A stretch of DNA of 57,842 nucleotides, taken from IMG/VR virus record IMGVR_UViG_3300029787_000045, positions 1 through 57,842 of that record; one strand, 5' to 3'. The notes under the pieces were generated by a model. That model was not told where the DNA came from. It made no database searches and was given only the letters and a program-made list of their open reading frames with translations. Each line of letters starts with the position of its first letter. Position 1 is the stretch's first letter. The stretch is from a virus. Shown piece after piece: positions 1 through 57,842 of the stretch. The position numbers were made by a program, and so were the translations under genes.

Positions 1-153
1 AGCATTAGATAAAGCTCTTAGCCCAAAATCTTCTACTCAAGAAGTAACACCTATAAATCTTAGGGATACTAATGATTTATCTAACGCAAGCGTAGATGAT
101 TTAATAGCATTAGATAAAGCTCTTAGCCCAAAATCTTCTACTCAAGAAGTAAC
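1..153 (+). repeat. Tandem 105-bp (35-codon) repeat, left end
   Basis: Positions 1-48 recur at 106-153, a period of 105 bp or 35 codons, with unit protein TNDLSNASVDDLIALDKALS then PKSSTQEVTPINLRD. Bases 4-101 are identical to 57745-57842 at the other end of the window; position 3 (c) differs from 57744 (a). The repeat lies inside the ejection-protein gene and keeps its frame. Confidence 0.95.
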
Positions 154-3100
154 TCAGCCTACAACAGTAAGTACAAATCCTAATGTACCAGATCAAGAAT
201 TTGATATGGATGATTTGGATAGTAAGAAGGATTGGCTACAACAAGCTCGTACAATTTATAACTACGAGAATAAAAATAAAAAGTTTAAAGGTTCTAATAA
301 ACAACTTTCAGATTGGTTTAAAGATCGCCACTCATCTTTAGCTAATAACTTAACTAACTTAGGTAAAACTGCTTACGATACATCTAATATGTCTGATGAT
401 GTTAAGAAAGCTTGGGCACAATCATTAGATACTTATGATAAAACTAATAGTGATTTTGGTACTTTTTTAAGAGCAGTAGCTAATACTTTTGCTGATCCTC
501 TAACATATGCAGGACTAGCTGGTACAGCTGGTCTTGGTGTTGTAGCTAAAGTTGCAGGTAAAGGATTAGCAAAAAAAGGATTAAAAGAATTACTTGGTCG
601 CTTTGATTTTAAAAAACAACTTAATGATGCGATAGCTAGTCAAACAACCAAAAAAACTGCGGAAGAGTTTGCCAAGACAGGCACAGCTAAAGGAGTTACA
701 AAAGAAGTTTTAAAGAAAGCTAGAAAAGAAGCTGCAATAAATATAGGTAAGAATCAAACAGTAACAGGTTTTGGTGCAGGTGCTGGTTGGGGTGGAGGCT
801 TTTCAGGAGCAAGAGAAGCTTTAGAAGTAGGTATTGATAAAAAAGATGAAGTTGATTTACTTAATATTGCTATAGGTACACTAGGGGGTGGTGTCTTAGG
901 TGGTGTTGCAGGTAGATATCTACCTAGAGGTACAGAAAAAATAGGACGTAGCCGAGCATTAGGTAAAGTAACTGAAGAAGATGCTCTAATTCCTAAACAA
1001 AAAAAAGTTATTAATGAAGAAAATATTGTTAAGCCATTTAATGATAGTCAGTTTGAAAATAATGTACGAGAACGTGCCCTCTATAATCAACAAGAGTTAG
1101 AACTTAATGGAACTATTAATATTAATATTCCTAAAGGTAATCTAACAAATGACAATATCAAAGTACTGAAAGAAATTTATGGTCAAGAAGGAATAGATAT
1201 AAGACAAGTAGGTAATAGCAAGAATCAATTTACAGGTACAAAACATACAGAAAAAACTATAAGACCAGTTACTTTATCAGAAGGAAGAATCAAAACACAA
1301 AAAATTCTTGCTAGCTTTAAAGGTAATTTTTATGATGATAGTGGTTTGGGCCAGTCATTTAAAGATGCTCAGACAAGAAGAGGAAATATTAATAGAACTA
1401 TTGAAAGAAATATTGAAAAAACTTCTCGAAGTTTAGAGAAAGCTATTTTAAAAAATTATAAAATTAAAAGTTTTAAAGACTTAGGAAATGATGAACTACC
1501 TCTTATAAATAATGCTATGAATGGTGATGCAGATGCAATAGAAACTTTATCTTCCAGAGGATTTACTGATGTTGTAAAACAAACACAACAGATGCGAAAA
1601 AATATTGATGACTTGCAAGAAGACTTGTTAAACAGCGGTGTTATTGATAAAACTTCTACAGCAGGTAAAGAGTTAGTAACTAAAATTAATAAATCTAGGG
1701 ATGGTACTGACAGTACATTATATGTAACAAGACAGTATGAAAGTTTTGATAATCCTAATTGGAAAACTGATCTTCCAAAAAAAGATGGTGGTCAAAAAAT
1801 AATAAATGACGCTACTGAATTAATTCATAGTCAACGTATACAAGGTTATCAAAATTGGTTAAGAAAACAAAACAAAGAAAATAAAATTCAGTATGATAAA
1901 GATATGGCTGAATGGGTAAATGGTGGTCAAGTAGGTACTCCACCTAATAAACCAAGGATTATTAAATTAACAAATGCTAAAACTGCAGAGTTATGGGAAA
2001 AGTCTGTAAAAGATATAGATGAAATTTTAACTCAAAAAAATAGTGGTGATTTATTAAATGTTCTAAATAAAAAAGATAAGCAAAGCATTATTAAACAGGC
2101 TAAAATATTAACTAGACGGCAAGACATCCCTAAACAAATTAGATTGTTATTGGGAGAATACGATGATCCTTTTACAAACTATGCTAATACAGTTAAAAAT
2201 TTATTTACTACTATAGAAACATTTAAGTATGAAGAAGAAATTGCTAGACTAATAGATATTGGTGAATTACAAGGAGCAGCTAAATATGCAGACGCTGTTC
2301 CTGAAATGGATACACCTTTAACAACTAAACTACCAACAAAATCAGGAGATCAAACAACCTTAGAGAATAGACTTAAACAACTAAAAGAAGAAAAAGAACA
2401 ATTTAATATGTCTCAAGATGAATATGAGATAAGAGACAAATTAATAAGGGAAGAATTTGACAAACCCGGAATTAATAAACCACTTAAAGGTTACAGAGCT
2501 TACCCTGAAGTTGCTCAAGCTATTCAAATGAATAATGAATTACAGCCAGTAGCAAGTGCGGCTTGGCAAAACTGGTTCTTAACTCCTCAAGCTTATACTA
2601 GAGCAGCTAAAACTGTCTACAGTCCTTCAGCAATAGCACGAAACTTCTTAGGTTCTAGTATGATGGCTTTAGGTGCAGGATATATGCGTCCTTCTAAAGT
2701 AAGGGGAATGATAGATATTTCTAAAGCCTTAACACAAAAAGAAAATATTATTTCTGGAGATGTGCCTAATGAAGAAATAGAAAAAATGATGGTTAGAGGA
2801 TTAGCTTTAGGGACTACACAAAGCGGTACAGATTTTAATGCTTTAAAAGGTGCGTTAGCAGAAGCAGGTAATAAAGATTACTTTAATTTTCAATCACCTG
2901 TATATAAAGGTACAAACGAATTAAAGAAACGTGCAAAAAAATACAATACAAGTGCTGTTAAACTCTATCAAGCAATGGATGATGTTTGGAAAGAATTTGC
3001 TTTCTTAAATGAAAGAGATATGCAACGCCAAACTTTACTTGATAAAGGAATTGATCCTAATGAAATAGTAAGAACGCTTCGTACAGATAAAGGGACACCA

Positions 3101-5353
3101 GTACCTATAACAAGACTAGACGTAGAGGCTGCTAAACTTGTAGGTGATCATATGCAGAATTATGCAAATGTTCCTAGAATTATAAAAATGTCTCGAAGAT
3201 TACCTTTCGCTGACTTCTTAGCATTTAAAACGGAGATGGCTAGGACATCTAAAAATATTATAAAGAATGCTTATAATGATATTAAAGATGGTAACGAATT
3301 AATGTCAAAAGGTGAAAAAGCTTTTGATATAGATGGTAAAGAAACAGGTCTTTTAAAAGGACAGCATCAGAGAAGTGAAGGAATGAAAAGAATGGGAGCA
3401 ATAGTATCTACTATAAGCTTTGTTCCAGCATTGGCAGCAACTTCTGCTTATATAATGGGTATGGAAGAACCTGTAGAAGATACAGGCTATACTAAAGCAG
3501 AAGGTATAGAAAGAATTATGAGTACTGATTATAATAAAGGAAGTAATTATCTTAATTTTGGTACAGATCAAAATGGAAAAGGTCGTAGAATTAATTTAAG
3601 TTATATTAATCCTTGGGCTGCTGGTAGTGATATGATTACAGCAGCAGTCAGAGCCGCTAGTGAAGGACGCAATATTGATTCTGCTATGTCCAAGGCGGCT
3701 ACTGAAGGTATTATAGCTCCGCTTCGGGATACATTCTCAATATCTATGTTAGGTTCACTTGTAAAAAATATATATGAAAACAAAAATGAATATGGAGAAA
3801 AATTATTTGATAATAAAGATAATAGTTTAGATTATCTTAAAACAACAGTGGCTGAAATTTATAAAGCATTTGAACCGGGTGGTATTAAATCAGCTAGAGA
3901 TATATTTACAGCTGCTGATTTATCTAAACCAGAAGGAGTAAAACGTCCTAAAGATTTAGTTGGAATGGAGGGGTTTGATGCAGAGCCTTCACTAATTGAT
4001 AGATATGGTATTAAGAAAGGTAAAACAGGAACTAAAAAATATTTACAAGACCAAATTACAGGATTAGCTGGTATTAAACCAGAAGCCTATGATCTTAATA
4101 CAATATTTCCATTAAAACTTAAATCAATTGAAAGAAAGAATAGAGATACTATTAATAGCTTTAAAGATGTATATCAAAATAGAGGGATAACAACTGTACA
4201 AGAACTTGTAGATGGTTATAGAAAATCATTAGAAGATAGCTATAGTTATGCTAAAGATGCTCATGATTTAGTACAACAGTATAAGGCTGCTGCATCTAAA
4301 GAAAATGCAAAGGGTAAAATAGTAGCACCTAATTCTGGTGATATAAATAGAGTCATAACTAGAAGCGGTTTATTTAAAGAAAGAATGGATAAGAATTTAT
4401 TTATTAGAATAAGTTCAGGTAAGTATTTTCCAAAAAAACCTAATTTAAAAGATATAATAAAATGGGCAAAAGATACTAAAAAAGAAACAGGTTTTAGACC
4501 ACCTGTTAATGAAGCTTTTGGTCTAATAATGCAGCTATATGGACAATATCAAGGTGAATCTTTAAATCCACAAGAAAGAAAAAATGGAGGTCTGGTAAAA
4601 ATGGCTGAAGGTGGTTCTATTATGGATAGTTTATTAGATATGCTTAATCCTATATCTAAAGCAAACGTAGGTGAAGAAGAAGCTTTAAAAATTTATTTAG
4701 GACAATCACAGTCTCCAAAGCCTGTAGAGTTTGAACCAGTACTACCTAATGTCATACCTGAAGTTGAAGATCGTAGTCGTACTGCACCACTGCCTCCAAA
4801 AAAACCACCTACACTAATTGATTCTAAGACTATTATGTTTAATCATGTTATAGAAAGATTAAAGCCTGACGATCAAGAGAAAGCTTATAGAAATTTAGAA
4901 AAGTTTGCAGAACTAACTAGAAATGCAGAAAGTAGTAACAATTATAAAGCAGTAAATATACCTGTTAATGCAGATGATATAACTAGTCAGATGGGATGGG
5001 GTAAGGAAGCTACTACTGCAAAGGGAGCTTATCAGTTTGTAGATGGTTCAATAGTTCCAGCACTCAATAGATTAAAAAGATTAATTGGTGAACAACCTTG
5101 GATGACTGACTTGAGAAAAAGCAATGACATTTTTTCATTAACAAATAGACAGCAAGACTTACTTTTTTTTGGAGATATGTTTGAAAAAACAGTAGATGGA
5201 ACAAAAGGTCTAGGGGATAAGCTTCTTAAAAAAATTATGAAAGGTGATAAGAATGCTATGTTTCAAATGTACAAAAAAGCACATCATACAGGTGAGCTAC
5301 CACCAGAAGCTTTAAAGAATGCACGAAGAAATTTTTTAGAAGGAAATAAATAA
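2..5353 (+). CDS. Giant ejection (internal virion) protein with C-terminal lytic transglycosylase-like motif, main part
   Basis: The frame is open from position 2, so the first ATG (206) is internal and the true start is at 57686. The protein is huge and mostly helical, with Gly/Ala-rich hydrophobic stretches encoded near 480-560, 770-900 and 3390-3460, as expected of a T7 gp16-like protein that crosses the cell envelope during DNA ejection. Near the C-terminus (4921-5040) it reads NAESSNNYKAVN, then KGAYQF. This matches the catalytic Glu and the A-x-G-x-YQF block of SLT/goose-lysozyme transglycosylases, giving local peptidoglycan hydrolysis. In T7 gp16 that domain is N-terminal. It also carries GGLVKMAEGG and DDITSQMGWG motifs seen in other proteins of this phage. 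The stop overlaps the next ATG. The ejection role is inferred from size, domain and position after another ejection protein. Confidence 0.8.
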   Translation, partial: ALDKALSPKSSTQEVTPINLRDTNDLSNASVDDLIALDKALSPKSSTQEVTQPTTVSTNPNVPDQEFDMDDLDSKKDWLQQARTIYNYENKNKKFKGSNKQLSDWFKDRHSSLANNLTNLGKTAYDTSNMSDDVKKAWAQSLDTYDKTNSDFGTFLRAVANTFADPLTYAGLAGTAGLGVVAKVAGKGLAKKGLKELLGRFDFKKQLNDAIASQTTKKTAEEFAKTGTAKGVTKEVLKKARKEAAINIGKNQTVTGFGAGAGWGGGFSGAREALEVGIDKKDEVDLLNIAIGTLGGGVLGGVAGRYLPRGTEKIGRSRALGKVTEEDALIPKQKKVINEENIVKPFNDSQFENNVRERALYNQQELELNGTININIPKGNLTNDNIKVLKEIYGQEGIDIRQVGNSKNQFTGTKHTEKTIRPVTLSEGRIKTQKILASFKGNFYDDSGLGQSFKDAQTRRGNINRTIERNIEKTSRSLEKAILKNYKIKSFKDLGNDELPLINNAMNGDADAIETLSSRGFTDVVKQTQQMRKNIDDLQEDLLNSGVIDKTSTAGKELVTKINKSRDGTDSTLYVTRQYESFDNPNWKTDLPKKDGGQKIINDATELIHSQRIQGYQNWLRKQNKENKIQYDKDMAEWVNGGQVGTPPNKPRIIKLTNAKTAELWEKSVKDIDEILTQKNSGDLLNVLNKKDKQSIIKQAKILTRRQDIPKQIRLLLGEYDDPFTNYANTVKNLFTTIETFKYEEEIARLIDIGELQGAAKYADAVPEMDTPLTTKLPTKSGDQTTLENRLKQLKEEKEQFNMSQDEYEIRDKLIREEFDKPGINKPLKGYRAYPEVAQAIQMNNELQPVASAAWQNWFLTPQAYTRAAKTVYSPSAIARNFLGSSMMALGAGYMRPSKVRGMIDISKALTQKENIISGDVPNEEIEKMMVRGLALGTTQSGTDFNALKGALAEAGNKDYFNFQSPVYKGTNELKKRAKKYNTSAVKLYQAMDDVWKEFAFLNERDMQRQTLLDKGIDPNEIVRTLRTDKGTPVPITRLDVEAAKLVGDHMQNYANVPRIIKMSRRLPFADFLAFKTEMARTSKNIIKNAYNDIKDGNELMSKGEKAFDIDGKETGLLKGQHQRSEGMKRMGAIVSTISFVPALAATSAYIMGMEEPVEDTGYTKAEGIERIMSTDYNKGSNYLNFGTDQNGKGRRINLSYINPWAAGSDMITAAVRAASEGRNIDSAMSKAATEGIIAPLRDTFSISMLGSLVKNIYENKNEYGEKLFDNKDNSLDYLKTTVAEIYKAFEPGGIKSARDIFTAADLSKPEGVKRPKDLVGMEGFDAEPSLIDRYGIKKGKTGTKKYLQDQITGLAGIKPEAYDLNTIFPLKLKSIERKNRDTINSFKDVYQNRGITTVQELVDGYRKSLEDSYSYAKDAHDLVQQYKAAASKENAKGKIVAPNSGDINRVITRSGLFKERMDKNLFIRISSGKYFPKKPNLKDIIKWAKDTKKETGFRPPVNEAFGLIMQLYGQYQGESLNPQERKNGGLVKMAEGGSIMDSLLDMLNPISKANVGEEEALKIYLGQSQSPKPVEFEPVLPNVIPEVEDRSRTAPLPPKKPPTLIDSKTIMFNHVIERLKPDDQEKAYRNLEKFAELTRNAESSNNYKAVNIPVNADDITSQMGWGKEATTAKGAYQFVDGSIVPALNRLKRLIGEQPWMTDLRKSNDIFSLTNRQQDLLFFGDMFEKTVDGTKGLGDKLLKKIMKGDKNAMFQMYKKAHHTGELPPEALKNARRNFLEGNK

Positions 5354-5601
5354 TGGATGCCTCTGTAAGTATGATATGGAATGCTGTACTAAGTCTAGCC
5401 TGTGGCTCTTTTATATGGTGGGTCAGAGGTGTCAATATTAAGATAGATGACAACCGTAAGCTACTCAGTAGAACTAGAGAAGATATAGCTAGAGAGTACG
5501 CTTTAAAAAGTGATGTAGAGAGAGACTTAAAACAGATCATGGATCGCTTTGATCGTGTAGAAATTAAACTAGATAACTTAATGGAGAGAATACTAAAGTA
5601 A
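5353..5601 (+). CDS. Small membrane-anchored coiled-coil protein (lysis or holin/spanin-like candidate)
   Basis: 82 residues. Residues 5-25 (MIWNAVLSLACGSFIWWV) form one membrane segment; the rest is charged and heptad-like (KSDVERDLKQIMDRFDRVEI), suggesting a helical coiled coil. The ATG overlaps the stop of the ejection protein by one base, and its own stop overlaps the start of the M15 peptidase, so all three are translationally coupled. Small one-TM coiled-coil proteins beside an endolysin are often accessory lysis proteins (holin- or spanin-like). No family motif proves this, and a clear three-TM holin exists at 8973-9380. Confidence 0.6.
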   Translation: MDASVSMIWNAVLSLACGSFIWWVRGVNIKIDDNRKLLSRTREDIAREYALKSDVERDLKQIMDRFDRVEIKLDNLMERILK

Positions 5602-5987
5602 TGTCTATCAACTCAGAATATTTTACAGAGAAAGAACTTTGCTGTAAAGGCACTGGAGAGTGTAACATGGATGATAACTTCATGTTGAAACTAGAAGAAC
5701 TAAGAAAAAAATATAACACTCCTATGATTATTACATCTGGTTATAGACATCCTGCACATAACATAGCTATAGGTGGAAGTAGATACTCAGCACACATTAA
5801 AGGCAGGGCTGTAGATGTACAAGTAATAGGTAAAGATGCCCTACGGCTAATGCGATTAGCATTGGAGTGTGGCATGACAGGCATTGGTGTAGCTCAAAGA
5901 GGTCCACATAATAAAAGATTTATACACCTAGATGATTTAGAAGATACTTATGAAAACCCTAGACCTTGGGTTTGGAGTTACAAATAA
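5601..5987 (+). CDS. Peptidase M15-family endolysin (L,D- or D,D-peptidase)
   Basis: 128 residues, the usual length of a single-domain M15A peptidase. The zinc-site signature is visible: SGYRHPAHN (45-53), then SAHIKGRAVDVQV with His65 and Asp72, and a third ligand His109 in RFIHLDD. These enzymes cut peptide cross-links or stems of peptidoglycan. No signal peptide is present, so it would need the holin or the adjacent membrane protein to reach the wall. It starts at the ATG overlapping the preceding stop. It could act as the endolysin or as a virion-associated lysin; isolated placement after the ejection protein and before exported proteins fits lysis. Confidence 0.88.
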   Translation: MSINSEYFTEKELCCKGTGECNMDDNFMLKLEELRKKYNTPMIITSGYRHPAHNIAIGGSRYSAHIKGRAVDVQVIGKDALRLMRLALECGMTGIGVAQRGPHNKRFIHLDDLEDTYENPRPWVWSYK

Positions 5988-5996
5988 GGGGATGCT

Positions 5997-6509
5997 ATGC
6001 GAAATATTTTATATATACTGCTTCTAGTATTTTGCTTTACTACTGTAGGGTATGCAGCAGACACTAATACTGTAACTTCTACGGTAGTATCTACTGACAA
6101 GACGCCGCCCACTGCTTCTTCACCCTCCATAGTAGTTAACAATACTGATGTATGTAAGAGTGCTATGAGTTCAGCAATACAGACTCAGATATTTGGTTTC
6201 TCATCTGGTATTACAATTTCAGATATTACGTGTGAGCTACTTAAATTAAGCCGTACTCTGTATGGGATGGGCATGAAAGTTGCAGGGGTTAGTCTTCTAT
6301 GCTCAGATAAAAGAGTATTTGATGCTATGTGGATGGCTGGTACTCCCTGCCCCTATAAGGGTAAGATAGGCAATGAAGCAAAGATAGCATGGGTAGCTAA
6401 CCCAAAGGATGCTCCAGAAGGTAACAGTATCTTAATCATAAAAGAAAAAGTTGAGGACTACTCTTCAAATACAGAAGATGATTATCCTATTGATCCAGAA
6501 GATAACTAG
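5997..6509 (+). CDS. Exported protein of unknown function
   Basis: 170 residues beginning with a Sec-type signal peptide (MRNILYILLLVFCFTTVGYA, cleavage probably after YAA). The mature part is Thr/Ser-rich at first, with a few cysteines (Cys53, SDITCEL, SLLCSDK, GTPCPYKG) that could form disulfides in the periplasm, and an acidic C-terminus. It follows a GGGGATGCT ribosome-binding stretch. It is the first of two adjacent exported proteins at the end of the lysis/ejection block. I do not recognise a family. Confidence 0.75.
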   Translation: MRNILYILLLVFCFTTVGYAADTNTVTSTVVSTDKTPPTASSPSIVVNNTDVCKSAMSSAIQTQIFGFSSGITISDITCELLKLSRTLYGMGMKVAGVSLLCSDKRVFDAMWMAGTPCPYKGKIGNEAKIAWVANPKDAPEGNSILIIKEKVEDYSSNTEDDYPIDPEDN

Positions 6510-6513
6510 TCTA

Positions 6514-7872
6514 ATGACTAAGTGGTTTCTTATACTAGGCTTGTGTTTATTTTCTTTAAAAGCTTACACAGAAAATTTAGATACAGAGACTACCTCTAAT
6601 TACCTACCTAATATGAGTGACTTTACTACATCTGGTGGTACAAATACAGGAGGCGGTAGAGGTTGTTCTTCTGGTAATTTTTGTACAGCAGGTAAACAAG
6701 GTCCGGGTGGTACTTATACTAGTACATTTGATTTTAAAAATAATATGACTACAGATCAAATTAATAAAGGATTTGATATAAATTATGGTGTAGATGTTAA
6801 ATCACATCCAAGCAACTCTGTCTTACCATCATGTGTTGATGGCAACACTATGCAAAACTCTGACTGTAGGGATATATTTAATCTTACAGTTACACTGTTA
6901 GATTCAATCAGTGTCGTACATAAATTTGAACATGAAGTAGAGTTAGATTTTACAGGTCTACGATCCTTTTCATTTTCTCAAACAATACCAGAAAATAATT
7001 TTATAGATTTACAGGGACAGTTTGAACTCTTTGGTATAGATGCGGGATTCCCAAATTCATTTTTTGGCCCTAGTTTTTCAAATCCATTTCTTACTTCAAC
7101 CTTTAATCTTATTAGTCACCTAGAATCAGAAGTACTTAATATTATTGATTCGCAAGAAAATATCCAGACTGTAGAAGTACAAGATATTGCAATTCAATCT
7201 GTACAAGAGCAACAACTATCTGCTGTAACTACAATAGAAGAAATTGAAACTATAGAATTAAACAGTGTATCAGTTGAACCTGTAGAAACAACTATAGTAG
7301 AAGCACAGCAAGAAGTAGAGGTAGAGGTACAACAGGAAATACAAGTAGCTACTGTAGTTACAGTAGAAGAAATTCAAAATGTAGACTTAGACAGTGTATT
7401 AGTTGAGCCTGTAGAAACAACCACAGTAGAAGAAGTAGAAGTACAGCAAGAAGTAGAGGTAGAGGTACAGCAAGAAGTAGAGGTAGAGGTTAGCGAACCA
7501 CAACCGGAACCTGAGACAACAAGAGAGGATGTCTCTGAACCTGAAGAACAACCAAAAACAAAAGCTGAAGTTAAGAAGTCTGTTGCTCAGAAGGTACGTA
7601 ATAAAGTTGTAAAGAAAATTATGAATAGGATGGGTGATAAGGGTAAGTATGACTCAACTAATCAGGTAAGAACACTGGCTGTGATGGGCATCCTTGGTAG
7701 TAGTAAAAATTTCTTTGATACACAAATAACTTTACAAGATACTCCCGGTTTCTTTAGTGGAGTAAGACTAGATGATGGTTCAATACAGACAAATAACGTA
7801 GCTCAATATTTAATGTTTGGAGGTAGTAATCAAATGCACTCACAAATGGTAGACAGTCAATGGCAGAAATAG
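6514..7872 (+). CDS. Exported Val/Glu/Gln-rich repeat protein
   Basis: 452 residues. The start at 6514 gives a clean signal peptide (MTKWFLILGLCLFSLKAYT); a longer frame from 6451 would overlap the previous gene and hide it. The N-terminal third is Gly/Ser/Cys-containing (GGGRGCSSGNFC, PSCVDG, DCRD). Residues roughly 220-355 are low-complexity, with two copies of a ~40-residue block (VEEI...SVEPVETT) and runs of EVEVQQEVEVEV. The C-terminal region is basic, then compact. Probably a secreted or surface protein; function unknown. The strongly repetitive DNA at 7200-7490 may vary in length. Confidence 0.75.
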   Translation: MTKWFLILGLCLFSLKAYTENLDTETTSNYLPNMSDFTTSGGTNTGGGRGCSSGNFCTAGKQGPGGTYTSTFDFKNNMTTDQINKGFDINYGVDVKSHPSNSVLPSCVDGNTMQNSDCRDIFNLTVTLLDSISVVHKFEHEVELDFTGLRSFSFSQTIPENNFIDLQGQFELFGIDAGFPNSFFGPSFSNPFLTSTFNLISHLESEVLNIIDSQENIQTVEVQDIAIQSVQEQQLSAVTTIEEIETIELNSVSVEPVETTIVEAQQEVEVEVQQEIQVATVVTVEEIQNVDLDSVLVEPVETTTVEEVEVQQEVEVEVQQEVEVEVSEPQPEPETTREDVSEPEEQPKTKAEVKKSVAQKVRNKVVKKIMNRMGDKGKYDSTNQVRTLAVMGILGSSKNFFDTQITLQDTPGFFSGVRLDDGSIQTNNVAQYLMFGGSNQMHSQMVDSQWQK

Positions 7873-8381
7873 AATACAAAGGCATAAAGCTAGGAGGTAG
7901 TAAGCTGCTTCTTCTGGTGCCACTATTGGGGACAATTGGCAGTGGACTTTTTTTTGGCTTTGAATTTTATAAAGACTACATGAACATGCGCTCTAAAATA
8001 GAAAAGTATGTTAAGCCTGACCTGTCAGGTATAGATAAGAAGCTTGCTGTATTACATAAAGAAATGATTGGTCTAAAGAAATCTTCTGATGAAGCTAGAG
8101 ATTACTCAAGAGATATTAAAAATGATCTCAAGCAGGACATCGTAAGAATAGAACGCCTAATAGATGCCACTGAAAAAAGAACTAAGAACGTGCAGGATTC
8201 TGTTCGCTCTATGATTGACAAAGAGAATGATCGTAATAGTACACTAAGGGATAGGATCAACTCTCGTATGGATAGTCTTGATGATTCACTACAAAATAAA
8301 ATGAAAACTCTAACAGAGAAGGTTGAATTAAATATCAAGAACGCATTGGAGAATCCTCTTAGTAAAATGAGAAAAAAATAG
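7860..8381 (+). CDS. Membrane-anchored coiled-coil protein
   Basis: 173 residues. One hydrophobic segment at 15-36 (LLLLVPLLGTIGSGLFFGF) is followed by ~130 residues of charged helix with heptad spacing (DIKNDLKQDIVRIERLIDA). Its ATG lies 13 nt inside the end of the exported repeat protein. Same architecture as the smaller protein at 5353, on a larger scale. It could bridge the inner membrane and periplasm (spanin-like) or help ejection or exclusion; the sequence alone does not decide. It is the last gene before the convergent terminator. Confidence 0.7.
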   Translation: MAEIEYKGIKLGGSKLLLLVPLLGTIGSGLFFGFEFYKDYMNMRSKIEKYVKPDLSGIDKKLAVLHKEMIGLKKSSDEARDYSRDIKNDLKQDIVRIERLIDATEKRTKNVQDSVRSMIDKENDRNSTLRDRINSRMDSLDDSLQNKMKTLTEKVELNIKNALENPLSKMRKK

Positions 8382-8465
8382 GCCCGTAGAGCCTCACTGA
8401 GTAGCCTTCTAGGGTAGTTTGTAACCTGTCCTACCCCAGAGGTACCAATGTTGCTGTACGGGCCT
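8372..8465 (-). terminator. Rho-independent terminator of the leftward transcript
   Basis: A 9-bp perfect inverted repeat, AGGCCCGTA (8380-8388) with TACGGGCCT (8457-8465), encloses an inner stem GGGTAG (8412-8417) / CTACCC (8431-8436). On the minus strand the outer stem is followed directly by TATTTTTTC (8379-8371), a U-tract in the RNA. It sits exactly between converging genes. The plus-strand side lacks a T-run, so it probably stops the leftward message best. Confidence 0.7.
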
Positions 8466-8486
8466 TCTACCCCACCTAGCGTTGAT

Positions 8487-8960
8487 TTAGTCTATTTCAG
8501 TGGTATCTTCCTTCTCTTCTACCACCTCTATAGCTTCTTCTTCTTCATCCTCCATGAAATCACACTTGTTTAGTAGGGTATATACTTTATCTGGACCCAG
8601 TATATTTAAACATTGTACTATACCTTCATCCAAAGACTTCTCATCAATCCCTCCATCCATGTCAGAGTTATTACCTCTAATCCTAGACAATAACTCAAGA
8701 GCTTTTAATGCACTATTTGTATGACCGTTGGCTCTTGCAAATGTATATTGATTCTCGATCTCTTCAATAACATCTACATTAGTTACGAGTTCATTCTCTA
8801 GTTCTCTTACTCTTTCTGCAACCTCTTCATTATTGATAAGCCTGTAGCCTTGGTTGGCTGCTGACGCTGCTGAGTATCCTGCTACTTTTGCTGCTTCAGT
8901 TGCATTCCTATGCAGGATATATGACTGAGCAAACTTTTCCTGTTTTTCATTAAGAGCCAT
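8487..8960 (-). CDS. terS: Terminase small subunit (Terminase_2-like)
   Basis: 157 residues. The N-terminus EKQEKFAQSYI, then NATEAAKVAGYS, with a following segment rich in Asn/Glu (NNEEVAERV), is the helix-turn-helix DNA-binding pattern of the Terminase_2 small-subunit family. The C-terminus is very acidic (EDEEEEAIEVVEEKE). TerS recognises the packaging site and recruits the large subunit. Oddly, it is the last gene of the leftward operon, 21.5 kb from terL (30524) and on the other strand. No strong ribosome binding site is seen. Alternative: another HTH regulator. Confidence 0.75.
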   Translation of the reverse strand: MALNEKQEKFAQSYILHRNATEAAKVAGYSAASAANQGYRLINNEEVAERVRELENELVTNVDVIEEIENQYTFARANGHTNSALKALELLSRIRGNNSDMDGGIDEKSLDEGIVQCLNILGPDKVYTLLNKCDFMEDEEEEAIEVVEEKEDTTEID

Positions 8961-8972
8961 ATGTGAACTAAC

Positions 8973-9380
8973 TTAATTATGCTTCATGTTATTTCTTTGT
9001 GTACCATTCTTTTTCTCAAAAGTACGCATACCACCAAGACCTAAGAGAGCAAGTGTTAGTGACATTAATCCTTCAGTTTCAATATTAGGTAGCACTATAG
9101 ATTGACCGCTGACAGCCATAAACCATAATGCTACTGGTAGAAAAACAAACTGCCAAGCTAAACCAAAAGCACATATCCACATGATAGCAGGTCTTGCCCC
9201 TGCAATAAAAATTGAAGGATGTTTAGCCTGTTCTTTATTCACTTCTATTTGAGCAAGGTTTGCATCTGAGTATGCTTTACGCAACTCAAAGTCTAACTTA
9301 GTTTTTAAATCTTTATCCTCAATAAATTTATCAAGAATTTTACCTGTTACTCCAATAACTGAATCTGCAATTCCTAACAT
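8973..9380 (-). CDS. Holin, 3TM type
   Basis: 135 residues: an amphipathic N-terminal helix (1-50), then HPSIFIAGARPAIMW leading into hydrophobic segments at about 55-75 and 78-92, and a last one around 105-118 ending in LGLGGMRTFEKKNG. The pattern of charged helix, (H)PS-x-F-x-AG-x-RP, membrane segments and GLGGxRTxEK is typical of the Holin_3TM family. It permeabilises the inner membrane to release or activate the M15 endolysin at 5601. It has a good GGAGAAGAATA ribosome binding site and lies between the methyltransferase and TerS, leftward, so lysis functions are split across strands. Confidence 0.8.
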   Translation of the reverse strand: MLGIADSVIGVTGKILDKFIEDKDLKTKLDFELRKAYSDANLAQIEVNKEQAKHPSIFIAGARPAIMWICAFGLAWQFVFLPVALWFMAVSGQSIVLPNIETEGLMSLTLALLGLGGMRTFEKKNGTQRNNMKHN

Positions 9381-10102
9381 TATTCTTCTCCTAATATTAC
9401 ATTGTTTGTATCTTTATCCCTTTGAGTTAGGGGTACAATATTAATACGCTTATGTATCTTATACCCCTCTGTTACTAGTTTATTATCTTCGTTTACAACA
9501 TCAAAGAAGACATAGACAGTAAAGTCTGGATACTGTTTAGTAAAGTCTTCAGTAATCTCAGCAATATATTGCAACCAATCATAGGGACTGTGTATAGAAA
9601 TATGTGCATTACTACCATCAGATAACTTCTTTACTGCTGGCATACATGCAATATTAAGAAACACCATCTTTTGAGAGTAGCTAAAGATTTCCCTGATCAC
9701 CCAATCTAAATCACTAGTTGGCACATGTTCTAATACATCAGTTGAAATAACTGCATCATACAAACCCATTGGCAACTTGTTATGCTCTTCATACCCCGGA
9801 TCAAAGAGTGCAAGCTTATCCAATCCCCAATACTCAGTAAGAGGTACTTGCAGTGCATCATTACTGCGAGTTACTTTCTTAAAGTCTTCTGTATATAGAA
9901 GACCCTTACCACAACCATAATCAATTAGACTTTTACATTCATGCTTGTCTAAATAATTTTTAATTATATCTATAAACTTTACGAGACTACGCCCATTGAA
10001 CATACCGTCACTAACTTTGTGCATATTCTGGTATTCAATGAGTAGCTCAGTGTATCTCTTGGATGGTCCCTGCCTACTCAATAACTTATTAGTATCAATC
10101 AT
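9380..10102 (-). CDS. SAM-dependent methyltransferase (class I fold)
   Basis: 240 residues. Motif I DYGCGKG (SAM-binding glycine loop) lies near residue 61, followed by an acidic turn and YDAVISTDVLEHV (motif IV region), typical of Methyltransf_11/23-type small-molecule or glycan methyltransferases rather than DNA methylases (no DPPY/NPPY). ATG 10102 is chosen because GAGGGATATT precedes it at good spacing; a TTG four codons upstream is less likely. The start lies within the end of the tripartite glycan protein. Context with two glycosyltransferase-like genes suggests methylation of a sugar or glycan; inference. Confidence 0.7.
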   Translation of the reverse strand: MIDTNKLLSRQGPSKRYTELLIEYQNMHKVSDGMFNGRSLVKFIDIIKNYLDKHECKSLIDYGCGKGLLYTEDFKKVTRSNDALQVPLTEYWGLDKLALFDPGYEEHNKLPMGLYDAVISTDVLEHVPTSDLDWVIREIFSYSQKMVFLNIACMPAVKKLSDGSNAHISIHSPYDWLQYIAEITEDFTKQYPDFTVYVFFDVVNEDNKLVTEGYKIHKRINIVPLTQRDKDTNNVILGEE

Positions 10103-12470
10103 AATATCCCTCAAATTGTGGACGTTTTTCTTTGGCTTCCTTAAGATTCCACAGATCAGCTACCATAGTATTTTTACCATGGAAAGTCAATACACCTTCA
10201 AGACCTTCATCGGAGAATACTTTTTCACAGTCCTGACCCATAGCTAGAAGTTCACCTGTAGTCCAATATGTGTTGTTGTCTACTGTTACTTGGAAGTATT
10301 TAGGTCTAGGTGTCTCACCACCTTCTAAATCTCCTGTAGTCTCAGTCATCTGCTCCTTGGTAGGCTCTTCCATACAGCAATCAAAACCAAAAAGATGAAT
10401 GTCTCTAAAGCCTAGAGTATGAAGCATACCTATACCCCTCATGGCAGCACACGTACCGCCTGTAATTAGGGTAGCACCCTTTGGAATGCCTAGCTCATCC
10501 ATGATCTTTACTTGCTGGTTTTTAATCTGCTGACCTTGTTCTTCCTCACTTCTTAGTGAATCAGTAAAGGCGTGCCATCCCCATACATTACAATCATTCT
10601 CAATAAGATATTCAGTAACACTAGGATCAGTCATGGATGCCACCATAAACCTAGTTTTACGATTAAGCTTTTTAAATAATTCCTTACGTACTATACCATG
10701 GGTAGATACACCAGTGATAGGACGTGGATCAAGAATAATACAACCCCAAGGAACAATACCATTCTTTAAAAGAGTAGGATATGAATGTTTAACACATAAC
10801 ACTTTAATATCTTTGTGTTCATTAATTAACTCTTTAATATCAGCATAGTCAGTAAAAGGACCAGCTGATACCAGAATAGCTTTACCTTTATGTATTGGAT
10901 GTTTAGATACCCACTTCTTATCATTAAGAAGTTTCATATTAGAGATAATGTTATTTCTAATATAATCTTTAGGAACACAGTCCCTTGGGTGTACAATTAC
11001 AGGGACTCTCTTTAATTCATCAGGGCATTCGGGAAGTGAGCTATCGGAGAGAATAAGAGCGAGATGAGTATTCCCACCACCAACAACATTATCACTAGAA
11101 GGTAGAACGTATTTCCTAACATCAGTGGATTCATCGAATACAGTCCAACCATCCTCAGTAGTTTCTTGAGCGTTAACTTTCTTCGTAGGTATTTTATTAA
11201 AGACATTTTTAACTCCATGATATTCTTCTGGGGGTATATTATCTTCATCGTCTTTAGTAAAGAAATGATCCATAACTACAATAGGAACATGTTTAAGCAT
11301 AGAATATTCATGCTCTACAGTTTTAATACTATTACCACTACCTATCATAGCAAAATCAATCTTACCTAGTGTTAAAGATGTGAGAGTATTACGTACATTT
11401 CCTTTATGAAGTTCAAAAGTAAACTTCTTATTACTCTTCTTCATAACTTCGGTAAACTCATTCAGTCTTTTAACAACTGCGTTATAAGTATTATGAGGTT
11501 TTACATTAAATTCTTCTTCATCAATTTCAATACTGGCATCTTCAAATAGATCGTAGCCAATGTAATGTACTTCATCGGAGTTTTCAAATGAGGCCAAAGC
11601 CATTTCAATAGCACGACCGCCATTCCATGTACCTGTTTCTAAGATAGTCTTTGGCTTGTAGTTCCTTATAATATCAGCAAGCTGCTTGTACCTATTAGGT
11701 AAGATGTCAGGAGAGGTTGCTTCATCAGATAGTTTAAATATTCTTTCACCATTAGCATCCCTAAGAGCAATATTAGTACTACCCTTTAGATGAATAAAGA
11801 GATCGTTTACTATAGAGTTTTGTGAGCTTAGTTCATGTACTCGCATACCATGAGCAGTATAGATAGTCATAAGCCTACTCATAATGAAACCATCAAACCA
11901 CTCACGATAGTTTAAAAATTCACTAGAGATATAACAACCACGTAGATCGCCAAGCATATCAACAGGTGTTTGTCGTGATAGATTAAAACCCTGTAAAAAA
12001 TAGTCTGGATCACCCTCATCATCCACTAGATAAACGATGTCACATTTATCTTCGTTAATGGGTAACATCTTATTAAGAGAATCTACTGTAATATTTTTCT
12101 TAGAAATAGTATCAGCATCTAACCAAAACAACCAACACTTCTCATTCTCAAATGCAGCTTCAGTGAGAGCCATTACTTTAGGTATGAATGTAGTGGCATC
12201 TATTGCACGATTATACTGTACTGCTCCTCCTTCAGTTCCGTTGTGTATTTTATTAGCTTCCATACACTCATTGTATTCTTCCATTTCTTCTAGGTTATGG
12301 TAGAAGATGTTGTTAGCCTTGGGAAGAGAATGTTTTTTAATATCTACATCATAGTAGTAACAATGAATCTCTATAGATGATTCCCATGAGGTAGTCATCA
12401 ACCTAAGAAGATGCGAAGACATCTTCTGTAGGTAGTCTTCATTGAAACATGTTACAAACTTATACTTCAT
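10095..12470 (-). CDS. Three-domain glycosyltransferase / methyltransferase / DUF115 fusion protein
   Basis: 791 residues, three apparent modules. Residues 1-240 look like a GT-A nucleotide-sugar glycosyltransferase (KCWLFWLDADTISKK, with the metal-binding DAD at 118-120). Residues 255-440 look like a SAM methyltransferase of the Methyltransf_24 type (ILETGTWNGG 276-285, VHYIGYDLF 301-309, then DFAMIGSG). Residues 525-760 resemble DUF115/MptE-like proteins, the family found in Maf flagellin glycosylation factors (AILVSAGPFTDY, ILDPRP, LITGGTCAAMRG, HLFGFDCCME). It overlaps both neighbours (methyltransferase and glycosyltransferase) and lies in the operon started by the promoter at 13337. It may build or modify a host or virion glycan. 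The fusion is unusual for a phage. Domain calls are by eye. Confidence 0.6.
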   Translation of the reverse strand: MKYKFVTCFNEDYLQKMSSHLLRLMTTSWESSIEIHCYYYDVDIKKHSLPKANNIFYHNLEEMEEYNECMEANKIHNGTEGGAVQYNRAIDATTFIPKVMALTEAAFENEKCWLFWLDADTISKKNITVDSLNKMLPINEDKCDIVYLVDDEGDPDYFLQGFNLSRQTPVDMLGDLRGCYISSEFLNYREWFDGFIMSRLMTIYTAHGMRVHELSSQNSIVNDLFIHLKGSTNIALRDANGERIFKLSDEATSPDILPNRYKQLADIIRNYKPKTILETGTWNGGRAIEMALASFENSDEVHYIGYDLFEDASIEIDEEEFNVKPHNTYNAVVKRLNEFTEVMKKSNKKFTFELHKGNVRNTLTSLTLGKIDFAMIGSGNSIKTVEHEYSMLKHVPIVVMDHFFTKDDEDNIPPEEYHGVKNVFNKIPTKKVNAQETTEDGWTVFDESTDVRKYVLPSSDNVVGGGNTHLALILSDSSLPECPDELKRVPVIVHPRDCVPKDYIRNNIISNMKLLNDKKWVSKHPIHKGKAILVSAGPFTDYADIKELINEHKDIKVLCVKHSYPTLLKNGIVPWGCIILDPRPITGVSTHGIVRKELFKKLNRKTRFMVASMTDPSVTEYLIENDCNVWGWHAFTDSLRSEEEQGQQIKNQQVKIMDELGIPKGATLITGGTCAAMRGIGMLHTLGFRDIHLFGFDCCMEEPTKEQMTETTGDLEGGETPRPKYFQVTVDNNTYWTTGELLAMGQDCEKVFSDEGLEGVLTFHGKNTMVADLWNLKEAKEKRPQFEGYYD

Positions 12471-13242
12471 TATACATATCCATTGGCTTTACTTTACCTC
12501 GCCCTGCTAGGTATGTATAATCTCCATTCCATTCGGCTGCATACTTGCCATCAATAGTCCGACCACACTTCCAATCTTTAAACCAAGGCCCACCTGTAGT
12601 AAAGTGTACGTTCTTAGCATTCATGTCTTCTGGAGAATGGTTGTCCAACCAGTTCCATTCTTCATGGATAGTTCCTATATCAGAATCTTTATCAGGAAGC
12701 CACTCAAAGCCGTGCAGGTATCTACCTGTTTGTGTGTTTACAAGTTCAGGGGTAAGATTCTTATTGAGATTATGACCACAGTTAAAGAGCATAAGGCTAG
12801 ACCAATTCTTACGGCGGTAATTTTCTTGCTTACGTCCATCCATTTTAAAACCATCACCCGGTTCATACTTATGTTTAACACAGTATAGAGGGTAGTAGTC
12901 TGAGTTATACTCTTCAAAGATTTCATTGATGTCAGTACGTAGGTACATGTCAGAGTCCATGTACAAGGCCCAACCTTCATACATGTTCATGGCTGGTACC
13001 AAAAAGCGGGTAAAACTAAACTCACTTGAGAAGGGCTTACCATCAATCTTATCAATAGTTTGTCCATCAACTACATCAAACTTTCTGGTGTACATTCCCA
13101 TTCGTTCTACTACATCACGCCGGATAGGTACAACACGTACATTATCTACGGCTATGCGTTCAATTGTAAACTTTAAAACTTCATAGGCTGTATCTTCTTT
13201 AGGATCATATCCTATGTATACAGTGTTGGGTGATTTCTTCAT
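12460..13242 (-). CDS. Glycosyltransferase, GT-A fold (GT8-like)
   Basis: 260 residues. The N-terminus TVYIGYDPKEDTAYEVL, the mid-region GWALYMDSDMYL with a DSD metal-binding motif near residue 95, and NWSSLMLFNCGHN are typical of GT8-like retaining glycosyltransferases acting on sugar nucleotides. ATG 13242 is preceded by AAGGAACATAG, which is the tail of the HNH remnant. Its end overlaps the start of the three-domain fusion by 11 nt. It likely works with that protein on the same glycan. Confidence 0.75.
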   Translation of the reverse strand: MKKSPNTVYIGYDPKEDTAYEVLKFTIERIAVDNVRVVPIRRDVVERMGMYTRKFDVVDGQTIDKIDGKPFSSEFSFTRFLVPAMNMYEGWALYMDSDMYLRTDINEIFEEYNSDYYPLYCVKHKYEPGDGFKMDGRKQENYRRKNWSSLMLFNCGHNLNKNLTPELVNTQTGRYLHGFEWLPDKDSDIGTIHEEWNWLDNHSPEDMNAKNVHFTTGGPWFKDWKCGRTIDGKYAAEWNGDYTYLAGRGKVKPMDMYNEV

Positions 13243-13326
13243 CTATGTTCCTTTTTTCCAGAAGAGTTTACCAGTATCAGGATTGTAAGTTAATAATTCT
13301 CTAGCTATTTCAGCAGTAAGTTCCAT
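13243..13326 (-). pseudogene. HNH endonuclease N-terminal remnant, now a 27-codon leader ORF
   Basis: A 27-residue ORF starting MELTAEIARELLTYNPDTGK and ending LFWKKGT. This is the conserved opening of phage HNH homing endonucleases (L-T-x-E-x-x-x-x-LL-x-YxPxTGxLxWK). Everything after the W-K is missing: the TAG follows at once and the glycosyltransferase starts at the next base. It retains a good ribosome binding site (AAGGATAATTATT). Either a decayed mobile gene or one kept as a leader peptide coupling translation to the glycosyltransferase. Confidence 0.65.
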
Positions 13327-13336
13327 AATAATTATC

Positions 13337-13365
13337 CTTATACACTATATTTGTTTATCTGTCAA
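13337..13365 (-). promoter_or_regulatory. Sigma-70-type promoter, leftward, before the glycan/lysis/terS genes
   Basis: Minus strand: TTGACA (13365-13360), 17-bp spacer, TATAAG (13342-13337). The -35 is perfect and lies across the end of nrdB. The predicted start, near 13330, is just upstream of the HNH remnant. It would separate late expression of the glycan genes, holin and terS from the replication genes upstream. Confidence 0.7.
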
Positions 13366-14342
13366 GCACTTTCTGCCCATACTTCTGACCAGCTACCACT
13401 TAATGCACCCTTTGCATAATCAGTAGAGTGGTTCTCAAAGAAGTTAGTATGCGTAGGTGCATTGATCATAGTCTCTACCCAAGGCAGAGGATTACGTTTG
13501 ACCTTGAAGATACCCTTCATACCCATAGAGATAAGCCTACGGTCTGCAATGTACCTGATGTATTCCTTCACCTCAGTATCCCTAAGACCTTCTACCTTAC
13601 CCATCTTAAATGATAGGTCTACAAACTTATCTTCTAGGTCAACCATAGTCTCTGCAATGCTATAAATAGCTGACTTGGTTTCATCGTTCCACTCCTCACG
13701 GTTCTCTTCGATATAAGTTCTAAAGAGTTGGATCATGCCCTCTGCATGTTGTGTCTCATCTACAATAGACCACGTTACAATCTGTCCCATGCCCTTCATC
13801 TTACCATGGCGTGGAAAGTTAAGCAACATGATAAAGCTAGAGAACAGTGCCAGCCCCTCAGTAAAGGCAGAGATAGCAGCTATCTTAATAGGCAGAGATA
13901 TTTTCTTACTGTTTACATTAGCCATGAAGTACTCATGCTTCTCACGCATGGCAGCGTACTCCAAGAACTCATTGTATGTAGAGTCAGGCATACCTAATGA
14001 CTCAATCAAGTGTGAGTAGGCTGCAATGTGTAGTGCTTCTCTAGCAGCAAAGCCTGATAACATCATACGTACTTCAGGTTGCGGAAAGTTAGGTAGGTAG
14101 TTATCAATGTACCCACCAGACACATCAATGTCTGACTGAGTAAAGAACCTAAAGATATTGGTTAAGAAATACTTCTCTTCAGTAGAAAGGGTATTCTTCC
14201 AATCTTTAATATCTTCCATCATGGGTACTTCAGTGTGCAGCCAGTGAGACTGCTCATGTTTCAACCACAAATCATATGCCCACGGGTAGTGAAACGGTTT
14301 GAAGTAGTCACGTTTATCTTGAAGCTTTAGTTTACTGGTCAT
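13362..14342 (-). CDS. nrdB: Ribonucleoside-diphosphate reductase, beta subunit (class I)
   Basis: 326 residues. Diiron-site motifs are present: FTQSDIDVSGGYID, AAREALHIAAYSHLIE (E-x-x-H, with a Tyr four residues on, as in the E. coli E115-H118-Y122 arrangement) and VDETQHAEGMIQ (E-x-x-H). It carries the tyrosyl radical that starts nucleotide reduction by NrdA. ATG 14342 is preferred over a frame opening 16 codons upstream because GGAAAGAGACCTTACT precedes it. Its start overlaps the end of the 53-residue ORF at 14332-14493. Supplies dNTPs for replication. Confidence 0.92.
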   Translation of the reverse strand: MTSKLKLQDKRDYFKPFHYPWAYDLWLKHEQSHWLHTEVPMMEDIKDWKNTLSTEEKYFLTNIFRFFTQSDIDVSGGYIDNYLPNFPQPEVRMMLSGFAAREALHIAAYSHLIESLGMPDSTYNEFLEYAAMREKHEYFMANVNSKKISLPIKIAAISAFTEGLALFSSFIMLLNFPRHGKMKGMGQIVTWSIVDETQHAEGMIQLFRTYIEENREEWNDETKSAIYSIAETMVDLEDKFVDLSFKMGKVEGLRDTEVKEYIRYIADRRLISMGMKGIFKVKRNPLPWVETMINAPTHTNFFENHSTDYAKGALSGSWSEVWAESA

Positions 14343-14493
14343 AGTAAGGTCTCTTTCCTCTGTTGTCTTTCCACTGCCTCGGTATGTCATCTAGGTGTTC
14401 AAAAGGATAGCGGCTGTTCCAAATAGCACAGGATATGCTAGTAAAAATTCCGTATCCTTTTGATCTTAAATGACAGTACCACTTGTATATCAT
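14332..14493 (-). CDS. Small protein between nrdA and nrdB, unknown function
   Basis: 53 residues starting MIYKWYCHLRSKGYGI and ending RGKRPYYDQ; rich in aromatic and basic residues. The start has a good GAGGG ribosome binding site 6 nt upstream and sits 1 nt after the nrdA stop. The end overlaps nrdB by 11 nt, so translation should be coupled through all three. Not a known glutaredoxin (no CxxC). It may be a subunit or helper of the reductase, or just a coupling ORF. Below usual ORF-length cutoffs. Confidence 0.6.
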   Translation of the reverse strand: MIYKWYCHLRSKGYGIFTSISCAIWNSRYPFEHLDDIPRQWKDNRGKRPYYDQ

Positions 14494-14494
14494 A

Positions 14495-16294
14495 CTAGCC
14501 CTCACAGGCTAAACACTCATCACCAGAAGCAAGTGCTTCCATATCAATCTCCTGTATAATATCTCGTTCAATCTTACGTGATACTTTGTCAGCCTTACCA
14601 ATCTTTTCAGATCGGCAGTAGTACATAGTCTTGACCCCTTTCTTCCATGCCATAAAATGCACAGCATGTAAGTAAGTGATGTTTGCATCTGGCCTGAAGA
14701 AAACATTGAGTGACTGAGACTGATCAATGTATTCCTGCCTATCAGCAGCATGTTCAATCACCCACCGCTGATCAATCTCCATAGAAGTCTTGTATATCTC
14801 TTTCTCTTGATCGTCCAAGCAACGTAGGTGCTGCACTGAACCATCGTTAGCAATGATCGAAGACCAGATACGATCATAGTTTAAGTTAGTATTCTCTTTA
14901 CATTTCTCATTGATTAACTTGTCTAAGTACTTGTTTTTATTTAAAAAAGAACCACTTAAAGTATCTTGTCTATATGCGTTAGCTCTCCACGGTTCAATAG
15001 ATGGAGAAGTATTACCCATAATAATAGAGGAAGAAGCATTAGGTGCAATAGCCATGACATGACTACACCTTAGTCCAGTGCCTTGTGCATCAGGAGCCTC
15101 ACCTCTTTCACGTCCAAGCTCAAGGTTAGCTGAGTCAAGTCCTGATCTAATATGTCTAAATATTCTCATATTAGAAGACTTAGCCAAGGCAGATTCAAAT
15201 GGTATACCCTTCTTCTGTAGGTAAGCATGAAAACCCAAAGCACCTACACCTACACTACGCTCACGCATTGCTGAATATTTAGCACGGCTAATACTATCAG
15301 GAGCATCCTCAATAAACTTACTCAAAGTATTGTCCAACATTTCCAAGACATCTTTAAGAAAACCTTTATCCTTAGACCACTCATCAAAGTATTCTAGGTT
15401 AAGAGAAGACAAGCAGCACACAGCAGTACGCTCTTTATTAGTTGGTAGTATAATCTCTGAGCATAAGTTAGACTGATTAATCTCCAAGCCAATTTGCTTC
15501 AACCATACAGGCATCTTCTCATTGGATGTATCAATGAAGTGTATATATGGCTCGCCTGTTTGCATACGCATTTCTAAGATACGCTGCCACATATCTCTTG
15601 CTGATACAGTATCTTTAATTTCTTTTGTATGTGGATCACGTAGATGCCAGCTATCATCTACATTAGGATCAGTCATAGAATCTTCAATAAGCTGCATAAA
15701 CTTATTGCTAATGTTAATACCATGATGAAGGTTCAAGCATCTAAAGTTTTGATCACCAGTAGGTTTACGCATTTCCAAGAACAGAAGAATATCAGGGTGA
15801 TCAATATCTAGGTAAGCAGCATAGCTACCCCTACGTGTACGTCCCTGACGGTAAGCTAGGCTAGAGGCATCATACATCTTTAGATGCGGCATCATACCCG
15901 TGGATTTGTCATCAGCAGAACGTATGCCAAAACCAATACCTACACCACCACCATACATGGATAACCAGTTAGTCTCTGATAGATTGTTTACTAATCCTTC
16001 GGCAGTATCATCAATGTAGTTAAGATAACACGATATAGGTAGTCCACGTTTGGACCTTCCATAAGATAGTATAGGAGTAGAGTAAGACAACCAATGCTTA
16101 GAAGCATAGTCATAAAGTCTTTGAGCGTGATCGTTATCAGTAGAAAATGTTTTAGATACAAAAGCAAATCTCTCTTGCGGAGACAACTCATTATCCATCA
16201 TATAAGATTCTTTAAGCCTAGCAATACCAAGCTCGTCAAATAATTGATCTTGTGCGGGATTGATATTGATGCCAACGTGGGTCATTTGAGGCAT
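14495..16294 (-). CDS. nrdA: Ribonucleoside-diphosphate reductase, alpha subunit (class I, short form)
   Basis: 599 residues, shorter than the ~760 of E. coli NrdA; it lacks a recognisable N-terminal ATP-cone, so dATP feedback is probably lost, as in many phage enzymes. Seen: PISCYLNYIDD (first active-site Cys region), QSNLCSEI (N-x-C-x-E catalytic loop), CCLSSLNL (second redox Cys), and a C-terminal CLACEG pair that re-reduces the active site. AAGGAG precedes the ATG. Works with NrdB at 13362. Confidence 0.93.
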   Translation of the reverse strand: MPQMTHVGININPAQDQLFDELGIARLKESYMMDNELSPQERFAFVSKTFSTDNDHAQRLYDYASKHWLSYSTPILSYGRSKRGLPISCYLNYIDDTAEGLVNNLSETNWLSMYGGGVGIGFGIRSADDKSTGMMPHLKMYDASSLAYRQGRTRRGSYAAYLDIDHPDILLFLEMRKPTGDQNFRCLNLHHGINISNKFMQLIEDSMTDPNVDDSWHLRDPHTKEIKDTVSARDMWQRILEMRMQTGEPYIHFIDTSNEKMPVWLKQIGLEINQSNLCSEIILPTNKERTAVCCLSSLNLEYFDEWSKDKGFLKDVLEMLDNTLSKFIEDAPDSISRAKYSAMRERSVGVGALGFHAYLQKKGIPFESALAKSSNMRIFRHIRSGLDSANLELGRERGEAPDAQGTGLRCSHVMAIAPNASSSIIMGNTSPSIEPWRANAYRQDTLSGSFLNKNKYLDKLINEKCKENTNLNYDRIWSSIIANDGSVQHLRCLDDQEKEIYKTSMEIDQRWVIEHAADRQEYIDQSQSLNVFFRPDANITYLHAVHFMAWKKGVKTMYYCRSEKIGKADKVSRKIERDIIQEIDMEALASGDECLACEG

Positions 16295-16298
16295 GTAG

Positions 16299-16607
16299 TT
16301 AGTCTCCTTTATTGTATTCCATTTGTAATATCATCTGTGCATAGTGAATTACTTTACGTATGTCAGCTTCACCATCACCCTTTGTCCTGTGCCTAGTAAT
16401 ATACTTAACTACATTACCTTCAAGAAAGTCAAGCCCGTTAGAATATATATACTCTACGGGCTGTATCTTGCAATCTTTATAATGATTACCTCCAACTTGT
16501 GTATCTAATGCTTTGGTTTTATCATCTAGTATTTTTTCTACTTGCTCTCTATCCTCTTTCATTCGTCTTAAGATGTAGCGATCTCTTTCTTCAACCATCC
16601 ACTTCAC
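16299..16607 (-). CDS. DUF3310 protein (T7 gp1.7-like nucleotide-kinase family)
   Basis: 102 residues. The C-terminal two-thirds has the DUF3310 signature: QVGGNHYKDCKIQPVEYIY, then GNVVKYITRHRTKGDGEADI and KVIHYAQM. This family includes the nucleotide kinase gp1.7 of T7 and fits beside ribonucleotide reductase. The GTG at 16607 has AAGGA 7 nt upstream; ATG 16598 is the alternative start. It ends 4 nt before nrdA. Confidence 0.8.
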   Translation of the reverse strand: MKWMVEERDRYILRRMKEDREQVEKILDDKTKALDTQVGGNHYKDCKIQPVEYIYSNGLDFLEGNVVKYITRHRTKGDGEADIRKVIHYAQMILQMEYNKGD

Positions 16608-16609
16608 GC

Positions 16610-16804
16610 CTACTTCCTTTTAGATTTTTTAAGTTTTCCATTACAAGACTCAACCCAATTTGAAAAGGTATTTGCAAACAGACATGGGAATACAGCGTGG
16701 ATTAACAACGCCAGCCCAATTGCTATACCTTCTCCTAACATACTTAAAGAAAATAAAAAGTGTTCTTTGTATGTCATACTAACATCATTCAAATGTTTAT
16801 TCAT
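16610..16804 (-). CDS. DUF6356-like small membrane protein
   Basis: 64 residues. ATG 16804 has AAGGAG 6 nt upstream. The pattern YKEHFLFSLSMLGEG, a hydrophobic span of about 20 residues (IAIGLALLIHAVFPCLF) and a basic tail KLKKSKRK fits DUF6356, small one-TM proteins common in phages of alphaproteobacteria. Function unknown. Its start overlaps the end of the upstream gene. Confidence 0.65.
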   Translation of the reverse strand: MNKHLNDVSMTYKEHFLFSLSMLGEGIAIGLALLIHAVFPCLFANTFSNWVESCNGKLKKSKRK

Positions 16805-17141
16805 CTTTAACTCCTTTCCATACACGATTTAATTTTTCTCTTGCTTCATAACCACTCTCTGAATTAATAACATAAGCTGCAAACTCTCTAACATTAGATG
16901 GTTTAAGACCTGCACAATCACATACAAATTCAAAGTTTTGGCTTGTTACACCTATAGAAGCAAAGAACCAATTGGTGGCTTGATTTCTAATAGATGTTAT
17001 ACTTGTATTTTCATCATTTATTTTTGGATTACTTACATCAAGTAATGCTTGATAGATAACTGATAAAAATAAAAGGTTCTCCGGCTTGGTAAACTTTTTA
17101 GATTGAAAACCTAAAATATTATTTAAATCTTTCGGGTTCAT
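16797..17141 (-). CDS. Phage protein of unknown function (nucleic-acid-associated type)
   Basis: 114 residues from ATG 17141. The middle has NWFFASIGVTSQNFEFVCDC followed by AGLKPSNVREFAAY, resembling short phage proteins whose core reads W-F-x(6-8)-F-x-x-VC-x-x-AG-x-x-P-x-x-V. That family is found in replication regions but its role is unknown. It overlaps the GIY-YIG gene at its start and the DUF6356 gene at its end. Confidence 0.65.
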   Translation of the reverse strand: MNPKDLNNILGFQSKKFTKPENLLFLSVIYQALLDVSNPKINDENTSITSIRNQATNWFFASIGVTSQNFEFVCDCAGLKPSNVREFAAYVINSESGYEAREKLNRVWKGVKDE

Positions 17142-17547
17142 TCTCAAACTCTTGTACTGGCCTATAAAACTTACCACCCACATAATTATTATAATATGCT
17201 GGCTCATCTGTACCCTCTAAGATAGATGATAAAACATTATATTTCATCTGGTAATATAGCTCATAATATTTTAGACTTCTTTTATTTTTAAACTCTGCTA
17301 TAATTTCAAACTTAAAATTTCTTTTACCTAATTTCTTAATATCTTCTAATAGTAATTTGGAAGAACCCATATAGATAAGCCAATTAGATTCTCTCTTAGT
17401 AGCTTTAGCACTACCCTTCTTTCTTTTTACTGGATGCCAATACTGCTTACAGCCTACGTAAGCCTTACCTGTTTTCTTATTCGTAATAAGATAGACAAAA
17501 CCAAAGTATTTATTGGGATCAGGTTTTGTAAAATATTTCCAGTGCAT
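17119..17547 (-). CDS. GIY-YIG nuclease-domain protein
   Basis: 142 residues. FGFVYLITNKKTGKAYVGCK (residues 15-34) matches the GIY...YIG core (FVY...YVG), with Lys/Arg-rich sequence following and a helix containing an E (KYYELYYQ) that can be the metal-binding Glu. Such single-domain proteins cut DNA; some are free-standing homing enzymes, others repair or recombination nucleases. It is tightly packed, overlapping the downstream gene by 23 nt, which argues for a working phage gene rather than a recent insertion. Confidence 0.7.
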   Translation of the reverse strand: MHWKYFTKPDPNKYFGFVYLITNKKTGKAYVGCKQYWHPVKRKKGSAKATKRESNWLIYMGSSKLLLEDIKKLGKRNFKFEIIAEFKNKRSLKYYELYYQMKYNVLSSILEGTDEPAYYNNYVGGKFYRPVQEFENEPERFK

Positions 17548-18405
17548 TCAGGTAGTTACTTCCTCAACGTCAGGCGTCTTAATAACTTTAACCAAGTCTC
17601 TCGTACCATTTGAATACTTAAAAGTACGTATTCCTTTACCTTGGTTAGCATCAGCCCAACACAAACCCTTGTGTCTACAATAAATACAACCAGTAGAAAG
17701 CTTAAGGTTGCCAGACTTCCCATCAGGAATAGCATCATAGCACCTAGAAGGTACGCTACTTCCTTTAACCACTTCTTTAAGGTGTTTAATTCTGTTACTA
17801 GCATTAATCATTTCCATAGAATGAACTGGTGTTAAACAAATCTTACCAGTAGATTTATCTATAACAAGGAAAGCTGCTTGCTCTATACCATTGGCTTGAG
17901 CATAGGCAGAAATCTGTGCTATGTATCCAAAGGGGTCGTCGTCAGCTATTGTATTAGACTCAAACTTTTTAAAGCTGAATCCAGAAGCAGACTTACAATC
18001 AACCAGAACCCCATCAATAATTGCATCTTGATGTCCTAATACTCCTTCTACTGTAACTTCTTTTTGCTGCGACTCTACTGTGTGACCCGCTATAGATGCA
18101 CAGAGTAGTAGAAGTTCTTCAAGAATATATCCATATAGAAACTTAATGCGTGTACTTGGTGGTAACTTTTCTTCTGTTGTTTCTGTATTAATATCATACC
18201 ATAACTGTCTGTCAGGCTTTCCTATTGCAGACAACCTAAGATTTTCACTATCCCTTGGTTTGCTGTACATAAATTCTTTGATGTGTACCTTAAGCATTTC
18301 ACCAAAGTTATTTATAAGATCATCTACTTCTTTCTCATTACGTTTTATAGGTGTGAGATTAAATAACTCATAAATGTCTTCTACTATTGTATTAATATTT
18401 TTCAT
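17548..18405 (-). CDS. PD-(D/E)XK exonuclease, RecB/Cas4-like
   Basis: 285 residues from ATG 18405. The nuclease core is GHQDAIIDGVLVDCKSASG (Asp127, Asp136-x-Lys138), followed by a conserved helix FGYIAQISAYAQ. The C-terminus has CIYCRHKGLCW, three of the four cysteines that bind the Fe-S cluster in Cas4/AddB-type enzymes. The first Cys, expected after a G-x-x-x-R near residue 64, is replaced (GKPDRQLWYD). It corresponds in place to T7 gp6: DNA end resection for recombination or host DNA breakdown. A frame opening 7 codons earlier lies inside a hairpin and is rejected. Confidence 0.8.
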   Translation of the reverse strand: MKNINTIVEDIYELFNLTPIKRNEKEVDDLINNFGEMLKVHIKEFMYSKPRDSENLRLSAIGKPDRQLWYDINTETTEEKLPPSTRIKFLYGYILEELLLLCASIAGHTVESQQKEVTVEGVLGHQDAIIDGVLVDCKSASGFSFKKFESNTIADDDPFGYIAQISAYAQANGIEQAAFLVIDKSTGKICLTPVHSMEMINASNRIKHLKEVVKGSSVPSRCYDAIPDGKSGNLKLSTGCIYCRHKGLCWADANQGKGIRTFKYSNGTRDLVKVIKTPDVEEVTT

Positions 18406-18414
18406 AATAAGATA

Positions 18415-18450
18415 GGGGTGCTGCACTAACTCTTAAAAATGCAGCACCCC
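18415..18450 (-). promoter_or_regulatory. Strong intercistronic hairpin, ssb-exonuclease
   Basis: Perfect 11-bp inverted repeat GGGGTGCTGCA / TGCAGCACCCC with a 14-nt loop, between the ssb stop and the exonuclease start. On the minus strand it is followed by TATCTTATT and then the ATG, so there is no true U-tract. It could be an attenuator, an RNase III-type processing site or a stabiliser of the ssb message. Confidence 0.65.
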
Positions 18451-18458
18451 ATCCTTAC

Positions 18459-18944
18459 TTAGTTACCAAAGGGAATGTCGTCTGATTCAAGATCAGCCAT
18501 TTGAGAAGCAGCATTATTAATATAGCCACCTTCTACAACATCAAAGCCTTCATCTCCATACTCAACTAACTCAACTACTTGAACTGCTGCAAGATCAGCA
18601 GACGTACCTGACTTACCTGCATAGTTCCACTCAAAGGGAAGTGCTTTTACTTTAACCACACTGCCATTCCCAATAAGTTTATTGTCCCAAGGATTGTTTT
18701 GAGAATCCACTACCGTAGGTGCTGGACGTGGACCATTCTTACCCTGTACCTTACGCTTCAACGTGACAAATTCACCACGTTCATCTTCTTTGTTACGTAC
18801 ATTCAGACCTGCACCTTCTACTAAAGCTTTGGTATCTGCATCAAGGCAGATATCTATTTGCCAAGCAGGTTCAAACGTGCTGTTAGGCTCTACAACAGAG
18901 GCCCAATAGCATTTACCAGTTAAATATAGAGGTTGAATAGGCAT
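18459..18944 (-). CDS. Single-stranded DNA-binding protein (T7 gp2.5-like)
   Basis: 161 residues from ATG 18944, which has AAGGAAAA 6 nt upstream. The N-terminal body is OB-fold-like with aromatic beta strands (LYLTGKCYWASV, FEWNYAG). The C-terminus is acidic and ends LESDDIPFGN, the tail with a near-terminal Phe that SSBs use to contact polymerase and helicase. It protects ssDNA and recruits the replisome. It has its own promoter at 19020-19048, which fits the need for large amounts. Confidence 0.85.
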   Translation of the reverse strand: MPIQPLYLTGKCYWASVVEPNSTFEPAWQIDICLDADTKALVEGAGLNVRNKEDERGEFVTLKRKVQGKNGPRPAPTVVDSQNNPWDNKLIGNGSVVKVKALPFEWNYAGKSGTSADLAAVQVVELVEYGDEGFDVVEGGYINNAASQMADLESDDIPFGN

Positions 18945-19019
18945 ATTAGTTTTCCTTGTGTTTAGTGCCACACTATTGCGGCTGTTGATATTGTGTTTGT
19001 CTACTACTACAACTCCATC

Positions 19020-19048
19020 AGTATATACTATCTGATTTAAATTGTCAA
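19020..19048 (-). promoter_or_regulatory. Near-consensus sigma-70 promoter for ssb
   Basis: Minus strand: TTGACA (19048-19043), exactly 17 bp, TATACT (19025-19020). The predicted start is near 19013, leaving a ~70-nt leader before the ssb ATG. It lies just after the DNA polymerase stop codon. It should boost ssb, the exonuclease and ribonucleotide reductase. Confidence 0.8.
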
Positions 19049-19052
19049 CTAC

Positions 19053-20687
19053 TTAATGTGTATCAGCCCATGTTTTTCCAACTTTATAATCACAGTCTAA
19101 TTCACATTTCATCTTAAGTGTCTTTGTTGTCTGTGTCATTGCCTCCTTTGTTAGTCTACAAAATCTTTCTATATCAGGGATAGCTACTTCAAACTGATAC
19201 TCATCATGTATTGAAGCAACTAATCTTACATCCAACTTAGCTTTAATAACTCGTTCCATGATGTGAACAAGCCACTGCTTACATACTATAGCACCAGCAC
19301 CCTGTAGTAAAGTGTTAAGTGCTGCATGTTCTGATCTAATACGTAAAAGCCTACCATCTAAAGCTTTTATTGTACCACCAGCAGATTCTTTACTAACCAG
19401 CATTCTAAGATGTTTAAGGGCTGGCATGTTATTTAAGAACCTAGTTATTAACTGTTGTCCATGCTTGGCTGTACCACCTACTATCTTACCAATCTTGGCT
19501 GCACCTGCACCATAAAGAAACGCATAGATAAAAGTCTTGGCTTGATCTCTAGTTTGTAATCCTGCTGCCTCTTGATTAGCTGTATGTACATCACCTGTTA
19601 ATACAATGTTTGTATATTCAGGATCATTCATGTAGTGTGCCAAGCATCTTAGTTCAAGACCACTGGCGTCAACACCTACCAAACGATATTTAGATGTATC
19701 ATCAACTGTCCATAGTCCTCTACATTCTTTGCCGTAAGGACTATAGACAGCGGGAACTTGTGCCATATTAGGAGATACATGTGCCATTCTTCCTGTTATA
19801 GTACGTAATGTCATTACACTACCACGAACTCGATTATCTTCTTGACATGCCATGATCCAAGACTTTAGTAGGCCAGTACGTTTCTGCAATAAAAAATATC
19901 TATTAAACATCTTAGCTTCTGGCATGTCAATCTTAGATAAAACTTCTTCATTAATAATCACATTACCTTTGTCAGTAAACTGTGTAGGTTTCCAGCCTTT
20001 TGCCTGTAACCTATCAGCAATTTGTTTACGACTTGCTATATTGAAGGGTATGTATTTAGTTTTAGTCTTTAGTATTACTTCAGTTGGTTCAAAATCTTCT
20101 TCTGCCTTACGCTCCAGTGTAGATAATTCATCTTGCAACTTAGCCTGTAAGATCATAGCTTCTTTTATTTTAAAAGAAAAGCCATTCTTCTGTTGCTTAT
20201 CTATGATAGCCCTGACTTTACCCTCTAGCTCGTAAGCTTTAGGATTGAACGATTTACCTTCTACCTCTAACTTTTTTGCTACAAGCCGTGTTACTTCTGT
20301 GTCACGTTTACAATACTCTAACATTTCAGGTGAGTAGTGTGCAAAATCATGGAAGTCACCTTTCTCAAAGACAAGGGTCTTACCCCAAGCTTCAAGCGAA
20401 TGACCACCATCACGTATAGGATTATATAACTGTGACTCAATGAGAGTATCACGTATCTGACTAAGCTTTATGTTACATCCAAGCAAACGATTCAGGACAG
20501 GAGCATCGAAGCTGATACCATTGTGCATAATAAAGGTATCAATTTGCTGCGACCAACTAGCAAACTCCGAACACTCCTGCCCTACCCACGTCTTAACCTT
20601 ATTAGTTTCATAACTCCTTGCTACAATACAGTGTATCTTTTTTGCATTTAAACTATCAGTTTCAATATCAACTATAGCTGTTGTCAT
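19053..20687 (-). CDS. DNA polymerase, family A (T7 gp5-like)
   Basis: 544 residues. 3'-5' exonuclease motifs: DIETD (7-11), MHNGISFDAP (Asn56, Asp61) and YCKRDTEV. Polymerase motifs: VDASGLELR (A), RDQAKTFIYAFLYGAG (B, almost the T7 sequence, with the Tyr that accepts dideoxynucleotides) and SIHDEYQFEV (C). It is shorter than T7 gp5 (704), so the thumb/thioredoxin-binding region is reduced; whether host thioredoxin is used is open. No 5'-3' exonuclease domain. The ATG overlaps the stop of the upstream nuclease. Confidence 0.95.
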   Translation of the reverse strand: MTTAIVDIETDSLNAKKIHCIVARSYETNKVKTWVGQECSEFASWSQQIDTFIMHNGISFDAPVLNRLLGCNIKLSQIRDTLIESQLYNPIRDGGHSLEAWGKTLVFEKGDFHDFAHYSPEMLEYCKRDTEVTRLVAKKLEVEGKSFNPKAYELEGKVRAIIDKQQKNGFSFKIKEAMILQAKLQDELSTLERKAEEDFEPTEVILKTKTKYIPFNIASRKQIADRLQAKGWKPTQFTDKGNVIINEEVLSKIDMPEAKMFNRYFLLQKRTGLLKSWIMACQEDNRVRGSVMTLRTITGRMAHVSPNMAQVPAVYSPYGKECRGLWTVDDTSKYRLVGVDASGLELRCLAHYMNDPEYTNIVLTGDVHTANQEAAGLQTRDQAKTFIYAFLYGAGAAKIGKIVGGTAKHGQQLITRFLNNMPALKHLRMLVSKESAGGTIKALDGRLLRIRSEHAALNTLLQGAGAIVCKQWLVHIMERVIKAKLDVRLVASIHDEYQFEVAIPDIERFCRLTKEAMTQTTKTLKMKCELDCDYKVGKTWADTH

Positions 20688-21148
20688 TATACTTTAATGA
20701 GACAAGCATCCTCCACTGGTATATGAAAGAACTTCTCACCCTCTTTGATGTTTCTATTAGATACTTCTTTTACTTCGCAGTCAAGTAAAATATTTGCGTC
20801 AATATGCCATGCTTGTTTGCAATCGTTACGCCACACTATAAATGTAAAGAGTGCATTGGGATATTCTTTTTTCCACTTAAGTAACAAGCGGTTCTTTCGG
20901 TAAGGGATACGTACTTCTTTCCAACTAGGGTTCCACTCGCCTTTCCAAGAATACTTAACCTCTACTTCATAAAGATGATGAACATTTTCTGTAGCTTTGC
21001 AGATAATATCAAAGTCTTTCCTTTCTGTAGTATCAATAGTTGTATAGTTCATATCTTTAATATACTTCAGAGTAGCTTTCTTGGCGTCTCTATCAGCTAT
21101 TTGATACAAAGCTCTGTCAAATTGTTTACGTTTACCCACATCACTCAT
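20687..21148 (-). CDS. PD-(D/E)XK-like endonuclease (Holliday-junction or recombination type)
   Basis: 153 residues from ATG 21148 (AAAGGA 7 nt upstream). DFDIICKA followed by YEVEVKYSWKG gives D-x(n)-E-V-K, the catalytic spacing of this fold. Lys/Arg/Trp-rich stretches (RIPYRKNRLLLKWKKE) suggest nucleic-acid binding. It lies between helicase and polymerase, where T7 keeps its resolvase (gp3) in the same region. Function by fold and position only. The longer upstream frame would run through a hairpin and into the primase-helicase. Confidence 0.6.
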   Translation of the reverse strand: MSDVGKRKQFDRALYQIADRDAKKATLKYIKDMNYTTIDTTERKDFDIICKATENVHHLYEVEVKYSWKGEWNPSWKEVRIPYRKNRLLLKWKKEYPNALFTFIVWRNDCKQAWHIDANILLDCEVKEVSNRNIKEGEKFFHIPVEDACLIKV

Positions 21149-21172
21149 TTTATTTTCCTTTAATGTTGTGAA

Positions 21173-21208
21173 GTAAACCCTCGCCTCAGAGAGGCGGCGA
21201 GGGTTTAC
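21173..21208 (-). promoter_or_regulatory. Strong intercistronic hairpin, helicase-nuclease
   Basis: GTAAACCCTC + GCCTC, loop AGA, GAGGC + (GGC bulge) + GAGGGTTTAC: 15 paired bases between the primase-helicase stop (21216) and the nuclease start (21148). No U-tract follows; AAAGGA and an ATG come next. It belongs to the series of hairpins ahead of ribosome binding sites in the leftward operon. Confidence 0.7.
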
Positions 21209-21215
21209 TGATATT

Positions 21216-22850
21216 TTATCTTTCATTTTCTGCAAAAGGATTATCAATCTGTGACATCCTACCAGTATTTTTATCATAGTGCAAGTAGCAAGCAACACCA
21301 GTGTCACCAGTGTACCTATTCTTTAAGATACGTATGGTAGTAGTGTTGGCTGCTTGTTCGTCGTCTGCCTGTTGGTTACGCTCCAGCGCAATTACTGCGT
21401 CAGATAAGTGTGCAATACTGGCAGACCCACGTAGATGTGATAGGGATACCTCACGTCCATCCTCATGCCCACGATCACCACTTGGCCTACGTAGGTGACT
21501 CACAAGCAGCAAGCCTATGTTTGTTTCTTCAACTAGAGAACGTAACTTAGTCATTAGAATATCAATTGACTTACGTTCATCACCGTTGTCTTCTTGACCT
21601 GATACCAAGATAGATAGATGATCAAGAATAATCCACTTGGTTTCTAGTGCCTTTGCCATGTAACGAACACGGCCTAAAATTTCATCGTTGCTTATAGAAC
21701 CAAAGTGATCAAAGGCAAAGAACCTACCACTGCCTATAGTTTTATCTTGCCACTCACGTAGTTGTTCTTTGGTATACTGATCACGTACTTCTTTGATATA
21801 GAGCCTAGCATTGGCTTCCACTGACATGATATTGAAAGCTGTATTTCGTATGCTTTCTTCCATTGCCAAAATACCAATGTTATCTTTGGTGTTCATTAAC
21901 AAGTGGTGCATTAGCTCACGCATGATGCTGGACTTACCCATACCAGCACCACTGGTAAACGTCACTAACTCACCCGTCCTCATGCCATAAGTCTTCTCAT
22001 TCATCTGTGTCCAAGGGTAGAGACAAGTCTCACAATATTTTTCATCGTATAGACTATCTCCTAAATCATGAAGGTTGACAATGCCAGCAGGAGTAAAGGG
22101 TTTAGCACCCCACCATGCAGTCATAAACTCTTCTGACTTACCTACCTTGAGATATTCGTTAGCATCCTTCAAGTCTAGGTTCATAACCTTACACTTATTA
22201 GGCTCAAAGATTTCAGCTACATCAGCAGCCGCTTGCTTGCCAGCCTTGTCGTTGTCAAAGCATAAAACTACCTGATCAAACTGATTAAGGTACTCAAAAG
22301 ATTGCTTACAATTAGCTACAGCAGATTGCGCCCCATTCTTTAGGGAAACACAAGGCCACTTTGATCCCATCATTTGATAGGCAGACATAGCATCTACTTC
22401 GCCTTCACAAATGGTAATGAACTTACCCTTTTGAGTAAATACATTCTGACCAAACAATCCGGCACTGGTCATTGTCCCTTCAGACCAGAACTTTTTGTTG
22501 GCTGTGTCACGTACCTTATTACAGATATGATTACCATTCGTATCATAATACTGATAGACATGGTGTGTTATCATGGCCCCCTTCTTTTTTATGAGAGTGC
22601 CATACTTCTTAGCCGTATCTCTAAGAATCTTTCTATCTGAAATATCACTATAGTCAGCCATCTTGCTGTATGTTAATTCAGTGTATATTTGTTGTATCGG
22701 TGATTGAGTAGCCATAGAATTGACTTCCTTTGAGTGTTGATAAGTTTTACAGCTAAAGCAGTAGGTATGTCCATCAGGGTAGTGATGATTAGCGTCAGAA
22801 GAATTACAGTTAGGGCATGGCCCTTTTCTTCCTTTTTCTTCGGGTTGCAT
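21216..22850 (-). CDS. Bifunctional DNA primase-helicase (T7 gp4-like)
   Basis: 544 residues from ATG 22850 (AAAGGAT ahead). Zinc-binding primase head CPNC...CFSC (Cys12, 15, 31, 34), then TOPRIM motifs ICEGEVDAMS and CFDNDKAGKQAA, then a RecA/DnaB-type helicase with Walker A SGAGMGKSS, WIILDHLSILV (Walker B, with the H4-like region) and LLLVSHLRRP. It unwinds DNA and makes primers at the fork with the polymerase at 19053. Length and order match T7 gp4 (566 aa). A start 11 codons upstream is possible but has a poor ribosome site. Confidence 0.95.
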   Translation of the reverse strand: MQPEEKGRKGPCPNCNSSDANHHYPDGHTYCFSCKTYQHSKEVNSMATQSPIQQIYTELTYSKMADYSDISDRKILRDTAKKYGTLIKKKGAMITHHVYQYYDTNGNHICNKVRDTANKKFWSEGTMTSAGLFGQNVFTQKGKFITICEGEVDAMSAYQMMGSKWPCVSLKNGAQSAVANCKQSFEYLNQFDQVVLCFDNDKAGKQAAADVAEIFEPNKCKVMNLDLKDANEYLKVGKSEEFMTAWWGAKPFTPAGIVNLHDLGDSLYDEKYCETCLYPWTQMNEKTYGMRTGELVTFTSGAGMGKSSIMRELMHHLLMNTKDNIGILAMEESIRNTAFNIMSVEANARLYIKEVRDQYTKEQLREWQDKTIGSGRFFAFDHFGSISNDEILGRVRYMAKALETKWIILDHLSILVSGQEDNGDERKSIDILMTKLRSLVEETNIGLLLVSHLRRPSGDRGHEDGREVSLSHLRGSASIAHLSDAVIALERNQQADDEQAANTTTIRILKNRYTGDTGVACYLHYDKNTGRMSQIDNPFAENER

Positions 22851-22998
22851 TGGGGTATCCTTTTGCAATTGAATAGGTCTCATGGTCTTTTAGTTTTAAG
22901 ACATAGCATAATTGTTGCCTGTTATCCAACTCTTTCTGTGCTTCATATTTAGTCCTATAACTCTTTATAATTTTATTCTTATATAATATATTATACAT
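22810..22998 (-). CDS. Small basic protein, unknown
   Basis: 62 residues from ATG 22998 (MYNILYKNKIIKSYRTKY), ending RRKRKKRAMP. It overlaps the primase-helicase start by 41 nt, and its own start overlaps the gene upstream. Basic and likely nucleic-acid contacting; no family recognised. Confidence 0.5.
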   Translation of the reverse strand: MYNILYKNKIIKSYRTKYEAQKELDNRQQLCYVLKLKDHETYSIAKGYPNATRRKRKKRAMP

Positions 22999-23176
22999 CT
23001 TCAAAAGTTTCTTTCCAAAGATTTATAACAAAGTCTTCTTTATCTTCCATGATTTCGTTAAGCTCAATCTTAGCTAAGTGGCGAGCTTCTTTAAGATCAT
23101 AGCCTTCTTCTTTATACTGTCGAACAAGGTTCCTCAGTATAGCTGATTTTTCTTTCTGCCAAAAATTCTTACTCAT
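22991..23176 (-). CDS. Small helical protein, unknown
   Basis: 61 residues (MSKNFWQKEKSAILRNLVRQ...), charged and helical. The start overlaps the stop of the preceding small ORF (23169-23339) by 8 nt; the end overlaps the next start by 8 nt. Part of a run of short coupled early genes. Confidence 0.55.
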   Translation of the reverse strand: MSKNFWQKEKSAILRNLVRQYKEEGYDLKEARHLAKIELNEIMEDKEDFVINLWKETFEDV

Positions 23177-23339
23177 CTAGTATATCTTTTAAAAACTCTT
23201 CTACGTCTTCTCTATTTGTAGGTTCATACCCATTATCTAACATAGTGTACCATAAATCAGCAGGATAACCAAGAGATTTTCTTAAATACTCTTGCTTCTT
23301 TTTCCAATGACTATAAAAATTATGTATCTCTGCCGTCAT
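23169..23339 (-). CDS. Small protein, unknown
   Basis: 56 residues starting MTAEIHNFYSHWKKKQEYL and ending EEFLKDILDE. It fills the only gap between two accepted small genes, overlapping one at each end (8 and 20 nt). Helical, acidic C-terminus. Below usual length cutoffs but well supported by the tiling. Confidence 0.5.
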   Translation of the reverse strand: MTAEIHNFYSHWKKKQEYLRKSLGYPADLWYTMLDNGYEPTNREDVEEFLKDILDE

Positions 23340-23529
23340 TTAACTCAGCCCATAACTTATTTGGGGCATTATCCTTCTTTGCAATAGACAATTCTTTTCT
23401 AAGTTGTTTATTAGCATCAGTCAACTCCCTTACTTGTAATTTTAATGTAGCTATATTTTTATGTAATACAGCTACATATCCATTATATTCGTCAGTGAAC
23501 TCTGTCAATTTTAATAAATCCTTCTTCAA
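23320..23529 (-). CDS. Small coiled-coil protein, unknown
   Basis: Up to 69 residues. The frame opens with TTG 23529 and has no ATG; a TTG at 23508 preceded by GAAGGATTTATTAAAA is an alternative start. The middle has heptad character (IATLKLQVRELTDANKQLRK). Overlaps neighbours at both ends. The start is uncertain. Confidence 0.45.
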   Translation of the reverse strand: MKKDLLKLTEFTDEYNGYVAVLHKNIATLKLQVRELTDANKQLRKELSIAKKDNAPNKLWAELNDGRDT

Positions 23530-23692
23530 ATACTACACTATCATCAATTCCTAGAGAGTGTAGAAATTCTATAGCTTCTTTTTCAGTATTAAATTTAAGA
23601 GGAATACCATTAGGTGAGGTTAATAGATCAAAGCAATCAAAATTTTTTGAATTTAGATATTCCTCTAGAATATTTTGAACTATAACATACAT
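23492..23692 (-). CDS. Small protein, unknown
   Basis: 66 residues (MYVIVQNILEEYLNSK...), mixed alpha/beta composition, in the early small-gene run. No recognised motif. Confidence 0.5.
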   Translation of the reverse strand: MYVIVQNILEEYLNSKNFDCFDLLTSPNGIPLKFNTEKEAIEFLHSLGIDDSVVFEEGFIKIDRVH

Positions 23693-23698
23693 ACTAAC

Positions 23699-23893
23699 TT
23701 AAGACTTCCGTTTATTTTTAAATTTTCTGTATGTAGTTACATCATTTTCAAACCAACTAATTTCTTTTTCAATTTCTGTACGTGCTTCGATAAGAAACTC
23801 TAACTTTTTTTCTAGTTGAAGAAGATTATAATCAGGGCTACCTACTAAAGTTGGGTTGCCCCTTATTTTTTTAATCGCCTGAACGCTAATCAT
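23699..23893 (-). CDS. Small helical protein, unknown
   Basis: 64 residues; a likely helix LLQLEKKLEFLIEARTEIEK and a basic end FKNKRKS. The ATG overlaps the end of the cupin gene by 8 nt, so it is coupled to it. Confidence 0.5.
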   Translation of the reverse strand: MISVQAIKKIRGNPTLVGSPDYNLLQLEKKLEFLIEARTEIEKEISWFENDVTTYRKFKNKRKS

Positions 23894-24302
23894 CTTTACC
23901 TCTTTTATTTACTCCAAAAATATCGCCAATGGTTTCAGGGAATAGATCATATTCTTTAGACATCCCACCTACAATATCTCTTTTAATATCATTGAGTGAT
24001 AACTCAGACCAATAAACTTCTAGTGCTTTAGTATCACGTTTAGCCTTAAACATATGATATTCTCCCGCAGGAACTATCGCTACGTCTTCCGCATATAAAA
24101 CTGTAACATCTACTAAGTCATAGTCTTTCCACCTATGTATTTCTAACTCACCGTCCTCCACATAGAAAGCATTTATCTTTGACTGATGACAATGCTTAGA
24201 GCAATACCCACCAGCATTAACAAAGATAGAATGCAATTCTATTTGAGGGCGTTGAATGAGGGGGATTGTTGTTCCCCACACCTTTCCTTCTATTATACTC
24301 AT
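23886..24302 (-). CDS. Cupin-fold protein
   Basis: 138 residues. ELHSIFVNAGGYCSKHCHQS, then INAFYVEDGELEI, then AEDVAIVPAGEYHMF are the two cupin beta-barrel motifs, with likely metal ligands at the HxH pair, a Glu/Tyr and the later His. Similar small cupins are annotated as sugar-isomerase-like, but substrate cannot be read from sequence. It lies among early genes, so a host-metabolism or regulatory role is possible. Its start overlaps the preceding gene's stop. Confidence 0.7.
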   Translation of the reverse strand: MSIIEGKVWGTTIPLIQRPQIELHSIFVNAGGYCSKHCHQSKINAFYVEDGELEIHRWKDYDLVDVTVLYAEDVAIVPAGEYHMFKAKRDTKALEVYWSELSLNDIKRDIVGGMSKEYDLFPETIGDIFGVNKRGKDD

Positions 24303-24469
24303 TTACTTTGACTCAACTCTTCATTCATGTTTAAGAAACTATTAATATCTGTTAAACTTACTTCTGAAATACTTTTTGATTTAATACCAGAAGCTTCTAA
24401 AACAGATAGAATATAATCTTCTAAGTCTTCTGGTATGTGGTTGTGATTAGTGTAGTTAAAAAAGTACAT
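24299..24469 (-). CDS. Small protein, unknown
   Basis: 56 residues from ATG 24469, chosen because AAGGAATGTAAAG precedes it. Sequence MYFFNYTNHNHIPEDL...; acidic, helical. A GAAGC-loop-GCTTC hairpin lies just upstream (24491-24504). Confidence 0.5.
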   Translation of the reverse strand: MYFFNYTNHNHIPEDLEDYILSVLEASGIKSKSISEVSLTDINSFLNMNEELSQSK

Positions 24470-24528
24470 CTTTACATTCCTTATCATATAGAAGCAAGTG
24501 CTTCCTATTATACCATACAATTATATTA

Positions 24529-24580
24529 CCTACAATAGTTAGTCAAATAATATTTTTAACACCATAACTATTATAGTAGG
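24529..24580 (-). promoter_or_regulatory. Imperfect intercistronic hairpin
   Basis: CCTACAATAGTTA (24529-24541) pairs with TAACTATTATAGTAGG (24565-24580), 13 bp with a 3-nt bulge, in the 131-nt gap between the DUF932 gene and the next cistron. AT-rich loop of 23 nt. Confidence 0.5.
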
Positions 24581-24600
24581 AATTATAATAAACTCTAACA

Positions 24601-25533
24601 TTATACAGCCTCTAACTCTAACCAAGTAGGTGACACCAACATTTTCTTTACAGCTTCCTCACGCAATACCCTCTTTTGATGACCCTTAGTATGTTGGTAA
24701 GGTTTGCTAGAAAAAGAAGAACCTACGTGAGTAGACCACGCAGTAGCAGCCTGATATGCTGTCCATAGTGAACCCTTCATTTGTGTACCGTACTTCTCAT
24801 AGAGACCCCTACCATGTACGTGACGGTTCTCATTGTCAAACGTCTTCATGAGGTTAGACAACATAACTTTGTTAGCCACGTTCTTACGCTTGACATTATC
24901 AAATCGCTTTGCTAATGTCTTGGTAAACAAATCAATTGCATTGTCTCTGCTAAGTTCAGTATTGTACCATTTCTTCATTTGTGTCAGGCCATCACCAGAA
25001 ATGTACTCAGATGCCGCCTTGATCTTGGCACCAAATGTCACAGCATCAAAGCCTTTAGTGTGCCTACCGTATACATAGGCCAGCTTATCACCAGTGACTA
25101 AGGTGTTAAAACAGAACGCTCTGAACAAGCCCATCATGCCATTGTTAGCCCATGTCCTGTTATGGCTAGTACGAAAGACAAACTGTGGTATTACAGGGCC
25201 AGTTCCATCTATGTCCTGTGCATGAGCAGGAAACTTGGCAACCAGCTCCATCCTTGCACCATTGTCATAAGTATTGGTGGTAAATTCAGCATCAGTCAGG
25301 TCTAACCCTGCTAGATTGAGTGCTTCTTCAATCTGATCTACGATAGTAAGATACTGTGTAGGCTCATAACTATCTGACACAATAGCCAGTGGTTCCAGAG
25401 TATCTACACGACGCAGACCTACCCCAATCTCTGTAGGTACTTTAGTTAAGGTGCTAGGGTTATATAGCCCAGAGTAGGGTGTATACAGTGGGAACTTCTC
25501 TACTTGAAAGTTTAGTTTATCATGGTCAAACAT
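24601..25533 (-). CDS. DUF932 family protein
   Basis: 310 residues from ATG 25533; GGAG lies 7 nt upstream, whereas the ATG two codons earlier is too close to it. The order PTEIGVGLR, then ILxDxY-like IVSDSYEPTQY near residue 50, ARMELVAKFP, and NSHNR-like TSHNRTWANNGMM with RAFCFNTL matches DUF932, phage/plasmid proteins of unknown function often made early and in quantity. The ATG lies just inside the stop of the upstream 55-residue ORF. Confidence 0.8.
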   Translation of the reverse strand: MFDHDKLNFQVEKFPLYTPYSGLYNPSTLTKVPTEIGVGLRRVDTLEPLAIVSDSYEPTQYLTIVDQIEEALNLAGLDLTDAEFTTNTYDNGARMELVAKFPAHAQDIDGTGPVIPQFVFRTSHNRTWANNGMMGLFRAFCFNTLVTGDKLAYVYGRHTKGFDAVTFGAKIKAASEYISGDGLTQMKKWYNTELSRDNAIDLFTKTLAKRFDNVKRKNVANKVMLSNLMKTFDNENRHVHGRGLYEKYGTQMKGSLWTAYQAATAWSTHVGSSFSSKPYQHTKGHQKRVLREEAVKKMLVSPTWLELEAV

Positions 25534-25535
25534 AT

Positions 25536-25703
25536 TCATTCTCCAATTTTTAAGGTAATAGGTGCATCTTTATCATGAAAGCATTCTAGTGTAAATTTCT
25601 CTCCTTTAGTTGTTGTTACTTCTACATCTATTGTTCCAAATGTTTTCATATCTATTTTAGATATAACAATATTACTTACGTTGTGTATTGTACCTCTTTT
25701 CAT
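25536..25703 (-). CDS. Small beta-rich protein, unknown
   Basis: 55 residues (MKRGTIHNVSNIVISK... to ...APITLKIGE); alternating beta-strand pattern. AAGGG precedes a double ATG (25706/25703). Its final codons contain the GGAG ribosome site of the DUF932 gene. Below the usual size cutoff. Confidence 0.5.
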   Translation of the reverse strand: MKRGTIHNVSNIVISKIDMKTFGTIDVEVTTTKGEKFTLECFHDKDAPITLKIGE

Positions 25704-25720
25704 CATCTTCCCTTTCAGTG

Positions 25721-25918
25721 TTACACCAGTGTTATACTAAGAGTATTCGAGTAGTCTTTTGTCACTTCATCTATAGTATCATAATGATAATTTTTTTCAT
25801 AGTATTCCTTCTCGCCTGTTCCTTCACATTCATGGCATTTATATGGTATAGTATTATAACCGTATAATTCACCTTGTCCATTACAATCTTCACATTGTTG
25901 TACAATAATCCAAGTCAT
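25721..25918 (-). CDS. Small DnaJ-type zinc-finger protein
   Basis: 65 residues with two CxxCxGxG units: CEDCNGQG (9-16) and CHECEGTG (28-35). This is half a DnaJ Cys-rich domain, enough to hold one zinc ion. There is no J domain. May bind unfolded protein or nucleic acid. ATGA overlap with the upstream 45-residue ORF. Confidence 0.65.
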   Translation of the reverse strand: MTWIIVQQCEDCNGQGELYGYNTIPYKCHECEGTGEKEYYEKNYHYDTIDEVTKDYSNTLSITLV

Positions 25919-26052
25919 TTCATTTCCTTATATGTTTTCATAGCTATATCTGTAGCTGCATGTTTAGCTTCACCTTCACTCATGCCATTAGCTATTAATT
26001 CATCAAAGGCTTCTTCCCAGAATTGTAAGAGTATTTCTTCATTCAACAACAT
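25915..26052 (-). CDS. Small helical protein, unknown
   Basis: 45 residues (MLLNEEILLQFWEEAFDELI...), amphipathic and acidic. AGAGAGGAT lies about 10 nt upstream, and it overlaps the zinc-finger gene by 4 nt. It is the first gene after the hairpin repeat at 26093-26148. Confidence 0.45.
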   Translation of the reverse strand: MLLNEEILLQFWEEAFDELIANGMSEGEAKHAATDIAMKTYKEMK

Positions 26053-26092
26053 GGTTTAAATTATCCTCTCTAATTTCTTCCTTTGGAATAAA

Positions 26093-26148
26093 GTATTGAA
26101 GCAATCCCTCGCTTCGCAGAAGTGAGTGAGGGATTGCTGGTGGTTGAT
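26093..26148 (-). repeat. 56-bp hairpin repeat, copy 1
   Basis: Stem AGCAATCCCTC (26100-26110) / GAGGGATTGCT (26128-26138), 11 bp, with an inner CTTC-GCA-GAAG hairpin. The 56-bp block matches 29585-29640 at 55 of 56 positions (c/t at the inner loop). Located in the leader of a leftward gene set. Confidence 0.8.
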
Positions 26149-26161
26149 CACGCTGTCTTCT

Positions 26162-26410
26162 TTAACTCGATTTGGAATAGTGTGTATGATCGTTAATAAA
26201 CTCAATGAGTTCTTTTGCATCATTTAGTCCTATCACTTTTCCAATAATTCCTTTAGAATTTCCTTCTTCATCTACGTTAATCATAGCTGCCTCAATAGAA
26301 CCTTTTTCTCTAATACCTGATACTCCTAAATTATTTTTCTCATGAATAGAAACTTGAATTAAAGATATGTAAATATTATCTCTTAATTTTATCCTAATTC
26401 CACTTGACAT
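26162..26410 (-). CDS. Hypothetical protein
   Basis: 82 residues (MSSGIRIKLRDNIYISLIQV...), beta-rich first half and one helix at the end. AAAGGTAAC precedes the ATG. No family recognised. The 56-bp hairpin repeat lies just downstream. Confidence 0.5.
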   Translation of the reverse strand: MSSGIRIKLRDNIYISLIQVSIHEKNNLGVSGIREKGSIEAAMINVDEEGNSKGIIGKVIGLNDAKELIEFINDHTHYSKSS

Positions 26411-26415
26411 TTTAG

Positions 26416-26742
26416 TTACCTTTCTAAGGCTGCAATTAATCTAGTCTTGACTTGATGTTCATAGGGTATTTCTTCTGGCTTTTCATTAAAAGCTACTGAT
26501 TTATCATATGGTTCATCTGTTCTTTTTTTTCTCCTACTTATAGAATTTCTATGTTCTGAACTAGGTTTACATAATCCGGCTCTATTTTTAATACCTATCA
26601 CAGAGTTTCTAGTAAGTAAATTATGTAAATGACCTCTTAACTTTTTGTTTGCTTCTTGAGCTACTTGTGAAGAACTCAACCCATCTTTAAAGAGACTAAG
26701 TACTACTGTTTTAGTTATTTCAGTATGAGTATGAATAGCCAT
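26416..26742 (-). CDS. GcrA-like helix-turn-helix regulator
   Basis: 108 residues. DGLSSSQVAQEANKKL (20-35), then LTRNSVIGIKNRAGL (43-57) matches the N-terminal DNA-binding part of GcrA (GLSxSQIAxxL...TRNAVIGKVxRLGL), the sigma-70-linked cell-cycle activator of Alphaproteobacteria. The rest is basic and does not show the C-terminal sigma-binding domain clearly. It could redirect host transcription at GANTC-dependent promoters. The host GcrA similarity is the main clue to an alphaproteobacterial host. Its start overlaps the preceding ORF's stop. Confidence 0.65.
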   Translation of the reverse strand: MAIHTHTEITKTVVLSLFKDGLSSSQVAQEANKKLRGHLHNLLTRNSVIGIKNRAGLCKPSSEHRNSISRRKKRTDEPYDKSVAFNEKPEEIPYEHQVKTRLIAALER

Positions 26743-26894
26743 CAGTCTTCTCTTTCTATGCCTATGGTTTCAGTCAGCATACGCACTTCTCCTACTTTCA
26801 TATCGTGAAATTTCTTTTTAACTTCATCTTCCTGCCTTCTGGCAAAATAGTAGTCTGTTAATTTAGAGTCAAAAAGTAAAAATGATTTCCTCAT
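26742..26894 (-). CDS. Small charged protein, unknown
   Basis: 50 residues (MRKSFLLFDSKLTDYYFARR...). GGAG lies ~9 nt before the ATG; it overlaps the HhH gene by 4 nt and the GcrA-like gene by 1 nt. The tiling supports it despite its size. Confidence 0.5.
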   Translation of the reverse strand: MRKSFLLFDSKLTDYYFARRQEDEVKKKFHDMKVGEVRMLTETIGIERED

Positions 26895-27502
26895 TTTGCA
26901 ATACTCCTAAAAGTTGAAATTGGTAGAATACACTTCACATGGAAAGTGGATACTTGTTCCACATCTTGAAAACTTTTTGGATATAAATCCGCTAGAAATT
27001 CGCACCAACTATCCCAAAGGTATTCGCATCCCCCTAATTCTTCACAGGTTTTCAAATACAACTCAGCTTTTCTTAAAGCTGTATCGTATTTTAATTTCTT
27101 AGAAAGTTTAAAAGTATGAGGTGATAATCCGAACCTTCTAAGGTTATGACTATCTAAACAACCTACTTCACCAACGCATAGTTGTAATACAAAACCAGCT
27201 TTGGGTAGTCCTATGCCGGGAATAGAAGCTACGTTTAAAAGTTTAATTTCTAATGGCATATTAGGATCATGAATATCTTCATATAGTTTTTTCTTATTCT
27301 TGGCAGAATAGGTTAGCGTATCAGCTTTAGATCCCCAAGCATATTTGCTTTCAATACCTTCTTTCAGAAAAGAGTTATAAATTTTATCTGCGGTGCTAAA
27401 GTGTTGTTGAATTGTAGCACTAACAAACCATATTACTTTCATGGTGTTTGTTGGACTTTTTTCTGCCCATTTCTGGATTATTGGCTGATGATCTTTGAAC
27501 AT
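26891..27502 (-). CDS. Helix-hairpin-helix DNA glycosylase-like protein
   Basis: 203 residues. VASIPGIGLPKAGFVLQL is a classic HhH (L-PG-[IV]G-x-K-A), followed by CLDSHNLRRFG, matching the V-D-T-H-x-x-R block that carries the catalytic Asp of HhH-GPD glycosylases (Nth/MutY family). The Fe-S cysteine cluster of Nth is absent. May remove or nick modified bases in host or phage DNA, or only bind DNA. GGAGAAGTAGA precedes the start. Confidence 0.6.
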   Translation of the reverse strand: MFKDHQPIIQKWAEKSPTNTMKVIWFVSATIQQHFSTADKIYNSFLKEGIESKYAWGSKADTLTYSAKNKKKLYEDIHDPNMPLEIKLLNVASIPGIGLPKAGFVLQLCVGEVGCLDSHNLRRFGLSPHTFKLSKKLKYDTALRKAELYLKTCEELGGCEYLWDSWCEFLADLYPKSFQDVEQVSTFHVKCILPISTFRSIAK

Positions 27503-27756
27503 TCTACTTCTCCTATTTCTGTTACGTTTATGCCTGTCAGATGTTCGTGTGTATTGTATGCCTTTAAGTGTGCGGCCTCTTCATCTTCTGCATACACTAC
27601 CACACTATCAGGATAAAATATCCCAATGGCACCGATTTTACGGCCTTGTCTCCACTCTACTCTATATTTTTTCATTTTATTTACCTCATCAAACATTGTT
27701 ACTTGTTTCATTAGCTTTAGTTCCTTTAGTTTAGTTCGGTTACTGACTGCCATCAT
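27478..27756 (-). CDS. Hypothetical protein
   Basis: 92 residues if the start is ATG 27756 (GGAGACAAAG upstream). An alternative ATG 27675 (GAGGTAAATAAA upstream) would leave only the compact beta-rich part MKKYRVEWRQGRKIGA... The end overlaps the HhH gene by 25 nt. No family recognised. Confidence 0.5.
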   Translation of the reverse strand: MMAVSNRTKLKELKLMKQVTMFDEVNKMKKYRVEWRQGRKIGAIGIFYPDSVVVYAEDEEAAHLKAYNTHEHLTGINVTEIGEVECSKIISQ

Positions 27757-27955
27757 CTTTGTCTCCGACCTCATTCCTTACTTCGTTGCAATCGTTATAG
27801 GTTGCAACATAACCAAATTGATTATACAGATCAACGCCGTTCGTACCGACGCTAGGATACACAATAAGTTTACCGTTACATCGAATATCAAGCTCCGCTT
27901 GTAGATATTCAATTGCTAGTTGATCTTCTGGAATTACTACCAAATATTCAGTCAT
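27740..27955 (-). CDS. Hypothetical protein
   Basis: 71 residues (MTEYLVVIPEDQLAIEYLQA...), mixed alpha/beta. Overlaps neighbours at both ends (8 and 17 nt), so it is part of a coupled run. Confidence 0.5.
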   Translation of the reverse strand: MTEYLVVIPEDQLAIEYLQAELDIRCNGKLIVYPSVGTNGVDLYNQFGYVATYNDCNEVRNEVGDKDDGSQ

Positions 27956-28754
27956 TAGAACCTCGCTCTATTTCATACATGTGTTGTTCAATATCAGAAC
28001 GTAAACGTAGTTCATTAAACTTATGAGGATAACTACATAAGTTTTTGATAAACTTATCGTAACTAAAACACTTAGACTTCCTAGTAGCATTCATTAATAC
28101 TTCTTGAAATACTTGTCTTTTTACTGTGCTTTTTTGTAGCGGTGGGTTATGTGCAGCACAGTAAACTTCTTCAAACATAGGAAGATATTTATCTAATCTC
28201 CTTTTAATTTTAGTATCAAATTGTAGCTTACCATCTTTAAAAGATTTGTTACCACCTTTTTCTATATCTCTACGGTATCTTCCTCTATGCACTGATCTAT
28301 TATTATTCCAAATCATTAAAATAATACTATCAGTAGTATACTTACCATAGTATTTTTTATAGTCTAAGTATATATTATATACTTCAGAAGTCTCAGGAAC
28401 ACTAGACCAGTACTTAGCATAGTTCTGTAAAACCCAATTCTTCATTTGTGTATTAAGTTTAATCATTAGATGTTCATCAGTTGATTTATCTATAATACAA
28501 TACCTTGTTAAATTTTCTCTAATAGCAGCTTCATTTCTATGTTGTCCATCTATAATCTTATATATTATGACACCCTTAACATTTACTTTACGTACAATAA
28601 TAGGATTAATATGTAATAGATTTGATTCTTTTAAAGAATTTTGTAAATCTTTTACTTTAGCCTCAGTTAAAGGCCTGTTCTTATAATAATGTTCAAACTT
28701 CACATCAGAATTAACTTTATATATTTTATTTACTTCTGTTAAACCTTTAAACAT
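27948..28754 (-). CDS. ParB-like nuclease/NTPase-domain protein
   Basis: 268 residues from ATG 28754 (GGAG 6 nt upstream). The N-terminus has the ParB/sulfiredoxin core: PLTEAKVKDLQNSLKES, then NPIIVRK, then YKIIDGQHRNEAA. In this family GQHR-type motifs bind CTP/ATP or act as a nuclease; free-standing phage versions are common and mostly uncharacterised. The rest is basic and helical, with no ParB HTH. Early position suggests DNA binding or host takeover. Confidence 0.7.
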   Translation of the reverse strand: MFKGLTEVNKIYKVNSDVKFEHYYKNRPLTEAKVKDLQNSLKESNLLHINPIIVRKVNVKGVIIYKIIDGQHRNEAAIRENLTRYCIIDKSTDEHLMIKLNTQMKNWVLQNYAKYWSSVPETSEVYNIYLDYKKYYGKYTTDSIILMIWNNNRSVHRGRYRRDIEKGGNKSFKDGKLQFDTKIKRRLDKYLPMFEEVYCAAHNPPLQKSTVKRQVFQEVLMNATRKSKCFSYDKFIKNLCSYPHKFNELRLRSDIEQHMYEIERGSND

Positions 28755-28905
28755 CACACTCTCCATCAATTGTAAAACATGGGTTAGGCTTACAAGTATT
28801 TGCAGCCCATTGTCGCATCACTTCATCATACTTTTCTTTAGTATTAAAAGCAGATAACATAAACTCTTTAAACTCTTTATCATAGGTCACATGATTAATA
28901 GTCAT
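28747..28905 (-). CDS. Small protein, unknown
   Basis: 52 residues (MTINHVTYDKEFKEFMLS... ending PCFTIDGECDV). GAGG is 9 nt upstream of the ATG. It overlaps the ParB-like gene by 8 nt. Two C-terminal cysteines. Confidence 0.5.
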   Translation of the reverse strand: MTINHVTYDKEFKEFMLSAFNTKEKYDEVMRQWAANTCKPNPCFTIDGECDV

Positions 28906-28918
28906 ATCATTTACCTCA

Positions 28919-29080
28919 TCAAGCTGCGATGTAATCTAAGTAGAGCAAACTAGCCACTACTGCAATAGCGCCTTTACATACTAATAGTATAGATATAGCA
29001 ATATCAAATGACAGTAGTGTGCCGCTGATTATTAAGAATATTCCTATCAATATTCCGAAAATTGTTGCTGCTATTTTCAT
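28919..29080 (-). CDS. Small two-TM membrane protein
   Basis: 53 residues from ATG 29080 (AAGGA 7 nt upstream). Nearly all hydrophobic: residues 2-24 and 28-50 as two membrane segments. Made early in infection by position; could affect the host membrane or block superinfection. Follows the nested hairpin at 29105-29150. Confidence 0.5.
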   Translation of the reverse strand: MKIAATIFGILIGIFLIISGTLLSFDIAISILLVCKGAIAVVASLLYLDYIAA

Positions 29081-29104
29081 TAGATTTTCCTTCAGTTTTA
29101 AGGG

Positions 29105-29150
29105 AGAGTGAGTACCTGAGAAGCATAGCTTCGTTACAGGCACTCACTCT
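29105..29150 (-). promoter_or_regulatory. Nested intercistronic hairpin
   Basis: Three stacked stems: AGAGTGAGT / ACTCACTCT (29105-29113, 29142-29150), CCTG / CAGG, and GAAGC / GCTTC around an ATA loop. It lies just upstream of the ribosome site of the two-TM protein gene. Confidence 0.65.
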
Positions 29151-29175
29151 GAGTTATCTGAGTATAGAATTACAC

Positions 29176-29538
29176 TCAGAAGGGAGCTTCATTAGAAATT
29201 GGTGTTTCGGCTGCACTACCTATAGTTTTATCTGAAGACTTGGATGGAGTATAATCATTAGAGTAATTACGATCACCAACTATGACAAGCTTATCCATAT
29301 TTTTCAAAGGAAAGTCAGAGGGTAATGATCTAATACCTTCAGTCATCATGCACTCATGACCTAAAAGAATATCACTATCTTTCAGGTAATAGAACTTAGC
29401 AATGGCGTATCCCTTGGATACAGCATCAGCATAGTTAGCTTTGTTCTGTAAGGTACTTTTACCTTGTGGTGAATCAATCCACTCAGTACCATTATAAAAT
29501 CTCCATACAGTAGTTGTCATAGCATTTACAAAAGACAT
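29176..29538 (-). CDS. Hypothetical early protein
   Basis: 120 residues from ATG 29538 (AAAGGAG upstream). Beginning MSFVNAMTTTVWRFYNGTEW; Ser/Thr-rich C-terminus ends SNEAPF. The 56-bp hairpin repeat copy 2 lies 47 nt before its start. No family recognised. Confidence 0.55.
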   Translation of the reverse strand: MSFVNAMTTTVWRFYNGTEWIDSPQGKSTLQNKANYADAVSKGYAIAKFYYLKDSDILLGHECMMTEGIRSLPSDFPLKNMDKLVIVGDRNYSNDYTPSKSSDKTIGSAAETPISNEAPF

Positions 29539-29584
29539 ATCATGTCTCCTTTCGTAGGCTGCTGTCATCCCCCAGCAGCTTGGG

Positions 29585-29640
29585 GTATTGAAGCAATCCC
29601 TCGCTTCGTAGAAGTGAGTGAGGGATTGCTGGTGGTTGAT
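29585..29640 (-). repeat. 56-bp hairpin repeat, copy 2
   Basis: Near-identical to 26093-26148 (one c/t difference). Stem AGCAATCCCTC (29592-29602) / GAGGGATTGCT (29620-29630), with the CTTC-GTA-GAAG inner hairpin. In the 110-nt gap between the first and second leftward genes. Confidence 0.8.
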
Positions 29641-29648
29641 GAAGAATC

Positions 29649-29996
29649 TCAGACTTTTTCGATAAGACTGGCTGCATCTTTAACAACAGGACAGTCTCTC
29701 ATGAATGCAGCAAGCTCATCTGTAAGACCAGCTGAGCGTCTAAAACCAGTGCGAGGTGGTTTGTTTCCTGGTATTCCACGTAAATTCTTAGGACAATGGA
29801 ATGAAGAATTTGAATGGAGAACTCTAACCCAAAGACCATAGCGCTTGGCTTTGGCAAGAGAAGCTTTAAATAAAGGCTCATTCCTTTCAGAACTTGGCAT
29901 CATGTCAACCCACACGTCACCTTCAGGAAAAGTCTCAGCAACCTTTGGAAAGATCGCTATCATGTCAGAAGGAATGTAAACCTGAAAAGTACTCAT
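29649..29996 (-). CDS. Hypothetical protein, first gene of the leftward operon
   Basis: 115 residues (MSTFQVYIPSDMIAIFPKVA...). TAGGAG lies 8 nt upstream. It faces the divergent control region and is likely the first gene expressed. No family recognised. Confidence 0.55.
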   Translation of the reverse strand: MSTFQVYIPSDMIAIFPKVAETFPEGDVWVDMMPSSERNEPLFKASLAKAKRYGLWVRVLHSNSSFHCPKNLRGIPGNKPPRTGFRRSAGLTDELAAFMRDCPVVKDAASLIEKV

Positions 29997-30016
29997 AACT
30001 CAATCTCCTATGTTAA

Positions 30017-30054
30017 GTTTTTTTCGTAGAACCGCAGGTTCTTCTACGAAAAAC
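30017..30054 (-). promoter_or_regulatory. Hairpin in the leader of the first leftward gene
   Basis: T-rich arm ending CGTAGAA (30017-30031) pairs with TTCTACGAAAAAC (30042-30054), with inner AACC-GCA-GGTT. It lies just ahead of the TAGGAG ribosome site of the 29649-29996 gene, like the other hairpins of this operon. Confidence 0.6.
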
Positions 30055-30196
30055 AACGAGATCGTCTTGACTCAGAGGTTGACTCGTCTTCACTTACGGT
30101 ATATCATCATGCACTATGATAGAAGGATATGCTGTGATGTATATGAAATATTCTGTAGGATCAATAGGTTATGATATATATGGTAAGTTAAATGGA

Positions 30197-30253
30197 ATAC
30201 GATAGAAGACATAAATGACATCCTTCGGATGAATTTATAAGTAACTATCGTAT
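30197..30253. repeat. Stacked palindrome (hairpin) in the control region
   Basis: Outer stem ATACGATAG / CTATCGTAT (9 bp), middle ATAAAT / ATTTAT, inner CATCC-TTC-GGATG: three co-axial stems on one axis, separated by small internal loops. Strong secondary structure on either strand. Confidence 0.75.
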
Positions 30254-30263
30254 ACTTATACGT

Positions 30264-30343
30264 CTAGTTTTTTTACGGGTACCCATAAGTGCTATAAAAA
30301 AGTATTTTTATAGTACTTATGAGTACCCTAGGGAAAAAACTAG
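30264..30343. repeat. 80-bp imperfect palindrome in the control region
   Basis: The arm CTAGTTTTTT...CATAAGTGCTATAAAAA (30264-30300) is mirrored by TTTTTATAGTACTTATG...AAAAAACTAG (30305-30343) around AGTA; about 37-39 nt per arm with few mismatches. Long near-perfect palindromes like this are typical of origins, or of dimeric-protein binding sites. Confidence 0.8.
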
Positions 30344-30432
30344 TACCTTAGTATATATATAAGAAACAGCCCTGACAAATATTTTCAAAATAACTCGGAC
30401 TTCTCCTCAAAATAAAAACGGCTGCGCCTATT

Positions 30433-30452
30433 AAGTTACTTTAAAGTAACTT
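30433..30452. repeat. 20-bp perfect palindrome
   Basis: AAGTTACTTT / AAAGTAACTT, no spacer, directly before the AT-rich tract (runs of TTATATTATTTATATTTA). It has operator-like symmetry ahead of the terL promoter. Confidence 0.8.
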
Positions 30453-30487
30453 TAATATATATTATTTATATTATTTATATTTAATAG

Positions 30488-30516
30488 TTGCATTAAAGAA
30501 CTATATAGTGTATAAT
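30488..30516 (+). promoter_or_regulatory. Late promoter for terL (TTGCAT-17-TATAAT)
   Basis: TTGCAT (30488-30493), 17 bp, TATAAT (30511-30516), then AGATACT and the ATG at 30524. The expected start falls at 30523-30524, so the terL mRNA would begin at or one base before its ATG, i.e. leaderless. The same hexamers and spacing recur at 32073 and 36676. Confidence 0.8.
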
Positions 30517-30523
30517 AGATACT

Positions 30524-32071
30524 ATGGAGTTATTAGAAAGTACTAATGAGTATCTACAACCCTTTATAAACTTAAAGGAATTGTTAGATAAGAAAATAGA
30601 ACAAGATTGTAAAGATGATTTCTTAACCTTCGTTAAAGTCATGGCACCTATGATGGTGTCTGATTGGAAGATGGGTCGTCATATTGAAGTTATATCAGAT
30701 AAATTAAAAGATGTAGAGAATGGTAAAATAAAACGACTAATGGTCTTTCTTCCACCACGGTCTTCTAAGTCTGTTATTTGTTCTAAGCTCTTTCCAGCAT
30801 GGTATATAGGTAAAAATCCTGCACATGAAATACTGACTGTCTCCCATAGTGATCAATTATCTAGTGATTTTGGTAGGTCTGTTAGGGATGTAGTAAATAC
30901 TGAAGAATTTGAAAGAATCTTTAAAGGAGTCTCTTTAAGAAGTGATGTCAGAGCCGCTGGTAAATGGAAGACAAACCATAATGGGTCTTACTATGCTGCT
31001 GGTGTTAGGTCTCAAATAGCAGGACGTGGCGCTCACATAGCTATACTGGATGATGCTATGTCTGAAGAGGATGCCATCAGTGCTTCAGGCAGGAGATACA
31101 TCAAAGAATGGTATCCAGCAGGGCTTAGAACCCGCATCATGCCCAATGGGGCTATAGTAATTATTAATACACGCTACCACTATGATGATCTCTGTGGTTG
31201 GTTATTAAAACAACAAGAGAATATGGGAGAGTTTGAAACAATCCCATGGGAAGTAATTAGAATACCTGCATGGGTTGACGAAGAAGCAGCGGAATTGCTT
31301 GACTTACCTGTAGGCTCTAGTTACTTTCCTGAATGGAAATCTGATGAAACTCTTAGAATGGATGAGAGTGAGATCAAAGCCAGTAACGGTAGTAGATACT
31401 GGAATGCTCTCTATATGCAAGACCCTACACCTGAAGAGGGTGGTATTATTAAAAAGAAGTGGTTGAAGTATTGGGATTATGAAGAACCACCTCACTGTGA
31501 TTTTGTCATTCAAACATATGATACTGCTTTCTCTACACGGACTACGGCTGACTACAGTGTTATCCAGACATGGGGTATATTCTCTATGTATAACCAAGAT
31601 GACAATGGTATAGAAGATTTAACACCCAATCTAATCCTATTAGGGAATATCAGGGGTAGGTTTGAGTATCCAGAACTAAGAAGGATCACTCAGAAGCTAT
31701 ACGATGAACATAGACCAGATGTGTGTATGGTTGAAAAGAAAGCCAGTGGACAGTCTTTGCTACAGGATATGCGTCGGAGTGGCCTTCCTGTAATGGAATA
31801 CACACCAGACAAAGATAAGGTATCCAGAGTATACTCAGCTTCTCCAATCATTGAGGCTGGTAGAATGTGGATACCCAGTAAGAAGAAGTGGTCAGATGAA
31901 TTAGTAGAGGAACTACTAAGGTTCCCCAATGCTGCTCACGATGACCAAGTAGATGCAATGACAATGGCTATTCACTATATGAAAGAGTCTTGGCATCTAA
32001 CACATCCAGATGATCCATCTTATGATGAAGATATGTCATATAAAAAGAAAAATACTTATTGGACATTTTAA
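30524..32071 (+). CDS. terL: Terminase large subunit
   Basis: 515 residues. Walker A-like FLPPRSSKS (75-83) and Walker B AILDDAMSEED (173-183) form the packaging ATPase. The C-terminal RNase H-like nuclease is seen in QTYDTAFS (first Asp), CMVEKKASG and HDDQVDAMTMA (last Asp). Fits the TIGR01630-type large terminases. No Shine-Dalgarno precedes the ATG; see the leaderless promoter. Partner TerS is far away at 8487. Confidence 0.93.
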   Translation: MELLESTNEYLQPFINLKELLDKKIEQDCKDDFLTFVKVMAPMMVSDWKMGRHIEVISDKLKDVENGKIKRLMVFLPPRSSKSVICSKLFPAWYIGKNPAHEILTVSHSDQLSSDFGRSVRDVVNTEEFERIFKGVSLRSDVRAAGKWKTNHNGSYYAAGVRSQIAGRGAHIAILDDAMSEEDAISASGRRYIKEWYPAGLRTRIMPNGAIVIINTRYHYDDLCGWLLKQQENMGEFETIPWEVIRIPAWVDEEAAELLDLPVGSSYFPEWKSDETLRMDESEIKASNGSRYWNALYMQDPTPEEGGIIKKKWLKYWDYEEPPHCDFVIQTYDTAFSTRTTADYSVIQTWGIFSMYNQDDNGIEDLTPNLILLGNIRGRFEYPELRRITQKLYDEHRPDVCMVEKKASGQSLLQDMRRSGLPVMEYTPDKDKVSRVYSASPIIEAGRMWIPSKKKWSDELVEELLRFPNAAHDDQVDAMTMAIHYMKESWHLTHPDDPSYDEDMSYKKKNTYWTF

Positions 32072-32072
32072 T

Positions 32073-32101
32073 TTGCATCTAATAAAAAAGTATGGTATAA
32101 T
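32073..32101 (+). promoter_or_regulatory. Late promoter (TTGCAT-17-TATAAT)
   Basis: TTGCAT (32073-32078), 17 bp, TATAAT (32096-32101), followed by AGTATAG. The start is near 32108, leaving a ~23-nt leader with AGGGGAA before ATG 32131. It overlaps the end of terL. Identical in plan to 30488 and 36676. Confidence 0.8.
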
Positions 32102-32130
32102 AGTATAGTAAAAATATTTAGGGGAATAAC

Positions 32131-33387
32131 ATGCCGGGACTCTCAAGCTTACAAGTAAATATTAAAGATCAACCGCATAATCTTGCATGGATTAATAAAG
32201 AAGAACAAGCTTTACTTAAAGACCTTGGTGGTTCAGGTCGTCCCGGTCCTATGGGTATCCCTGCTTACTATAGCGAAGGTACTGATGATAACGACGAAGG
32301 TGAAGGTGAAGGTGAATCTGGACACGGCGCTGGTGGTGGCAGTGGAGGATCAGGAGGATCAGGAGGAGGATCAGGAGGATCAGGAGGAGGATCAGGAGGA
32401 TCAGGAGGAGGATCAGGAGGTGATGGAGATGATGGCTTTGACACTGACAAAGATGAAGACTTTGATTTTGAGCAAGGTCCAGAGGGTGCAGAAGCAGCAG
32501 GAACAGATGATATAGCTAGCCAGATGGGATGGGGCGATCCGGGTGCCATGTCCTTTAGTGAGGCAGACCTTGAAGACTATGAATCCGCTTCAGCGCCCGA
32601 TGATATAACTAATCAGATGGGATGGGGCGATCCGGGTTTTATAGGTCCAGGCCCGGAAGATGTAGAAGGCCCATACGAAGACCCTCCATTCGTATCGACC
32701 TCACCCTTTGGAGTAAAATCACCATATACAACAACTGTACAGACTCCTGCAGATCCAGTAGCGGCAGCCATTATTAATACTATGTTTGGGCTTGCCGTAC
32801 CCGGAGCAGGAATAGCAAGACTAGCAGGTTTTGATCCGGGGGCAATGTTAGCAAGTAAAAGCACTTATTCTTATCCTTCAACTAGTACCGGGGATCCAAT
32901 ATCTTCTTATGAAGACCCCTACGACCCAGAAGATGAATTTGGTGATAGAGAATTTATTGAAGAAGAAAAAACAGTAAAAGAAGCATCTTCAGAAGAAGAT
33001 GAAGAAGTATTGGGAGCAATGGAAGAGTACTTTAAGAATAAAGAAGATTCTATGCCAACGGTCCCAATAGATGAGGATGACAACGTATTATCTAATATAG
33101 TTGAAAAACTTACTATTCAAAATAAAATTTTAGAACCATTTGATCAATGGTTATCTAAACAAATGCAATCTATGAAAAACGCAGATTTGACGACACAAGT
33201 AAATGAATATCGTAAATATTTAAGAGATATGACGCCTACTTCAAAACTTTACAAACCTAATATTCTATCACCAACCAAGAAGACGGGATATTATAGTAAT
33301 GATCAAAATTTACTTAATACACTATATCAACCTTTCAAAAAAAAATCAGCTACTGAAGCTTTATTTGATGAATTAGGAATTGATTAA
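32131..33387 (+). CDS. Acidic Gly/Ser-linker protein before the portal
   Basis: 418 residues. The N-terminus is followed by an acidic stretch, a Gly-Ser linker (GGSGGSG units), then two copies of DDI-x-x-QMGWGDPG about 30 residues apart, a hydrophobic patch (AAAIINTMFGLAVPG), and an acidic helical C-terminus. Its stop overlaps the portal ATG. A repeat of the DDI-x-x-QMGWG motif occurs once in the ejection protein. Likely a virion or assembly component; no family recognised. Confidence 0.6.
   Translation: MPGLSSLQVNIKDQPHNLAWINKEEQALLKDLGGSGRPGPMGIPAYYSEGTDDNDEGEGEGESGHGAGGGSGGSGGSGGGSGGSGGGSGGSGGGSGGDGDDGFDTDKDEDFDFEQGPEGAEAAGTDDIASQMGWGDPGAMSFSEADLEDYESASAPDDITNQMGWGDPGFIGPGPEDVEGPYEDPPFVSTSPFGVKSPYTTTVQTPADPVAAAIINTMFGLAVPGAGIARLAGFDPGAMLASKSTYSYPSTSTGDPISSYEDPYDPEDEFGDREFIEEEKTVKEASSEEDEEVLGAMEEYFKNKEDSMPTVPIDEDDNVLSNIVEKLTIQNKILEPFDQWLSKQMQSMKNADLTTQVNEYRKYLRDMTPTSKLYKPNILSPTKKTGYYSNDQNLLNTLYQPFKKKSATEALFDELGID
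32338..32420 (+). repeat. Gly-Ser microsatellite, ~21-bp units
   Basis: Three or more units of GGATCAGGAGGATCAGGAGG, plus partial ones, encoding GGSGGSG. In-frame unit length means slippage would change linker length but not frame. Confidence 0.85.
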
Positions 33388-35888
33388 TGGCTACAGAACG
33401 TAACCCTTTTGATAAAATTCCTGAAACTACAGAAACTAATGTAGTGGCTATGATACCTGAAGAAAGTGCTAATGTCTCTATTGAGATTGATCCTTCAGAT
33501 GGAGGTGTAATTGTAGACTTCTCTTCTGAAGAAGATGCAGTTATGGAACCATCAGAAGAAATTAGTGAGTGGTATGGTGATTTAAGTGAAGACCTAGATG
33601 AAGAAGAATTACAAAATATTGCTATTGATGTAATTGAGAATTTCAATGCTGATAAAGATAGTCGTGCTGAATGGGAGTCTATGTTTGAACGAGGCTTTGA
33701 TCTACTTGGTCTAAAATTAGAAGAAGCATCAGAACCCTTTCAAGGTGCATGTACAGCAGTACATCCTCTTCTAATTGAATCAGCTATTAAGTTTCAATCA
33801 AAAGCTTCAGGTGAACTTTTTCCTTCTACTGGTCCTGTTAAGACACAGATACTTGGTGCTTCTACTCCAGAGAAAGAACTGCAAGCCAATAGAGTTCAGA
33901 ACTTTATGAACTTTCAGCTTACTGAACAGATGCCTGAGTACTTTGATGAATTTGAAAGAATGCTTTTTCATCTACCCTTAATAGGTTCAGCCTTTAAGAA
34001 AATTTATTACAGTGCTACACTGAAACGCCCTGTGTCTGAATTTATTCCTATAGATCAGTTCTACGTGTCTTACTATGCCAATGATCTCAGAAATGCGGAT
34101 CGTTATACTCATGTAATTCATAAAAGTCCAGTAGATATGAAGTTGGATATGATGGCTGGTGTCTATAAAGATACTGAACTTCCTGAACCAGCACAGCTTT
34201 CTGCATCAGGCTTTGCCAGTAAAATAGATAATATTCTTGGTTTGTCTCCCTCATATGATTCTGATCCACAGTATGTTATCTTAGAACAACACTGTTATCT
34301 TGATATTGAAGAAGAGGGTGTTCCTTGCCCTTATATTGTGACTGTAGAAGAACAGTCAAGACAAGTTTTAAGTATTCGTAGAAACTACAAGCAAGATGAT
34401 CCAAACAAAGAGAAACGAAGTCACTTCGTTCATTACAGGTTTGTTCCCGGCTTTGGTTTCTACGGATTAGGCCTTATCCATTTCCTCGGTAATCTCACCA
34501 TGTCGGCAACTGCTGCAATGCGCTCCCTCATAGATGCAGGACAGTTTGCTAATTTACCGGGTGGATTTAAGGCCAAAGGAGTGCGGATGGTTGGTGACAA
34601 CGATCCTATCGCCCCCGGCGAGTTCAAGGAAGTTGAAGCAACTGGTATTGATTTATCAAGGGCAATAGTTCCCCTGCCCTATAAAGAGCCTTCCCAAACG
34701 CTCTTATCAATGCTTCAATTCGTGGCTACTGCTGGTCAGAAGTTTGCGGATAGCACTGAGCAAGTTATCTCTGATGCTGCTTCCTACGGACCCGTGGGTA
34801 CTACAATGGCATTGCTGGAAGCTTCAAGTAAGTTTTTCTCTGCAATCCATAAAAGATTACATAAATCACAGAAGGATGAATTTAGAATCCTTGCACAGAT
34901 AGATTATGATTATCTACCCAATAAGTATCCATATCAAGTACCCTTTGAAGATCGTGATATTTTTAAGGCTGACTTTGATGGACGTGTAGATATTATTCCT
35001 GTATCTGATCCTAATATTCCATCCAATGCACATCGTATGATGCTGGCTAATATGGCTCTGCAAATGGCACAGCAATCCCCACCGGGAATGTTTAACATTG
35101 AAGAACTGAATAGAACTATTCTTAATGCTGCCAATATGCCTAACCTAGAACAGATACTTCCACCAAAGATTGAGGCTCAACCTCTTGATCCTGTTTCGGA
35201 TATTATGGCTGTTACAAAAGGTCTTCCTATTGCAGCATTCCCGTCTCAGAACCATGATGCACATATACAGGTTAAGATGGCTTACCTTCAAGACCCTCAG
35301 AATGGTGCCAATCCTATTATGGCTAGAATTAAACCTGTACTTGAGTCTAATATTCAAGAACATTCTGTATTAAAGTATCAAGAACAGATGAGTGGTGTTA
35401 CAGAACAGATGATGCAACAAACACCACCTGAACAAATGAATCAACCGCAAGCTATTGAAATGGCTATGGCAGAAGCAGCAAAACAAGTAATGAATGCCAA
35501 TCAAGCTATGGGTCAAGCACTGTCACCAGAACAACAACTGGTTGCTCTTGAACAAGAGAAGGTTAAACTACAGCAGCAAAAACTACAATCAGATACAGTA
35601 GTTAATGCCGCTGAACTTGAAATTAAAACAAAAGAACTTGAACTTAAAGAGAATGAACAGATACTTGGTATGCTTGAGTCTGGTGCTACTGATAACTTTA
35701 AACGTGAGAAAGCTGAAGCAGACAGAGAAGCAAAGAAAGAATTATCAGCAATGAATAATCTTACTAAAGTTAAAGTCGAAGAAATGAAAGATAATAAAGA
35801 TATAAAAAATACTAAGGTTAATATACTATCACGTTTAGCAGTTGAAGAAATGAAAAAAGGAGAAGATAATGATGATGATGAAAGGTAA
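33387..35888 (+). CDS. Portal protein
   Basis: 833 residues, the size of P22-type portals. The conserved core includes FQGACTAVHPLLIESAIKFQ, STGPVKTQILG, FFHLPLIGSAF-like MLFHLPLIGSAFKKI and FIPIDQFYVSYY. The last ~150 residues are Gln/Glu/Lys-rich coiled coil (EQQLVALEQEKVKLQQQKL), the barrel/tail-crown type extension. Forms the dodecameric DNA channel and packaging motor dock. The ATG overlaps the stop before it. Confidence 0.9.
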   Translation: MATERNPFDKIPETTETNVVAMIPEESANVSIEIDPSDGGVIVDFSSEEDAVMEPSEEISEWYGDLSEDLDEEELQNIAIDVIENFNADKDSRAEWESMFERGFDLLGLKLEEASEPFQGACTAVHPLLIESAIKFQSKASGELFPSTGPVKTQILGASTPEKELQANRVQNFMNFQLTEQMPEYFDEFERMLFHLPLIGSAFKKIYYSATLKRPVSEFIPIDQFYVSYYANDLRNADRYTHVIHKSPVDMKLDMMAGVYKDTELPEPAQLSASGFASKIDNILGLSPSYDSDPQYVILEQHCYLDIEEEGVPCPYIVTVEEQSRQVLSIRRNYKQDDPNKEKRSHFVHYRFVPGFGFYGLGLIHFLGNLTMSATAAMRSLIDAGQFANLPGGFKAKGVRMVGDNDPIAPGEFKEVEATGIDLSRAIVPLPYKEPSQTLLSMLQFVATAGQKFADSTEQVISDAASYGPVGTTMALLEASSKFFSAIHKRLHKSQKDEFRILAQIDYDYLPNKYPYQVPFEDRDIFKADFDGRVDIIPVSDPNIPSNAHRMMLANMALQMAQQSPPGMFNIEELNRTILNAANMPNLEQILPPKIEAQPLDPVSDIMAVTKGLPIAAFPSQNHDAHIQVKMAYLQDPQNGANPIMARIKPVLESNIQEHSVLKYQEQMSGVTEQMMQQTPPEQMNQPQAIEMAMAEAAKQVMNANQAMGQALSPEQQLVALEQEKVKLQQQKLQSDTVVNAAELEIKTKELELKENEQILGMLESGATDNFKREKAEADREAKKELSAMNNLTKVKVEEMKDNKDIKNTKVNILSRLAVEEMKKGEDNDDDER

Positions 35889-36051
35889 AGGGTATCCAGA
35901 GCATGTAAAGGATACTGCAAAAGGTTTTGGTGATGCACCAAAGGCTGAAGTATGGGGTGTACGTGGTTCACGAAGCGTTCTCAATGAATGGGATAAATCT
36001 TCTTATGAATTTCCAGCCCCAAAGAAAAGCACTCGAAAGGCTTCACTGTAA
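35869..36051 (+). CDS. Small basic protein after the portal
   Basis: 60 residues starting with four Met codons in a row (ATG runs at 35869-35880), then KGKGYPEHVKDTAKG; ends KKSTRKASL. It overlaps the portal by 20 nt. The exact start among the Met codons is uncertain. Function unknown. Confidence 0.55.
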   Translation: MMMMKGKGYPEHVKDTAKGFGDAPKAEVWGVRGSRSVLNEWDKSSYEFPAPKKSTRKASL

Positions 36052-36056
36052 CTCAA

Positions 36057-36245
36057 ATGGAAATTTGGGATGAAGTTGTTCAAGAGTTTAATGAAGAAAT
36101 TGAAAGATTAAAAGTATCACTAAGTAATGGTGTTGCTGAAGATTTTGCTCACTATAGACAACTTGTAGGTTCCATACAAGGTTTGGAGTGGGCAAGAACA
36201 AACTTAACAGAAATTATTAAAACAAGGATGTATAAAGAAAATTAA
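36057..36245 (+). CDS. Small helical protein, unknown
   Basis: 62 residues (MEIWDEVVQEFNEEIERLKV...), coiled-coil-like, next to the GroES gene. Similar short helical proteins sit after the portal in other podoviruses. Ends 1 nt before the next start. Confidence 0.55.
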   Translation: MEIWDEVVQEFNEEIERLKVSLSNGVAEDFAHYRQLVGSIQGLEWARTNLTEIIKTRMYKEN

Positions 36246-36668
36246 ATGAGACAGGTACATATGGGTAATGCCCTTAAAAATGACGAATGGATTGATATTG
36301 AGGATGAAGTAAGTGATCCAACTGATCTTCCAGAACTACCGGGTTTTCATGTTTTAGTAAGGCCCGTAACAGTAAAGAGTAAAACAAAAGGTGGTATTTT
36401 TATTCCTGATTCCACCAAGGATGATATGAGCTATCTTACGACTGTAGGTAAGGTACTCTCATTAGGAGACTTGGCTTACAAAGATATAGATAAGTTTCCC
36501 AATGGAGAGTGGTGTAAAGTAGGAGACTACGTATGTTATGGTAAACATGCAGGTACAAAACTATATTATCAGGATGTTAAACTACTTCTTTTATTTGATG
36601 ATCAAGTAATTATGAAAGTAAGCGATCCAAAGAATCTTGATCCTACTTTTAATTTAACAAATAATTAG
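36246..36668 (+). CDS. GroES-like co-chaperonin
   Basis: 140 residues. PGFHVLVRPVTVKSKTKGGI (32-51) followed by FIPDSTKDD is the GroES beta-barrel start plus mobile loop (GG-I/F-x-I/L-P), and TVGKVLSLGDLA..WCKVGDYVCYGKHAGTKL is the rest of the barrel. It would cap host GroEL to fold the capsid protein, as T4 gp31 does. An N-terminal ~30-residue acidic extension is unusual. An alternative start is ATG 36261. Confidence 0.82.
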   Translation: MRQVHMGNALKNDEWIDIEDEVSDPTDLPELPGFHVLVRPVTVKSKTKGGIFIPDSTKDDMSYLTTVGKVLSLGDLAYKDIDKFPNGEWCKVGDYVCYGKHAGTKLYYQDVKLLLLFDDQVIMKVSDPKNLDPTFNLTNN

Positions 36669-36675
36669 TAAAAAT

Positions 36676-36704
36676 TTGCATTAAATAGAAAAGTATGTTA
36701 TAAT
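36676..36704 (+). promoter_or_regulatory. Late promoter (TTGCAT-17-TATAAT) before the scaffold and capsid genes
   Basis: TTGCAT (36676-36681), 17 bp, TATAAT (36699-36704), then AGTATAA. A ~50-nt leader with CGGAGAA precedes ATG 36761. Third copy of the shared promoter; it should raise scaffold and capsid expression. Confidence 0.8.
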
Positions 36705-36760
36705 AGTATAACAATAAATTATTACGTAAGGCGTTTGTCTCGTAAGCAACGGAGAATACA

Positions 36761-37708
36761 ATGGAAGATAATCAAGAATGGGGTGAAGTAGAAGTACCTC
36801 ATAACGAAGAAGATAAAGTAGAATATGAAATTGAGAAAGAAGAAGAAGAAGTAACTCAAGAAAAAGAGGAACTTAAAGTTGAAGCAGATGAAGTCAAAGA
36901 TAAGGAGCCGCAAGAACTTGAGGGAATTGAAACGAGTGGCGCTCAAAAAAGAATTAGGCAGCTTGTTAAACAAAGAAAAGAACGAGAAGAACAAATAGAA
37001 CTATTACGGCTACAGAATGAAGAATTAAATAAAAAGCTGGTAGGTAAAGAAAATGAAGTACAGAGTATGGGTAAACGTACTCTGGCTATGTCAGAAAAAC
37101 AACTGACAGATAAAATACAATTAGCAAGAGAAGTTTATTTAGAAGCATTTGAAGAAGGAGAAAAAGAAAAACTCCTTAATGCTCAAGAAATGTTAAACGA
37201 AGCACAAAATGATTTAAAAGCAGTTAATAGTGCTAAAGCACGTTATGCACAGCAAGCTTCGGAATATAGTGAAAGTACACCAGTAGTACAAGAACAGCAG
37301 GTTCCACAGGCAGTCTCTGATCCTAAAGCAGAACAGTGGGCATCAGATAATGATTGGTTTGGTAAAGATAATATAATGACTGCGGCTGCGCTTGCTATTG
37401 ATGCAGAATTAAAGAATGAAGGTTATGATCCAAGTGATAATGATTTTTATCAAGAAATTGATAATCGAATTAAAGCGTCTTTTCCACATAAGTTTGGAGA
37501 AGACCAAGAACGTGTTCAGGAAACTACGTCAAGTCCTGCTCAAGTGGTGTCGGGGAGTTCTCGCTCTTCTCCGAGTTCTAGGAAAAAGATTAAGCTTTCG
37601 CAAGAAGACTTAAGACTTGCTCAAAAATGGAATATACCCCTTGAAACGTATGCCGCCCAAAAGCTTAAAGTACATCAAGCTGATGGCGACTATACAGATA
37701 TAAAATAG
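36761..37708 (+). CDS. Scaffolding protein
   Basis: 315 residues, highly charged: acidic N-terminus, then long helix (KQRKEREEQIELLRLQNEEL), then a conserved patch WASDNDWFGKDNIMTAAALA and FYQEIDNRIKASFPHKFG, and a C-terminal helix-turn (RLAQKWNIPLETYA). Coiled-coil scaffold placed two genes upstream of the capsid gene is the podovirus norm. It nucleates procapsid assembly with portal and MCP. Confidence 0.8.
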   Translation: MEDNQEWGEVEVPHNEEDKVEYEIEKEEEEVTQEKEELKVEADEVKDKEPQELEGIETSGAQKRIRQLVKQRKEREEQIELLRLQNEELNKKLVGKENEVQSMGKRTLAMSEKQLTDKIQLAREVYLEAFEEGEKEKLLNAQEMLNEAQNDLKAVNSAKARYAQQASEYSESTPVVQEQQVPQAVSDPKAEQWASDNDWFGKDNIMTAAALAIDAELKNEGYDPSDNDFYQEIDNRIKASFPHKFGEDQERVQETTSSPAQVVSGSSRSSPSSRKKIKLSQEDLRLAQKWNIPLETYAAQKLKVHQADGDYTDIK

Positions 37709-37724
37709 TAGCGTGGAGAATAAA

Positions 37725-38219
37725 ATGAATACAACACGAAATGAAACACGTAGTAACAATCTACGAGAACAAAATCTACGAGAAGAAGAATGGACCTATG
37801 AGGAACCCGATGCCCTTGCTATCCCAGAGGTAGTAAAAGCACGTTTTGACAATGAAGGTATGGCCCTTCGTTGGATACGTGTATCGTTAAAAGGTCAAGA
37901 TGACATCACCAATGTTGGTAAAAAAACAACTGCGGGGTGGGTCTTCGTAACTCCTGATGAAGTTCCCGAAATGGCTGTTACATCCTTCGTAAGGGAAGAA
38001 GGCCGTTACCTTGGTACAGTCTGTCGTGGAGACTTAGCATTGGCTAAAATGCCAGCAGGTAAGGTAATTGCCCGGAGAAAGCATTATGAAAACAAAGCAA
38101 ACGATATGATGGATGCAGTAAACGCCCAGCTTATGAAAAACTCTGATTCTCGTATGCCTATCTCCAATACAAGTAAATCGGTAACAACACGAGGAAGGCG
38201 ACCTTCTTTCCAGAATTAG
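37725..38219 (+). CDS. Head-region protein, unknown
   Basis: 164 residues from ATG 37725 (GGAG 6 nt upstream; a GTG at 37713 is less likely). Contains ALRWIRVSLKGQDD, GWVFVTPDEV and VIARRKHYENK. It lies between scaffold and capsid and may be a head-maturation or decoration protein. Confidence 0.55.
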   Translation: MNTTRNETRSNNLREQNLREEEWTYEEPDALAIPEVVKARFDNEGMALRWIRVSLKGQDDITNVGKKTTAGWVFVTPDEVPEMAVTSFVREEGRYLGTVCRGDLALAKMPAGKVIARRKHYENKANDMMDAVNAQLMKNSDSRMPISNTSKSVTTRGRRPSFQN

Positions 38220-38246
38220 CTTTCTTCATAACAAGGAGATGAAACA

Positions 38247-38861
38247 ATGTCTACTACTAAAGCATTTCGTGGTTTCATTCCTGCTCGTAAAAAGGGTGGT
38301 GGCTACAATAATGAAGCCGTGACTGATATGATTACGTTGACTTCAACGGGTCAGGCTCAGTCGCCCACTAATACCATTTTCACAGGCGATCCGGTAGTTC
38401 TTCCGGGTGCAAACTTTGCAACGATTTCGCCTTTCATTGCGGCAACTCTTAAACCTTCAGGGGTTTTCATGGGTTGTCAATATGTAGAAAATGGAGAGCA
38501 GAAGTTTTCCCGTTATTGGAACGGGGGCTTGAGCGCCACGGATATTAAATTCTTTGTAATCACTGACCCAGATCAGACGTATTACATTCAAGCCTCTTTG
38601 TCGCTTTCTGCGGCTGAATTGGCAATTGTTAAAAACTATAACGTAACAGTTAGTTCTACTGCTTCTTCGGGAAGTACTGTAACAGGTCAGTCTTCGTACT
38701 ACCTAGATGGTGCCTCTGGTACTGAAGCAGCAGCAGCGGTTCGTGTAATTGGTCGGGCGCAGTACCCAGACGAAAAGGATTCCGATGCGTATCCAATCGT
38801 TGAAGTATGGCTTAACCATCACCGTGATCGTTTTGTAACTGCTACTGCGTCAACGGCTTAA
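38247..38861 (+). CDS. Putative head decoration/stabilisation protein
   Basis: 204 residues, Ser/Thr/Gly/Ala-rich beta protein (TVSSTASSGSTVTGQSS) with an AAGGAG ribosome site. It lies immediately before the MCP gene and has similar higher-GC codon use, as for abundant structural proteins. Function by position and composition. Confidence 0.55.
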   Translation: MSTTKAFRGFIPARKKGGGYNNEAVTDMITLTSTGQAQSPTNTIFTGDPVVLPGANFATISPFIAATLKPSGVFMGCQYVENGEQKFSRYWNGGLSATDIKFFVITDPDQTYYIQASLSLSAAELAIVKNYNVTVSSTASSGSTVTGQSSYYLDGASGTEAAAAVRVIGRAQYPDEKDSDAYPIVEVWLNHHRDRFVTATASTA

Positions 38862-38876
38862 TAGGGAGGATTTATT

Positions 38877-39794
38877 ATGGCTATTAATCGAGCTAGTATT
38901 AGCAAAGAACTCCTTCCCGGTCTAAACGCTGTTTTTGGAATGGAGTATGGAGAGGTTAATAATGAACATGAACCTCTCTTTGAAATTGAAAACTCAGATC
39001 GTGCCTTTGAAGAAGAAGTACTCTTCACTGGTTTCGGTACTGCACCTACTAAGGGTGAAGGTGCTTCTGTTTCTTATGATGACGCACAGGAAAGCTACAC
39101 AGCCCGTTATACGGCTGAGACTGTAGCTCTTGCCTTTGCTGTTACTGAAGAAGCAATGGAAGATAACCTGTATGACACGTTTGCGAAACTTCGTGCAAAA
39201 GGTCTTGCACGGGCAATGGCGAACACCAAACAGGTTAAAGCAGCAAATATCTACAACAATGGTTTCTCTGATACCATTGGTGATGGTGCTGCTTTCTTCT
39301 CTGCGGCTCATCCAACAATGTCTGATGGTAATCAATCAAACCTTCTTGGTGCGGCTGATCTATCAGAAGCAACTCTTGAGACTGCACTAACCGCTGTTCA
39401 GAAAACCAAAGATGATCGTGGTATTCTGATTGGTGCTTCTGCGGTTTCTTTGCACATCCCTGTTGATTATTGGGCCGTTGCTGATAAGATTCTCAGCAGC
39501 CCCGGTAACACCGGAACGAGTGCAGCCAGTGCCAACCCCAATACGAATGCTATCAATGCTATTCGTAACATGGGTATGGTCCCTGAAGGCTACTACATTA
39601 ACCGTCGCTTCACTGATACTGATGCGTGGTTTGTTAAGACTGATTGCCCGAATGGAACGAAGATGTTCGTCCGTTCTCCGCTTCAGACTAAAATGGAGCC
39701 TGATTTTGATACCGGCAATCTGCGATTCAAAGCCCGTGAGCGTTATAGCTTCGGTGTTTCTGATTGGCGTGGATGGTACGGTTCTGCTGGCTAA
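38877..39794 (+). CDS. Major capsid protein (HK97 fold)
   Basis: 305 residues, typical MCP size. MAINRASISKELLPGLNAVF, an E-loop-like YTAETVALAFAVTEEAMEDN, AFFSAAHPTMSDGNQSN, then TKMFVRSPLQTKMEPDFDTG and FKARERYSFGVSDWRGWYGS at the C-terminus resemble podovirus/Mu-type HK97 capsid proteins. A strong GGGAGG ribosome site and a following hairpin terminator fit high expression. Confidence 0.85.
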   Translation: MAINRASISKELLPGLNAVFGMEYGEVNNEHEPLFEIENSDRAFEEEVLFTGFGTAPTKGEGASVSYDDAQESYTARYTAETVALAFAVTEEAMEDNLYDTFAKLRAKGLARAMANTKQVKAANIYNNGFSDTIGDGAAFFSAAHPTMSDGNQSNLLGAADLSEATLETALTAVQKTKDDRGILIGASAVSLHIPVDYWAVADKILSSPGNTGTSAASANPNTNAINAIRNMGMVPEGYYINRRFTDTDAWFVKTDCPNGTKMFVRSPLQTKMEPDFDTGNLRFKARERYSFGVSDWRGWYGSAG

Positions 39795-39803
39795 TAAGAT
39801 AGT

Positions 39804-39850
39804 TAAGAGAGGTAGTGTATAGGGTGAAATCACCTAAACTACCTCTCTTA
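39804..39850 (+). terminator. Hairpin after the capsid gene
   Basis: Perfect 13-bp stem TAAGAGAGGTAGT (39804-39816) / ACTACCTCTCTTA (39838-39850) enclosing AGG-GTGA / CACCT. No T-run follows, so it is likely a partial terminator or 3' stabiliser that keeps MCP mRNA above downstream genes. Confidence 0.65.
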
Positions 39851-39869
39851 CACTTATAAGGGAGTTATT

Positions 39870-40211
39870 ATGACAACAAATATTAAAGTTGGAATTGCTG
39901 TAGGCGATGCAGTTCTTAAACATGTAGAAGATGATACGACGATAGGGAGTAATGGAACGAGTGATAGTCCACAACCATCCACCACTCGTGTCTTAGCTAT
40001 ACATGCTCTAGCAACTGCGGCTGGTTCTTATTCAATTAAAGGTCAGCGACAGATTACCAATAAAACAGCAGAAGGTACTGCAATTAAATTTCAAGTAGCT
40101 GCTAATGAAGCAACTGATATTTATATGGGAGAATTAGGTGTTCCTGTATATGGAGTCGTTAGTGTTTCTGGTCCTACTGATGGATGCGTCTTAACAGCAT
40201 TTATAGGCTGA
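39870..40211 (+). CDS. Structural-region protein, unknown
   Basis: 113 residues, beta-rich and Thr/Ala-rich (TRVLAIHALATAAGSYSIKG), with a strong AGGGAG ribosome site. Sits between the capsid hairpin and the adaptor protein. Possibly a head stabiliser or immunoglobulin-like decoration; not recognised. Confidence 0.5.
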   Translation: MTTNIKVGIAVGDAVLKHVEDDTTIGSNGTSDSPQPSTTRVLAIHALATAAGSYSIKGQRQITNKTAEGTAIKFQVAANEATDIYMGELGVPVYGVVSVSGPTDGCVLTAFIG

Positions 40212-40213
40212 TA

Positions 40214-40888
40214 ATGTCTACATATTCTGACTTAAAGACAGCCTTAATCAATACCTCTGAAAATGATGGTACTGAATTTATTAATGAGATACCTAATTTT
40301 ATTAGTAGAGCAGAACTACGTTTAACAAAAGATATTGATGACTCAGGGTTAGATGAGTACTCAGCTATTACTCTTACGGCTGGTAATGCAGTTGTAAGTT
40401 TAAATGATAGAGTACGTATAGTTCGTAATGTAAACTTTACGACAAGTGCAGGTAGTAAAACAAATCTACTGCAACGTACTATTGAATATTGTAATGACTA
40501 CTGGCCTGTAAGTGCTTCTACAGGAGAGCCACGTTATTACTCACGTAAGAATAACACTTCTATTTTTATTGTACCAACTCCTGTATCCACACTAACAGGA
40601 GAAATACAAACAGCTTCCCAACCATTAGCCTTGGCTTCTGCTACAGGCACAAGTGTTACTACAGCAAATTATTTTACTAATTACTGTTTTGATGCTTTGT
40701 TCTATGCTGCAATGATGGAAGTTACTATGTACATGAAGGATTGGGCTACAGTTCCTGCATGGCAAACTCAATATGAAGCAGCAGTTATTACACTAAGAAA
40801 TCAAGCTAGAAGGGCACGTCAGGATGATATGGCAGTTGCTGCCTCACCTGCGGGTGGTCCTGATACAATTACACCGGGGAGTTCGTAA
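40214..40888 (+). CDS. Head-tail adaptor protein (P22 gp4-like)
   Basis: 224 residues from ATG 40214; the frame extends upstream into the previous gene but that part is spurious. Pattern YSDLKTALINTSENDGTEFI (1-25), RAELRLTKDID, then SLND..RIVRNV and GEPRYYSRKNN, and a helical end (WQTQYEAAVITLRNQARRAR), matches adaptor proteins that bind under the portal. A second, related adaptor-like protein is at 45489. Confidence 0.7.
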   Translation: MSTYSDLKTALINTSENDGTEFINEIPNFISRAELRLTKDIDDSGLDEYSAITLTAGNAVVSLNDRVRIVRNVNFTTSAGSKTNLLQRTIEYCNDYWPVSASTGEPRYYSRKNNTSIFIVPTPVSTLTGEIQTASQPLALASATGTSVTTANYFTNYCFDALFYAAMMEVTMYMKDWATVPAWQTQYEAAVITLRNQARRARQDDMAVAASPAGGPDTITPGSS

Positions 40889-41046
40889 TGGCATTTTCAT
40901 ACAAAAAACAAATACACAAAAGTAAAGGCAAAGCAGGAAAGAAAGCTGGCGGTAAAGTAGAATATAAAAAGCATGGTGGTAAAGTAATTAAAACAAACAT
41001 GACTGGAGACGATGTAGTTAGTGGTTGTTATGATGAACAGGTCTAG
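40888..41046 (+). CDS. Small basic Gly/Lys-rich protein (KHGGKV motif)
   Basis: 52 residues, TAATG start-stop overlap with the adaptor. Contains KKHGGKVIKTNM and many Lys. First of a run of short, very basic proteins (to 44736) between the adaptor and the next structural gene. No family recognised. Confidence 0.5.
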   Translation: MAFSYKKQIHKSKGKAGKKAGGKVEYKKHGGKVIKTNMTGDDVVSGCYDEQV

Positions 41047-41242
41047 TGCTAGACAACAAATTATGAAGCCACCTAAGAAACCAAAGTTAGGTAGTGGGGT
41101 TAGATTTAAAAATCTTACTACTAAACTAAAAAAAAGTGGAGTAAAAAATCCTAAAGCTCTTGCTGCATCCATAGGTCGTAAGAAATATGGTAAAAAGAAA
41201 ATGTCAGTAATGGCAGCTAAAGGTAAAAAAAGGAGAACTTAA
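41030..41242 (+). CDS. Small basic protein
   Basis: 70 residues from ATG 41030 (GTG 41021 rejected). Ends GRKKYGKKKMSVMAAKGKKRRT; core SGVKNPKALAASIGRKKYGK recalls small basic phage proteins annotated only as hypothetical. It overlaps the gene before it. Confidence 0.55.
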   Translation: MMNRSSARQQIMKPPKKPKLGSGVRFKNLTTKLKKSGVKNPKALAASIGRKKYGKKKMSVMAAKGKKRRT

Positions 41243-41404
41243 ATGGAAAAGAAAACAGAAGTAAAAACAGTAGCTGTTGTTGAGCAGCCTGTTAAGAAGC
41301 CAGAACCTAATCCTAATAATACTATTGGAATAGCTCTTTTTATTGCTGTAGGTATTGTTCTTCTTTCAATGGTAATTTATAAAAAAGTAAAGGGAATAAA
41401 ATAA
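41243..41404 (+). CDS. Small single-TM protein
   Basis: 53 residues: polar/basic first 28, then one membrane helix (GIALFIAVGIVLLSMVIY) and a basic tail. It is the only membrane protein in the basic cluster. The AAGGAGAACTTAA ribosome site is strong. Below common size cutoffs. Confidence 0.55.
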   Translation: MEKKTEVKTVAVVEQPVKKPEPNPNNTIGIALFIAVGIVLLSMVIYKKVKGIK

Positions 41405-41580
41405 TGTCGGGACCACATACATTAATTGATCGCAGTATTCCTCTTGATAAGATAGTAGGGAAACCTACTGGACAAGGATTTGGGGCTGCACGTAAAGGAC
41501 CATCTGTTGTAGGTAAAGCAAAAGATGCTGTTGTTGATGAAGACTATCAACAGGATAAATCTTTTAAAATAGAGGATTAA
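41404..41580 (+). CDS. Small protein, unknown
   Basis: 58 residues (MSGPHTLIDRSIPLDKIVGK...), coupled to the TM protein by an ATAATG overlap; basic, Gly-rich middle (GQGFGAARKG) and acidic tail. No motif recognised. Confidence 0.5.
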   Translation: MSGPHTLIDRSIPLDKIVGKPTGQGFGAARKGPSVVGKAKDAVVDEDYQQDKSFKIED

Positions 41581-41584
41581 TAAC

Positions 41585-42322
41585 ATGGCTGAACGTAAGC
41601 TTACTAAATCAGAATTAAGATTGAAAAAAAGTGATCCAAAAAGATTTGCTGAACTTCAAAAAATAAGGGCACGAAGAGTTAAAGGTTACAAAAGACCTCT
41701 TGGACCTAAAGTTGTTAAACCTATAAAGAAAAAGGAAAAGAAACTAAATCAGCGTATTGGCCGTGGTACTATGAAACCGGGATTAGATAACGCTTACAAA
41801 AGTGCTATTGAAAGAGAAAATGAACGTAAATCTAAATCTAAACCTGTTATTGCTGTAAAGCCAAATAAGCCAAAGCGTGGCTCTATGAAACCGGGATTAG
41901 ATAACGCTTACAAAAGTGCTATTGAAAGAGAAAATAAAATTAGACCACTGCCGAAAGACATTCCTAATAAGTCTGTCGTAGTTAAGAAGCCTAAGAAGCC
42001 TAAGAAGCCTGATCTTACTTATAGAGAGGATGAAGGTTCACCTATTGGAACAGCACCTGAAAAATCTACTAAGACATATACTCCTCGTAAAAAATATGAA
42101 GGTGGTATTGATTTTTATGAAACACCTTTTGGCAGAATAAAAGCAGACAGTTCTGATGACGCTTTTAGTTTCGATGTCGAAGAAAAAGATGGTGGGTATC
42201 TTAAAAGAGATATGATGATAAAGCGTAAGAAAGGTGGTAGTATTAAGAAGAAGATAAAGAAGGGTAAAGTAAAGAAACGTGCCTCTCTTCGTGGTCAAGG
42301 TAAAGCACTCAGAGGATTCTAA
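41585..42322 (+). CDS. Very basic repeat protein with LRGxGKALRGF C-terminus
   Basis: 245 residues, pI clearly high. Two near-identical blocks MKPGLDNAYKSAIEREN (DNA repeats 41769-41821 and 41883-41935) lie in the first half; MMIKRKKGGSIKKK and a C-terminus ASLRGQGKALRGF follow. The next gene ends AALRGYGKALRGF. No family recognised; a nucleic-acid-binding or head-packed role is a guess. Confidence 0.6.
   Translation: MAERKLTKSELRLKKSDPKRFAELQKIRARRVKGYKRPLGPKVVKPIKKKEKKLNQRIGRGTMKPGLDNAYKSAIERENERKSKSKPVIAVKPNKPKRGSMKPGLDNAYKSAIERENKIRPLPKDIPNKSVVVKKPKKPKKPDLTYREDEGSPIGTAPEKSTKTYTPRKKYEGGIDFYETPFGRIKADSSDDAFSFDVEEKDGGYLKRDMMIKRKKGGSIKKKIKKGKVKKRASLRGQGKALRGF
41769..41821 (+). repeat. 53-bp direct repeat, copy A
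   Basis: Identical to 41883-41935, period 114 bp, within the basic repeat protein. Confidence 0.9.
41883..41935 (+). repeat. 53-bp direct repeat, copy B
   Basis: Identical to 41769-41821; the exact duplication of 53 bases suggests a recent event or gene conversion. Confidence 0.9.
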
Positions 42323-42323
42323 A

Positions 42324-43724
42324 ATGACTATATTAACATCTCAATTGACAAAATTAACAGTAAGGGCATTACGAGAACTACAAGATAGCATAACTAAAAA
42401 AGGAAAAGCAGCGCCTAAAAACAGCCCAAAGCGACAAGAATTAAGAGATGATTATTTAAAAGTTAAAAGAGCAATAGACAAAAAAGAACAGTATGGTAAA
42501 AATGTATCTGCTGCTGATAAAGTATTAGATAATAAAAAAGCAACACCTGATGTTGATCAGGATGATATTCCTGTAATTGAAAGAGCGTCAAGAGCAGAAA
42601 AAGGAAGACCTTCAAATATTTATCCAGTAGTTGAAGGAGGAGAGCCATTAACCAGAGAAGGACAAGCTGCTGCTTCTAAGTTTAAAAGTTGGCTTACATC
42701 ACAAATTCCACCTAAAATGAACGAACTTGGTAGCATATATTATCGAGGTAAAGAAGCAGTTGAAGTATCTGAAAAATTAATAAAAGAAATAAAAAATACT
42801 ACAGACCCAAAAAAACTTTCAGCTTTAAACAAAAGATTAGATCGAAGTAATAAAAAAGCGCAGAAGTTAAGAGTTAAGTACAAAGAAGTTAAAGATCGTG
42901 GAACTCGTATGGGTGGCGGTCAAAAAGATGAAAGTATGCAAGCAAGAATAAGTAAAGAACGGAGAGTTAAGTTAGAAGATATAGAGCCTCTTGCTACAGG
43001 AAGAAAAGGAAGAGAGCAGCTTGGAAAGAGACAATTAATTAAAGATGCAGATAGAAAAAAGTTAGCTACCCAAGTAAAAAAATTTATGAACAGGAGTGGG
43101 AAAGTAACTAAAGTACCTACAGGCAAACAGGTTACTGCTGGTGCGCCAGATGATTCTGAGGGAATTAAAGATTTATTAAATAATATACAAGCTGCTTTAG
43201 CTACCGCTTCTAAAGTACCAGCTAATCCAGATCGTAAAAGTGTACGAGCGCAAAAGAAATTTAATGAAGCAACTGTTGGTCAAATTACAAGTAATCTACG
43301 ATCTGGAGGTTTGAGTGCTTTACAGAAAATAATTAGAGAAGAAAAAAAGAAATCACCAAGAACATGGAAGAATGCAGTTGCAAATTTAAAAAATGCTTCA
43401 GTAGCAGTACAGAAACAAGCTGCAAGATTAGGCATAATAAATAAATCGGCTATAAAAACTCCTCCTAAAAAAACTAAACCTTACAAACCTAAAAAACCTG
43501 AAGTACGTAAGGGAAAGCCAAGAGTAGTTAATGGTAAAACAGTAGAAACAACTCAATATCGTAAAAAAGGTGGTAAAGTTTTAAAAGCTAAACCTAAACG
43601 TAAAGTAACTACAGTTAAAGCTGTTAAACCTAAACGTAAAGTAACTACAGTTAAACGTAAGACAACTGCACCACGCAAACGTGCAGCGCTTCGTGGTTAT
43701 GGTAAAGCACTCAGAGGGTTCTAG
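42324..43724 (+). CDS. Large basic protein with LRGxGKALRGF C-terminus
   Basis: 466 residues from ATG 42324 (an upstream GTG frame is spurious). Highly Lys/Arg-rich; KPKRKVTTVKAVKPKRKVTT repeats near the end and AALRGYGKALRGF C-terminus, shared with the preceding protein. Could bind DNA or capsid interior; function unknown. Confidence 0.6.
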   Translation: MTILTSQLTKLTVRALRELQDSITKKGKAAPKNSPKRQELRDDYLKVKRAIDKKEQYGKNVSAADKVLDNKKATPDVDQDDIPVIERASRAEKGRPSNIYPVVEGGEPLTREGQAAASKFKSWLTSQIPPKMNELGSIYYRGKEAVEVSEKLIKEIKNTTDPKKLSALNKRLDRSNKKAQKLRVKYKEVKDRGTRMGGGQKDESMQARISKERRVKLEDIEPLATGRKGREQLGKRQLIKDADRKKLATQVKKFMNRSGKVTKVPTGKQVTAGAPDDSEGIKDLLNNIQAALATASKVPANPDRKSVRAQKKFNEATVGQITSNLRSGGLSALQKIIREEKKKSPRTWKNAVANLKNASVAVQKQAARLGIINKSAIKTPPKKTKPYKPKKPEVRKGKPRVVNGKTVETTQYRKKGGKVLKAKPKRKVTTVKAVKPKRKVTTVKRKTTAPRKRAALRGYGKALRGF

Positions 43725-43921
43725 TGGCTAGTAAAAAAATAATAAAGCTATACCAAGAGTCTGTTGATCAAGGTATAGATAATTATAATTTACTAGATAA
43801 TGATATTAAGAAACCTATTAAAGAAGACTATAGTGATTGGGATAACTATTGGGCTTCTCTTATCAGTTACATGAAAGAAAAGTATAGATATACATATGGC
43901 AGTAAAGCGCAGAAAAAGTAA
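43724..43921 (+). CDS. Small protein, unknown
   Basis: 65 residues from GTG 43724 (overlapping the TAG of the previous gene). Begins ASKKIIKLYQESVDQG; contains many Asp/Tyr. No ATG in frame at the start. Overlaps the next gene by 26 nt. Confidence 0.5.
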   Translation: MASKKIIKLYQESVDQGIDNYNLLDNDIKKPIKEDYSDWDNYWASLISYMKEKYRYTYGSKAQKK

Positions 43922-44192
43922 TATGAAGGGGATGACTATTGGTAGAGGCATGAAACGTCCTACCAAGGCTGGTGCTGGTATGACTAAAAAAGGTGTTGCC
44001 AAGTATCGTAGGCAAAACCCCGGCTCTAAACTACAGACTGCTGTAACTGAAAAGAAACCTACTGGTAAACGTGCAGCAAGGCGTAAGTCTTACTGTGCTA
44101 GATCAGCAGGACAAATGAAGAAGTTCCCAAAGGCTGCTAAGAATCCTAATAGTCGTTTAAGACAAGCTCGTAAAAGATGGAGATGTAAATGA
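43896..44192 (+). CDS. DUF6321-like basic protein
   Basis: 98 residues. KKGVAKYRRQNPGSKLQTAV and RKSYCARSAGQMKKFPKAAK, ending RLRQARKRWRCK, match DUF6321, small basic proteins found in many marine phages, including T4-like cyanophages. Function unknown; a DNA- or capsid-binding role is guessed from charge. ATGA overlap with the next gene. Confidence 0.75.
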   Translation: MAVKRRKSNMKGMTIGRGMKRPTKAGAGMTKKGVAKYRRQNPGSKLQTAVTEKKPTGKRAARRKSYCARSAGQMKKFPKAAKNPNSRLRQARKRWRCK

Positions 44193-44341
44193 GAAAAGCT
44201 GTAGATGCTCCTAAAGGTTTTCATTGGATGAAATCTGGTAAAGGATTTAAACTAATGAAAAATCCTAGAGGTGGTTATGTACCGCATAAGGGTGCTTCTA
44301 AAAAAGCTAGTTTTGAAATTCAAAAAATACATAAAAAATGA
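44189..44341 (+). CDS. Small basic protein (WMKSGKGFKLMKNP)
   Basis: 50 residues with FHWMKSGKGFKLMKNPRGGY. Coupled at both ends by ATGA overlaps with the DUF6321 and DUF5872 genes, which supports it despite its size. Function unknown. Confidence 0.55.
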   Translation: MRKAVDAPKGFHWMKSGKGFKLMKNPRGGYVPHKGASKKASFEIQKIHKK

Positions 44342-44736
44342 TTAAGCGTAAGAAAGGCGGCACAGCTACTAAGCGTGATCCTAAAAAGTGGGCTGCTGCT
44401 AAGTCAAGAGCAAAAACTAAGATGGGTGGTAAGCACTCAGCAAGAGCAATGCAGTTAGCTGTTAAGTATTATAAGGATGCAGGTGGTACATACTCAGGTA
44501 AAAAGAAGCCTACTAATAAATTATCTAAGTGGACAAAACAAAAATGGACAACAAAATCAGGCAAGCCAAGCAGCAAGACAGGGGAACGGTATCTTCCCAA
44601 GAAAGCAATCAAAGCACTGTCATCAAAGGAGTATGCTGCGACCACGAAAGCAAAGAGGAAAGGGACTGCTGCCGGAAAACAGTTCGTAAAGCAGCCAAAA
44701 AGAATAGCTAAGAAAACAAGAAAGTATAGAACATAA
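44338..44736 (+). CDS. DUF5872-like basic protein
   Basis: 132 residues. KWTKQKWTTKSGKPSSKTGE, then RYLPKKAIKALSSKEYAATT and PKRIAKKTRKYR fit DUF5872. It starts MIKRKKGG, the same string as near the end of the 41585 protein. Basic; function unknown. Its stop overlaps the start of the next structural gene. Confidence 0.75.
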   Translation: MIKRKKGGTATKRDPKKWAAAKSRAKTKMGGKHSARAMQLAVKYYKDAGGTYSGKKKPTNKLSKWTKQKWTTKSGKPSSKTGERYLPKKAIKALSSKEYAATTKAKRKGTAAGKQFVKQPKRIAKKTRKYRT

Positions 44737-45488
44737 TGGTTACAATTCCCTCCATAACTGCTAGAGGCATTCACGAGCCTTTCTACCTTCAGGTATCTAG
44801 GGGTCAAATTCTAGAACATGAAACAGTTTTTAAGTTTGGATTTAATCCAGACGTAAACGGTACAGAAGAAACTATCTGGGATGTAGGCGGTATCTATGCT
44901 TACCCCGGCTCTGCCGTTGCTATGACTGTAACAACAGATGCAGGTACACCAGCAAACGATAATGGTGTAAAGGTAATAGTCTTTGGTTTGGATGAAAATT
45001 ACAACGAAGTTAATCAGGAAGTAACTCTTGCTGGTGCTGGTACAGCTACAACTACACAGACATTTCTTCGTGTCTTTCGTGCTTATGTCAGCGGATCACA
45101 AGCACCTACTGGCAACCTGAACATCACCAACGGTGGGACGACATATGCTCGGATTACTGTTGGTGAGAATCAGACGCTGATGGCTATGTGGACTGTTCCT
45201 GCTGGGTACACAGGATTTTTAGATCATGTCAACATTGCTACTGGCACAACAAACGCCAATCAGTACGTTACTGCTCAAATTGTCCAACGTACACAGGGCG
45301 GTGTATTTCGAGTTATGATGAAACAGACCCTTGGTTCAGGCGGTATTGCAGATTTTCTTCTACGTTATCCGATTTTAGTACCTGAAAAAACAGACTTAGA
45401 AGTACGGGCAGTATCTTCTGGCGCTAATAACTTAATTTCTTCAAACTTTTCTATAGTGTATATTAAAAATCCTTATGAGGTATGTTAG
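44736..45488 (+). CDS. Putative structural protein, beta-rich
   Basis: 250 residues, beta-sandwich-like (AMTVTTDAGTPANDNGVKVI, VGENQTLMAMWTVPAGYTGF). In a tail-assembly region just before an adaptor; probably a virion protein of the neck or tail. ATG overlaps the stop of DUF5872 gene. Confidence 0.55.
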   Translation: MVTIPSITARGIHEPFYLQVSRGQILEHETVFKFGFNPDVNGTEETIWDVGGIYAYPGSAVAMTVTTDAGTPANDNGVKVIVFGLDENYNEVNQEVTLAGAGTATTTQTFLRVFRAYVSGSQAPTGNLNITNGGTTYARITVGENQTLMAMWTVPAGYTGFLDHVNIATGTTNANQYVTAQIVQRTQGGVFRVMMKQTLGSGGIADFLLRYPILVPEKTDLEVRAVSSGANNLISSNFSIVYIKNPYEVC

Positions 45489-46163
45489 ATGGCAGTATCA
45501 GGTACATATGATTTTAATCTTGATATAGATCAAGTAATACAAGAAGCAACTGAGATGATTGGGGGAGAACAAACTCTTGGTCACGAACCTGCTTCTGCTC
45601 GTCGTTCAATAAACCTTATGCTTAAAGACTGGCAGAATAGGGGAGTTCTCCTGTGGACTACAGAGACTACTGCTGTTACTGTAACTTCTAGTGTAGGTTC
45701 TTATAGCCTCAGTAGTTCTACTATAGATGCTCTTGAGGTTGTTCTTAACAGGGATAGTACTGACATTCAGTTAGAACGTATTTCTCCTGAAGAATATTTA
45801 ATAATTCCTAACAAGACCCAGACAGGTAGACCTTCTCAGTATTCTATACGTAGGGGGCGAGATAACCCTGTTCTTTCAGTATGGCCTATTCCTGAGAACT
45901 CTACTGATGTAATGAAGATTGAACGTATCAGTGAATTGCAGGATGTAGATAAATCTGCTGGACAGAATGCAGACATGCCTACACGTTTTCTACCACCTCT
46001 TACTTGTGGTCTTGCTTACTATATGTCAATGAAACGTCCCGGTGTAGAAGCTGCTAGAATACAAATGTTAAAGACTAATTATGAAGAACTTCTTGCTAGA
46101 GCCTTTCAAGAAGATCGTGAACGATCTACTATGAGGGTTGTACCTAAATTGAGGTATGTCTAA
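45489..46163 (+). CDS. Adaptor / neck protein (P22 gp4-like)
   Basis: 224 residues. Begins AVSGTYDFNLDIDQVIQEAT, then ASARRSINLMLKDWQNRGVL, LWTTETTAVTV, then GRPSQYSIRRGRDNPVLSVWP and an Asp-Met-Pro-Thr-R stretch (NADMPTRFLPPL) with a helical end. The layout is that of podovirus tail adaptors with GxxPxxYxxxR. Two adaptors (with 40214) suggest separate tiers of the neck. Confidence 0.7.
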   Translation: MAVSGTYDFNLDIDQVIQEATEMIGGEQTLGHEPASARRSINLMLKDWQNRGVLLWTTETTAVTVTSSVGSYSLSSSTIDALEVVLNRDSTDIQLERISPEEYLIIPNKTQTGRPSQYSIRRGRDNPVLSVWPIPENSTDVMKIERISELQDVDKSAGQNADMPTRFLPPLTCGLAYYMSMKRPGVEAARIQMLKTNYEELLARAFQEDRERSTMRVVPKLRYV

Positions 46164-46438
46164 TGGCAAGTAATAAAAATGCACTAGCCATGTGTGATAC
46201 ATGTGGCTTTGTCTACCCTCATCGGGTAATGCGTTTTAATAGTTATGGTATGTTAGTATGTCCTACAGACTTTGAAGGACAGTATGATTTAAAGAACCAT
46301 CCACAAAATAAAGTCCCTGATGTTAGAGACAATCCTGCTATACGTGATCCACGACCTGATAATGGTGGTAGGAATCTTACGTGGGAGCAAGCTACGACTA
46401 ATTGGGAAGACACAGACAAGTATTGGAACTTAATATGA
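46163..46438 (+). CDS. Small zinc-ribbon-like protein
   Basis: 91 residues; CDTCGFVYP (11-19) and CPTDFEG (33-39) form one C-x2-C / C pattern that may bind zinc. Typical small protein next to the adaptor in marine podoviruses. TAATG and ATGA overlaps with both neighbours. Confidence 0.6.
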   Translation: MASNKNALAMCDTCGFVYPHRVMRFNSYGMLVCPTDFEGQYDLKNHPQNKVPDVRDNPAIRDPRPDNGGRNLTWEQATTNWEDTDKYWNLI

Positions 46439-48741
46439 CAGACTTAACCGGAAAAACAATTGCTAATACTTATAAACAACTACTAAGAGTTGGTGTAAGT
46501 ACTAATACTGGTGTTAGTGCTGGCCTTACTACTATTGAAAGTGGTGATGGCACAGATAGTTCTTTTCAATTAGCAACTAACTCTGCTAAATTTACTGGTA
46601 CGCTTGCTGTAAATGGTGCTACTTCTATTGGTGATAGTTTGCATGTAGATGAAAAAGTATGTGCTTCTGCATTCTATGGTGATGGTTCTAATATTACTGG
46701 TGTTACTGCAACTATTGCTGGAAACATATCAGTCAGTAATGCCACAGTAGGTGGTAATTTATATGTAGGTGGTACGACTACTATAGTAGGTGCAACACAT
46801 CTACAGGCTGCTGTATCGGTTGGTGGCGCAGCACAGTTTGGTTCTACAGTTACAGTAGCAGGTGCAGCACAATTACAGAGTACAGTAACAGCCGTAGGAG
46901 CAGCTACCTTTAAATCTACAGTTACAGTAGAGAATGTAGCAGCCCTGAAAAACAATGTAACAGTAGGCGGTACATTTAATGTAGCAGGTGCTTCTGACTT
47001 TACATCCAAGGCAACTTTTAATAATGACGTATCAGTAAGCGGTAGACTTGATGTAGCAACATCAGCATGTATTGGTGGTATTCTTGATGTTGAAGGTGTA
47101 GCAAACTTTGCAACTAATGTAAGTGTAAGTGGTAATGTAAATGTTGTTGGAAATGTAACTGCTGCCTTCTTCTATGGTGATGGTCGTAATCTTACAAACG
47201 TAGAAGCAGAGTTAGGTACTGCTGCTAATATTTCTGTTGCTGGCTTTGTAAATGTAGGAACTAGTCTTTCTGTTAGCGGTACAGCCAATGTAATTGGTGC
47301 TGCTAGTTTTCAATCTACTGTTACAGCAGTTGGTGCAGCTACATTCAAAGATGATGTATCAGTAAGTGGTAATACTAGACTACTAGGTACAGTCACAGTT
47401 GGTGGGGCAGTATCTCTTGCTTCTACATTAAGTGTTGGTGGTGCCTCTAATTTTGCATCTACTGTCACAGTTGGTGGAGCAGTAAGCCTAGCATCTTCTC
47501 TTAGTGTAGGAGGAGTTGCTAACTTTGCTAATACAGTAACTATAGCTGGAGCAGTCTCTCTTGCTTCTACACTAAGTGTTGGTGGTGCCTCTAATTTTGC
47601 ATCTACTGTCACAGTAGTAGGCGCAGGTACTTTTAAAGACGACGTAAGTGTAAGTGGTAATACTAGACTGCTAGGCACAGTTACAGTTGGTGGGGCAGTT
47701 TCTTTAGCTTCTACTTTAAGTGTGGGTGGAGTTGCTAACTTTGCAAATACTGTGACAGTTGCAGGTGCTGTAAGTCTAGCCTCTACTCTCAGTGTTGGAG
47801 GAGCATCTAATTTTGCATCTACTGTCACAGTAGTAGGAGCAGGAACATTTAAAAGCAATGTATCAGTAAGTGGTAATGTAGACATAGCAGGTAATGTATC
47901 TGTAGGTGGCACACTCTTTGCTGCTGGTGGTATTACATATGATGGTGATGTATCAGTCTCTGGTAACTTAGCAGTAGGTGGTAATGTATCTGTAGGTGGC
48001 ACATTAAGTGTTACAGGCGCAGTAAGTCTAGCATCTTCTTTAAGTGTTGGTGGTGCTACTAATCTTTTAGGTACAGTGACTGCTACAGGTAATGCAGGGT
48101 TCTTAGGAACTGTTAGGGTAAGTGGAGCTACAAGTCTTGAGAATGCTTTAAATGTTACAGGAGCAGCTTTATTCTCTTCTACTGTAACTGTTGTAGGTGC
48201 AACACACTTACAAAGCACTGTCTCAGTAGCTGGAAATACACAGCTAAGTGGCACATTAACCGTAGGTGTTAATGACACCGGACATGACGTAAAATTCTTC
48301 GGAGCAACCGATGGTTCCTATATGCTATGGGATGAAAGCACTGATGATTTGATTTTGGGTGGAGATTCAAAGATGGGCATTGGTACGGCTAGCCCAGCAA
48401 AGAAATTTACCTTAGATGGTTCTTCTTTAGCCACTATTGGTACACTAACAGATGGCGCAACTATTACGCCTAACTTTGATACTAACCAGAACTTCTCTGT
48501 TACTCTTGGAGGCAACCGTACACTTGCTAATCCAAGCAACATTGATGCGGGACAGACAGGCAGTATCTTTGTTGTGCAAGATGGCACAGGATCAAGAACA
48601 TTGTCCTTTGGTTCTTATTGGAAATTTGCTGATGGTACTGCTCCTACACTATCTACCGCAGCAGGATCAGTTGATAGAATTGATTATATCGTGTACACTG
48701 CTACAGCTATTCATGCTGTTGCAACTTTTAACATAAGTTAA
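46435..48741 (+). CDS. Tail fibre with beta-solenoid repeats
   Basis: 768 residues from ATG 46435, which overlaps the stop before it. Residues ~75-610 are repeated 16-18-residue units of the type TVTVGGAVSLASTLSVGGAS, N-terminal IANTYKQLLRVGV attaches to the virion, and FYGDGSNITGV/FYGDGRNLTNV blocks recur. The C-terminus (ILGGDSKMGIGTASPAKKF, then ATITPNFDTNQNFSVTL) is a different fold. A trimeric fibre for host binding. Confidence 0.85.
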   Translation: MTDLTGKTIANTYKQLLRVGVSTNTGVSAGLTTIESGDGTDSSFQLATNSAKFTGTLAVNGATSIGDSLHVDEKVCASAFYGDGSNITGVTATIAGNISVSNATVGGNLYVGGTTTIVGATHLQAAVSVGGAAQFGSTVTVAGAAQLQSTVTAVGAATFKSTVTVENVAALKNNVTVGGTFNVAGASDFTSKATFNNDVSVSGRLDVATSACIGGILDVEGVANFATNVSVSGNVNVVGNVTAAFFYGDGRNLTNVEAELGTAANISVAGFVNVGTSLSVSGTANVIGAASFQSTVTAVGAATFKDDVSVSGNTRLLGTVTVGGAVSLASTLSVGGASNFASTVTVGGAVSLASSLSVGGVANFANTVTIAGAVSLASTLSVGGASNFASTVTVVGAGTFKDDVSVSGNTRLLGTVTVGGAVSLASTLSVGGVANFANTVTVAGAVSLASTLSVGGASNFASTVTVVGAGTFKSNVSVSGNVDIAGNVSVGGTLFAAGGITYDGDVSVSGNLAVGGNVSVGGTLSVTGAVSLASSLSVGGATNLLGTVTATGNAGFLGTVRVSGATSLENALNVTGAALFSSTVTVVGATHLQSTVSVAGNTQLSGTLTVGVNDTGHDVKFFGATDGSYMLWDESTDDLILGGDSKMGIGTASPAKKFTLDGSSLATIGTLTDGATITPNFDTNQNFSVTLGGNRTLANPSNIDAGQTGSIFVVQDGTGSRTLSFGSYWKFADGTAPTLSTAAGSVDRIDYIVYTATAIHAVATFNIS
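47390..47900 (+). repeat. Repeats in the tail-fibre gene
   Basis: Blocks such as TCTAATTTTGCATCTACTGT recur exactly at about 47450, 47590 and 47810, and GTAAGTGGTAATACTAGACT occurs at 47360 and 47650. Stretches of tens of bases are identical, giving substrates for recombination. Confidence 0.85.
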
Positions 48742-48768
48742 AGTAAAAAAGAAGAAGACTAAATATAA

Positions 48769-50967
48769 ATGGTTTTTCAAAACGACATAATTGCAGGTTC
48801 AGCAGGTGCTAGTGGTTACACCATCGAGCAGTCGATCCGGTTTAACGACAACGATTCAGGATATTTATACCGTACTCCTAGCTCTGCGACAAACAGGCGT
48901 ACTTGGACTTTAAGTTATTGGATAAAACGTGCGAACCTTGGTGGGTTTATGAACACCTTTGATGCACGATTGGACGGCGGCAACTACGCCAAGTTTCAAT
49001 TCAATAGCGGTGATTATCTCCAGCTTTTAGTTGAAACTGGTGAGGCTGGTGCGTCTAATCTTGCAACAACAAGACTTTTTCGAGACCCTAGCGCTTGGTA
49101 TCACATTGTCTTGGCCGTAGATACGACTCAATCGACAGCCGCTGATAGAGTTAAAATCTACGTCAACGGTACGCAAGAGACGAGTTTTATCTCAACAGGC
49201 TATCCAGCACAAAATTATGAGACTTTTGTAAATACTACTAATGGGCACGCTCTTGCAGGTAACTTTGGCGGCGCAGCGTTCCTTGACGGCTATATGGCAG
49301 AAATTAATTTTATTGATGGAACTCAGGCTGCTGCCTCGTCGTTTGGTGAAACCAGCAGCACTACCGGGCAGTGGGTTCCTGTAGAATACTCTGGTTCGTA
49401 TGGCACTAACGGATTCTATATAAAAGGTGAAAACAGTTCTGATCTTGGCAACGACAGCAGCGGAAACAACAATGACTTTACACCCGGTGGCTTGACCAGT
49501 GCGGATCAAATGTCTGACTCGCCCACCAATAACTTCTGCACATGGAGTTCAATTGACACTGGGTCTGGTACACTAAGTAACGGAAATCTTGTGTTAGCTG
49601 GCACCACAGATCGCAGCGGCACTTTTGGCATGACCAGTGGCAAGTGGGCATGGAAAATAACGGCAGCAGCAAACGGTGCTTTTGGTGTTGTGCAGGGTGG
49701 GCTAACCGGAACTGAAAGCACCTACTCTGCAACTAGCGGTGAAGTTTTAGAATTTCAGTTTGATGTTGATGCTGGGACTCTTAAAGTTTCCGTTGATGGT
49801 GGTGCCTATGGAAGTGTTTCAACTGGATTAACAAGTGGCCCATATTTTCCTTTAGCAAAAGCAGCTTGTTCTGCTGATTTCGGACAGTTAGGTTTTTCTC
49901 TTGATGACGCTGATTTTCAATATTTAAATACCAGCAACCTACCAAACCCGACTATTGTAGACCCGTCAGCCTATTTTCAGACCACATTATATGCAGGTAA
50001 TGGAACCGCAATAGGCAGTGGAGGTAAGGTTGTAGACCAAACAGAAAATAGCACCTTTAAACCTGACTTTGTGTGGATCAAGAACCGTAGCGCAGCAGAT
50101 AATCACATGCTCTATGATGCTGTTCGTGGAGCAACAAAAGACCTTCACAGCAACACGACTAATACGGAGGCAACAGACACGGAAGGACTGTCAACTTTTG
50201 ACGCTGACGGCTTCACGGTCGGGTCTAATGTCGAAGTTAATACCAACACCGAAAACTACGTCGCATGGCAGTGGTTAGCTAATAATACCAGTGGTAGTTC
50301 TAATACAGACGGTAGTATTACATCTACTGTAGCAGCCAATACCACGGCTGGTTTTAGTATATGTACACTAACAGGCACAGGAGGAGCGTCTACATTCGGA
50401 CATGGACTAGGTGTTACTCCTGATTTTATTATACCAATTCGACGCAATAATACGGATAGTCGTTGGACATTTCATAAATCACTAGGCCCAACGAAAGGCA
50501 TTCCGTTAAACAGTACTAACACAGCGACTACCTCAGTTAACTTTTGGAATAATACATCACCCACAAGTTCAATAGTTAATGTTGGAAATACACATAATAA
50601 TAGCGAAGATACTTATGTTTTTTACTGTTTCGCAGAAGTAGAGGGATTCAGCGCATTCGGGTCGTATGAGGGCAATGGAAGTACTAATGGACCGATGGTA
50701 AATTTAAACTTCCGGCCAGCATTTGTGATGATGAAATCTATAGATAGTACCTCTGACTGGTTCATGTTTGACGACAAACGTGAAGGATACAACGTGGATA
50801 ATGACTCGTTGTTAGCGAACACCACTGGGGCAGAAACAACAACCGACATGGTAGATTTGGTTAGCAATGGATTCAAATTAAGAATTGCGACAGACCCCAA
50901 TGTGGCCGAAACCTATATCTACGCAGCCTTCGCTGAGAACCCCTTCAAAACTGCTAACGCCCGATAA
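48769..50967 (+). CDS. Tail protein with LamG/concanavalin-like domain (receptor-binding candidate)
   Basis: 732 residues. Residues 20-190 (IRFNDNDSGYLYRTPSSATN, RTWTLSYWIKRANLGG, WYHIVLAVDTTQSTAADRVK, then IYVNGTQE) are a LamG-type sugar-binding sandwich. The C-terminal half (KPDFVWIKNRSAADNHMLYD, FCYFAEVEGFSAFGSYEGN) matches the DUF7483-like unit of marine phage tail proteins. Base composition is richer in GC than its neighbours, suggesting acquisition or swapping. Confidence 0.8.
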   Translation: MVFQNDIIAGSAGASGYTIEQSIRFNDNDSGYLYRTPSSATNRRTWTLSYWIKRANLGGFMNTFDARLDGGNYAKFQFNSGDYLQLLVETGEAGASNLATTRLFRDPSAWYHIVLAVDTTQSTAADRVKIYVNGTQETSFISTGYPAQNYETFVNTTNGHALAGNFGGAAFLDGYMAEINFIDGTQAAASSFGETSSTTGQWVPVEYSGSYGTNGFYIKGENSSDLGNDSSGNNNDFTPGGLTSADQMSDSPTNNFCTWSSIDTGSGTLSNGNLVLAGTTDRSGTFGMTSGKWAWKITAAANGAFGVVQGGLTGTESTYSATSGEVLEFQFDVDAGTLKVSVDGGAYGSVSTGLTSGPYFPLAKAACSADFGQLGFSLDDADFQYLNTSNLPNPTIVDPSAYFQTTLYAGNGTAIGSGGKVVDQTENSTFKPDFVWIKNRSAADNHMLYDAVRGATKDLHSNTTNTEATDTEGLSTFDADGFTVGSNVEVNTNTENYVAWQWLANNTSGSSNTDGSITSTVAANTTAGFSICTLTGTGGASTFGHGLGVTPDFIIPIRRNNTDSRWTFHKSLGPTKGIPLNSTNTATTSVNFWNNTSPTSSIVNVGNTHNNSEDTYVFYCFAEVEGFSAFGSYEGNGSTNGPMVNLNFRPAFVMMKSIDSTSDWFMFDDKREGYNVDNDSLLANTTGAETTTDMVDLVSNGFKLRIATDPNVAETYIYAAFAENPFKTANAR

Positions 50968-50981
50968 CAGGAGATACCAAA

Positions 50982-51542
50982 TTGTTTAAATATAAGACTC
51001 AAACACTCAAACCCAATAGGGCGTGGACTGATGACAATGGTATTCAGCATCCTTCTAATTGGCATCTATGGTCAAAAGAGGAAAAAGAAGCTATTGGGTT
51101 GGTAGAGATTATTTCACAAACGCCACCTGATAGTCGTTTATATACTTGGACACAAAATTCTGATGGTACAATTACATCTAAAGCTAAGAAACTAGATGAT
51201 ACAAATGAAGTAGATAAAAATGGTGATCCTCTACTAGACGAAAAGGGTAATCAGGTTGTAACTCTTGGTCTTAAATCACAGCTTATTTTAGAAGTAAAAA
51301 ACCAGCAGGGTAGTCTTCTATCTCAAACTGATTGGACTGTAGTGCGTAAGTCTGATACAGGAACTGCTATTCCTAATAACATCGCAACATGGCGTGACGC
51401 TATTCGTACTAAAGCAACTGAAATGGAAACAGCTATTGATAATGCTGCTGATACAGATGCTATAGCATCATTGTTTTTATCTTGGGATGAAGAAGGTAAT
51501 AAATCTGGTATACTTTATGATTGGCCTATATTAGTGGAATAA
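50982..51542 (+). CDS. Tail-fibre assembly/chaperone-like protein, TTG start
   Basis: 186 residues. No in-frame ATG near the start; TTG 50982 has AGGAG 8 nt upstream. C-terminal QTDWTVVRKSDTGTAIPNNI, then TWRDAIRTKA, follows the D-W-x(2)-R...W-R-x-x-R pattern of tail-fibre assembly proteins, commonly encoded beside the fibre. Fits the spot between two fibre genes. Confidence 0.65.
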   Translation: MFKYKTQTLKPNRAWTDDNGIQHPSNWHLWSKEEKEAIGLVEIISQTPPDSRLYTWTQNSDGTITSKAKKLDDTNEVDKNGDPLLDEKGNQVVTLGLKSQLILEVKNQQGSLLSQTDWTVVRKSDTGTAIPNNIATWRDAIRTKATEMETAIDNAADTDAIASLFLSWDEEGNKSGILYDWPILVE

Positions 51543-51740
51543 ATGTTTTATTATTTAAGCGTTATCTCTTATATGACACTGGCTCCATATAATATTCCAG
51601 TAATTGAAAAATCAGTTACAGGGCATTTTCCTGATAAACATCTTTGTGAAATATACAAAAACCAAGTAGAAGAATTAGTATATAACATAGATAATGCTAA
51701 AATAATAAGTTCCAAATGTATACAAAAAATAGAGGCTTAA
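51543..51740 (+). CDS. Small possibly exported protein, unknown
   Basis: 65 residues with a short hydrophobic N-terminus (MFYYLSVISYMTLAPYNIPV) and two Cys. The stop of the fibre-assembly gene abuts its ATG. No family recognised. Confidence 0.45.
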   Translation: MFYYLSVISYMTLAPYNIPVIEKSVTGHFPDKHLCEIYKNQVEELVYNIDNAKIISSKCIQKIEA

Positions 51741-51756
51741 CGATAAGGTAAAAATA

Positions 51757-51837
51757 ATGTTTTTGTTTCATAACTTTTTTATTAATGCCAGCACCCAAAA
51801 TAAATATATTTGTAACTACAACTGTTGGAGAAATTAA
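51757..51837 (+). CDS. Tiny ORF before the collar fibre, doubtful
   Basis: 26 residues (MFLFHNFFINAS...), stop directly before the next ATG; AAGG 7 nt upstream. Hydrophobic start and Cys/Asn-rich end. May be a coupling leader or chance. Confidence 0.25.
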   Translation: MFLFHNFFINASTQNKYICNYNCWRN

Positions 51838-52917
51838 ATGGCAAGCACGTATACAACAAATCTAAGACTCACAAAGCAAGGAGACGGTGAGAACCCTAAT
51901 AGTTGGGGGCAAATCCTTAATGATGGAGTTATTAGTCTTGCTGATGAAGCCATTGCTGGTTATACTACTATATCAATTGGTAGTGCAGCAACTATTAATT
52001 TAACAGCAAATGATGGTGCTGATGATCAAGCACGTTCTGCTTTCTTAGAAGTTAAGGGATCAGTAGGAACTGCTGCTACTTCTATTTTTATAGTTATTCC
52101 TAATAAAACTAAATCATATGCTGTTCTTAATAAAGTATCAGCAAATAGTGATAGTAATGTAGTAATGATGCGAGTTGCTGGTAATACTGGTGTAACACTA
52201 AGTAGATCATCAACTCAGTTTCAACATGTAGTTTGTGATGGAACTTCTGTATATAATGTAGATCAATCAGAAAGTACATTTAGTACGTTAGAAGTAACGG
52301 GAGCAGCTACTTTTGATTCAACTGTAACCGTTTCTGGTGCTGCTACATTTAAAAATAATGTATCAGTAAGTGGTAATGTAGTTGCAGCAGAATTTTATGG
52401 TGGAGGCTCTAATCTAACGGGAATAGTTACAATTCCCACTGGTGCTATACTTCCGTATGCAGGAGGGAGTGCGCCAAGTGGTCATCTATTGTGTTATGGT
52501 CAAGCTATAAGTCGTTCTACTTATAGTGACTTATTTTCAGCAATTGGAACAACGTATGGCGTAGGTGATGGCTCATCTACTTTTAATATACCTGATTTAC
52601 GTGGTCGTGTAGTTGCTGGTCAGGATGATATGGGTGGTTCAAGTGCCAATCGTCTAACAGATCAGTCAGGTGGTGTTAATGGTGATGTATTAGGTGATAC
52701 AGGTGGTGCTGAAACACATACACTAACAGTTTCTGAACTAGCAGCACATACTCATAGTACGTATGAATTATGGAATCAACATGCAGGAAATCCTCAAAGC
52801 CCTCCTCCTTATGAGGTTCAAAATAATACTGGCGGTACTACTGGAAGTGCTGGTGGAGATTCTGCACATAATAACGTACAGCCTACAATTATTCTTAACT
52901 ATATTATTAAGACTTAA
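51838..52917 (+). CDS. Tail fibre/collar protein
   Basis: 359 residues. N-terminal YTTNLRLTKQGDGENPNSWG anchors to the virion; residues ~155-190 hold the repeat TVSGAATFKNNVSVSGNV also present in the long fibre at 46435, and FYGGGSNLTGI; the C-terminus GAILPYAGGSAPSGHLLCYG and DLRGRVVAGQDDMGGSSANR is a phage tail collar domain. The GGAG ribosome site is good. A short fibre or receptor-binding variant. Confidence 0.85.
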   Translation: MASTYTTNLRLTKQGDGENPNSWGQILNDGVISLADEAIAGYTTISIGSAATINLTANDGADDQARSAFLEVKGSVGTAATSIFIVIPNKTKSYAVLNKVSANSDSNVVMMRVAGNTGVTLSRSSTQFQHVVCDGTSVYNVDQSESTFSTLEVTGAATFDSTVTVSGAATFKNNVSVSGNVVAAEFYGGGSNLTGIVTIPTGAILPYAGGSAPSGHLLCYGQAISRSTYSDLFSAIGTTYGVGDGSSTFNIPDLRGRVVAGQDDMGGSSANRLTDQSGGVNGDVLGDTGGAETHTLTVSELAAHTHSTYELWNQHAGNPQSPPPYEVQNNTGGTTGSAGGDSAHNNVQPTIILNYIIKT

Positions 52918-52919
52918 GT

Positions 52920-54785
52920 ATGACTTTTCTATCTAAAGTTAATTTAAAGCCCGGACTTCATAGAGAATCTACTCAATATGAAGAAGAGGGTAAATGGTTT
53001 GATGGGGATCATGTACGTTTTCGTTCTGGTAAACCTGAGAACATGCGTGGATATGAAACTAAAGTTTCCACTGCTTTTGATGGAAGTGCTAGAGATTTAA
53101 TTACTTATAAGAGTGGGTCTAATAATAAGAAGAGAGCAGTCTTTGGAACTCCTGATAAACTCTATGAACATGATGGAGATAGGATTGTAGACATCACTCC
53201 TATTGTTACAGCAGTTACCTTGGCAAACTGTTTTGGTACTTCCAGTGGGGAAACCAGAGTATGTTGTTCTGATGCTGGACATGGACAAGTAGTAGGTAAC
53301 TATGTACTGTTTACTTCAACTGCTGTTTTTAATGCTGTAAGTTTAAGTACTAATGTATATCCTATTACGTCTGTAGTAAATGCTAATGTATTTACAATTA
53401 GTGTAAGTAGTGCTGCTAATGCAACAGGTAGTGATGTAGGATCAGCAACCTTTAATTATCTACTGCCTACAGGTAATTCTATAGCAGTAGCGGGTACTGG
53501 TTATGGTGCCGCACTTTTTCAAGCTGGTGTATGTGCTTCTCAGACACGAGCATGGAATGAAGCAGTAAGTGCTGATGCAACTGATTTAGTTTTTGATATA
53601 TCACAATGGAGCCTTGACAACTGGGGTGATGATGTGGTAGCTAATAGGAATGGTGGTAATATATTTTACTTTGAGAGTGATGCTTCTACCGTACCTATAA
53701 GGGCTACTTCTATAACAACTTCTCCAATTAGTGTCAACTCAATTATTGTATCTCCTAATGATAGACATCTTATTGCTTTAGGCGCAAATGAATTTTCTCC
53801 TACTGCTACAGTAAGTGGTACATTTAATCCTATGTTGGTACGATGGTCTGATCAAGATAATCGTACTAATTGGGTTCCTTCAGTTAGTTCTACATCTGGT
53901 GAAGTAGTCTTAACTGATGGTACTAAAATTGTAGGGGCAACTCGTTCTAGGAGTGCTATACACATTTGGACTGATAATGCAATGTGGTTGATGTCATTTG
54001 CTGGGCCTCCCTTTACTTTTAAGTTTACTCCTGCTGGTACTAACTGTGGTTTGATAGCTCCTCATGCAGTAGTTGATTATAATGGTATATCTTACTGGAT
54101 GGGCTATGATAACTTCTATATGTATGATGGTCAAGTAAGAACTCTTGACTGTACAGTACGTAAGTTTATTTTTGATAGATTAAGTGTTAAGTTTAAAGAT
54201 AAAGTTTATGTAGGTGTTAATTCAGAATTTAAAGAGATTATATGGTTATATGCTTCTAATGAGTCAGGAGTGACAGAGTGTGATAGTTATGTAATATACT
54301 CACCTGAGAATGACTACTGGACATATGGTACAGGAGTATTTACTACATTTGCAGATAAAGAAGTCTTTGGTAATACAATTACTACAGGTGTCTCTCTTAA
54401 TGATAGTGGTGCATCTACAGGTAATAATAAAATATTTGATAATGAACCAGCAGATTACTTTACAGAAAACAATAGAACAATTACTTCTTTTATTGAGTCT
54501 GCTGACTTTGATATAGAGGATGGTAATAAAATATTATTTATGAATAAACTAATTCCTGATTTTGATTTAAATACAGGTAAGTTAAAAGTAAAGATTATTA
54601 CTAAGAAGTATCCAGAAAGTAATGAAGAAATAACTAAAGAGTTTGATGTCACACAGTTGACAGATAAAATTAACTTTAGAGCAAGGGGAAGGCAAGCGAA
54701 AATTAGGGTATCTTGTAGTTCACAGGGGTCTAGCTGGCAATGGGGATCAGTCAGAATAGCGGCTCAAGGTGATGGGGAAAGATAG
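52920..54785 (+). CDS. Tail stabilisation/knob protein (P22 gp10 or T7 gp12-like)
   Basis: 621 residues. VNLKPGLHRESTQYEEEGKW, then DGDHVRFRSGKPENMRGYE near the N-terminus; beta-propeller-like middle (VRWSDQDNRTNWVPSVSSTS); C-terminal RGRQAKIRVSCSSQ then GSSWQWGSVRIAAQGDGER. The N- and C-terminal blocks are those of podovirus tail tubular/stabilisation proteins that seal the DNA after packaging. Confidence 0.8.
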   Translation: MTFLSKVNLKPGLHRESTQYEEEGKWFDGDHVRFRSGKPENMRGYETKVSTAFDGSARDLITYKSGSNNKKRAVFGTPDKLYEHDGDRIVDITPIVTAVTLANCFGTSSGETRVCCSDAGHGQVVGNYVLFTSTAVFNAVSLSTNVYPITSVVNANVFTISVSSAANATGSDVGSATFNYLLPTGNSIAVAGTGYGAALFQAGVCASQTRAWNEAVSADATDLVFDISQWSLDNWGDDVVANRNGGNIFYFESDASTVPIRATSITTSPISVNSIIVSPNDRHLIALGANEFSPTATVSGTFNPMLVRWSDQDNRTNWVPSVSSTSGEVVLTDGTKIVGATRSRSAIHIWTDNAMWLMSFAGPPFTFKFTPAGTNCGLIAPHAVVDYNGISYWMGYDNFYMYDGQVRTLDCTVRKFIFDRLSVKFKDKVYVGVNSEFKEIIWLYASNESGVTECDSYVIYSPENDYWTYGTGVFTTFADKEVFGNTITTGVSLNDSGASTGNNKIFDNEPADYFTENNRTITSFIESADFDIEDGNKILFMNKLIPDFDLNTGKLKVKIITKKYPESNEEITKEFDVTQLTDKINFRARGRQAKIRVSCSSQGSSWQWGSVRIAAQGDGER

Positions 54786-55069
54786 TGGCAAGATACCCAA
54801 CATTTCCAACAAGCTTTAACGGTGTAAGCAATACAGAGTTAAGAGAATTATATACGACTTTAGAAACTTGGTCTGCTCTCTTAACTAATGAACTAGAAAA
54901 TAGAGATGTATTAGTAGATGCGGCACCCTCTACTAATATTTATACAGTAGTTACTGTAACAGACATTGGAAGACCACGTAAAGGAGACATTGCATATTCA
55001 GCTAGTAGTGGTAAGTACAAAGGATATGTAAGTCTGGGAGCAGAAACATCTTGGCAGAGTTTAAATTAA
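54785..55069 (+). CDS. Small tail-region protein, GTG start
   Basis: 94 residues from GTG 54785, overlapping the stop of the knob gene. ARYPTFPTSFNGVSNTELRE...; one beta-rich domain. Function unknown. Confidence 0.55.
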   Translation: MARYPTFPTSFNGVSNTELRELYTTLETWSALLTNELENRDVLVDAAPSTNIYTVVTVTDIGRPRKGDIAYSASSGKYKGYVSLGAETSWQSLN

Positions 55070-55275
55070 TGAAAAAAATGACATCTAATGAATACTATAA
55101 ATTAATTAATAATAGTACTTACATAAGTAATCTTAATCAAGGTAATATTATTGATCCATCTAGGTATTTACTAACACAAAAAATAAAAACATTTAAGAAG
55201 ATAAAATCTAAAGATGATTCTAACTTTATGGCAGATCAAACAAAGGCTCAGTCTAATTACGGAAGAGTGAAATAA
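55069..55275 (+). CDS. Small protein, unknown
   Basis: 68 residues from ATG 55069, overlapping the previous stop. Lys/Asn-rich (MKKMTSNEYYKLINN...). Ends at 55275, the same base where the next gene starts. Confidence 0.5.
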   Translation: MKKMTSNEYYKLINNSTYISNLNQGNIIDPSRYLLTQKIKTFKKIKSKDDSNFMADQTKAQSNYGRVK

Positions 55276-55991
55276 TGGCAATACCTGAAATGCAAGCTAT
55301 ACAAAAAGCTACACAAACTGATACTTTAACAGATGATGCTGCTTTAATGGCTATGTCTCAAGAGAATAATCCTAGACCTGTAATAGGTATGGAGAGTATG
55401 CCAATGAAAGCAGCAACACCTCCTCCTTCTCCTATATCAATGCCTGTAGAATCTCCAAAAACATTTAATACAATGTTAAAAAAGATTGCAACTGAAATAG
55501 GATTACCTAATTTAGTTAATAACGCTATATCACCAGAAGTTAAAAAAGTAATTGAAAAAAAAGAAGAGCAAGAAAACCAAGTTGCATTGCAACAAAAAGC
55601 AATTGAAGACAATATTATTATGCAAGCTATGCAAAGATATTCTCAAGATCAAAATGCTGCAACAGAAAGTGGTGGCTTAATAGGTATGGCAGAAGGTGGT
55701 GGATTTTCCGGTAAAGTACCGGGACGAGGACATGGCATGGAAGATAATGTTTACATGCCAATAGTAGAACGAGAAGAGGGAAGTCAAGTAGGTGTACTTG
55801 CTGTTAGCCCTGATGAATATGTAGTAGATGCACATACAATGTCAGCACTTGGTAATGGTAGTGCAGATGCAGGAGCAGAAGTTATGGATAAAGTAGTAAA
55901 GAGTGTAAGATCAAAAGCATACGGTACAACGCAGCAACCGAATGAAATTAATGGATTAGCTGCACTACGACCAATGATTGAAAGGGTATAA
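55275..55991 (+). CDS. Internal virion/ejection-associated protein with MAEGG motif
   Basis: 238 residues. GGLIGMAEGGGFSGKVPGRG is followed by EDNVYMPIVE, SPDEYVVDAHTMSALGNG and SADAGAEVMD: a pattern found in podovirus injection-region proteins (PGxGxxxDD..P..L..GE(F/Y)V..A..V..LGxGSxxAG). The motif GG-x-x-x-MAEGG is shared with the giant ejection protein. Coupled at its start. Confidence 0.65.
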   Translation: MAIPEMQAIQKATQTDTLTDDAALMAMSQENNPRPVIGMESMPMKAATPPPSPISMPVESPKTFNTMLKKIATEIGLPNLVNNAISPEVKKVIEKKEEQENQVALQQKAIEDNIIMQAMQRYSQDQNAATESGGLIGMAEGGGFSGKVPGRGHGMEDNVYMPIVEREEGSQVGVLAVSPDEYVVDAHTMSALGNGSADAGAEVMDKVVKSVRSKAYGTTQQPNEINGLAALRPMIERV

Positions 55992-55993
55992 CA

Positions 55994-57670
55994 ATGGGAT
56001 TTTTATCATCACTTTTTGGTTATAAGGATAAGCCACAAGTAACATCTAAAGTATCTTATATTCCTGACGAATTAAAACCTTATGTTGAGGAAACTTTAAA
56101 GGATACTCAAGCTTTATATAAACAACGGTTAGATGAAGGGTATCAACCTTATACTGGAGATACAATTGCTGGTTTTACACCTGAACAAATTGCTTCTCAA
56201 GAAGGATTAAAATCTTTAATAGGAACACAAGTTCCATTTCAACAAGAAGCTCTTGAGACGTTTAGAAAAGGTGCTGAAAGGTTTACTCCTGAGACAGCTA
56301 AAGAATTTATGTCACCTTATCAAAGGGCTGTTATTGATCAAGAAAAAGAACAAGCTCAACGTCAATATGAACGTACTAGGCGTCCTGAGTTTGAAGCAGC
56401 GGCTGTAAGGGCTGGTGGTATGAGTGGTCTTGGTAGTCGGGCTGCAATAGAATCTGCTGAACGAGAAGATTTACAAGCTAGACTCCTTGCAGACATAGAG
56501 ACTAAAGGATTACAAGCAGCTTATCAAGATGCACAAAATCAATTTACAGCTCAAAAAGCAAGAGAACGTACAATGGCTAGTGATGTTGGAACAGCAGGGG
56601 GAAATCTATTTTCTGCTGGTTTAGCTGAACAAGGTTTGCTTAAAGATATTGGTGATGAAAAACAACGATTAGCACAGTCTGCTTTAGATGAAGCATACTT
56701 TAAATATAGAGAAGCAAGAGACTTTCCAGAAAAACAGCTTGAGCGTTATCAATCTTCTATATATGGTAATCCTTTATTACAACAACCTAATTTTACTCAA
56801 ACAAATACACCAGCACAAGCATCAATGAGTAAAAGTTTACTAGGATTAGGCTTGTCTGGCTTAAAAAGCTATGGTGGTGGAAGTGTATTATCAGGTATTG
56901 GAAAAGTTGGTACTGGTCTTAAAAGTTTCTTTGGTGGCATGAAGCATGGTGGTCAAGTAGGAGGATTGCCTACACTTTATAGACAAACTGGTGGCGATCT
57001 TATGGATGAAGATGTAGAATTTCAAACAGATATGAACAGATCTCCAGAAGATAGAATAGAGGCACTTCAAGCAGTGTTAGCCGCACAAAAAACTCCTGCT
57101 GTTGCTCCACCTCCACCTCCACCTAAACCTACTGTTGATCCTAATAAACCTCAACGTAAATCAGTAGCTGAGAATGTTGCACAAATTAAAGGAACGACAG
57201 AAGATAATCTCATGGCAGGTCTGGCAGCGTATCTTAAACCTTTTGGAACACCTGCTGATATACTAGGAGCGCAGACAGCATCTGAAAGTAAAAGAAATAT
57301 TGCTGCTGCTAAAGAAGAATTAAAGATGACTTCTGAAGAAGAAAAAGCTGAAGCTAGGGTAAGAGCGGCAGTAGCTAAAAATCGAGGTAAAAAAGATTAT
57401 AAGCCTTCTGATTTAAAAGACTACTATAACCTAGCATTGGGCAAACTATTATCTGGAGCGCAGGTAAATGAGGCTGGAGATGTAATCCTTGAAGGTACTG
57501 TTTGGGCCAGCAAGATGTCAGCAGATAAAAAAGATGATATTAGAAAACAACTAGCAGATGTTTTTGCAAGGGCAACTCAGTATCGAGATCGAAATGTCCC
57601 ATTAGGTAAAGTTCAAGAATTTATGACTAAAAAAATTGACGCTATTAGAAAGGCAAATAAGCTAAAGTAA
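55994..57670 (+). CDS. Internal virion/ejection protein
   Basis: 558 residues. Helical N-terminal two thirds (YIPDELKPYVEETLKDTQAL, DEKQRLAQSALDEAYFKYRE), a Gly-rich hydrophobic stretch at about 280-320 (LLGLGLSGLKSYGGGSVLSG), MKHGGQVGGLP and a Pro-rich linker. Position just before the giant ejection protein and the composition fit a T7 gp14/gp15-like role in the core/ejection channel. It ends 15 nt before the next ATG. Confidence 0.7.
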   Translation: MGFLSSLFGYKDKPQVTSKVSYIPDELKPYVEETLKDTQALYKQRLDEGYQPYTGDTIAGFTPEQIASQEGLKSLIGTQVPFQQEALETFRKGAERFTPETAKEFMSPYQRAVIDQEKEQAQRQYERTRRPEFEAAAVRAGGMSGLGSRAAIESAEREDLQARLLADIETKGLQAAYQDAQNQFTAQKARERTMASDVGTAGGNLFSAGLAEQGLLKDIGDEKQRLAQSALDEAYFKYREARDFPEKQLERYQSSIYGNPLLQQPNFTQTNTPAQASMSKSLLGLGLSGLKSYGGGSVLSGIGKVGTGLKSFFGGMKHGGQVGGLPTLYRQTGGDLMDEDVEFQTDMNRSPEDRIEALQAVLAAQKTPAVAPPPPPPKPTVDPNKPQRKSVAENVAQIKGTTEDNLMAGLAAYLKPFGTPADILGAQTASESKRNIAAAKEELKMTSEEEKAEARVRAAVAKNRGKKDYKPSDLKDYYNLALGKLLSGAQVNEAGDVILEGTVWASKMSADKKDDIRKQLADVFARATQYRDRNVPLGKVQEFMTKKIDAIRKANKLK

Positions 57671-57685
57671 TAGGAAAGATTTCTA

Positions 57686-57842
57686 ATGACAACTAATTTA
57701 AATACTAATGATTTATCTAACGCAAGCGTAGATGATTTAATAGAATTAGATAAAGCTCTTAGCCCAAAATCTTCTACTCAAGAAGTAACACCTATAAATC
57801 TTAGGGATACTAATGATTTATCTAACGCAAGCGTAGATGATT
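57686..57842 (+). CDS. Giant ejection (internal virion) protein, N-terminal part
   Basis: Start of a gene that leaves the window at the right end and continues in frame at position 2 on the left. ATG 57686 follows an AGGAAAGATTTCTA ribosome-binding stretch and lies 15 nt after the stop of the preceding ejection protein. The 52 visible codons hold one and a half copies of a 35-residue repeat (core NDLSNASVDDLI, LDKALSPKSSTQEV). Depending on how the ends join, the whole protein is about 1802 residues (two repeats) or 1837 (three). The role is inferred from the left-end part. Confidence 0.85.
   Translation, partial: MTTNLNTNDLSNASVDDLIELDKALSPKSSTQEVTPINLRDTNDLSNASVDD
57704..57842 (+). repeat. 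Tandem 105-bp repeat / terminal overlap, right end
   Basis: About 1.3 units of the 35-codon repeat. The last 98 bases equal bases 4-101 of the window. This copy encodes ELDKA where the left copies encode ALDKA, so the overlap is not a perfect end-to-end match: the copies may be distinct members of a longer array. Confidence 0.95.

Follow-up and report, generated by a model that had tools for sequence, protein, structure and literature searches.

A block of three overlapping genes in a marine virus genome was found to encode a set of enzymes whose best-supported product is a methylated glycan made by the phage itself. The window analysed, by which we mean the whole 57,842-nucleotide stretch of IMG/VR record IMGVR_UViG_3300029787_000045, carries genes for a GT8-fold glycosyltransferase, a 791-residue fusion protein and a stand-alone methyltransferase. 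The enzyme classes predicted for this module are well supported by profiles and structural models. From homologues and characterised relatives we infer that the acceptor would be the virion, that the sugar would be Kdo and that the benefit would lie in protecting or tuning the particle surface. Virus-encoded enzymes that build glycans are known; what is new is the fused architecture, of which no description was found in the literature searched.

Organization of the gene block

The three ORFs lie on the minus strand, and in the ORF listing of the window each overlaps the next (12460-13242, 10095-12470 and 9380-10114), as expected of the coupled block proposed in the sequence-only reading. The start of the stand-alone methyltransferase is probably the ATG at 10102 rather than the TTG at 10114, giving a gene at 9380..10102. 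Profile searches of the window ORFs placed the two RNR subunits upstream of the block. Downstream, in the same cassette and in agreement with the neighbours first named, are a holin (8973..9380, minus strand; profile match to GTA_holin_3TM) and, as the cassette's final gene, the terminase small subunit (TerS; 8487..8960, minus strand; Terminase_2, 1.2e-14). The cassette order is thus GT8, fusion, methyltransferase, holin, TerS. The holin start overlaps the methyltransferase stop in a TAATG join, and TerS follows the holin after 12 bp. No hydrophobic segment was found in the three module proteins (maximum 19-residue mean 1.12).

A promoter, TTGACA-N17-TATAAG, was read directly at 13337..13365 on the minus strand, with its -35 box overlapping the stop codon of the RNR small subunit. 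Both hexamers are kept in L001, L002, L003, L005, L009, L011, L013, L015 and L024, in which the spacers and the downstream DNA differ; because of the overlap with the stop codon, conservation of the -35 box says little by itself. A sigma-70 scanner gave no call at 13337-13365, as it requires T at the last -10 position and the box here is TATAAG. The earlier claim that the module has its own promoter held in part: the box exists and is conserved in relatives, but it is not the module's alone, since the cassette runs on into holin and TerS. The overlap of holin and methyltransferase and the 12-bp gap before TerS point to a single unit with a shared promoter, which is probably common to all five genes.

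Between the promoter and the GT8 gene lies a remnant of an HNH (HNH_3/AP2) endonuclease gene (13243..13326, minus strand). Its start is that of the intact gene of about 600 bp in L001, L003, L009 and others, and its first 27 codons are all that the window keeps. The DNA downstream of the promoter comprises 47 bp in L002, 228 bp in L005 and about 600 bp with the HNH gene in L001, L003 and others. Most close relatives have an undamaged HNH/AP2 gene in this position (HNH_3, 2e-16 for the intact copy), and L002 lacks it.

The holin at 8973-9380 is 62-65% identical to the holins of L001, L002 and L003, where the flanking methyltransferase and TerS are 83-97% identical, and 80-85% identical to those of the more distant phages L004, L005 and L012. 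The holin allele seems, from these identities, to have been exchanged by recombination.

The first and last 101 bp of the window (1-101 and 57742-57842) overlap, with 99% identity, inside a local repeat. Probably the record represents a complete genome, either circular or terminally redundant, and the overlapping ends indicate that the window is nearly complete. Inspection of the overlap also ruled out a position of the block at an assembly join. The nearest cultured relatives are the SAR11 phages HTVC023P/HTVC027P and the Roseobacter phages CRP-901/902, which, like the metagenome-assembled DSL-LC04, are roughly 30-42% identical in TerL or portal.

Domain content of the three proteins

The domains first proposed, a GT8-like glycosyltransferase, a fusion of glycosyltransferase, methyltransferase and DUF115, and a separate methyltransferase, were recovered by profiles and folds. 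Structure prediction, which had been suggested as a check, returned GT8, O-methyltransferase and Maf folds for the 260-residue protein and the fusion, in agreement with that reading.

The 260-residue protein (12460..13242, minus strand) belongs to PHROG 28018 (3.8e-49), and shares with the phage glycosyltransferases of that family the GT8 fold and the DxD and HxxxGG motifs. Its AlphaFold model (pLDDT 92) matched WbbM (Z 17.0), LgtC (16.9), glycogenin (16.4) and GlyE (16.1). The metal-binding DxD residues D96 and D98, and H213, G217 and G218 of the C-terminal His motif (HFTTGGPW), are invariant in 31 sequences. Unlike GT8 members proper, the protein had no Pfam match, including to PF01501, and it forms a separate clade tied to the fusion gene; a SAR11 cellular homologue scored 23.0 against the PF01501 cut-off of 24.3. 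As that cut-off was not reached, we refer to the protein as GT8-fold and not as a GT8 member.

The fusion (10095..12470, minus strand) belongs to no PHROG family, and the AlphaFold model of the whole protein is of middling confidence (pLDDT 66). Its N-terminal domain (residues 1-235; 11766..12470, minus strand) is GT-A-like as judged by a DAD motif at 118-120, an HLKG motif and five residues (K98, D118, D120, E190 and D193) that are invariant in 17 diverse sequences. Profile support for this assignment is weak: Glycos_transf_2 (GT2) gave weak matches in 5 of the 17 sequences, and a profile of the domain found chance matches only among PDB sequences. Local HHalign detected no significant relation of the domain to GT8.

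The middle part (residues 229-478; 11037..11786, minus strand) is a predicted class I SAM O-methyltransferase of Rossmann-type fold. Methyltransf_24 matched residues 277-393 (1.3e-4) at 23.2 bits, slightly below the cut-off of 26.3. Fold comparison gave Z of about 12 to O-methyltransferases, including the TDP-rhamnose 3'-O-methyltransferase CalS11 and the rhamnosyl 4'-O-methyltransferase SpnH, and the glycine-rich motif I reads ETGTWNGG.

The C-terminal domain (residues 500-776; 10143..10973, minus strand) is MptE-like/DUF115. PF01973 matched residues 525-701 at 51.5 bits (1.3e-13), above its cut-off of 34.6, and the best structural match of the domain model was the flagellin glycosyltransferase Maf (5MU5; Z 18.6, rmsd 3.6 over 228 residues). 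The HPPK of M. jannaschii scored lower (Z 14.8), and the neighbourhood contains glycosyltransferases rather than the pterin genes that would go with archaeal HPPK (MptE), a 6-hydroxymethylpterin kinase of pterin synthesis. Maf proteins have flanking domains of their own in a three-domain layout, act on flagellin and are encoded beside flagellin genes. The domain here is fused to GT-A and methyltransferase domains in a phage genome, and we therefore did not file the fusion as a Maf.

The stand-alone protein (9380..10102, minus strand) is a predicted class I SAM methyltransferase, with a glycine-rich motif I (DYGCGKG) and a DVLEHV motif. It matched Methyltransf_23 (7e-6) at 26.3 bits against a cut-off of 27, and PHROG 24759 at 7e-17.

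Distribution and conservation of the module

A search for the same domain order in other phages, also put forward earlier, showed that the block is not unique. Domain profiles found the order GT8, GT-A+MT+DUF115 fusion, methyltransferase in 95 marine viral loci (about ten contigs counted twice), and searches of IMG/VR gave more than 550 relatives apiece for GT8 and for the fusion. In 127 of 141 loci RNR lay upstream, and in 115 of 127 a holin or TerS stood no more than five genes downstream. Among 13 records with TerL 76-95% identical to that of the window, the fusion and the methyltransferase were present in all eight with at least 39 kb of sequence and in one 29-kb record; the four without them are fragments of 27-35 kb. 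All three module genes and each fusion domain gave dN/dS of 0.05-0.16, indicating strong purifying selection. Co-linearity, presence in near-complete relatives and low dN/dS together show that the module is a conserved resident of a widespread ocean phage group and not stray cargo.

The module has variants. The fused methyltransferase occurs without the stand-alone gene in L066-L089, both methyltransferases are absent in L017-L023, and L092 and L111 carry a separate upstream methyltransferase with a fusion that lacks one. Strict co-variation of the two methyltransferases was rejected, as these loci break the pattern. The fusion is split in L051 and L060. By domain content, the constant core is GT8, GT-A and DUF115, and methylation is optional.

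Three further observations concern these relatives. In two related phages the match to the stand-alone methyltransferase contains one in-frame stop (G005:C1:30074-30754 and G006:C1:18745-19416), which suggests that this gene can decay with the fusion intact. Where neither methyltransferase is present in the module, as in L017, a gene resembling 2OG-Fe(II) oxygenases was seen by eye upstream of GT8 (L017:5778-6344). Contigs L094-L113 carry RecA/UvsX-like and UvsY-like genes (T4-like); their GT8 homologue often follows a fusion resembling a cytidylyltransferase and a mannose-6-phosphate isomerase, and is surrounded by several copies of an unassigned family of about 300 residues.

Homologues in cultured phages

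A tblastn search of the phage collection with the fusion gave no match, and a nucleotide search gave RNR matches only, among the matches listed. Cultured relatives were therefore reached through GT8 and the methyltransferase. GT8 homologues of 32-38% identity were found in 18 phage records, among them phages of Caulobacter, Pelagibacter and Synechococcus. In the Ccr phages of Caulobacter, in DLP6 and in ctDrO704, a metagenomic phage, GT8 has a homologous methyltransferase as its direct or near-direct neighbour. CcrColossus has the homologues next to its tail genes, and ctDrO704 has them close to the gene for the major capsid protein; in S20 a methyltransferase homologue is found in the vicinity of head genes, and in CRP-9 one adjoins the coat protein gene. 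Metabolic genes surround the GT8 homologues of Mosig and S-SCSM2R, and in the Pelagibacter phage Mosig a stand-alone GT-A homologue directly precedes the GT8 gene. The GT clusters of SAR11 and cyanobacterial myophages share homologous GT8 and GT-A genes with the module, but they consist of many unfused genes, and no Maf-like domain was found in them. PF01973 matches in CcrColossus and S20 fell below the cut-off and were discarded. Local HHalign gave no significant relation of the DUF115 domain to the Ccr genes annotated 'sialyltransferase'.

The sequence-only reading had known of no described phage system with this set of genes. This stands for the fusion, on whose GT-A+MT+DUF115 architecture or function a search of the open literature returned no publication. 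It does not stand for the parts: the pair of GT8 and methyltransferase occurs in cultured phages, MptE-like fusions of uncultured phages are present without names in UniProt/BFVD, and a published study of SAR11 myophages has treated their GT8 genes as LPS modifiers (PMC7029224).

Association with Kdo genes

The sugar was approached through the neighbours of GT8 homologues. The CMP-Kdo synthesis genes KdsA, KdsB and KdsD were all found near the homologue in 25 of 80 cellular loci, and at least one of them in 31, though many of these loci are related and independent Kds events are few. By chance, fewer than one KdsA would be expected in the roughly 1.1 Mb that these loci cover (an estimate, taking one copy per genome of about 2 Mb or larger). 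The loci with all three genes are cyanobacterial and acidimicrobial. The Synechococcus phage S-SCSM2R likewise has KdsA and KdsB near GT8.

In the GT8 tree, the module sequence falls in a 100/100 clade of 42 rows whose only cellular member is from a planctomycete (L193). There, a GT29 sialyltransferase gene and a KdsD-like gene lie directly downstream of GT8, in a cluster that also holds GT1, GT2, sulfotransferase and carbamoyltransferase genes. This locus excepted, the Kdo association belongs to other branches of the tree. No Kds neighbours were found for the GT8 homologues of SAR11 cells, and no Kds genes were seen near the module itself.

GT29 and PF01973 share a common sialyltransferase-like fold. 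Maf enzymes O-glycosylate Ser/Thr using CMP-ulosonic acids and accept CMP-Kdo; the Maf of C. botulinum, expressed in E. coli, adds Kdo to Ser/Thr, and PF01973 has been likened to Cst-II (PMC11339370). For a GT29 enzyme of plants, a role as CMP-Kdo transferase has been proposed (PMC11288761). The Kds neighbours, the likeness of GT29 and PF01973, and the use of Kdo by Maf together suggest that the Maf-like domain may use CMP-Kdo or a similar donor. A donor that can be tested is thereby suggested for a domain whose other known context is the glycosylation of flagellin.

As a separate observation, the GT8 homologue clusters with KdsA, KdsB and KdsD across L207-L261, in Prochlorococcus/Synechococcus and Acidimicrobiia, organisms in which Kdo-type LPS is not expected.

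Proposed product and acceptor of the module

The reading we favour, although we put it a little short of an even chance, is that the enzymes, acting in the cytoplasm, assemble a short methylated, probably Kdo-containing glycan on a protein of the virion, in the manner of A064R and A061L of the chlorovirus PBCV-1. In that virus A064R (GT-GT-MT) and a second methyltransferase methylate the glycan of the major capsid protein twice (PMC9614988). As in A064R and A061L, the genes here specify a virus-encoded multidomain glycosyltransferase joined to a SAM O-methyltransferase, and a second methyltransferase as a protein of its own; A064R also combines two GT domains with its methyltransferase in one cytoplasmic protein (PMC9614988), and the structure of its domain 1 (2p6w) is among the fold matches of the GT8 model. 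The systems differ in domain order, which is GT-MT-Maf plus a free GT8 in the module, and A064R has no Maf-like domain. Moreover, the PBCV-1 sugar is rhamnose rather than an ulosonic acid, and PBCV-1 is a eukaryotic virus.

In the proposed pathway, the GT8 enzyme and the GT-A domain would add ordinary sugars from host nucleotide sugars, and the Maf-like domain would add a CMP-activated ulosonic acid, for which Kdo drawn from the host CMP-Kdo pool is the simplest choice. The fused and the stand-alone methyltransferase would each add one O-methyl group. The glycan would be attached before assembly to a Ser/Thr-rich virion protein such as a tail fibre or capsid protein. The module would be expressed late, together with holin and TerS; that it shares their cassette makes late expression probable.

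A virion acceptor is favoured by the cassette shared with holin and TerS, by the homologous GT8 or methyltransferase genes near capsid or tail genes in ctDrO704, CcrColossus, S20 and CRP-9, by soluble enzymes, by the core status of the module and by the chlorovirus precedent. Maf, too, glycosylates a self-assembling protein. Against this, the block in the window adjoins RNR, holin and TerS rather than structural genes, and the GT8 homologues of Mosig and S-SCSM2R keep metabolic company. If virions are decorated, marine phage particles bear methylated sugars of their own making, which could affect adsorption, particle stability, grazing and sorption. The most specific form of this reading, that in marine podoviruses a core fused GT, O-methyltransferase and Maf-like enzyme puts a methylated Kdo glycan on the phage's own virion proteins via host CMP-Kdo, is rather unlikely to hold in every part. 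If true, the glycosylation of chlorovirus capsids would have its counterpart in bacteriophages, and these would be the first phage particles decorated with Kdo.

The main alternative, possible though on balance doubtful, is that the module instead remodels the envelope glycan (LPS or capsule) of the infected host. A methylated sugar of the Kdo type would keep other phages or the released progeny from adsorbing to cell or debris, and the module would then be a widespread competition device. Kdo is a sugar of LPS and capsule, and the GT8 folds closest to the module's are those of surface-polysaccharide enzymes (WbbM, LgtC). The cellular homologues lie in apparent surface-polysaccharide loci, as does the only cellular member of the module's own clade, which favours an envelope glycan, and the authors of the SAR11 myophage study read their GT8 genes in this way (PMC7029224). 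Yet exclusion should act early, whereas a cassette ending in holin and TerS suggests late expression, and the presence of the module in every near-complete relative is unlike typical exclusion cargo. The three-gene block contains no flippase, acyltransferase or membrane protein; unlike GtrABC serotype conversion, it has no membrane flippase or membrane glycosyltransferase, and its neighbours are holin, TerS and RNR. Homologues of its genes that adjoin capsid or tail genes in several phages also fit poorly with an envelope target.

Glycosylation of a host protein such as a receptor, pilin or flagellin, rather than of a virion protein or LPS, appears improbable. Maf, which among characterised proteins is the closest relative of the DUF115 domain, does modify flagellin, but of the hosts to which the nearest cultured phages point (SAR11, Roseobacter), SAR11 is not known to be motile, and no host target can be named. 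Shielding of DNA, the least supported of the roles proposed earlier, is very improbable; here the enzymes would glycosylate and methylate a modified base of phage DNA or nucleotides to block nucleases. The block follows RNR genes, and genes for DNA hypermodification are present in related pelagiphages of the HTVC023P type (PMC9599517), but no pyrimidine hydroxymethylase, thymidylate-synthase-like or aG/PT-PPase gene was found among the window ORFs scanned, none of the matches resembles DNA glycosyltransferases, and the Kdo-type genes next to the homologues speak for glycans of the surface.

For a glycan on the virion, a natural candidate acceptor in the window is a 779-residue tail-fibre-like protein (46402..48741, plus strand; PHROG 4549, tail fibre) with Ser/Thr-rich repeats, although nothing ties it to the module. 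Serine and threonine make up 25% of its residues, the highest value among the larger ORFs of the window, where the median is 12.7%. Within this gene, positions 47295-47999 form a Ser/Thr/Gly-rich repeat array with periods of 36, 72 and 144 bp.

Follow-up and report, generated by a model that had tools for sequence, protein, structure and literature searches.

Two kinds of hairpin in the leftward early genes of a marine phage genome: a probable hairpin-bridged start of an exonuclease gene and candidate mRNA boundary elements

The leftward early region and its hairpins

The DNA that we analysed (the window), an IMG/VR virus record, has 57,842 bases and carries 101-nt repeats at its ends. No close DNA match to it was found among 50,697 phage records, and its DNA polymerase is 47 percent identical to that of the pelagiphages HTVC103P/104P. 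Profile scans located the early and replication genes in the leftward half, namely those of a helicase, the polymerase, a Gp2.5-like single-stranded DNA-binding protein (ssb), a Cas4-domain exonuclease and a ribonucleotide reductase (Table 1). The scans of the large ORFs of the window gave no match to an RNA polymerase, which agrees with the first-pass annotation of this DNA, where the region had been described as one without a phage RNA polymerase. A direct RNA polymerase family search was set aside, as its control was silent, and an ORF of 1715 aa in the window had no Pfam match.

The same annotation had listed seven strong stems between the leftward cistrons, each followed by a Shine-Dalgarno (SD) sequence and an ATG rather than by a U-tract, and had taken them as one set of RNA processing or stabilising signals comparable to the RNase III sites of T7. 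When the minus (transcribed) strand of the leftward half (positions 8400-30524) was folded and compared with dinucleotide shuffles, seven hairpins of -16 kcal/mol or below were counted, against a mean of 0.4 and a maximum of 2 in shuffled sequence, and six of -19 kcal/mol or below, against a mean of 0.1. Five of these six correspond to listed stems; the remaining one, at 19705, is within the polymerase coding sequence. This comparison with shuffled sequence, which had been proposed as a check, bore out six of the seven listed stems, which stand out on the minus strand; the one at 30020 is weaker than the others yet significant. The stem at 24529 proved to be weak, since 7 out of 200 shuffles folded equally well, and it is adjoined by an extended -10 promoter-like sequence (TGGTATAAT).

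The stems did not hold together as one family. At 18415 the SD precedes the hairpin, in the layout of a split ribosome-binding site (class A), whereas at five other sites, which share a bulged architecture (class B), SD and ATG follow the stem as had been described; 24529 stands outside both. A single family for all seven sites was ruled out, since the position of the SD differs. What stands of the original proposal is a set of hairpins ahead of ribosome sites that is selected at the RNA level, but the set is of two kinds. We think it probable that it is made up of two different RNA devices, a judgement that applies jointly to a hairpin-bridged start for class A and to mRNA boundary elements for class B.

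Table 1. Features of the leftward region of the window, with the z score of each fold
Feature	Position	Strand	Fold z	Remarks
Cas4-domain exonuclease gene	17548-18405	-		phrog_1990, E=6e-43; ATG at 18405, nine nt past class A hairpin
Class A hairpin	18415-18450	-	-6.6	13 bp stem, between SD and start codon
SD (TAAGGA) of exonuclease gene	18452-18457	-		directly after ssb stop, 5' of hairpin
Gp2.5-like ssb gene	18459-18971	-		phrog_112, E=4e-13; cistron upstream of exonuclease
Class B hairpin	21172-21209	-	-6.1	between helicase and 153-aa gene; SD AAGGA 21156-21160, ATG 21148
Weak AT-rich dyad	24529-24577	-	-2.2	counted in neither class
Class B hairpin	26100-26138	-	-2.9	5-nt 5' bulge, UGC triloop; copy 1 of 56-nt unit (26093-26148)
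Class B hairpin	29105-29150	-	-5.8	14 bp, 4-nt 5' bulge, 5 bp, UAU loop; before 53-aa gene starting 29080
Class B hairpin	29592-29630	-	-3.6	UAC triloop; copy 2 of 56-nt unit (29585-29640); also in L292, L092
Class B-like hairpin	30020-30053	-	-2.7	leader of first leftward gene (ATG 29996); best window match to UUAC-family covariance model

The junction between ssb and the exonuclease gene

In the mRNA, the ssb stop codon is followed by TAAGGA, one base, the 36-nt class A hairpin, nine bases and the ATG of the exonuclease gene. The distance between SD and AUG is therefore 46 nt in the linear sequence and 10 nt with the hairpin looped out. Relatives were retrieved through the polymerase, the exonuclease or an upstream gene, and the same junction was extracted from them. 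All the 100 distinct ssb-exonuclease junctions obtained, in which exonuclease identity goes down to about 53 percent, have in essence the same layout. Ninety-nine of them form a stem with 6 or more Watson-Crick pairs; that of the remaining one, judged by eye, is shorter and interrupted by G-U. In 88 of the 99 relatives an SD-like motif precedes the stem on its 5' side, and in none (0/99) does one occur 3' of it; by the pattern that we used, 11 of the 99 junctions have no clear SD motif. The hairpin is 15-62 nt long among relatives, and the stem ends 9.5 ± 2.6 nt from the ATG (99 junctions), so that an SD-AUG distance of 47 ± 8 nt is reduced to a median of 11 nt when the hairpin is accommodated. 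A correlation between the SD-stem and stem-ATG distances, which could have shown a fixed sum, was uninformative because the stem ends as assigned were unstable. In the first set of 53 distinct junctions the mean fold z was -4.1, with 49 of the 53 below -2.

The sequence of the stem varies freely, as 67 different 8-mers were found among the 5' arms. Interruptions of the inner stem were G-U in 45 cases and A-C in one; this tally used only interruptions flanked by Watson-Crick pairs, because in a first count the purines of the SD, lying opposite a T-rich spacer, had acted as a confounder. The large excess of G-U is consistent with selection acting on the RNA of the coding strand. When 9,773 candidate starts in relatives were scanned for the layout, 80 distinct sequences were returned, nearly all with the N-terminus of the exonuclease, which is also the only gene of the window with this layout. 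The layout therefore belongs to one gene and is no genome-wide habit. The exonuclease gene comes directly after ssb in 159 of 160 cases, so synteny cannot separate the hairpin from the end of ssb. Taken together, the comparison of relatives establishes the anatomy of the junction, its conservation, its selection as RNA and its gene specificity.

To our knowledge, the best-documented split ribosome-binding sites are those of T4 genes 25 and 38, and the gene 25 site is found only in close T-even phages. A hairpin brings the SD-AUG distance from 27 to 11 nt in gene 25 and from 22 to 5 nt in gene 38, and these sites are kept by related phages (PMC3014915). The junction at 18415 has the sequence features of a split site of this type: the SD is too distant in the linear sequence, both in the window and in the relatives, no SD is present at the normal distance, and a stable hairpin restores a spacing close to the 5-11 nt of T4. 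It differs in the gene concerned, here a Cas4-like exonuclease following ssb, and in the phages, which are uncultured, marine, podovirus-like and without a DNA match in the phage collection. Moreover, the hairpin is longer than in T4, and its stem has been freely exchanged over the 100 distinct junctions.

Initiation bridged by the hairpin is very likely the role of class A. The folded hairpin would be looped out between SD and AUG, the SD would come to lie at about 10 nt from the AUG, and the 30S subunit could then initiate translation of the exonuclease, with the hairpin accommodated by the ribosome. The stem is also GC-rich and, while the window sites lack a U-tract as first annotated, the relatives of the 18415 site carry TTTTT in the spacer past the stem in 46 of 99 cases, as would suit an intrinsic terminator that reduces exonuclease expression and is followed by the start codon by chance. 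We regard this as improbable, given that 37 of the 99 junctions have no run of four T, among them that of the window, whose stem-to-ATG spacer (TATCTTATT) is without the U-tract of an intrinsic terminator, and that termination would leave unexplained the SD 5' of the stem, the lack of one 3' of it and the constant spacing of 7-14 nt before the ATG. As a general account of class A, an intrinsic terminator was rejected in view of the junctions without TTTT and the position of the SD. The layout has stayed fixed for one gene across relatives while the exonuclease drifted and the stems compensated, and these junctions provide a large natural data set on how the ribosome handles a hairpin between SD and AUG.

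Bulged hairpins in the window and in relatives

The five class B hairpins of the window consist of a lower stem of 10-14 bp, a bulge of 3-5 nt on the 5' side and an upper stem of 4-5 bp (about 14-19 bp in all). Their apex is a triloop that begins with U and is closed by C-G, and the SD is on the 3' side. They are intercistronic or lie in a leader, abut stop codons and have no U-tracts. The units at 26093 and 29585 are two copies of the same sequence, identical at 55 of 56 positions. The hairpin at 21172 has a near-identical counterpart in L167, and the differences between the one at 29105 and its counterpart in L093 all preserve pairing.

The class B descriptor (lower stem, 5' bulge, short upper stem, C-U..G loop, position before the SD between cistrons) was defined on these five hairpins, all of which fit it; it is circular for the window and independent for the relatives, and was therefore tested on the latter. 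Among C-G closed tetraloops in class B geometry, UUAC accounted for 46 of 150 on the coding strand, whereas on the other strand it was absent from the 25 commonest loops of 109. With the side of the bulge left free, C-U..G closure was found in 39 of 78 hairpins with a 5' bulge on the coding strand, as compared to 6/91, 3/56 and 0/113 for the other combinations. All copies of a 21-nt apex were taken from 2.9 million viral contigs, giving 50 distinct loci in which the stem outside the apex was unselected. Across the seven pairs beyond the apex, 338 of 350 cells were Watson-Crick (162 expected), and all four pair types occurred at one stem position. The covariation was 0.556, as compared to 0.150 in shuffled data (0 of 500 shuffles) and to at most 0.133 on sliding. 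The bias of G-U over A-C is present in these stems too. The first-pass annotation had made its reading depend on stems conserved by compensatory change, and such change is strong in the relatives. Selection on the RNA of class B-type hairpins is thus well supported in the relatives by comparative data.

The lower stem of the relatives measures 18-20 bp in 41 of the 50 loci; its sequence varies freely, and the apex, with a 5-nt bulge and a UUAC or UAAC loop, is invariant. The median distance is 10 nt between the upstream stop codon and the hairpin and 26 nt between the hairpin and the next start, and TTTT follows the stem in only 2 of 126. A contig may contain up to nine copies, and most complete-size contigs that have matches carry them all on a single strand and within one region. 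Orientation, covariation in the relatives, placement at stop codons and lack of U-tracts are established. Terminators were rejected for class B, there being no T-run. The hairpins of the relatives share feet with the sequence TAATTAA.

The apex motif of the relatives (5-nt 5' bulge with C-UUAC-G) had no match in the window, and with the UUAC-family covariance model the hairpin at 30020 alone scored, marginally (16.1 bits, E 0.03). The unity of the window hairpins with the UUAC family is suggested by a shared architecture, which was defined post hoc. The class B hairpins match no catalogued RNA: no Rfam family reached the gathering threshold in the window or in seven relatives, and a relaxed threshold gave chance-level matches only. 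One exact 21-nt apex was sought in 84,980 bacterial and archaeal genomes (GTDB) and occurred in none, and a blastn search of cultured phages with one 55-nt element returned nothing relevant.

Possible roles of the bulged hairpins

Processing or protection of the mRNA at cistron ends is the most likely role of class B. The stem-loops in the early intercistronic gaps would serve as boundary elements of the mRNA; once transcribed, they would be cut by a nuclease or protected from it, or a protein would bind their bulged apex, and each early cistron would thereby own a stable end. In some relatives (L078 and L129) the element comes after the stop codon of the polymerase gene and before a promoter-like sequence that precedes ssb; such a position speaks for a function at the 3' end of the upstream cistron.

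The processing or stabilising function first proposed, by analogy with the RNase III sites of T7, is plausible for the five class B sites, because they are intercistronic, abut stop codons and have no U-tract, and because the stem length is tightly held in the relatives. In its specific form, a host RNase III would cut the stem and free single-cistron mRNAs with hairpin-protected ends. The placement between cistrons, the near absence of TTTT past the stem and, in the relatives, a lower stem close to two helical turns are consistent with this, as is the asymmetric internal loop, which in T7 R1.1, a 60-nt RNA, is of 4/5 nt (PMC6121014). The T7 sites and class B have in common hairpins between cistrons of an early polycistronic mRNA, an asymmetric internal loop and no U-tract; on a comparison limited to sequence, class B differs in that its bulge is confined to the 5' side (3-5 vs. 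0-1 nt), in its short upper stem and, in relatives, in an invariant loop. This last point argues against the enzyme, as we know of no requirement of RNase III for an invariant apex motif; in addition, the window stems are shorter than those of the relatives, and no RNase III gene is present in the window, so a host enzyme would have to do the cleavage. Cleavage of the T7 kind is thus possible, though we are doubtful of it.

An invariant bulge and loop on a stem that varies would also suit a binding site for a phage or host RNA-binding protein; it could be an antiterminator similar to N/boxB or a repressor of translation, and it would recognise the bulge and the GNRA-like UNAC loop. Loops of the UMAC type are present in the boxB RNA of phi21 and other phages (PMC12550061), and no phage RNA polymerase was found in the scans of large ORFs. 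The class B family shares with lambda-type nut sites a GNRA-like UNAC apical loop in early phage RNA, and differs in its 5-nt bulge, its 19-bp lower stem, its many copies and its lack of boxA. In fact, a boxA-like motif, the mark by which a nut site was sought, occurred upstream of the hairpins of relatives in 2 of 71 cases, as compared to 1.0 in shuffled sequence. The high copy number per contig and the position after stop codons, sometimes before a promoter, are unlike nut sites, and no candidate protein was found. For these reasons we consider such a protein site rather unlikely.

Mobile palindromes, or recombination or replication sites, acting as DNA could account for the 56-nt duplication in the window and for the shared feet in the relatives. 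Against this stand the orientation along the direction of transcription, the excess of G-U over A-C and the position at gene ends, and we hold this origin to be very improbable. DNA-level palindromes were rejected in view of the strand bias and the G-U bias.

Returning to boundary elements, the constancy of bulge and loop leads one to expect a specific reader, in phages without an RNA polymerase match in the scans run. We tentatively propose that an uncultured marine phage family marks its early-gene gaps with a dedicated bulged, UNAC-capped hairpin of fixed length, read by a trans-acting factor to partition the polycistronic mRNA, and regularly starts one replication gene from a ribosome site bridged by a hairpin. 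A further likeness is to the extended start-associated sequences (ESAS) of cluster K mycobacteriophages. These are inverted repeats of 17 bp with a spacer of 4-13 bp, dispersed and located just upstream of gene starts, present many times per genome in one orientation and of unknown mechanism (PMC3203893). Compared by description, both are dispersed, many-copy inverted repeats near gene starts in a single orientation; the ESAS repeat has a consensus for each subcluster, whereas in the class B family the middle of the stem compensates and the apex is constant. Promoter-like sequences were counted downstream of six class B hairpins, as compared to 2.2 expected, a weak association.

Enlarged class A loop in six relatives

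In six related viral sequences, the loop of the class A hairpin, which lies between the Shine-Dalgarno (SD) sequence and the ATG of the Cas4-domain exonuclease gene, has grown to about 40 nt, and all six share the core GAGTTCYGGC..AAAACC..GTAATCAGC..GGTCTC. Within this core, CUG/CAG and CCG/CGG apparently covary, which suggests that the enlarged loop may form a pseudoknot between the SD and the AUG. An Rfam search with the enlarged loop gave no match.

Positions of the enlarged class A loop in related viral sequences
Relative	Positions
L058	5484-5558
L066	12560-12626
L068	6682-6748
L071	10952-11026
L073	4440-4519
L077	3711-3783

Other structures in the leftward operon

The first leftward gene has a leader (window 29997-30050) whose SD region GGAGATTG can pair with CGATCTC, located upstream of the hairpin, and this pairing is conserved in two relatives (L292 and L092). 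An additional hairpin (29558-29579, GCTGCTG/CAGCAGC with a G-rich loop) is found after the bulged class B hairpin and before gene 29176-29538; its counterparts upstream of the same gene in relatives L098 and L101 carry compensating changes.

A hairpin of -26 kcal/mol, as strong as the intergenic ones, lies within the DNA polymerase coding sequence (19705-19751). The gap between polymerase and ssb contains a promoter-like TTGACA-17-TATACT (19020-19048), and in some relatives a UUAC hairpin, which has a 5-nt 5' bulge, is placed after the polymerase stop and before a promoter-like sequence.

Large ORF and rightward operon

The 1715-aa ORF at 206-5353 gave no match in a Pfam search at E 0.01. The rightward (structural) operon includes a strong hairpin (39804-39850, + strand) immediately upstream of the ORF that begins at 39870 and of its SD. 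Repeats with a 36-nt period were observed (46800-48250 and 52300-52390); they belong to a 779-aa structural protein, and gene 51838-52917 holds a related copy of them.

Follow-up and report, generated by a model that had tools for sequence, protein, structure and literature searches.

Many otherwise unrelated basic proteins, encoded in the head gene cluster of a large group of aquatic phages, were found to end in one short C-terminal tag, which is probably an address label for loading proteins into the virus particle. The tag was recognised on two proteins, E and F, of the window, that is, the whole stretch of 57,842 nucleotides analysed here (IMG/VR record IMGVR_UViG_3300029787_000045). Protein E ends in RASLRGQGKALRGF and protein F in RAALRGYGKALRGF; the common part is RGxGxAxRG, with a KKGG motif just before it. 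This tag is the main finding of the analysis and was overlooked in the original prediction, which had noticed the KKGG motifs; their recurrence was upheld, with 4 observed against 0.48 in shuffles (4 of 2000 shuffles reached 4). Duplication of one gene into E and F was ruled out, as the two bodies have no similarity. An ssrA-like degradation tag and an AT-hook, both considered as candidates for the tag, were dropped as unsupported.

The window contained TerL, a divergent portal, GroES, a capsid protein (PF25209) and two SU10-type adaptors, genes that place it with the HTVC023P-type pelagiphages and the CRP-901/902 roseophages, of which the phage is, judged by sequence, a relative. The order of the head module in those phages is that of the window (portal, GroES, g315, g168, g204, MCP, adaptors), but their capsid protein is only about 51-54% identical to that of the window, and with an MCP about 51% identical the window represents a related but separate branch from the HTVC023P-type phages. 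HTVC023P, like the window phage, has a DUF6321 gene, and its gp32 and gp51 carry single-unit tags, while the cultured HTVC027P has no recognisable tag. The E and F families were not found in cultured phages; tblastn with E, F or the tag gave no useful match there, which is weak evidence of absence since the tag queries are short and partly of low complexity. At its two ends (1-101 and 57742-57842) the window has an overlap of about 101 bases, 99% identical, which marks the tailed-phage genome as complete or nearly so, and as probably circularly complete, though classed as linear. On the 3' side of adaptor 2, a very repetitive protein of 779 residues (46402-48741) with GNVSVGGTLSVGGAVSLASTLSVGG-type repeats varies strongly among relatives and is probably a tail fibre. 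The features of the island and its borders, with net charges, are as follows.

40214..40888, + strand: adaptor 1 (SU10_adaptor; PF24175, 1.8e-18), left border of the island
40888..41046, + strand: A, 52 aa, +7, minimal A-slot protein, from comparison with relatives
41033..41242, + strand: B, 69 aa, +24, conserved basic protein; comparison with relatives puts its start at 41033
41243..41404, + strand: C, 53 aa, +5, one hydrophobic span, from sequence; in close relatives only
41404..41580, + strand: D, 58 aa, neutral (0), conserved, left anchor of the E/F slot
41585..42322, + strand: E, 245 aa, +46, variable body and C-terminal tag
42290..42319, + strand: C-terminal tag of E, RGQGKALRGF
42324..43724, + strand: F, 466 aa, +75, variable body and C-terminal tag
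43692..43721, + strand: C-terminal tag of F, RGYGKALRGF
43724..43921, + strand: G, 65 aa, neutral (+2), conserved, right anchor of the E/F slot
43896..44192, + strand: H, 98 aa, +33, DUF6321 (PF19846, 49 bits)
44189..44341, + strand: I, 50 aa, +12, conserved among close relatives
44338..44736, + strand: J, 132 aa, +40, phrog_14910, predicted compact helical domain
44736..45488, + strand: acidic protein of 250 aa, phrog_8198, present in some relatives
45489..46163, + strand: adaptor 2 (SU10_adaptor; PF24175, 7.2e-11), right border of the island

An alternative upstream ATG is possible for adaptor 1 at 40184, and a GTG at 41021 is likewise open as the start of B. The description of the island as ten coupled, mostly basic genes between two adaptor genes was correct. 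The ten + strand ORFs (A-J) span 40888-44736 with starts and stops that overlap or lie at most about 5 bases apart, so that they are coupled to adaptor 1, which ends at 40888, and to the gene at 44736-45488, and both flanking genes passed the PF24175 cut-off of 27 (68.1 and 43.3 bits). Seven of the ten proteins (A, B, E, F, H, I and J) were strongly basic, the less charged ones being D, G and the one-membrane-span protein C, and the total net charge of A-J was +244. Charge per residue was +0.13 to +0.35 in the basic island genes; almost no ORF in the rest of the genome exceeded +0.11.

The tag stands at the C-terminus, is conserved as a peptide and is nearly restricted to phages with this head module. 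The motif R-G-x-G-x-A-x-[RK] was counted in the window and in 80 loci not chosen by the tag but fetched only for encoding J. These contain 1,463 non-overlapping ORFs (called mechanically in the metagenomic loci, which are partly redundant), and the motif fell within the final 28 residues 37 times and elsewhere 0 times, with about 0.2 in shuffles. The pattern used in the larger scans had been derived from the data beforehand. A DNA pattern for two heptads retrieved at least 47 IMG/VR contigs with a C-terminal tag. Among the matches listed, 38 of 44 C-terminal-tag contigs with GC <0.55 encoded homologues of the window's head genes, as against 0 of 51 controls (non-C-terminal match, GC >=0.55); head genes were counted here and in the stricter scan as the window portal, capsid, g315, g168, g204 or adaptors. 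The stricter IMG/VR pattern (PRGVGxAxRG[YF]GxA), counted in newly fetched contigs, lay within 20 residues of the C-terminus in all 135 of 135 places among the matches listed (118 distinct proteins). Window head genes were present in 91 of the 102 contigs listed and some window homologue in 100, an association that denotes the same lineage and the same neighbourhood, not the same complex, since tagged genes lie beside head genes and short contigs therefore show both. A pattern near-identical to the stricter form, without the leading proline and with a basic position after, gave 7 matches when 257 Gb of genomes of bacteria and archaea were scanned, and only two of these were credible (L394 and L396). 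The contig L396, binned in a Crocinitomicaceae MAG, contained a tagged protein and a relative of the capsid protein in the capsid tree, and looks like this phage lineage. Tags within one contig had the same residues in different synonymous codons, which argues for selection on the peptide.

The tagged bodies were basic in general (median +0.16 per residue), and hydrophobic segments were seen in only 10 of 98 tagged proteins, so membrane insertion is not general among them. Almost all had no Pfam or PHROG match, which makes the tag a handle on hundreds of dark genes. A search of the literature found no relevant paper on the tag strings and nothing on the tag idea.

Tagged genes were on the strand of the head genes in 253 of 253 cases, inside the head/neck cluster, and lay mainly between adaptor 1 and adaptor 2, between TerL and the portal, or between the portal and GroES. 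Near the window the framework is adaptor 1, the A slot, B, (C), D, the E/F slot, G, H, I, J and adaptor 2. Where both anchors were present, the E/F slot was occupied in 28 of 29 loci, as a rule by a single basic protein or a pair of them ending in this tag or a weakened form; it was empty in L243, and in L158 the slot protein had an A-slot-like end instead of the tag. Proteins of the A slot carry another C-terminal signature, typically KGYKKGGPITYRMTGGQVVxxxYD, and relatives of A have bodies of up to about 500 aa in front of a GGxVV...YD signature. Bodies were swapped between close relatives while the tag was kept: L009, L213 and L221 match the window at 97% identity in the capsid protein and at 96-99% in adaptor 2, and in all three the E/F bodies were wholly or partly replaced.

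One and the same body was also seen with and without a tag, or with different tags. The same 84-residue DUF6321 protein occurred with a 23-residue DGIA-tag extension (L511, L471) and without it (L161, L440), DUF5872 proteins were tagged in L109 and L205 and untagged in L353, a DUF6496 body had the RG-type tag in L152 and the DGIA tag in L503 and L506, and one TerL-portal body had the RG tag at its end in L136 but RWESKWG in both L115 and L389. As some homologues have no tag, it is not always needed. The DGIA tag (DGIAxRGKTRG), sometimes appended to DUF6321, belongs to a sister clade that has this head module too. Among the matches listed, this dialect was C-terminal in 139 of 152 places (135 proteins, 77 body clusters), and 93 of 96 contigs had the same head module. 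On a quick capsid-protein tree, the RG-only label took 3 changes against 33 in shuffles and the DGIA contigs fell almost all in one clade, an agreement that common descent by itself may explain. A third C-terminal ending, [KR]WExKWG (L115, L389, L206, L328), was seen in 32 contigs, all of which also had RG-tagged proteins. DUF6321 homologues (relatives of H) of another clade (L102, L105, L111, L193, L198, L399) had the RGxG motif at the N-terminus instead, so the position of the tag is not absolute.

We consider it an even call that the island is a cargo-loading locus within the head/neck cluster, in which short tags bring variable proteins into the virion. The proteins in its slots (A and E/F, and in relatives TerL-portal and portal-GroES) would be interchangeable and for the most part basic, with free replacement of the body and retention of a short terminal tag, here the C-terminal RGxGxAxRG. 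We infer that the tag would bind a head or neck component of this phage during assembly, that any body bearing it would thereby be incorporated in the virion, and that some tagged proteins would probably be delivered to the host with the DNA. No PDB entry is related in sequence to the MCP or to adaptor 2, so a site for binding the tag cannot be read from structure. If the model is true, sequence alone would predict which proteins enter the particle. More doubtfully, and in our estimate somewhat against the balance, the tag may be both sufficient and portable, with the bodies forming a large and as yet unused reservoir of proteins that are delivered into bacteria abundant in aquatic habitats.

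The closest parallel is with the internal proteins of T4 (IPI-III, Alt), which are ejected and counter host defence (PMC3012670, PMC7411985). Like the island proteins, they combine diverse small, often basic bodies, which differ between close relatives, with one short conserved terminal peptide. The T4 capsid targeting sequence is N-terminal, whereas the island tag is C-terminal, glycine-rich and unrelated in sequence, occurs in several dialects and is encoded within the head/neck cluster of an unrelated head lineage. The T4 peptide is also removed by the prohead protease, whereas no processing is known for the island tag, and a scan of head genes revealed no prohead protease. Should the loading role be true, the tag would be a C-terminal, multi-dialect counterpart of the T4 capsid targeting sequence.

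The original prediction had suggested that the cluster could encode head-packed DNA-condensing proteins or ejected effectors, and this was partly supported. Several lines point to an association with the head, since the island is co-translated inside head/neck genes, the terminal tags come almost exclusively from phages that have this head module, and DUF6321 sits in proteins reported from the virions of two cyanophages. These are S-SCSM1 ORF29, which has DUF6321 at its end and carries a virion-protein annotation in a genome whose paper reports virion mass spectrometry (PMC9602691), and S-CREM2 ORF137, likewise with DUF6321 at its end and found in virions by 4 peptides only (PMC10665884); both are untagged and of another phage group. 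Generic DNA condensation fitted less well than delivered cargo, because the bodies swap while the tag stays constant. Delivered cargo is also favoured by the LysM domains in tagged proteins of L167, which have no recognised catalytic domain, and by the nuclease and the acetyltransferase-like protein behind a leader in CRP-902. In the portal-GroES slot of the cultured CRP-902 (L401, 3098-8349), four proteins with unrelated bodies share the N-terminal leader MANP[VI]KG...LG; one is an annotated nuclease and one is GNAT-like by sequence reading. This leader is an N-terminal counterpart of the tag, unrelated in sequence, and its pattern matched only 5 IMG/VR contigs. The LysM proteins and the CRP-902 set suggest functional cargo more than DNA filler.

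Under a condensation reading, the proteins would condense or neutralise DNA in the head in a histone-like or core-like manner, and the glycine/arginine-rich tail would be a DNA-contacting peptide and not an address. The net charge of the cluster and the basic character of the tagged bodies agree with this, but a DNA-contacting tail needs neither an exact C-terminus nor invariant glycine/alanine spacing, the DGIA dialect is less basic, bodies are swapped wholesale, and LysM, nuclease and GNAT-like bodies are not condensers; we regard it as unlikely. The same low probability is given to tagged proteins that are late and act in the producing cell (assembly, lysis or host takeover) through a tag binding a non-virion partner. 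Virion detection so far concerns only the untagged DUF6321 proteins of another phage group, and the LysM of L167 resembles lysis proteins, the PHROG matches of that domain being endolysins. However, tagged genes always lie within head/neck genes, dialects track the head module, the LysM proteins show no catalytic domain, and DUF6321 does occur in virion proteins.

Anchoring outside the head or neck, for decoration or adhesion with the variable bodies exposed on the particle, is very improbable in our judgement: the island is flanked by two adaptor genes, exposed proteins typically have variable bodies and LysM could bind cell walls, but very basic, low-complexity bodies are unusual among decoration proteins, and the nuclease and GNAT-like bodies of CRP-902 would be senseless outside. 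Least probable of all, and hardly credible, is that the common ends are repeated DNA promoting recombination between cassettes, with the peptide as a by-product. Common ends adjoining swapped bodies would presumably aid recombination, but within a contig the codons differ between tags where the residues do not, and the E and F bodies have no similarity.

Besides its variable cargo, the proposed loading island has conserved basic companions in H (DUF6321), J, B and I, which are probably virion proteins as well. The DUF6321-like assignment of H was confirmed by a match to PF19846 (49 bits against a cut-off of 28.5) with the two conserved DUF6321 Cys kept; H and J are separate small proteins here, whereas in cyanophages DUF6321 makes up the C-terminal part of a protein of 500 residues. 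The DUF5872-like assignment of J was only weakly right: PF19197 gave no match at E<=1, but a distant profile-profile similarity (75%, E 2.6e-5, 69 columns) suggests a distant DUF5872 relative at best, and by profile score J is phrog_14910. Protein E had a weak match to phrog_5859, and the Pfam and PHROG searches gave no helpful matches for the other island proteins. A literature search found DUF6321 named in no paper and DUF5872 in a single one, on an algal virus. Sequence-profile searches of H and J for PDB relatives found none, and their predicted folds (pLDDT 71 and 85, respectively) had no significant match in the PDB. The predicted fold of J is compact and mostly helical. In relatives, the genome position of J varies, and it is found in HMO-2011-type and other phages.
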